Positions 1 through 24,097 of a stretch of 24,097 bases of DNA are shown piece by piece (the first letter of the stretch is position 1; each line of letters opens with the position of its first letter). The position numbers were made by a program, and so were the translations under genes. A model generated the notes under the pieces. It had not been told where the DNA came from and ran no database searches. It saw nothing but the letters and a program-made list of their open reading frames with translations. Source of the DNA: a virus. The stretch lies in IMG/VR virus record IMGVR_UViG_3300020470_001144, positions 1 to 24,097 of that record; one strand, written 5' to 3'.

Positions 1-2612
1 TTGTGGAATCCAAGATACGCCTGTCTCTCGTCACGAACATCGATGTCTCTTTCGTCACCGACTGGTTTCTGTATGTTGGAATAGTCTGAGCCTGGGTCGA
101 CCACGGCTAGGTCAAAGATAGAGTTTGTCGCTAGGAAAGGTACTGTCAGTGTGGCATCACGACCCTGTTTCATAAAGTCGTATACCAGTGTAGCGTCAAA
201 CGAACCAATAGTCGTGTTCGCAGCGTCCGTGACTACAAATGTCTGTCCTTGGTAGAATGGGTCAGATACTTCTCCGTCAAATTTTACTTTGATGAATACC
301 GCATCACCCTCTGCCATGATCTGGTCTTCTCTGTCTGGGTCTTCTTCAGACAGCATGTAATACGAATCACCAGCTTCTATCTGAGCAGGTGTCTCTTCCT
401 GTATGAAATACGAGATCGATTCCTGTTCAAGTACACCGACAAGTTCTGCCCGTACCTCACCAGATCCGTTCCTACCCCAGACATACCGCTTGTATTGTTC
501 CCCGATACCCTCTTCTTCTGTACGGAGAAGTTCCATGACCGCAATACGTGACTTCGGGAAGTCTGGGTCTGCAGCGGTGAAACCATTAGCAAAGTTTATA
601 GCGTTTTCATCCACCGCCATCGTCACCACGTTATAGGCAGAAGTCGATGCCCCTACCGCTGTGGAGTACCTAGCGTCAGATGCGAGTCGTTCAGCGAAAC
701 AAGCCGTTGTATCTGTCGCTACGTTTGAACGACCAACAACTGTTACCGCTGGTATATCGTAGTATTCGATACCAGTTGACTCGACCAGAATAGAACCTAC
801 ACCACCAAATACCTCTGTCTGGAACGCCATCGTATCACCGATCTGCATAGCAGCGACAGTCACGTTTGCAGTGGTGTGAGTGATACCATTCGATACCATG
901 ACTCCACCATTGGCGTGTGTGTAGGTTGTCGATCTAACTTCGGTTGTGGAGTAAAGTGGATGGTCTTCGTCTAGACCAAAAGGTTGTGTGTCAAGTCGTA
1001 GTTCAAGTATCTCGTTGTGTGTTCCACGAATACCAGTGATCTGTGCCGTGTCGTATGTACCTGTGTCATTCAGGTATTCGACATTATCCCCGACCGCGAA
1101 GTGTGAGGTATTGTATACCAATAGTGTGTTACCAGTCGTGTCTGTGTTCATGTCCAGATGAACACCCATGTGGACTGTGTAGTATAATCCGTTGTTTGCG
1201 TTCAGGGACGAACCTACGACCGCACCGAATACTCCATTTGAGTTTGGTGTAAAAGCGGCGTATTCTTGTATCGCCGTGTTACTGTGAATCATGGAGTAGG
1301 TGTCGATCAAAGTCTCGACTATCGCTTTTCCGTTCTTTCCACCTGAGTACGCTGGGTAGTATACGACCTCATCACCGACTTGATATCCTGTTCCTTGTGA
1401 ATCCACTCGTATGAAGTCAACAGCATAGTTGTTAGATACGAGGCGGACATTAGCTGTCGCCGTGACGCCACCCCTGTCTGAGAACGTGACTGTATCGCCA
1501 GGAGCATATCCACTTCCCGCGGAACAGATATCGACTTCTCTGAGTCCACCAAAGATAGTGGCCGTGAGTACGTTGTCAGGTTGGGAACTCCAATCCTCTT
1601 CTTCAATGAAAGTGGCAGGAAGGACTTCGATTGTCTCACCCACCATGAGATTATTTGCCGTGTGGTTACCAGGCGTCCAAGGACCACCGCCCTGTTCACC
1701 AGGCGCTGCATCTTTGGGTGTTTCAAGTACAAGGACTGAAACATCCTTGCCTGGGACTGAGTTTTTGTACGAGTTGACAACAATGGCTTCGACTCCTGAG
1801 CTTTGACCACGTATTCTCTTTCCGACAAAGTCTTCTAGTACAAACCCATTAGGTTTGATGTTTCGGACAAACGTGACATTCGGCTCTTCCCATCGACCAT
1901 CCGATGTTCGTAGCATGAAATCTTTTGGATAGTAGATGTCAGCTTCTTCACCGAATATCAATCGGAACAAGAACTCCATTGATTTGTCTGTACCCTTTTG
2001 GAGTCCATAGTCCTTGATCATCTTAGCGAGTTGTCGCTCGTTTACTGAACCAGGCGATCCGTCTGGTGTGTCATAGGATTTGGAAGCTAACTCAGGCCAT
2101 CCGTGTAACATCGAGTCACGAATAGTTTCTACGAAAATGTCTGAGTCTGTAGAGTCAACATCTTGGAGATTCATCATATACGACGCTGCGATAGCTGCGT
2201 TGTATGTAAAGGACTGAACTTGTGCGGAATAATCTCGGCCTGGACTTAGAGACCAAAAGTCTACATCGAATCGGTCCTTGTGCTCTTCGACTTCGTCATC
2301 CCAAGAAAGTTGTTCAGTAGCAACTTCCTCACCAATCTTAAATTTTTCTGTGGAAGTGTACTCAACGTATGCACAATACGGAGTAGGGATGGACTTGACA
2401 ATCGCTCTAGCGAAGGATGTTTCACCGATGAGAATTGCACCCTCAGAGAAGATGGTGCTGATATCCTCAATGAAATCGATCTTGATATACTCTAACCACT
2501 TATAGTATTCTTCGAGAAAAAGTTTATACGTTTCCTCGTTGTCCCTCATACGCTCTGGGAGCATATCAGGGATTAAGTCGGTTATTCTTTGATCTCCAAC
2601 AGGTCCAGGCAT
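1..2612 (-). CDS. Large virion protein in the gp7 position, C-terminus cut off by the window edge
   Basis: The frame stays open from the ATG at 2612 to the left edge, giving 870 codons with no stop, so the C-terminus is missing. The start is fixed by a TAATG overlap with the gp6 stop. The N-terminus opens with MPGPVGDQRITDLIPDMLPE, followed by a helical FLEEYYKWLE segment. Around residues 200-238 is a KGTDKS...FLFRLIF...YYPKDFMLR.SDG.W stretch, a pattern I associate with large structural proteins of marine T4-type phages. Around residues 366 and 404 are two tandem G(S/T)GY..GD.V beta units, and the remainder looks beta-rich. Its place directly after gp25-gp6 matches wedge gene 7 of T4, but I see no convincing similarity to T4 gp7. 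Likely role: a wedge or peripheral baseplate protein. Virion role is fairly sure; precise identity is open. Confidence 0.75.
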   Translation of the reverse strand, partial: MPGPVGDQRITDLIPDMLPERMRDNEETYKLFLEEYYKWLEYIKIDFIEDISTIFSEGAILIGETSFARAIVKSIPTPYCAYVEYTSTEKFKIGEEVATEQLSWDDEVEEHKDRFDVDFWSLSPGRDYSAQVQSFTYNAAIAASYMMNLQDVDSTDSDIFVETIRDSMLHGWPELASKSYDTPDGSPGSVNERQLAKMIKDYGLQKGTDKSMEFLFRLIFGEEADIYYPKDFMLRTSDGRWEEPNVTFVRNIKPNGFVLEDFVGKRIRGQSSGVEAIVVNSYKNSVPGKDVSVLVLETPKDAAPGEQGGGPWTPGNHTANNLMVGETIEVLPATFIEEEDWSSQPDNVLTATIFGGLREVDICSAGSGYAPGDTVTFSDRGGVTATANVRLVSNNYAVDFIRVDSQGTGYQVGDEVVYYPAYSGGKNGKAIVETLIDTYSMIHSNTAIQEYAAFTPNSNGVFGAVVGSSLNANNGLYYTVHMGVHLDMNTDTTGNTLLVYNTSHFAVGDNVEYLNDTGTYDTAQITGIRGTHNEILELRLDTQPFGLDEDHPLYSTTEVRSTTYTHANGGVMVSNGITHTTANVTVAAMQIGDTMAFQTEVFGGVGSILVESTGIEYYDIPAVTVVGRSNVATDTTACFAERLASDARYSTAVGASTSAYNVVTMAVDENAINFANGFTAADPDFPKSRIAVMELLRTEEEGIGEQYKRYVWGRNGSGEVRAELVGVLEQESISYFIQEETPAQIEAGDSYYMLSEEDPDREDQIMAEGDAVFIKVKFDGEVSDPFYQGQTFVVTDAANTTIGSFDATLVYDFMKQGRDATLTVPFLATNSIFDLAVVDPGSDYSNIQKPVGDERDIDVRDERQAYLGFH

Positions 2613-4477
2613 TAGGTTCCAGTATAGGCTTCAGAACTTGTGACAGTTTGCGTGTTAGATGTCGGGTCAGCGCCCTCCCTATCCACGACTGTGAACATCG
2701 TCAACTTGATGTCCTCATCGAGAATGGCAAGAATCTGTTCTCTCAAGGGCTTTATATCCTGTATCTTTGGTCTACAGAAAACATCCACTTTATCGCCTGT
2801 CCAAGACAATGGCCTAAAACCTTGGAATACCACGTTACCTCCGCCGTATCCTACAGTCCCAATGTTGGACTGAACGATAGAGGTCACGTTTGACTGTGCG
2901 TCATATTGAACTACCCTTAAAATACCATCGTTGTCATCTAACTGACAATCTGCAATCTCAGCTCCAGAAGGATTAGCATGAGAAAAATAACTACTTGTCA
3001 GTGTCCCTGAGTATGTTGGATTAGGTCTGTACAAGTCGTTATTGTAATACAGAGTAAAGTTGTTCTCCCTCACAACGGAAGGAATGAACGACTTTCTCAA
3101 ACGTAAGTTCGTTAAGTTGTTACGTATCGCTGGGTCTAGATTATCCATCAGACCAACGAGCATAGAATATCGGAAATCTCTATTGAACTTCAACAGTTCA
3201 GTCTTTGAGAAATTTTTGAGTTGCGAGTGGACAAACGCTTTCAACTGGTCACTGGTCAACTTGGTAGCTCGGGGATCGTAGTAGATATCCGATGTGACTT
3301 CAATGAAAGTGTAATCTGGGTCCACGACACGAACACGAACAGTTACGAGGTTTCTCTCCGTAAGCTGCCGTCTGATATTTTCTTTCTCCAGTTCGGAGTA
3401 AAAAGCTCTATTCACAGGCTTTACTGAGATGAATACCTCGCCGTATCTTTTCGGTACGTTGTCTTCCCCTCCCCATCCTGTCAAGGAGTCGAGGTTGGGA
3501 ACCATGTTCCGTGTCATTGCAAGGTAGTCTTCAGTTGTTACAAGTCTACCTTGTGTCGCGAAATACTTGGGAGCATTGAACTTGATCTCCTCCATCGTTT
3601 CTCTAGGTTTACCACCATTCGCCGCGACCTGAGTTGTAATTGTGACATTCTCTGATCCTGCGACTCTACCAGTCGGGGTAAACGTCAGGGCTCCATTACC
3701 TTTTTCTCCCTGTGTCGAGATGTAGTCAAGTATGACCACGTTACCATCTGCTACAGGTTGTCCAAGAACTCCGTTACCAAAAGTAACTTCGAATAGTCCT
3801 TCTTCGACTTCGTCAATGAAGTAGACTGCGTCATTTCCTGTCAGTTCGACTAGGTTGTCAGCCTTCTTGAACTCTTTGACTGTAAGGTCTGTTTGTGACC
3901 TTTGAACGACAACGTCAAGTGTCGATACGTCAGCAGTTTTATTTTTGATGAGGAATCTTTGGTCAGGATTCTTTTTGTCGACCACGTATCTGTGTTCAAC
4001 CTGTGTACCTTCCTTGACCTCAACGTCAATGATGTAATTTCCGTTTCTATCTTGATTTACTGTATATGTGTCAGTAGTGACAAAGAAGTAGTCGACTCCT
4101 GTAACCTGTGAGGCAAACTCTGTGTATTCTTCTACGATGAGTGCTTCTGCGGTGGGAGTCGCGGGTGTAATCTGCAACGTGATCGTCGCAGTTGGTGCCG
4201 TAGTAGACCTTGGTGTGTAACCAATACCTTTGGCTTTTGCTACTACGTTATTTCTAAGTTGTGCTGATTCGAGAAATGACTCGTTCGCTAGCTGGTTGAT
4301 GTAGAAAGCGTTATAGAACGAGTTATAAGCAAGAACGTCCATAAGAACACTAAGGTTCGAATGGTCAAAATCAAAGTCAGCAAAGGTATCTTTTGACTTG
4401 AGGTAGTTCTTTAAATTAGTTTTTATTCCGTCAAAGTCTAGGTTCGTTACCTCAAGGGCGACGTTTGCTACTGGCAT
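2612..4477 (-). CDS. gp6: Baseplate wedge subunit gp6 (baseplate J-like)
   Basis: 621 aa; T4 gp6 is about 660 aa. In T4, gp6 dimers link the six wedges into the inner ring around the hub and hold the baseplate together during sheath contraction. The N-terminus has the family signature: LSVLMDVLAYNSFYNAFYIN (about residues 42-61), then NESFLESAQLRN and a GYTPRS turn. The centre carries the J-like pattern of an ATQGRLVTTEDYLAMTRNMV-type segment followed by GGEDNVPKRYGEVFISVKP. The ATG at 4477 overlaps the gp25 stop by one base (TAATG), and the stop at 2612 overlaps the next start in the same way. The gp25-gp6 pairing is conserved throughout contractile injection systems, which supports the call. 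No truncation or frameshift is visible. Confidence 0.93.
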   Translation of the reverse strand: MPVANVALEVTNLDFDGIKTNLKNYLKSKDTFADFDFDHSNLSVLMDVLAYNSFYNAFYINQLANESFLESAQLRNNVVAKAKGIGYTPRSTTAPTATITLQITPATPTAEALIVEEYTEFASQVTGVDYFFVTTDTYTVNQDRNGNYIIDVEVKEGTQVEHRYVVDKKNPDQRFLIKNKTADVSTLDVVVQRSQTDLTVKEFKKADNLVELTGNDAVYFIDEVEEGLFEVTFGNGVLGQPVADGNVVILDYISTQGEKGNGALTFTPTGRVAGSENVTITTQVAANGGKPRETMEEIKFNAPKYFATQGRLVTTEDYLAMTRNMVPNLDSLTGWGGEDNVPKRYGEVFISVKPVNRAFYSELEKENIRRQLTERNLVTVRVRVVDPDYTFIEVTSDIYYDPRATKLTSDQLKAFVHSQLKNFSKTELLKFNRDFRYSMLVGLMDNLDPAIRNNLTNLRLRKSFIPSVVRENNFTLYYNNDLYRPNPTYSGTLTSSYFSHANPSGAEIADCQLDDNDGILRVVQYDAQSNVTSIVQSNIGTVGYGGGNVVFQGFRPLSWTGDKVDVFCRPKIQDIKPLREQILAILDEDIKLTMFTVVDREGADPTSNTQTVTSSEAYTGT

Positions 4478-4872
4478 TAGCGTCCTCTCTCTAGCATTTC
4501 TTCGATTTCAACTTCCTCTGTGGTATCCTTGATTCTACAGAGAATGAAAACCTTCACGCCATACTCATCTGGAAACGCATCTGTATTGATACGCTCAACA
4601 ACTACTCTTGGTTCTTGGTCTTCAATAGACGATTTCAACTCTTGGTTGATCTGTCCTGCCGTGAACGGAGTATTAGGTTCGAACAACATTCTGTGTATGT
4701 TCGTTCCCAACTGAGGTTGAAACAACCTCTCACCTTTGCGTGTTCTTAATATATTTAAAATGGAGGCTCGGATAGACTGCTTGTTGTCTAATTGAGCTAT
4801 GTCTCCTGTGACTGGATTGACTGCAAGTGAAGCACTAATGTCGGAAAATAGGGTAGGAACCTCTAATGCCAC
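4477..4872 (-). CDS. gp25: Baseplate wedge subunit gp25 (GPW/gp25 family)
   Basis: 131 aa, essentially the length of T4 gp25 (132 aa). This conserved wedge protein contacts gp6 and gp53 and nucleates sheath assembly at the baseplate. Family hallmarks are visible: a helix ending in ILRTRKGERLFQPQLG (residues 41-56), then MLFEP, and later the EPR..V core followed by beta strands (VKVFILCRIK). The start is a GTG, chosen because it is preceded five bases upstream by a clean AGGAGG Shine-Dalgarno that overlaps the stop region of the preceding 1558-aa gene. The stop shares one base with the gp6 start. The preceding gene contains a late-promoter-like CCTAAATA about 77 bases upstream, so gp25-gp6 may also have its own transcript. 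Confidence 0.95.
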   Translation of the reverse strand: MALEVPTLFSDISASLAVNPVTGDIAQLDNKQSIRASILNILRTRKGERLFQPQLGTNIHRMLFEPNTPFTAGQINQELKSSIEDQEPRVVVERINTDAFPDEYGVKVFILCRIKDTTEEVEIEEMLERGR

Positions 4873-4881
4873 TCAGTCCTC

Positions 4882-7800
4882 CTAAAAATTGGTTGTTAGT
4901 CTAACATTGTTCTTGGTAATATTACTAATTTCGCCTGGCTCTGTTGGGTATTTAGGGTCTACTATTGGGATACGTGCAAAGAAAGGTCCAGTCCCATACG
5001 CGTTCTTAGAACAGGCTTGGAAGTAAACAGCACCTTGTGGAACCTGAACACCTGTAACAGTAGGTGTCAGTTCAGCGATAGCGTCATCGTGGATTGGTGT
5101 CGCGTTGTTGACTCCTTGGTTCCCTGCAGTATCTATCGGAACTCCATCGACATCAGCGAAGAAAATCTGGTAGTTGTCTACAAGTTGTTCGTCAAGAGCT
5201 GGTCCAATCGTGAACGTCCCTGAAATCTGTCCAGTGACCTTGTCTTCGTCTGTAAATGCGAGTGTGACAGGAGAATAGTTCGGAGCCGACCCAAGGTCAT
5301 TGATAGGTTTGAAGACTGGAGTCGTGTGATAAATCTCCTGTGAGGAGTTCGCAAACTTCTTGATAGACGAATAGACCACAAAGTGTGTTACACCTGAAGG
5401 TATCGATTCGTTTGCCAGACTGAACTCTAGATTTCCATTCGCATTCAATAGACGGAAGTTTACGTCTTGATACAACTGTGTCCCAGTTGTGGCGATGGTG
5501 TTCTTGGTCTGGTTGTATGTCCCAAAGAAAAGTTTGTAGTATGGGTCAATACCATTTTGAGATGTATGTTGTCCAGGCTCTACTTCCACAATCCCTGACA
5601 AACTTCCAGCTACAACATTTGTATCTGTGTATGTAATCTCCTTCGCGAAGTCCAGAGGTGCAGAGATTCTTGATAGGTTGAACATATTCCCACCTGAGAA
5701 TCCATTCTGGTTCTCAGCCAGAATCGCCAGATAATACCAGCCTGGATTGAGAGTTGGGTCCACCTCTACGTCTGTCAGGACCAGTTGATTCGTGGTCCCT
5801 GTCCTCACGAGTGTGGCGATAGGTTCAGAGAATGTCTTTCGATTGATGTCAGCCAGAAAGACTGAGTATCCCAGTGTGGTTGATGTTCCACCTTCTCCGT
5901 TTTCATCTGTGTCTGTGATGGTCACATCCAGATTGATAATCTTGTTTTCGGAGATAGACACTGAGGAAATGTTCTCGTCCACTGCAATTTCTGGCATGTC
6001 TGGACGGAGAGACATAATTTCCATAGCGTATGGGTTTTCGTTCTCGGCCTCAAAGATGTATTCTAGTCCACCCAGTGTCTTAGTGACCTGACCATAGGAA
6101 AAGAGTAACAGATGTGTCGCGTCGGTAGGTTTGAAGTTGGCACCCACATTTACTTCTACCTCAAGTTCTACGTCTGTGTCGATTCCAGTTGTGATGTCAA
6201 AGGTGTGGATCTTCTCAATCTTCTCGTAAACTGCAGGTGTAAATCCTGTCGATGTGACAAGTTCCTGACCAGATGAAGTGACAAGTGTTCCGTCCTCACC
6301 AATCTGAATGGTTCTTCCACCAGTGGACACGGCCTCTGTCTGGATTCCAACTGCAGATTCTATCTCCTTACCCCACCAAAGTTTGTATCGAATGATACCT
6401 TGGTTGTTCTCTATCTGTGCTGTCTCACGTGCAACCTTGACCACCCAGTAAAACTCCTTCTTGGTCGCCATCGCCAGAAACTCATCGTCATCAAGTCCTA
6501 AGAATCTTGAGTCGACTATTCCGTTCGCGGCGTCTCTACGATACCCAGCTTTCAGTCTCGCCGCTTCAAGGTCAATTCCATCCAGTCCCGCTGACTCAAA
6601 GTCATCCAGAACGAAATCACCTATTCCACGAGAACCGACTTGAAAACGAGGATTGTCTAGATCACTAATGTTCGACCTAGATGTATCTCCACCAAATCTC
6701 CCATCTCCACCTTCACCTTCTTGTGTAATACCCAGACGTTTTGCAGCGTCGGATGTGAATACATTTGTCAGGTCTTCTATCTGGTTGGCGATGGACATTG
6801 GATTGTTCAGTGTATTGAACAGGTCATCTCTACCTTCACCAAGTGTCTTGACAAACTGGTCTGATCTTGCCAGTGTGTTCTTGATAGCGTCCTTAGCGTC
6901 TTCCTCAAATCCTTTCAATACTTTGTCGATGGATGATCTGGTGTCCTGTATCGCCTTTTCAAAGTTGGCGAAAGCTTCAGAGGACTCCAACATCGACTTA
7001 AACCCTGCCATGTCTGCTGACGTTCCAAGGAACATAAGACAGGTAGAATACTCCAGTGTGCCTGGAGGTGCACCTGGCCTAGATGAAAGTTTGTTCAGTT
7101 CTCTGGAGAAGTTGTCAATACCTGAGGCTGATACAGTCGTTGTGTAGATGTTCATGTCTGCGAGTTTGACAAGTGTCTTGATCCAGTTCAGGAACTCAAG
7201 GAACGACTTCTCAATCTCTGTAATGAAGTCGATGAGTTGTTGAAGCATGTCTATCAATACACCCAGTGTCGAGGACGAGTTCTTGGCAAACCCTCTCAAC
7301 ATATCACAAAAACCTAGTATCGTTGCACGTAGGACTCCAGCCTGTTCTGGGAACAGATCGGCTACTGTGTACTTTGGTCCAAAGTCTGGTGGAGTTGAGT
7401 TTGGGATTCTGTAGGCTGAAGGGTCTGGCTCTGTGAGTTCGATAACGTACTTACCAACCACAAAAGAGTTGTCTGCTCCTCCCACGTTGCGGTTAGGAGC
7501 AATCGATCCGTCATCCCCCTCCTGAGCAAGATACAGGAGTTCACCCTTTTTAAATGCCTCTTTATCTTGGGGTTCAAATTGGCCTTTCTCTTGGTCATTA
7601 TTATACGGAACAATCAATAGAGTCTGGTCCGTGTATGGAATTGGTTCGGTTGGGTCAACCTGAAACTGCTGTGGTTGACCACCAGCCGAAAATTGTGTAA
7701 CTCCTCCCTGTGAATTTGTAGCTTCTTGTTCGTTCTTACGTTGGTTACTCTGGACCTCTTTGAATGCGTTGATCACATTCCCTTGGTCATCAAAGTCTAT

Positions 7801-9558
7801 CTTGTTACATTCTGTCATCCCCAAGTTCTGTAGAACAATGAACGTGTTCTTGGAGTTCTGTCCATACAGGATGTCACCCTTCTGAAACTTGTATTGTTCT
7901 TCCTTGACAATCTTTCTCTGTGGCATTCGGCCTGGCAAAGGCATCGCTGGATTGTATCCCGATGGGACAGTGACCATCTGTGATGAGACCTTGGTTGATT
8001 CTGTGATAAGGATCTTTCTTGGTTGGTTGTCCAGTGTCCAGATGTCAGCGATCTTCCCAGCAATGTCTTGAGCGTAATCTTTGATACTTGCACCAAATAC
8101 TAAACCCATGTAGTCTAGGAACTCTGTGGGTATTTCAGAGATTCTTGGTGCACCTGCATACAGAATCATTGCGTGGTATTGTTCTGTTCCAGACCGCATC
8201 GATGCATCCTTGGATCGAGCATAGTCGGCCTGGAAGAAGTATCCTTTCTTCTTCATGTCTACTTGATCTGTGTATCCCAGAAGTTTCGGTCTTCCAAACT
8301 TGTCTCTCATCACGGCACCATAAGGAGCGTAGACTGTCTCCTCTTTTAAATTTCCCAGTTCTGAGTTGACTGAAGATAGTTGTGCCCTGAGAGATGCAAC
8401 CTTCTGTGTCCTTGTTGGTGAGTCGGGTAACGAACCAGCATTTGCAATCAGAGCATCAAAGATACGTGACTTCTTTTGTAGTGAGAAGTATTTCTTCGGG
8501 TCTGATAGTCTTGACTCTGTTCGTGCATTGGCGTCCAGACTAAGGTGTCTCGCAAAGTGTGGTGAGCCTGGTCTGTTCATGTCACCCTCGTCAAACAGTG
8601 CGTTCCCTAACGCATTGAAACACTGGGCTGGAGTCATTCTCACGATACCTGTCACGGCCGCTTTACTGGCGACGTATCCAAATACTTTTCTTTCGTAGTC
8701 CTTGATGAAGTTTCGTGAGGTTCGGAAGATGTTATCGTCTGTTCCACCTGCACCTTCTACACCTGTAGTTCCTATCGCCGCTGCTGGTTCCCCAAGTATT
8801 CTGGACGAGGAAGCTCCGTCTTGAGACAGAGTGTTTCTGTAATAGTCCTTGACTATTTGTTTTCCAAGATCACCATACTCTGCCTTAGTCTCAATAACCT
8901 GCATGATTGTATGAGTTAATAGTCCACCTGTCTTAGATACGTCCAGAACCATCGCGATGATACGTTCTTTCTTCAACTGTTCTTGACTAAGTCCTGTGTA
9001 GTATCCAGTCGATACCCTCTGTTTGATGAACAGGTCAGCTCTCGCCTCGTATACACGAATGAGGTCATCCTTAAATCTTTGTTCTGTCGCCTTCTGCTTT
9101 TCACCACGTGTGGCTTGGTTGTCCACTTCGTTGGAACCTGCTGATCCTCCGTCAGAACTGATCTTGTTCGCTGTAGCGTTCTCTGCACCTATCAGTCCAA
9201 TGATACTGGAATACGATACGGCAAGTCCAGTTTGTAGGAGTGAGCCTGGGTATTGATACTGATCACCACCAATGAATGGTTCCACGCCTGGTGGGACGTT
9301 GGTTGGGTCTATGATGATGTGATAGATTCCTGTCTGGAAGATATCGTTTACGAAACCTTCTATAGAATCGGCTAGGAAGTTTACTGCAATACACATAGGA
9401 TTGATGAATCCTACCATCAGCATTTCTGCAAACTCTAGGTTTGTCTTCGCTAGGGAAGCCACCATTTTGACTGTAGAGATACCATTGTCAACCTGACTTA
9501 AAAAGTTGGCTATCTCTTTAGCTGATGGGGGTGTATTGAATCTACTCCAACTTGCCAC
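4882..9558 (-). CDS. 1558-aa virion protein with helical core and C-terminal beta-sandwich-like repeats
   Basis: Not recognised as a named T4 protein. GTG start with AGAGG six bases upstream; the first codons overlap the preceding small gene by 17 bases. Residues about 30-80 form hydrophobic helices ending in a GIYHIIIDP turn. Residues about 733-803 are strongly hydrophobic and helical, and about 865-918 look coiled-coil. The C-terminal third holds at least three related beta-rich units. Their matching strands are GYSVFLADINR (about 1229), YYKLFFGTYNQ (about 1339) and NYQIFFADVDG (about 1460), each followed by a P.G.(Y/F) strand, which resembles fibronectin/Ig-like domains. A related stretch near 1136 (TDATHLLLFSYGQ) may be a further unit. 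Placement before gp25 suggests a baseplate-associated structural or host-contact protein. That function is inferred from context only; the gene itself is certain. Confidence 0.85.
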   Translation of the reverse strand: MASWSRFNTPPSAKEIANFLSQVDNGISTVKMVASLAKTNLEFAEMLMVGFINPMCIAVNFLADSIEGFVNDIFQTGIYHIIIDPTNVPPGVEPFIGGDQYQYPGSLLQTGLAVSYSSIIGLIGAENATANKISSDGGSAGSNEVDNQATRGEKQKATEQRFKDDLIRVYEARADLFIKQRVSTGYYTGLSQEQLKKERIIAMVLDVSKTGGLLTHTIMQVIETKAEYGDLGKQIVKDYYRNTLSQDGASSSRILGEPAAAIGTTGVEGAGGTDDNIFRTSRNFIKDYERKVFGYVASKAAVTGIVRMTPAQCFNALGNALFDEGDMNRPGSPHFARHLSLDANARTESRLSDPKKYFSLQKKSRIFDALIANAGSLPDSPTRTQKVASLRAQLSSVNSELGNLKEETVYAPYGAVMRDKFGRPKLLGYTDQVDMKKKGYFFQADYARSKDASMRSGTEQYHAMILYAGAPRISEIPTEFLDYMGLVFGASIKDYAQDIAGKIADIWTLDNQPRKILITESTKVSSQMVTVPSGYNPAMPLPGRMPQRKIVKEEQYKFQKGDILYGQNSKNTFIVLQNLGMTECNKIDFDDQGNVINAFKEVQSNQRKNEQEATNSQGGVTQFSAGGQPQQFQVDPTEPIPYTDQTLLIVPYNNDQEKGQFEPQDKEAFKKGELLYLAQEGDDGSIAPNRNVGGADNSFVVGKYVIELTEPDPSAYRIPNSTPPDFGPKYTVADLFPEQAGVLRATILGFCDMLRGFAKNSSSTLGVLIDMLQQLIDFITEIEKSFLEFLNWIKTLVKLADMNIYTTTVSASGIDNFSRELNKLSSRPGAPPGTLEYSTCLMFLGTSADMAGFKSMLESSEAFANFEKAIQDTRSSIDKVLKGFEEDAKDAIKNTLARSDQFVKTLGEGRDDLFNTLNNPMSIANQIEDLTNVFTSDAAKRLGITQEGEGGDGRFGGDTSRSNISDLDNPRFQVGSRGIGDFVLDDFESAGLDGIDLEAARLKAGYRRDAANGIVDSRFLGLDDDEFLAMATKKEFYWVVKVARETAQIENNQGIIRYKLWWGKEIESAVGIQTEAVSTGGRTIQIGEDGTLVTSSGQELVTSTGFTPAVYEKIEKIHTFDITTGIDTDVELEVEVNVGANFKPTDATHLLLFSYGQVTKTLGGLEYIFEAENENPYAMEIMSLRPDMPEIAVDENISSVSISENKIINLDVTITDTDENGEGGTSTTLGYSVFLADINRKTFSEPIATLVRTGTTNQLVLTDVEVDPTLNPGWYYLAILAENQNGFSGGNMFNLSRISAPLDFAKEITYTDTNVVAGSLSGIVEVEPGQHTSQNGIDPYYKLFFGTYNQTKNTIATTGTQLYQDVNFRLLNANGNLEFSLANESIPSGVTHFVVYSSIKKFANSSQEIYHTTPVFKPINDLGSAPNYSPVTLAFTDEDKVTGQISGTFTIGPALDEQLVDNYQIFFADVDGVPIDTAGNQGVNNATPIHDDAIAELTPTVTGVQVPQGAVYFQACSKNAYGTGPFFARIPIVDPKYPTEPGEISNITKNNVRLTTNF
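4949..4956 (-). promoter_or_regulatory. Possible late promoter upstream of gp25
   Basis: On the minus strand the sequence reads CCTAAATA, six of eight matches to the T4 late consensus TATAAATA. The same 8-mer occurs on the minus strand in the divergent gap at 18482-18489. If used, transcription would start near 4943, giving a leader of about 70 bases before the gp25 GTG. It lies inside the coding end of the 1558-aa gene, so it could be coincidental. Confidence 0.3.
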
Positions 9559-9799
9559 GTTTTTCCTCTAATGCTTGTTTGAGTTCCTGAAGTTCTTCAC
9601 GAATCGCTCTGTTGTCACTTATCAAGGCGTCGATCTCACGAATGATACCTTCAGGGTTGTAGTTTTCCAACATGGGACGCCACTCAGTTTCCAGTTTTGA
9701 TTCAGTGTCAACTGATTGTATCAACTGGTCCGTAGGTTTTGTAGACTTTTCGCTTTTTGGCGACATCGTCATAGATGGATTGGATATTGTTAATCGCAT
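9542..9799 (-). CDS. Small coiled-coil protein, start uncertain
   Basis: Up to 85 aa from the first ATG (9799), but that start would overlap the end of the 1007-aa gene by 92 bases, unlike any other junction here. Later candidates are ATGs near 9772 and 9766, a TTG near 9724 that overlaps only the last few codons and has GGA five bases upstream, and an ATG near 9658 without a ribosome site. The unambiguous part is the C-terminal half (from MLENYNPEGIIREID onward), a charged heptad-like helix ending in KQALEEKRGKLE. It fills the only space between two giant structural genes in the same operon, so it is likely a real small chaperone or coiled-coil virion component. I do not recognise the family. 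Confidence 0.55.
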   Translation of the reverse strand: MRLTISNPSMTMSPKSEKSTKPTDQLIQSVDTESKLETEWRPMLENYNPEGIIREIDALISDNRAIREELQELKQALEEKRGKLE

Positions 9800-12731
9800 T
9801 CTTGATACCTTTTATTTCACCTGTTGACCCAGACAACATTGTAGAAACTGCTGCATACAACATACCTGAGTAAGACTTCGCCCCAATCTCTGGTTCAGAA
9901 CCAGAAGGACCAGCGACAAAAATGTGTGGAACACCTATTCTTGCACCTATGTTAGCCGTGTAGGCATCGACTGTGTCTCTCCACGATTCAAAGTGGTCCT
10001 GTAACATTGATGTGCTCACATTTCCACCACTGTCTGTGATCTCCGCATCTGCGGGTGGTGACCATGTTTGTGGGTTTACTGACAGTCCAAAATTTGTCCA
10101 GAAGTCATTGTTATAAGTATTTACTGCTCTAAAAACTACGGCCTTCGCCTTAGCGTAAGTATTGAACGTAGCGTCTGTAGTCTTGAGTGATCCGACTCGT
10201 GTCAGTGGATAAGTTCCTGAAACTGTGTTATAATCAAAGTCATAGTGAAACTGATCCTCAAATGTCAGATGGTCCTCACTCCAGTTCGTTGGACTTTCTA
10301 GATTCGCCAGACAGTTGATTACATACTGAAAGTCGTTTGTGTTATAGTATCCATGTGACGCTGAAACAGACATTCCAGATAGTGAGGTCTTGAATAACTT
10401 CCTCATCGTATTGACGTTGTGATCGTAATATTCACTATTGACAGTCAGAGTAAAGTATCGTCTATTGTCACCAGCAAGTGTAATAGGATTTCCACTGCCG
10501 TCTGTCGTGGTATAGAAGTCGTTCACGTGAAATGACTGGTGAGCCTTGACACGTATTATGTGTTCTCCATCATAGGTAACACCTGACTGTGCAACTCTAC
10601 CCGCTAGATTTTTGACAAACCATTCACCCACAATCAAATCGGAACCTTCAACAACTTGACCTGTCTGTCCGTTGGCAATGTAACCCGCAGTTGAACTTGA
10701 GGCGCCTGGTCCAGCAAAAGGTGAGTCGTTACCTAGAGCCTGACCTGTATCCATCAGTGGTCCGTAAGTGTTATCTGCTGGTGGGTTTGCATTCGTTGAG
10801 CCTGGGATAGTCCAGTCATTGTTGAAATTCCAATTTGCACCTGTACTCAGTTGTCCGTTCTTGAGTCTCTGGAAAGCTGGGTCGATACGTGAAATAGTAT
10901 CACCTGTTTGATATGTACTTCCGCCTGGGACCAATCCGTGACTGATGTCCTCCAAAGGACTGACTTGGTATGTCCACCTGTGAAATGAATAGATGATGTA
11001 GTCGATCTCTGTAGGTCTCAGTAGGTTGTACTTTACGAATGTATTCGCGTACGGCATTTGATCTGGGTACTGATAAGCTGCGTCAACTGCTGGGTAGTGT
11101 GGATTGAGTTCAACGTCTGGGAAACACTCGGCAAGTCTTGACTGACCAGCATCTATGGATGTTTCGTATTGTTGTCTTCCGTTGTGTGAATCGTTGATGT
11201 CAGTTGGTGTAGACGTAGAGATGATATCTGGGTTAGCAGATGCTATTGACGAAACTGAGTCATCGCTCAAATAACCCAGATACCCCTCCCATGTTGCCTG
11301 GTCCATCTTGGTTACGTCTTGATCGCTCAATGTCAGAAACCCTGTTCCGTTGTACCAGTTGTAATTGATCTGTAGTCCACGGGCCGATGACACGGCAAGA
11401 AGTCCAGTCGTGTGTGGTTGGACTGATCCGTCTTGGTTTCCATCCTCATCCAATGGAGACATTTCCACCCACCTCTTGAGACCAAATGTCTGTAGAAGTG
11501 TGGGATTGGTGACGTTCGCCGATGGTGTAACTCTTGGTTCTTCTGGTTGTCCTGAGACTTGGTTCGCTATCCCCTCCTGAAGATTGTATCTCATGTAGAG
11601 TTTTGCTGGCTGAAGTGTGGTAGCTTCTGTGTAGAAGTCCACGTTCATCGTTGCGTAGTCTTTGATGAAGTAGTCTTGGTTGTTTGCCCCTCCAGCGTTC
11701 TCGTCAAACTCGATACTCGCCGCGTCTAGTTTCCAGCGGAAGGCTGGGACTGTGGATGATATCAGTCCCTTTGCCGTGGAAGTCAATCCACGGATTTCCT
11801 TCCCAGTAGTAATCACTGCTGGTTGCTGGAGTTCTAGATTCGCGGTCTGTCCTGCAAATGCCACTGTGTTCGAAATCTCATCAATCAAGAACGTGACAGT
11901 CATAACGTCTGTGTTTGCTTCCTGTATCTCGTAGATGACCGCACTGTCTGTTCCAAGTACGACTGTCTCACCTATGATGAACGCGTTCTCTGGACTGACT
12001 GTATTCAGGAACATCTTGATCGTGGGTTTGGCGACATACCTGTCCATCACGGCTAGGTTCTCATCGTTCAGTTTGAAGTCAAACCTCATGTCTGTCGCCG
12101 CTGTTGGATCTTCTGGTTCTGGTCCATACGGAATGTCGTTGATTGTATTCGCTGGTAGGAACGGAAGATTGAGGTATGGTGTCGGGTTGTCATCAAAGTC
12201 TACAATCGATCCTGTATTCTTGTCCCTTACTAGGTAATAATTTCCTGCATAGTTGGAGAACGAGTTCGCAATCAAACCTGTAGGTGATGGTGTGTAGACT
12301 GTAGTATTCGAGACTGTATTTGTTGATAGTGAAACCTCCTGCGTCGCGTCCATGTCTGTCAACAATACGGAGACTGCCAGTCCTGCCGATGATGACAAGT
12401 CTGGTGGAGAGGTGAATACACCTGAGTCTAAGTCATACTTGAGGACTTTGTCTGGTGAGTATCCATAGAGAATAGCACGTTTCTGTCCTAGTCTCAGACA
12501 AGTCTCATGTAGTGAGAACTGTAGTGTATGTGATACGGCACCATTCACATCGTAGAAGTCCTGCATCTCTCGTGCCCCAAGGGCGGAGAGGAAACCATCT
12601 GAGTCAGTAAACAACTCATACATGGCGTAGAACTTCTTTATCACTTCTGCTCGTTGTTCAACGACTGTCTGCGGAGCACGCATCAGATCGTCATGAGCAC
12701 GCTTTGCCTTTTCTTTCCTGAAAGCACCCAT
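9708..12731 (-). CDS. 1007-aa unknown virion/baseplate-associated protein
   Basis: The frame is open upstream to 12866, but I place the start at the ATG at 12731 (MGAFRKEKAKRAHDDLMRAP). That ATG shares one base with the stop of the preceding gene (TAATG), as at six other junctions. The extra 45 N-terminal residues would lie wholly inside the preceding gene and have an unphage-like, Arg/Cys-rich composition. The N-terminus (about 1-60) is a charged helix (RAEVIKKFYAMYELF). The body is long, Asn/Thr/Tyr-rich and probably beta-structured, with a GETVVLG..SAV turn near residue 250. The C-terminus returns to helices. No enzyme motif or named family is recognised. Its location between spike genes and gp25 argues for a tail-associated structural role. 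Confidence 0.8.
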   Translation of the reverse strand: MGAFRKEKAKRAHDDLMRAPQTVVEQRAEVIKKFYAMYELFTDSDGFLSALGAREMQDFYDVNGAVSHTLQFSLHETCLRLGQKRAILYGYSPDKVLKYDLDSGVFTSPPDLSSSAGLAVSVLLTDMDATQEVSLSTNTVSNTTVYTPSPTGLIANSFSNYAGNYYLVRDKNTGSIVDFDDNPTPYLNLPFLPANTINDIPYGPEPEDPTAATDMRFDFKLNDENLAVMDRYVAKPTIKMFLNTVSPENAFIIGETVVLGTDSAVIYEIQEANTDVMTVTFLIDEISNTVAFAGQTANLELQQPAVITTGKEIRGLTSTAKGLISSTVPAFRWKLDAASIEFDENAGGANNQDYFIKDYATMNVDFYTEATTLQPAKLYMRYNLQEGIANQVSGQPEEPRVTPSANVTNPTLLQTFGLKRWVEMSPLDEDGNQDGSVQPHTTGLLAVSSARGLQINYNWYNGTGFLTLSDQDVTKMDQATWEGYLGYLSDDSVSSIASANPDIISTSTPTDINDSHNGRQQYETSIDAGQSRLAECFPDVELNPHYPAVDAAYQYPDQMPYANTFVKYNLLRPTEIDYIIYSFHRWTYQVSPLEDISHGLVPGGSTYQTGDTISRIDPAFQRLKNGQLSTGANWNFNNDWTIPGSTNANPPADNTYGPLMDTGQALGNDSPFAGPGASSSTAGYIANGQTGQVVEGSDLIVGEWFVKNLAGRVAQSGVTYDGEHIIRVKAHQSFHVNDFYTTTDGSGNPITLAGDNRRYFTLTVNSEYYDHNVNTMRKLFKTSLSGMSVSASHGYYNTNDFQYVINCLANLESPTNWSEDHLTFEDQFHYDFDYNTVSGTYPLTRVGSLKTTDATFNTYAKAKAVVFRAVNTYNNDFWTNFGLSVNPQTWSPPADAEITDSGGNVSTSMLQDHFESWRDTVDAYTANIGARIGVPHIFVAGPSGSEPEIGAKSYSGMLYAAVSTMLSGSTGEIKGIKNAINNIQSIYDDVAKKRKVYKTYGPVDTIS

Positions 12732-13204
12732 TACGTAATTGGTCCTGAAAATGGTATTGGAGTTGGGGCGGGTATAACGCCCGATGCGGTTGAGGACATA
12801 CAGTATGAACTCACCGCACTTGTGAAACCTGCGATCCAGACACTTGCTGGGCCTGGGACTGCACAAATAGGTTCAAGGGCCGATTGTAAAGTCGTTGGTA
12901 CGGCGACCACTGGACCTATTTGAAATAAAGTCTGAACTGAACTCCACGCTGTGTGTATCGCAGTCGTGAGGTTCATAACAAAGATTGATGGTGCGGGAAC
13001 TGGGGCCGACATCGCTGCTTGAAGTTGTGATAAAGCAGCGGGGAAGGCGGGCATCGCGATAAACGGACCTCCTCCCATGTTCATTGCACCAAGAGCGTAC
13101 GCCTGAAACGCATTCATAATGGTCATCGCTGTGATGGACCCACTAGGAACTGGAGCGTTCAGAGGTTGTAACGCTGATTGTAATGTCGCTGGTACTAATG
13201 CCAT
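12731..13204 (-). CDS. Ala/Pro-rich three-repeat protein; candidate spike-tip protein
   Basis: 157 aa with no recognised family. It starts three bases after the gp5 stop (TAGAAATG), and its own stop shares one base with the next start. The chain consists of three tandem units beginning near residues 4, 54 and 102. Each opens with (V/F)P..L...L and continues through a V/A-P-x-P or VPSGSI-like turn into a hydrophobic helix ending near a glycine (compare TLQSALQPLNAPVPSGSI with TLQSALEPICAVPGPASV). A GP..A.P linker joins the units, and the C-terminus FSGPIT looks like the opening of a fourth. T4 has the PAAR protein gp5.4 at the tip of its gp5 spike, and PAAR proteins are monomers with pseudo-threefold symmetry. 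Position and threefold internal repetition suggest an analogous role here, but no PAAR sequence motif is visible. Function is inference. Confidence 0.75.
   Translation of the reverse strand: MALVPATLQSALQPLNAPVPSGSITAMTIMNAFQAYALGAMNMGGGPFIAMPAFPAALSQLQAAMSAPVPAPSIFVMNLTTAIHTAWSSVQTLFQIGPVVAVPTTLQSALEPICAVPGPASVWIAGFTSAVSSYCMSSTASGVIPAPTPIPFSGPIT
12773..13195 (-). repeat. Three tandem ~48-50-residue coding repeats
   Basis: Coding repeats within the Ala/Pro-rich gene, with starts near residues 4, 54 and 102. Units 1 and 3 are most alike and share TLQSAL(Q/E)P. At the DNA level they keep short similar runs (near 13165-13195 and 12870-12900), but there is no long perfect identity, so the duplication is old or under protein-level selection. 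Confidence 0.7.
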
Positions 13205-13206
13205 TT

Positions 13207-15144
13207 CTATCCCGCAAACATAGCCTTCTTACTCAGAAGGGTCATTACTTTCGCTGCTGTTGTGGGTGGAGTTGTCGGTCCCACCGCTGATAAGTGAACG
13301 TGAGCGGCGTATTCAGCAGCGAACTGAGCACCTAATACCGCTGGTTCTGTTCCGATAAGACCACCTATCGCGATTCCGTATGGTAGTCCTGCTTGGATGG
13401 AAGTCATAAGTCCACCCTGTATTTTCATAATCAGTCCAGCGTTCAAGTTCATCGCCAGACCACTGGAGATGTTTGTTACCAGACCAGACTTCATGTTGAT
13501 GAGTCCTGCCGCTTGCATGTCTATTCCAAGTGGGGCCGTGAGTGGGTTGAGTTGTATGTGTACAACCCCTGACGGATCACTAGGTAAGAATGGTGGACTG
13601 GGAATAGGAGCAGCTTTTACCATCAAACTGATGTTACCCAGTTTTGGGTTACCTGTGTTTACTTTCAGTTCGATGTTACCCTGCATAACTTCGATCTCTT
13701 TACCAGCCCAATCCGTGCCTGGAACCTTGTAGTTTCCAAGGAACTCATTGGTGTAGAACTCTTTCGAACAAGCTGCGTTTACGTTGAACTGACCCTTCGG
13801 GGCCATCACCATGTTACCTGTAGACTCAGCTTTGAAGGAAGTCATCGCGGACATCTGTAAAGTCGCCGCATTTATAATGTGATCTCCCTTTGTTTTGTGT
13901 TCATATTTGGAAGATGTATCGTATCTTTCAGCGGCGTTTACATACATATTACCCGCCTTACCTCCCTTACCTGCGGACATCTCTAGGTCTTGACCTGGCT
14001 CTGTCGCAACTCCGCCTGGAGCTTTGAGAACAATCTGTCCTGTGTCTGACTGTATTACTGTGTCTCCAGCCGCTCTCATGACCAGTGAACCAGAGAGAAC
14101 ATTTACACGAAAACCTCCGTCAGCACTGATTGAGTGAAGACCTTTGGTTCCCTCGTACCTGTTCCCCATAGCAGAATGATAAAAGGACTGCATCGTTCTG
14201 TCCACCCTACTTCCGTCTGGATGGAAGTGAATGTGAGATGTAGACCTATGTTGTATCAGTACACGTTCCGCGTCAAGTGTATCGTCAAGTTCGAATAGGT
14301 GACCTGACTCTGATTCTTTGGCATGGTTGAATGGATACTTGGCGTTGAACGGATCACTTGGTTCGTTCCATACGTGTGGTACTCCAGCCCCACCAGAGTC
14401 AAACGATGACTTGGCGATTCTCCATCCCTTTGCGTGTGTCGCTGTCTCCATCCTCAGTCGAGCTGGGGAAGGGGCAGGTGAGATGTCTTTCGCCGTAGAA
14501 CTAGACTGATCCTGTATCCACTTGTGACCTCCAAGAGGATGGTCCATACCCAACGCTGTCAAAGGAATCGTGGGTCGACCAAAGAAGTGTAGTGAAGGAT
14601 ATGGAGTTGGCTGTAGTGGTGTGACTACGAGTTGAGCCTGCTGAGTAACCATCAGACCTTTAGGATCTAACTTCGTACCTTCGGCAATGTAGTCCACTGA
14701 CATTGGTTTTTGTGGATACCCTGTGTTAGGATCTCCACCCACGGAATCCTTCTGAACTGGATTCTCTGGGTCACCTGTGAGTTCGTAGACTGCCTCTCTT
14801 TTTGCCCATCGATTGTCTGCGAACGCACCTCTTCTTTTCGAGCCTGGTGTTTCAGGTATGCCTGGAATCGTACCCATAAAGATAGGTTCCTGCATGTCTT
14901 TCCCATCACGAAAGAAACCCATCACCCACGTTCCCTCTACTGGTCCTGTGGGTGATTCACCAACTCCTGTTTGGGATGCACTTGTGACTGGTGCCAAAGG
15001 CAGAGCCCAAGGAAGTGTTTCAGTCGGTTGTTCGGAGATGTCGTGTGAGTGATAACCAAAAGCCCTGACTTTACACCTACCAAGGCGGAGTGGGTCCATC
15101 CTGTCTTCAACTACTCCTGTAAACCAAATAAACTGATCGTACAT
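13207..15144 (-). CDS. gp5: Baseplate central spike / hub protein gp5 (no lysozyme domain seen)
   Basis: 645 aa. The N-terminal OB-fold is diagnostic: WFTGVVEDRMDPLRLGRCKV (residues 7-26), close to T4 gp5, followed by LPWALPLAPV and WVMGFFRDGKDMQEPIFMG. gp5 is the trimeric membrane-piercing spike below the gp27 ring. In T4 a lysozyme domain (about residues 174-342) follows the OB-fold. Here the corresponding stretch is Pro/Thr-rich, then SHIHFHPDGSRVDR, with no lysozyme motif that I can see. From about residue 330 the sequence is beta-helix-like. Near the end GL pairs recur exactly every eight residues (554, 562, 570, 578, 586), the trimeric beta-helix octad. H615-V-H617 resembles the HxH iron-binding tip of P2 gpV-type spikes. 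Start ATG overlaps the preceding stop (TAATG). Confidence 0.92.
   Translation of the reverse strand: MYDQFIWFTGVVEDRMDPLRLGRCKVRAFGYHSHDISEQPTETLPWALPLAPVTSASQTGVGESPTGPVEGTWVMGFFRDGKDMQEPIFMGTIPGIPETPGSKRRGAFADNRWAKREAVYELTGDPENPVQKDSVGGDPNTGYPQKPMSVDYIAEGTKLDPKGLMVTQQAQLVVTPLQPTPYPSLHFFGRPTIPLTALGMDHPLGGHKWIQDQSSSTAKDISPAPSPARLRMETATHAKGWRIAKSSFDSGGAGVPHVWNEPSDPFNAKYPFNHAKESESGHLFELDDTLDAERVLIQHRSTSHIHFHPDGSRVDRTMQSFYHSAMGNRYEGTKGLHSISADGGFRVNVLSGSLVMRAAGDTVIQSDTGQIVLKAPGGVATEPGQDLEMSAGKGGKAGNMYVNAAERYDTSSKYEHKTKGDHIINAATLQMSAMTSFKAESTGNMVMAPKGQFNVNAACSKEFYTNEFLGNYKVPGTDWAGKEIEVMQGNIELKVNTGNPKLGNISLMVKAAPIPSPPFLPSDPSGVVHIQLNPLTAPLGIDMQAAGLINMKSGLVTNISSGLAMNLNAGLIMKIQGGLMTSIQAGLPYGIAIGGLIGTEPAVLGAQFAAEYAAHVHLSAVGPTTPPTTAAKVMTLLSKKAMFAG
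13366..13506 (-). repeat. Octapeptide repeats of the spike beta-helix
   Basis: Residues 547-593 of gp5. GL dipeptides occur at 547, then at 554, 562, 570, 578 and 586, with Gly at 594. Spacing is exactly eight from 554 on. This is the rise of one strand per chain in a triple-stranded beta-helix, as in the VxGxxxxx repeats of T4 gp5. Confidence 0.8.
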
Positions 15145-15395
15145 TATCTCCGTCCACCACCTTGCATCATCTGCCCAGACATACGTGCTGTATCTCCCTG
15201 CATTTCATACACGGCGTGTTCTAATGATGCCATCGTCTGTTCGATTTTGATGGCGTTTAATTTATGCATGTCCTGTACCTGACTCTGCATCTTTTTGATT
15301 GTTTGATGCTGGTCAAAACACAGATAGGCGAAGAAACCTAAACATAACCCCGCTAAGCCATGAGTTGACAGTACATCAACTAAAGCGTCAACCAT
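15144..15395 (-). CDS. Small single-TM protein, BhlA/UviB holin-like
   Basis: 83 aa. An AGGAG Shine-Dalgarno lies six bases before the ATG and overlaps the gp27-like stop; the stop shares one base with the gp5 start. Residues about 13-27 (GLAGLCLGFFAYLCF) form one hydrophobic membrane-length segment. Residues about 31-66 form a charged, heptad-like helix, and the tail is GGGRR. One N-terminal TM helix followed by a cytoplasmic coiled coil is the plan of BhlA/UviB-type holin-like proteins, so a lysis or membrane-disrupting role is possible. Alternatives are a membrane-active hub component or an assembly anchor for the baseplate. The gene is well supported; the holin label is a structural analogy, not a confirmed match. 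Confidence 0.7.
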   Translation of the reverse strand: MVDALVDVLSTHGLAGLCLGFFAYLCFDQHQTIKKMQSQVQDMHKLNAIKIEQTMASLEHAVYEMQGDTARMSGQMMQGGGRR

Positions 15396-15404
15396 TATTT
15401 ACTC

Positions 15405-16967
15405 CTAAGATGATGGTCCCACGTTTGGTGGGTCCAGTTCGTGAAATGTAACTTGTTTGTACACATCCTCGTCAAGAGGGTCCAAGCCAGGATTAGACTG
15501 CGAAGTCCTTTTCTCCTGTTTCACTGCAACTCCACCCGCTACTGGGTTACCTGTAAACGGACTCACGTTTTCTTCTTCGTCCGTAGTCAGGTTGAGTGCT
15601 TCATCAATGTTCTGCAATAACGATTCTTTTACCAATCTCACTTTTAGCTTGTACAAACCCCCTATCAAAAGGTGGTCCATTCCTGTAATGAGATACTTCC
15701 CACTTGTCAATCCATTGAGTGAGGTGTCCATACTTCCAGCCTTCGATGGAATGAAGACATAACAGAGTGACCCTGTCTCATACTCAGCATTGTATGGTAC
15801 TATGGCCTCCATTTGCAGTTGTCGTATCTGTTCCAACTGCGAAGTTCTATGCATTGTCGAAAACCCCTCTCCACCCAAAGCATTGACTGGAGCGTCATCA
15901 TGACTTCCCGAAATTGCCTTCACCTGCACTTTCGGAAATTTGCCCTGTCGTTGATCCGCGTCAGGGTCAGGGTTCAGAAAAGATACTGATGAGTTCATCA
16001 GATTACGTGCATAAGCGTGTCCTTGCTGTTTACCCTGTTTATCGTAGAAATAATCGTAGTTCAAGACTGAGTGATGTATGTAGTCCAACCCTACGACTCT
16101 GTTCGCTATCATTCCGTTCTCAAGTTTACTGACAGAGTCGAATAGTTGTGGGAACCCATACTCGTCTGGTATCATCTGTTCGTATTGGTTTTGTGGTCCA
16201 TCTTCGCCTGGGTTTCCAACTCCTGCTGGGACCAGATGCATCTGAGGAACCTCTTGTTGCATGTCAGTCTCTTGGAACTCGTTTGTCTTCTGTAGTATCG
16301 TTTCAATCGACTTGAAGTATGACCCATGCATTGACTCCCAGAAGAAGTAGAGTGCCCCCTTCGAACCACGTTCAAGACTTATCGCCTTCGTCGCCAACCA
16401 CTCCAGTGTGTCGTGTGGTGTCCAGCCTGGACAACAGAAATTCAACGACCCTTTTGTTTCTTCCACTTGGAGTTCCTTCTCGTAACCTTTGAACCTCTTG
16501 GAGAGCGGTTGTGATATCCATCCCTCGTATACGTCCGTCGCTATTCTTGAAATAGGTGTCTGGTTCCATCCTCCGTATACCTTCGTCTTTTTAGATTGAA
16601 AATATTCTGGTGTCGCGGCATGAATCGTGTATGTTTGTGCCGTGGGTTTTACATCCTTGAGTTGTCCTACCTTGTAGACGTAGAACAACTTACGAAAAAC
16701 TCTAGCTGGGTTACCTGTAGAAACGCCTGGTCCGTCAGTCCACGAGAAGAAGATCATCTCCTCACCTATCATAGGCATCTGTTCGTGCAAAGCGGCTGAG
16801 TCTTCAACCACGAGTTTGAGTGTCACGTATGGTTGATACAGACTCTCCTTCATGATGATAGACTGGACATGGTTACCCAAGTCAACAAAGTTCTTCTGTC
16901 CAAAGTCCATGATGGTCAACTCTTTGATCTGATACGCACCACGAACTGGACCTTTGATGTTCTCCAT
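15405..16967 (-). CDS. gp27: Baseplate hub protein, gp27-like
   Basis: 520 aa, longer than T4 gp27 (391 aa). gp27 trimers form the torus that adapts the sixfold tube to the threefold gp5 spike. N-terminal features fit a hub/tail-tube-like fold: IKELTIMDFGQKNFVDLGNH, then a strand-rich VTLKLVVEDSAALHEQMPMI and GEEMIFFSW, followed by FRKLFYVYKVGQLKD and YTIHAATPEYF. The middle has GWTPHDTLEWLATKA and GALYFFWES, typical of hub proteins of this superfamily. The C-terminal ~100 residues are extended, acidic and Pro-rich. It lies two genes ahead of gp5 and directly after gp53, and starts by TAATG overlap with gp53. Family-level call is good; exact orthology to T4 gp27 is inferred from fold pattern and position. 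Confidence 0.75.
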   Translation of the reverse strand: MENIKGPVRGAYQIKELTIMDFGQKNFVDLGNHVQSIIMKESLYQPYVTLKLVVEDSAALHEQMPMIGEEMIFFSWTDGPGVSTGNPARVFRKLFYVYKVGQLKDVKPTAQTYTIHAATPEYFQSKKTKVYGGWNQTPISRIATDVYEGWISQPLSKRFKGYEKELQVEETKGSLNFCCPGWTPHDTLEWLATKAISLERGSKGALYFFWESMHGSYFKSIETILQKTNEFQETDMQQEVPQMHLVPAGVGNPGEDGPQNQYEQMIPDEYGFPQLFDSVSKLENGMIANRVVGLDYIHHSVLNYDYFYDKQGKQQGHAYARNLMNSSVSFLNPDPDADQRQGKFPKVQVKAISGSHDDAPVNALGGEGFSTMHRTSQLEQIRQLQMEAIVPYNAEYETGSLCYVFIPSKAGSMDTSLNGLTSGKYLITGMDHLLIGGLYKLKVRLVKESLLQNIDEALNLTTDEEENVSPFTGNPVAGGVAVKQEKRTSQSNPGLDPLDEDVYKQVTFHELDPPNVGPSS

Positions 16968-17512
16968 TATTTAAATATCTTTCCGAGTTCTACTAGGAGT
17001 TTAGGCAGAAATGCTTCTTGTGGTAGTATGATTTCTCGTTTGCTTTCGTTTGCATCGACCTCAAATTCAAACTTTGTCACGACACGTGCTGGGCCTGGAC
17101 TCTGTGTCTGGTCCCTGAGTTGGACGTATCTACTGTGGTCGATCTCATTTCCACGTGAATCTTTGTATGTGTGGACCGCAGCTTCGGCACCTGCGACTGA
17201 TCCATAGATGTCCACCATTCTCTTGGTCAACTGTTTCTGGGACAATGGCCAGTCTGTGTAAGGGTTGAAAATGTTATTGACGAACATGATTACCCAGACG
17301 TACTTGACATCTCCATACGTATTGTAGGATGTTACGTCTGGTCGTTCTCCGTCAGGAATGTAGTAGGGCATGAACTGACGAACCATGTCGACCTTTGACC
17401 CACGAAATTTGGCTACACGTGTGAGGTCAGGTACTAACTGGAACTTACCTGTCTTGTCTATGTCGAACTGAACCTTCTTGAAGTTCTTGAAATATCCTGT
17501 ATCTGAAGCCAT
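16967..17512 (-). CDS. gp53: Baseplate wedge subunit gp53
   Basis: 181 aa; T4 gp53 is about 196 aa. In T4, gp53 joins neighbouring wedges and contacts gp25, gp6 and gp27. Recognisable features are the N-terminal MASDTGYFKNFKKVQFDID, the Y..YGDVKYVWVIMFVNNIFN stretch (residues about 64-83), and the signature YTDWPLSQKQLTKRMVDIYGS (from residue 85), which is the family's (Y/D)WPL...F motif region. The ATG at 17512 shares one base with the gp48 stop (TGATG), and the stop shares one with the gp27-like start. The C-terminal half is less conserved and ends in a hydrophobic/basic tail. No anomaly seen. Confidence 0.88.
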   Translation of the reverse strand: MASDTGYFKNFKKVQFDIDKTGKFQLVPDLTRVAKFRGSKVDMVRQFMPYYIPDGERPDVTSYNTYGDVKYVWVIMFVNNIFNPYTDWPLSQKQLTKRMVDIYGSVAGAEAAVHTYKDSRGNEIDHSRYVQLRDQTQSPGPARVVTKFEFEVDANESKREIILPQEAFLPKLLVELGKIFK

Positions 17513-18450
17513 CAGTACCCCTTGAAAATGTCAGCTTGTGTGAGTTTGACTGTCTCCTGAAATGATATAGTCAGAGACACGGCTGACGGCATTCCATCTT
17601 CGTAGAAGGTAGGCATCATCGCACCTGTCCCTGCAAAATCTACGTCCACTGATTTCAGGACACAAGTCTTGAATCTCTGTATCGGTTTGTATGAAGATGT
17701 CCCTGAAGCCTTTACTGTTCCTTGGTGTTTAGCCTCACTGCCATCCCTTGTGTATACAAAAATCTCAGGGATAACCAGATAAGGTATCTTCCATACACCT
17801 TTGAATGCTTCTCCTCCTACGTCAGCCATTCCAGGCAAGATACCCAACTTGAACACTCTACAGATGTCCTGTATCGCCTTTGATTCTTCAGCATTGTCTG
17901 GTATCATCAACCACGATGCTGTAAAGGAACGAAACTCTGGACCTGTGTAGATCATGAAAGTGTATGGATTCTTGACTGTCTTGGTCATTCTCTGGATAAC
18001 CCCCTGTACAGCACCTCCGCCTGGGGCTAAGTTTCCAAGTGTCGCTAGGTTGTTCGTAGCGTTCTTCGCCGTATCTCCTGCATCTGATCCCTTAGAACCA
18101 GCGACGGCGTTCTTGACCTTGTCCATCAGTGACGATGTCTTGGAACCAACATCATTTCCCTGTCCAGCAAGACCCGCAGCTTCTAGTGCCGCTCGTGTCC
18201 CTGCCCCTACGTCACCAGTATTATAACCAGCAGAATAGGTTGATTTCAGTGGATCTTTCGGTACAGGTAATGCAACTGTGTACTTGAGTGTCTGGGCAAA
18301 ATCGGTTGTTAAATCACCTTGGTCAACAAAGTAGAACATAATAAAGTTTTTCTCATACTTCTCCGCATTCGATGGGGAGTTACCAGCGAGATATTCAGGC
18401 CACTTAACGAATGTTGAACCAGTAGAATTAAGTTGATTAGGTGTAGCCAT
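17512..18450 (-). CDS. gp48: Baseplate tail-tube cap gp48
   Basis: 312 aa; T4 gp48 is 364 aa. gp48 sits on the hub and, with gp54, forms the platform from which the tail tube grows. The best evidence is the C-terminus, SLTISFQETVKLTQADIFKG, which parallels T4 gp48's final strand (FTLEITMREIITLNRASLYT). The tube-like core has FRSFTASWLMIPDNAEESKA followed by IQDICRVFKLGILP and a PYLVIPEIFVY strand. Residues about 70-150 are a Gly/Ala/Lys-rich linker, as in T4. ATG at 18450 with AAAGGAGA about eight bases upstream. It is the first gene of the leftward operon, immediately downstream of the divergent promoter palindrome. gp54 has been separated onto the opposite strand. Confidence 0.85.
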   Translation of the reverse strand: MATPNQLNSTGSTFVKWPEYLAGNSPSNAEKYEKNFIMFYFVDQGDLTTDFAQTLKYTVALPVPKDPLKSTYSAGYNTGDVGAGTRAALEAAGLAGQGNDVGSKTSSLMDKVKNAVAGSKGSDAGDTAKNATNNLATLGNLAPGGGAVQGVIQRMTKTVKNPYTFMIYTGPEFRSFTASWLMIPDNAEESKAIQDICRVFKLGILPGMADVGGEAFKGVWKIPYLVIPEIFVYTRDGSEAKHQGTVKASGTSSYKPIQRFKTCVLKSVDVDFAGTGAMMPTFYEDGMPSAVSLTISFQETVKLTQADIFKGY

Positions 18451-18481
18451 TAAACATTTCTCCTTTGTAGGGTTGTCCTTC

Positions 18482-18489
18482 TATTTAGG
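18482..18489 (-). promoter_or_regulatory. Putative late promoter for the leftward baseplate operon
   Basis: CCTAAATA on the minus strand resembles the T4 late element TATAAATA (six of eight). By T4 geometry (motif at -13 to -6) transcription would start near 18476, leaving a 26-base leader that contains the gp48 ribosome site. Position at the head of an 18-kb operon makes it the best promoter candidate. Confidence 0.55.
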
Positions 18490-18490
18490 C

Positions 18491-18498
18491 TCTAAATA
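18491..18498 (+). promoter_or_regulatory. Putative late promoter for the rightward operon
   Basis: TCTAAATA matches seven of eight bases of the T4 late element TATAAATA. By T4 spacing the start of transcription would be about 18504, one base before the gp4 ATG, so the message would be leaderless or nearly so. No other promoter-like site is apparent in the 54-bp gap. Confidence 0.5.
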
Positions 18499-18504
18499 GC
18501 TAGG

Positions 18505-18960
18505 ATGAGTAGAATACAAAAAGGTAAATATAGAGTAAAGTGCCGTGAGAAATATGTTGGGGATGTCGACAATGTGGTGTATCGCTCGTCTTGGGAAAGA
18601 AAGACTTTTGCGTTTCTAGATACTAATCCCAAGGTAAAGAAGTGGGCGAGTGAGGAAATCTGGATTCCATACAAAGGACCAGATGGAAAACCACACAGGT
18701 ACTTCCCAGACATTATGATACAACTTGCATCTGGGAAACAATTGTTGGTTGAGATCAAGCCCCAGGCACAAACTAAACCACCAAAAGTCGCAATGAAAGC
18801 GAAGAGACCCAGAAGGTATCTCAAGGAAATGCGGACTTATTGGGTCAATCAGGCGAAATGGCATGCCGCTCACGCATGGGCTGAGAAGAATGGTGTGGAA
18901 TTTCATGTCTGGACTGAGAAGGTTCTTATCAAAACTCTAGGTATACAACTAAATGGCTAA
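18505..18960 (+). CDS. gp4: Head completion protein gp4 (TnsA-like nuclease fold)
   Basis: 151 aa; T4 gp4 is about 150 aa. It acts after DNA packaging, completing the head vertex so that the tail can attach. The family pattern is clear: KGKYRVKCREKYVGD at the N-terminus, YRSSWE (residues 26-31), WASEE.WIPY (47-56), RRYFPD-type RYFPDIMI (65-72) and LLVEIKP (80-86). E31, E50/E51, D69 and E83-x-K85 make a PD-(D/E)xK arrangement, so the nuclease active-site residues appear intact. The ATG lies directly after TAGG with almost no room for a leader if the adjacent promoter is used. No other in-frame start precedes the conserved KGKY. The end overlaps the next gene by eight bases. A head gene opens this tail operon, unlike the rest of the window. 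Confidence 0.93.
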   Translation: MSRIQKGKYRVKCREKYVGDVDNVVYRSSWERKTFAFLDTNPKVKKWASEEIWIPYKGPDGKPHRYFPDIMIQLASGKQLLVEIKPQAQTKPPKVAMKAKRPRRYLKEMRTYWVNQAKWHAAHAWAEKNGVEFHVWTEKVLIKTLGIQLNG

Positions 18961-19615
18961 TCCATTAAACGAGTCTCTACTCGATAAATTTAAGAAGGCA
19001 CTTCGAACTGGTTCTGCAGCGAACAAACAAAAGGGAGCTGTAGGTTGGTTCAAGTCAAAGATACAACAAGGACTATCACTCGCAAAGCGTTCCTACAAAG
19101 GGGCAAGAGGAAGTGCGATTAGTGGTATGTCGGGGATGACTCCAAAGGATTTGTTGTCCCAATACCCAAAATTTAAACTGGCTAACGGACCAAAGGTCCA
19201 AGTCAGAGGGCAGATGTTCTTCTTTCAGTACGATGCAAAGTACAAACAAGAACTTCCATACTGGGACAGATTCCCAATGGCGATACCCTTTGACTTCAAA
19301 CCCCCACATCTGTACGCAATAAACTTGCACTACTTACCACCGATGATGAGGGCGAATCTGATGGACCAGATGTTATCCAGACTGAACAATAAGAAGATGG
19401 ACGAGACTACGTTCATCAAAGCAGACTGGGAACAGTTCAAGAGAATAGACGAGGTGTTCCCTTGTGTCAAAAAATACTTACTGAACAGGATAAACCTAGC
19501 GATCAAGATACCTGCTGATGAGTGGGATGTCGCTGTGTTTCTACCTGTCGCACGATTCCAGAAGGCTAACGAGAAGCGTGTCTGGAAAGACTCCATGCAA
19601 ATGATCGGAGGATAA
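18953..19615 (+). CDS. 220-aa conserved-looking unknown between gp4 and gp54
   Basis: I cannot name this protein. ATG at 18953 overlaps the gp4 end by eight bases, and its stop shares one base with the gp54 start, so it is embedded in the operon. The N-terminal ~60 residues are basic and helical (DKFKKALRTGSAANKQKGAV, SKIQQGLSLAKRSYKGARGS). A compact core follows: GQMFFFQYDAKYKQELPYWD, RFPMAIPFDF, then AINLHYLPPMMRANLMDQML (about residues 85-140). The C-terminus has VFLPVARFQKANEKRVWKDS. The YDxRFP and LHYLPP patterns look like a family found in other marine T4-type phages, though I recall no function. Candidate roles are neck/head completion or tail assembly, from position only. Tightly coupled and complete; no membrane segment. 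Confidence 0.8.
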   Translation: MANPLNESLLDKFKKALRTGSAANKQKGAVGWFKSKIQQGLSLAKRSYKGARGSAISGMSGMTPKDLLSQYPKFKLANGPKVQVRGQMFFFQYDAKYKQELPYWDRFPMAIPFDFKPPHLYAINLHYLPPMMRANLMDQMLSRLNNKKMDETTFIKADWEQFKRIDEVFPCVKKYLLNRINLAIKIPADEWDVAVFLPVARFQKANEKRVWKDSMQMIGG

Positions 19616-20376
19616 TGTTAGATAACGTCATCAGAAGTTTTTCTAGTTTACCACGAGCTAATAGGTGGTTGGTTCATTTTGAGAAACCACCAAATGCGGG
19701 TTGGACCACTGCACAGGCACAACAACTCGCGTTTGTCGCCCAGAACGTGACTATACCAGGCAAAACTATTCTGACCAAAGAGACATTTGGACTTACACAA
19801 CCCCAGTCGTATGGTTATGCAGCTGCGGTGGGTGAACTACAGATGGGTTTCCTAGTCAGTAAAGGTTCACAGGCAGTTTCATCTTATGAGATGTTTGTGA
19901 AGTGGATGGACAAGATTGTTGGAAATGCATTCGCTGACGTATCATACTCAGACGATCATTGTGTGAACTGCAGACTGAAAGTCATAGACCAAGGTGCCGT
20001 CAAAGAATGGACATACTGGAGAGACGGCGGAGTGTCAAGTGCGAAGACAGACACAGATCACCTGGCCTTCTACGCGACACGTATTTGGCCGTCCGCTTTG
20101 GGTAACCTAGCATTGACGATGGAGGAGGGAATCCTCTCCTTTGACGTAACATTCAAAGTACATAAAATGCTTGAGTTCAATACATCCAATCCTAAAGCAC
20201 AGGACAAGAACTTTTCGAAAGTTGCTAGTCAACTTGCGACACTAAAGAATACTCCCACAGGAGAATTACAAAACGCTCTCAATCAGGCGAACGACATTGG
20301 TCGTATCGCTGTCGACGCTTTCGACAAGATTTCTAAAGCGGCACAAGAGAGAGCTGCAGCAGAAGTAGATAAATAA
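19615..20376 (+). CDS. gp54: Baseplate tail-tube initiator gp54
   Basis: 253 aa; T4 gp54 is 320 aa. gp54 polymerises on gp48 and starts tail-tube (gp19) growth. The tube-protein fold is suggested by RANRWLVHFEKPPNAGWTTA at the start, VTIPGKTI and QPQSYGYAAAVGELQMGFLV in the middle, a YEMFVKWMDKIVG helix, and a final ILSFDVTFKVHKM strand that parallels FDVTFAYRVM at the end of T4 gp54. About 60 C-terminal residues form a charged helical tail not expected in a plain gp19 tube protein. GGAGG lies three bases before the ATG; the start overlaps the previous stop (TAATG). It could instead be a gp19-like tube paralogue; position beside gp26/gp51 favours gp54. Confidence 0.75.
   Translation: MLDNVIRSFSSLPRANRWLVHFEKPPNAGWTTAQAQQLAFVAQNVTIPGKTILTKETFGLTQPQSYGYAAAVGELQMGFLVSKGSQAVSSYEMFVKWMDKIVGNAFADVSYSDDHCVNCRLKVIDQGAVKEWTYWRDGGVSSAKTDTDHLAFYATRIWPSALGNLALTMEEGILSFDVTFKVHKMLEFNTSNPKAQDKNFSKVASQLATLKNTPTGELQNALNQANDIGRIAVDAFDKISKAAQERAAAEVDK
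20368..20375 (+). promoter_or_regulatory. Possible internal late promoter for gp26-gp51-tape measure
   Basis: GATAAATA matches seven of eight bases of the T4 late element and fits the NATAAATA form described for late promoters of cyanomyoviruses. It overlaps the gp54 stop. Transcription would start near 20381, about 14 bases ahead of the gp26 ATG, within the 18-base gap between these genes. Confidence 0.45.
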
Positions 20377-20394
20377 CCCTTAATTGAGTAGATT

Positions 20395-21132
20395 ATGAAA
20401 TTACCAAAACTTGATGTTAGAATGTTTCAAGTGGCACTTCCGTCTACAGGACAGAAGTTGACCCTTAGACCTTTTCTGGTATCAGAAGAAAGAATACTAT
20501 TAGAAGCGGCGAGGACAGAGAATCAAGTCGAGATCGCTAATGCAATGAAACAGATTGTCAACAACTGTGTGACAGAGGAACTGGACCTAAGTAAAAATCC
20601 TACCTTTGACATGGAGTACATTTTTGTACAACTCAGAGCACAGTCCGTTGGTGAAACACAAGAAGTCTCCTTTGAGGTTGACGATCACGATACAGCCAAA
20701 GGAATGAAGTGTGAAGGTGTCGGACAAACAGTCGAGGCATCGATTGACCTATCAAAGTCAAAGGTCAACAACCTAGACAAGGCCAAGAACAACAGTCGTT
20801 TCATGATTACAGACAACATTGGCATAGAGATGAGGTATCCCACACTGGAAGATACAGGAGACATGACTCAGCAGGATGTCGACACGATGTTCGCAATGAT
20901 CAAGACCTGTATCAAACAAGTGTACACCACTGATGGGGATATCTACGAGCCAGACCAGTTGGATGAAGGTGAACTAGACAACTTCATCAACTCAATGAAC
21001 ACTGGTCAGTTCGCAAAGATAAATGCTTTCTTTGAGGACATGCCTAAACTTGGGTTGGACGTTCCGTACAGATGTCCAGTCTGTAGTAAACCTATGAGTA
21101 AGTACCTAGAGGGGATGGCCTCTTTTTTCTAG
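20395..21132 (+). CDS. gp26: Baseplate hub subunit gp26 (T4 baseplate family; tape-measure chaperone-like)
   Basis: 245 aa; T4 gp26 is 208 aa. Required for hub assembly, and by position it is the counterpart of the small tail-assembly chaperones encoded just before tape-measure genes. Family features: KLPKLDVRMFQVALPSTGQK then LTLRPFLVSEERILLEAART, the MKQIVNNCV helix, and FDMEYIFVQLRAQSVGE. The C-terminus has C227-P-V-C230, a probable zinc knuckle half, then KYLEGMASFF and a stop. The last two Phe codons with the preceding base form T TTT TTC, an in-frame -1 slippery heptamer directly before the stop. A frameshifted product would continue into gp51, giving about 345 aa. The upstream ribosome site is weak (TTGAG). 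Confidence 0.9.
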   Translation: MKLPKLDVRMFQVALPSTGQKLTLRPFLVSEERILLEAARTENQVEIANAMKQIVNNCVTEELDLSKNPTFDMEYIFVQLRAQSVGETQEVSFEVDDHDTAKGMKCEGVGQTVEASIDLSKSKVNNLDKAKNNSRFMITDNIGIEMRYPTLEDTGDMTQQDVDTMFAMIKTCIKQVYTTDGDIYEPDQLDEGELDNFINSMNTGQFAKINAFFEDMPKLGLDVPYRCPVCSKPMSKYLEGMASFF

Positions 21133-21147
21133 TATGCGTGGCTCACG
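21108..21147 (+). promoter_or_regulatory. Programmed -1 frameshift signal, gp26 to gp51
   Basis: Components in order: an SD-like AGAGGGGA tract (21108-21115); eight bases after its GGGG run, the heptamer T TTT TTC in the gp26 frame (21123-21129); an immediate TAG in frame zero (21130-21132); and, seven bases after the heptamer, a short hairpin CGTG-GCT-CACG (21137-21147). A -1 slip reads CTA GTA TGC GTG GCT, entering the gp51 frame with no stop. Upstream SD-like tracts stimulate -1 shifting in E. coli dnaX. The hairpin is only 4 bp and may contribute little. Confidence 0.7.
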
Positions 21148-21431
21148 ATAACCTTGAGAATATGTTGAGGACAGATTTTGCCCTCATCAAACATCATGGG
21201 TACACGCAATACGACCTGAACCACATGGTTCCATACATTAGGAAGGTCCACATACTATTGTTGATGCAACATCTACAGGAGTTGGAACAACAGCAGAGGG
21301 GGCAGGAACCAGGCGGTGGACAACAATTGTTTGGTGGCGCTTCATTCGCGAATGAAGATGATATAAGTGAAATCATGAGTGGAGACCAGCAATGGAAAAC
21401 TATAGAATCTAACGAAAATGCATTGGAGTAG
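21138..21431 (+). CDS. gp51: gp51-like hub assembly protein, probably expressed as a gp26-gp51 frameshift fusion
   Basis: 97 aa if it starts at the GTG at 21138; an ATG at 21162 is the next choice. T4 gp51 acts catalytically in hub assembly and lies beside gp26. The visible core is DFALIKHHGYTQYDLNHMVP followed by RKVHILLLMQHLQELEQQ, a helical pattern like that of gp51 and other chaperone extensions. The tail is Gln/Gly-rich, then acidic. No Shine-Dalgarno precedes the GTG (the purine-rich tract is 23 bases away), and the ATG has only a weak GAG. The frame is -1 relative to gp26 and is entered cleanly from the slippery site, so translation as a fusion is likely. Much shorter than T4 gp51 (249 aa). 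Stop is two bases before the tape-measure ATG. Confidence 0.75.
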   Translation: MAHDNLENMLRTDFALIKHHGYTQYDLNHMVPYIRKVHILLLMQHLQELEQQQRGQEPGGGQQLFGGASFANEDDISEIMSGDQQWKTIESNENALE

Positions 21432-21433
21432 TT

Positions 21434-24097
21434 ATGCCAGAGGCATCAATACCAGGCGATAGAAATCCAAAGAATTCCTTTGATGACGTAGTCCGTGAAC
21501 TACAGGAAATCAAAGAGAATGACGAACAGTATTCTAATGATAATACTGAACTCCTTCTTCAGATAGACGAAACTATTCAGAAGACATCCGATGCCTCGAT
21601 GTCTCAACGAAACGTCATCAACAACATTATGCAATACCAGACAGAACTGTTTGGTAAACTCTCAGACTTCGCCGAGATGAACAACAAGGCGATGCTCGAC
21701 CAAGCTGAAAATCTAAAGAAACTCAGCGAAACTCCCAAAGAAAAGAAAGACGATAAGAAAAAAGACGCTCCATCTGGTGACGTTCAATCTGACCTACTCA
21801 AGTCACAACTAGAAACAGCAAAAACCTCAAATAGTATTCTAGATTTCTTAGTCAAACAAGCTGATCAAGCGAAGAGAGATAAACTCGCTGATGCACGTCA
21901 GGCTGGTGCAGCTGGAGGTGGAACAGACGTAAAGAAGGAAGCCAAGAAGGGTGGACTGATCGGTGGTATCTTCCGTGCTATCGGAGGTGCGTTCAGTATG
22001 ATCGGAGGAATCTTCAAAGCGATCGCTAAGGTCGGTCTTGGTTTCATCAAGGGGATGGGTGCATTGGGTGCTGGTATCGCAGCTTTCTTTGTAGGTTTCG
22101 CAGCGATCGGGTCAGCGATGCAATTCGCTGAGAGTGCTGGTGAGGGTGTCGTAAAAGTAATGAAGAACTTTTTTGATGCCTTCAATGGTGTAGGTGTAGA
22201 AGGACTCGCCGCTTTTGGTATGATAATCGGTGCTGGTGTAATCACCTCTAAACTTGGTGCGACAGATCAGATAAAACTTCTGACTGGTATGACTGCCCTT
22301 GGTGCTGGTATCTCAGGATTCTTCACAGGTCTTTTACTGGGTGACCTTGTCGCTAAGTTGGGGCAAGCAGTTGGAATAGATGGTGGTAGTATCAAGACAC
22401 TGATGCAAAATGTATTCGGTGCGTTCGATGGAATCAAAGGAACAGCTACACTATTCACGATCCTTGGTCTAGGGACAATCATCGCCCTTGGTGGAAAGAA
22501 GGGTGTAGAAAAAGATATCATGAAGGGTATGACTGCCCTTGGTGCTGGTATCGTTGGATTCATGACTCCCTTCGCAGTAGCAGACGGATTGACCAAACTA
22601 TTTGAAGTAGACGGAGAGGGAATCAAGAAACTGATGCAGAATGTCTTTGGGGCATTTGATGGTGTGTCAACTGTATTGATTACTGGTGTGATGGCTATCG
22701 GTGCAGCGATCGCTAAGTTCAAAGTGGACGGAAAGGCGATGGCGAAAGGTATGGGAGCGTTGGGTCTTGGAACTCTCGCGTTCGTGGGTGTATTCGCCGT
22801 AGCTGATGCTGTAGTAAAAGCCGCTCTCGCAGGTATTGAGGTTGCAGGTGGTGGTGATTTCTTAGCAAAGATTCAGTCAGTCGACGCGTCCATCATGAAG
22901 TCCGCTATCGGAAGTTTTGTCGGTGCATTTGAAGGTGTATCGATCTCGGCAACGGCGATGGGAGCGCTTTTCGCTGGAGGAGTCGCTGTAGCGAAACTGA
23001 ATGTCGGACCTGGCAAACTGATCAAAGGAATGGGTTCACTCGCTGCTGGTATCCTAGCCTTCTCCGCTGTATTCACAGTCGCAGATAAGATTCTTGGATT
23101 CTTCCTACCCAATGTGGAAGGCGGTGATCCGATGGCAGTCGACATGAGTAACGTAGAACGTGTAGTCGGTGGGACATTCAAAGTCTTATCATCGATTGAC
23201 ACAGTAACACTTGGTGCGATTATCCTAGCTGGTGCGTTGATACCGATGACCTTCCCGATCAAGATGGGTCTATTAGGTGCTGGTCTTGCAGCTTTTGCAG
23301 GAGCGGCGGGAGGTATCGCCAGTATCTTCGCAGAACTCGGCGTAACTGGTGATGACTTCGTTGTCCTCATGACGAACATTGGTAAAGGTGTGGGTGGACT
23401 CTTGGGTGGAGCCTTCAGTGAATCACTTACCCTGTTATCTGATCTAGACGGAATGAACCTCATCAAAGTCGGTGCAGGAATCGCCGCTATCGGTGCTGGT
23501 CTCGCTGTGTTCGCAGGTGGTGGACTCGCAGCTTCGTTGGCTGAAGGGGCAAAGGGTGTCCTTGGTGCGATGAAGAACTGGTTCTCAGGTGAAGATCCAA
23601 AGAAAGATGACCCACTAGACGCACTTGGACCACTACGTCCATTCGGTGTTCTCGCTACTCAAATGCCAGAAGGGTTTTCCGATAAGTTATACGCTATTGG
23701 CGAAGGTATGGGTGGTATAGCAGATGCCTTTGTCGTATTCTCAGAAGGAAAGATCAAGTCTGGTATCGGTAACATCATGGGACAGAAAGGTTCCTTTGAT
23801 GGTTTCGTTGACCTACTGATAAAACTCAGTGCGAAGGACATCAACGGAGAACAGATACAGAAGGCTCTTGAAGGTTTTGCAATAGGAATGGAGAAGGTCG
23901 GTGCCGCCGCTAGTCAAGTGAAAGATTTGAGATCGCCAGGATCACCGAAAAGTCTGGGTGGACCTGCAGGAGGGAAAACGGAAGTAACCCTTACTCAAGA
24001 TCAAGCAAACGAAATCGGGAAAATCTTCAGGAAAGGTTCTAAAATGGACAACTTGAGAGACCTAAGAAAGTATCTCAAGATGGAAGGTTTCAGTAGA
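21434..24097 (+). CDS. gp29: Tail-length tape measure protein (gp29-like), C-terminus cut off by the window edge
   Basis: Open from the ATG at 21434 to the right edge, 888 codons without a stop; GGAG lies five bases upstream. The N-terminal ~150 residues are charged and coiled-coil (FDDVVRELQEIKENDEQYSN, later LFGKLSDFAEMNNKAM), ending in a Lys-rich linker (PKEKKDDKKKDAP). From about residue 175 the chain becomes Gly/Ala/Ile-rich hydrophobic helices arranged as repeats with (K)GM.ALGAGI...F at residues 208, 286, 366, 440, 533, 611 and a weaker copy near 679. Position directly after gp26/gp51, length and repetitive hydrophobic helices are characteristic of tape measures, which occupy the tube lumen, are ejected on infection and set tail length. 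It is already longer than T4 gp29 (590 aa). No peptidase or lysozyme motif is seen in the visible part. Confidence 0.88.
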   Translation, partial: MPEASIPGDRNPKNSFDDVVRELQEIKENDEQYSNDNTELLLQIDETIQKTSDASMSQRNVINNIMQYQTELFGKLSDFAEMNNKAMLDQAENLKKLSETPKEKKDDKKKDAPSGDVQSDLLKSQLETAKTSNSILDFLVKQADQAKRDKLADARQAGAAGGGTDVKKEAKKGGLIGGIFRAIGGAFSMIGGIFKAIAKVGLGFIKGMGALGAGIAAFFVGFAAIGSAMQFAESAGEGVVKVMKNFFDAFNGVGVEGLAAFGMIIGAGVITSKLGATDQIKLLTGMTALGAGISGFFTGLLLGDLVAKLGQAVGIDGGSIKTLMQNVFGAFDGIKGTATLFTILGLGTIIALGGKKGVEKDIMKGMTALGAGIVGFMTPFAVADGLTKLFEVDGEGIKKLMQNVFGAFDGVSTVLITGVMAIGAAIAKFKVDGKAMAKGMGALGLGTLAFVGVFAVADAVVKAALAGIEVAGGGDFLAKIQSVDASIMKSAIGSFVGAFEGVSISATAMGALFAGGVAVAKLNVGPGKLIKGMGSLAAGILAFSAVFTVADKILGFFLPNVEGGDPMAVDMSNVERVVGGTFKVLSSIDTVTLGAIILAGALIPMTFPIKMGLLGAGLAAFAGAAGGIASIFAELGVTGDDFVVLMTNIGKGVGGLLGGAFSESLTLLSDLDGMNLIKVGAGIAAIGAGLAVFAGGGLAASLAEGAKGVLGAMKNWFSGEDPKKDDPLDALGPLRPFGVLATQMPEGFSDKLYAIGEGMGGIADAFVVFSEGKIKSGIGNIMGQKGSFDGFVDLLIKLSAKDINGEQIQKALEGFAIGMEKVGAAASQVKDLRSPGSPKSLGGPAGGKTEVTLTQDQANEIGKIFRKGSKMDNLRDLRKYLKMEGFSR
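22055..23500 (+). repeat. Tandem ~68-93-codon coding repeats in the tape measure
   Basis: Repeat starts (the ATG of GM.ALGAG-like motifs) lie at 22055, 22289, 22529, 22751, 23030 and 23264, with a degenerate copy near 23468. Spacings are 78, 80, 74, 93, 78 and 68 codons. Two copies share 27 identical bases (22286-22312 and 22526-22552), and both carry a KTLMQNVFGAFDG or KKLMQNVFGAFDG block, indicating recent duplication of that pair. Confidence 0.75.

Follow-up and report, generated by a model that had tools for sequence, protein, structure and literature searches.

We found that gp26 and gp51 of the phage DNA analysed here (a stretch of 24,097 nucleotides, referred to as the window) very likely constitute one coding unit, in which a minority of ribosomes would slip into the -1 frame at the end of gp26 and thereby yield a long chaperone, gp26-gp51. 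Judged from sequence, gp26 and gp26-gp51 are very probably the counterpart of the lambda G/GT pair. Both the -1 frameshift joining the two genes and the equation with G/GT had been proposed in an earlier note on this DNA, and both are supported by conservation among relatives, by selection and by homology to T4 gp51, as detailed below.

Anatomy of the slip site

The 3' end of gp26 reads GAG GGG ATG GCC TCT TTT TTC TAG and the protein ends in ...GMASFF. Direct reading confirmed the earlier description of an in-frame T TTT TTC followed immediately by the zero-frame TAG (21123-21132), with the SD tract AGAGGGG eight bases 5' of the heptamer (Table 1). Among 7919 codon positions in the main ORFs of the window, an in-frame T_TTT_TTN occurs a single time, at the gp26 site; for any given gene, such a heptamer would fall within its final four codons with a probability of about 5e-4. 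From 21102 to the stop of gp51, the -1 frame is open and hence runs into this gene stop-free, as had been claimed; the -1 ORF can be reached without a stop and is coding.

Table 1. Features of the window at and around the gp26/gp51 junction and in the baseplate block
Feature	Position	Strand	Remarks
gp26, predicted short tail assembly chaperone (TAC-N, G-like)	20395-21132	+	PF12322, E 1.6e-56; phrog_150, E 6.5e-59
SD-like stimulator AGAGGGG	21108-21114	+	8 nt 5' of slip site
Slippery heptamer T_TTT_TTC	21123-21129	+	read directly; register X_XXY_YYZ
Zero-frame stop TAG	21130-21132	+	abuts slip site; read directly
Weak 4-bp hairpin CGTG-GCT-CACG	21137-21147	+	7 nt downstream; CGTG/CACG arms, 21137-21140 with 21144-21147
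Predicted -1 extension (gp51, TAC-C, T-like)	21129-21431	+	100 codons past slip, LVCVAHDNLENMLRTDF...; stop 21429-21431; phrog_634, E 4.7e-13
Next ORF, at least 888 aa, cut by window end	21434-24097	+	Gly/Ala-rich, ten hydrophobic segments
gp6-like	2612-4477	-	baseplate block
gp25-like	4477-4872	-	baseplate block
Wedge subunit	16967-17512	-	baseplate block
Tail tube cap	17512-18450	-	baseplate block

According to the mechanism we propose, most ribosomes would terminate at the gp26 TAG, releasing the short form of the chaperone. Others, fewer in number, would be slowed by pairing of the AGAGGGG tract with 16S rRNA, presumably through SD-induced pausing, and the tRNA-Phe on UUU and UUC would re-pair with UUU UUU in a putative tandem slippage. 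The slipped ribosomes would read on as ...SFF-LVCVAHDN... to 21431 and produce gp26-gp51. If the division of labour is as in lambda G/GT, the tape-measure protein would be coated by the short form, and tail tube subunits would be recruited by the long one. We infer the occurrence of slipping, its frequency, the ratio of the products and the G/GT-like roles of the two products from these features.

Conservation across relatives

The comparison covered 177 distinct gp26-domain loci from IMG/VR and phage records, 172 of which carry an in-frame heptamer near the gp26 3' end. In these 172 loci the first Phe codon is invariably TTT, the second Phe-site codon is TTC (157), TTT (13) or TTA (2), and the base preceding the Phe codons is always T even though the amino acid varies, the codon in front of FF being AGT (80), TCT (39), AAT (21), GAT (18), GCT (12) or another NNT codon (GGT and TTT, 2 in all). 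Based on the codon usage of the same genes, the odds are about 1e-11 for NNT before FF and about 1e-7 for TTT as first Phe codon (53 clusters, 70% identity), figures that are only rough, given the residual relatedness among clusters and the restriction of the count to heptamer-bearing loci. The arrangement is kept across phages of Kyanoviridae, Pelagibacter, Methylophilales, Vibrio, Aeromonas, Cronobacter and Stenotrophomonas. The five loci without a heptamer are T4 gp26, T4 gp51, those of two Ackermannviridae phages and that of Vibrio phage D495; single-copy tandem loci lacking it number only three.

Throughout, gp51 lies in the -1 frame relative to gp26 and is unbroken, apart from three loci cut by contig ends. 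The comparison of gp26 3' ends that the earlier note had called for thus bore out its expectation with regard to heptamer, frame and SD tract, the latter residing at a gap of 7-9 nt. The same note had named two patterns among relatives that would speak against its proposal, and we searched for both: no tandem relative whose gp51 lay in frame 0 or +1 turned up, and none of the relatives combined a lost heptamer with a good gp51 ribosome site.

In Ackermannviridae (loci L217-L234, L042 and L048), gp51 is found in the -1 frame after ATT TTC ATT TAA, where the site is NTT TTC and not X_XXY_YYZ. Most of the Ackermannviridae phages examined have the junction TAATT, devoid of ATG, GTG or TTG, and Dickeya-type phages have TAATG. 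ATT TTC or CTT TTC is the sequence after which gp51 continues in the -1 frame in Ackermannviridae and a Vibrio phage. The start-less junctions together with the NTT TTC site suggest that a non-canonical shift operates in Ackermannviridae, possibly a single-tRNA slip resembling that of T7 gene 10. With somewhat less than even confidence, we suggest that a -1 shift may be ancestral for the long chaperone and may have outlasted the loss of the canonical heptamer, the T4 branch having escaped it by gene duplication and frame fusion.

Stimulatory elements

The duplex of the AGAGGGG tract of the window with the anti-SD has an energy of -6.3 kcal/mol. Family-wide, anti-SD pairing is strongest where 7-9 nt separate it from the heptamer, with a mean of about -6 kcal/mol compared with about 0 further upstream. 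When the same peptides were resampled synonymously, none of 200 resamplings was as strong, the mean best anti-SD energy being -6.45 as observed and -4.62 (sd 0.20) after resampling. Synonymous selection keeps the upstream SD tract stronger than the protein needs, and in this selected tract the family possesses the stimulatory element expected of a programmed -1 site.

The short hairpin that the earlier note had pointed out is present seven bases 3' of the heptamer, but at -2.6 kcal/mol the CGTG/CACG pairing in the window is no better than that of shuffled sequences (z 0.07). In the family mean, 50-nt windows starting 5-10 nt past the heptamer are stabler than shuffles (z -1.36 at +5 nt, -1.23), while the mean z of other 50-nt windows around the heptamer is near 0. 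The downstream folding tendency is therefore a property of the family average, absent from the window taken alone.

Coding of the -1 frame

Upstream of GTG 21138, the -1 frame of the window contains no ATG, GTG or TTG. The candidate gp51 starts GTG 21138 and ATG 21162 both lack an SD (best duplex about 0 to +1 kcal/mol), in agreement with the claim that gp51 has no usable ribosome site of its own. The phrog_634 family matched by the -1 ORF is designated 'baseplate hub assembly catalyst'. Over the first eight codons past the zero-frame stop, relatives show 2597 synonymous and 2069 nonsynonymous differences when compared in the -1 frame, the counts for the two other frames being 479:5346 and 304:5022. 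At 29 distinct loci, the first 13 codons of the -1 frame are free of ATG, GTG and TTG; these start-less loci keep the pattern FF-x-[ILV]-...-L-x-x-Y and exhibit synonymous to nonsynonymous ratios of 167:148 in the -1 frame versus 80:179 and 25:261 in the others. At one locus (L019), the entire 63-codon -1 ORF is without any of the three start codons. The -1 frame is thus selected as protein from the slip site onward, 5' of any start codon.

In the records of Cronobacter phage S13, Aeromonas phage Ah1, P-RSM1 and S-CAM8, gp51 is unannotated, leaving gp26 separated from the following gene by a gap, as would be expected if gp51 is reached only by frameshifting.

Two genes in place of a slip site in T4-type phages

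Both T4 gp26 and T4 gp51 are counted among the hub assembly chaperones, the latter being needed for assembly but absent from the particle (PMC3004832). Like its counterpart in the window, T4 gp26 is a short PF12322 protein, and T4 gp51 matches the conceptual gp26-gp51 fusion; in contrast to the window, T4 has two divergently transcribed genes and no slip site. In the 249-aa T4 gp51, the gp51 tail comes after a PF12322 domain (residues 1-201), and both phrog_150 and phrog_634 match the protein. A profile alignment between the conceptual fusion and nine T4-type gp51 proteins spans the junction (E 4e-25), and the tails of these proteins are matched by the -1 part on its own (E 5.5e-12); T4-type gp26 proteins have no gp51 tail. 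A single PF12322 copy was present in all 16 heptamer genomes examined and two copies in all nine T4-type genomes, in none of which the short gene has the heptamer. Two PF12322 copies, the missing heptamer and a long gp51 that matches the fusion indicate that T4-type phages encode both forms separately.

In an unrooted domain tree, the T4-type copies all group together (99/94) and the long copies form one group (100/98); Miro and SemperBestia have short copies that sit on long branches. In these two phages (a Slopekvirus and a Pseudotevenvirus, respectively), the long (gp51) and short (gp26) genes are arranged in tandem upstream of gp25, as opposed to the divergent genes 26 and 51 of T4.

The T4-type proteins also bear on the suggestion, made in the earlier note, that the terminal Phe-Phe of gp26 is kept because its codons are the slip site. 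This is mainly but not solely the case, and retention of FF purely for the slip site is ruled out by the gp26 proteins of T4, CIP9 and KP182, which keep the FF end as TTC TTT without a slip site. Some protein constraint on FF therefore remains in some lineages of frameshift-free gp26; other T4-type gp26 proteins have FL, FV or FM in its place.

Protein fold and neighbouring genes

The AlphaFold (AF2) model of gp26 has a mean pLDDT of 88.8. Among 829 chains re-aligned to it, the best Z scores were obtained for 3fgx (8.2), HK97 2ob9 (7.5) and YqbN 3klu (7.3), followed by 3.3 for the next chain, and all three matches are confined to the N-terminal 90 residues. YqbN is, we take it, a phage-type tail assembly chaperone. 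The model thus suggests that the N-terminal domain of gp26 moderately resembles the solved tail assembly chaperones HK97 2ob9 and YqbN 3klu, a likeness that we count as supportive only because Foldseek alone returned no significant PDB match for the model (2ob9, E 1.1). A search of solved structures by sequence gave rubredoxin as its sole match, which was judged to be due to chance. The combination of a short protein and a longer form sharing its N-terminal part, by which a TAC-N/TAC-NC pair is recognized, is encoded here by the proposed single unit and in T4-type phages by two genes of the same domain content.

The ORF following gp51 had no match in Pfam, PHROGs or 50,697 phage records (tblastn). 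By position and composition it is a plausible tape measure candidate. The minus-strand baseplate block (window positions 3-18450) faces gp4, gp2, tail tube/gp54 and gp26/51, which form a block on the plus strand.

Alternative explanations

The fusion could also arise at the level of the transcript, through an extra or a missing U introduced by RNA polymerase on the T6 run. Six T are a possible slippage site, and one added base would give the -1 frame. Such a run is short for strong transcriptional slippage, however, and neither the selected SD tract at its 7-9 nt spacing nor the strict codon register of T_TTT_TTN would be explained, making this origin of the fusion very unlikely. In another scenario, gp51 is initiated separately at GTG 21138 or ATG 21162, where ribosomes that have finished gp26 would start again through translational coupling; the heptamer would then be a by-product of a conserved FF end. 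An ATG is present at the fourth -1 codon in about half of 162 relatives, many cyanophage records annotate gp51 separately from an ATG a few codons past the slip site, so that some independent initiation may take place there, and a start can sit near the gp26 stop, where reinitiation is possible. On the other hand, a start with a good SD within the first 12 -1 codons was detected in only three of 53 clusters, and the candidate starts of the window are SD-less as well. SD strength and start-codon placement thus argue against independent initiation, as do the 29 loci start-less in their first 13 codons, the one that is start-less throughout, the invariant NNT before FF and TTT as first Phe codon, and the presence of both segments fused in one frame in T4-type phages. 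Taken together, separate initiation is a highly improbable explanation.

That the heptamer and the -1 overlap came about by chance, gp51 being a decayed or unused ORF, is already refuted by the purifying selection and the broad conservation from Kyanoviridae to Stenotrophomonas phages, and we give it practically no credence. Translation of gp26 and gp51 as one unit through a -1 slip is the reading that we retain.

Discussion

Frameshifting is reportedly conserved in several groups of T4-like phages, and T4 is said to use genes 26 and 51. A frameshifted chaperone in T4-like phages is already in print, and the window adds an uncultivated marine member. Tail assembly chaperones of T4-like phages were identified by Vladimirov, Gautam and Davidson (Virology 2022; cited in PMC10885494 and PMC12846349); according to the PRFect paper (PMC10885494), which refers to the same study, in some T4-like phages a gene for the short chaperone and a fused gene for the long one take the place of frameshifting. 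The genes and the idea of a short and a long chaperone are the same in those systems and in the window. Measured here were the synonymous selection on the SD tract, the start-less -1 ORFs and the split between one-copy and two-copy genomes.

The likeness to lambda G/GT consists in a short protein with a presumably rarer -1 extended form, and in a shift site near the end of the first gene, ahead of a putative tape-measure gene. The heptamer differs and the sequences are unrelated, and the conserved SD-like stimulator is a feature of the window family. In this latter respect the cassette resembles E. coli dnaX, whose homopolymeric heptamer likewise has an SD tract about 10 nt upstream and a structure downstream. 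Unlike dnaX, with A_AAA_AAG and a strong hairpin, the window has T_TTT_TTC and merely a weak local folding tendency.

The proposed reading would mean that the gp26/gp51 annotation is wrong in many T4-like phages, among them cyanophages, Pelagibacter phages and several phages of Vibrio and Aeromonas, two 'baseplate hub' entries representing one frameshifted chaperone unit. It would also explain the essential, non-structural gp51 of T4 as the long form of the chaperone. Frameshifting in one part of the family and gene duplication in the other would then offer a natural comparison for how the ratio of the two proteins is set.
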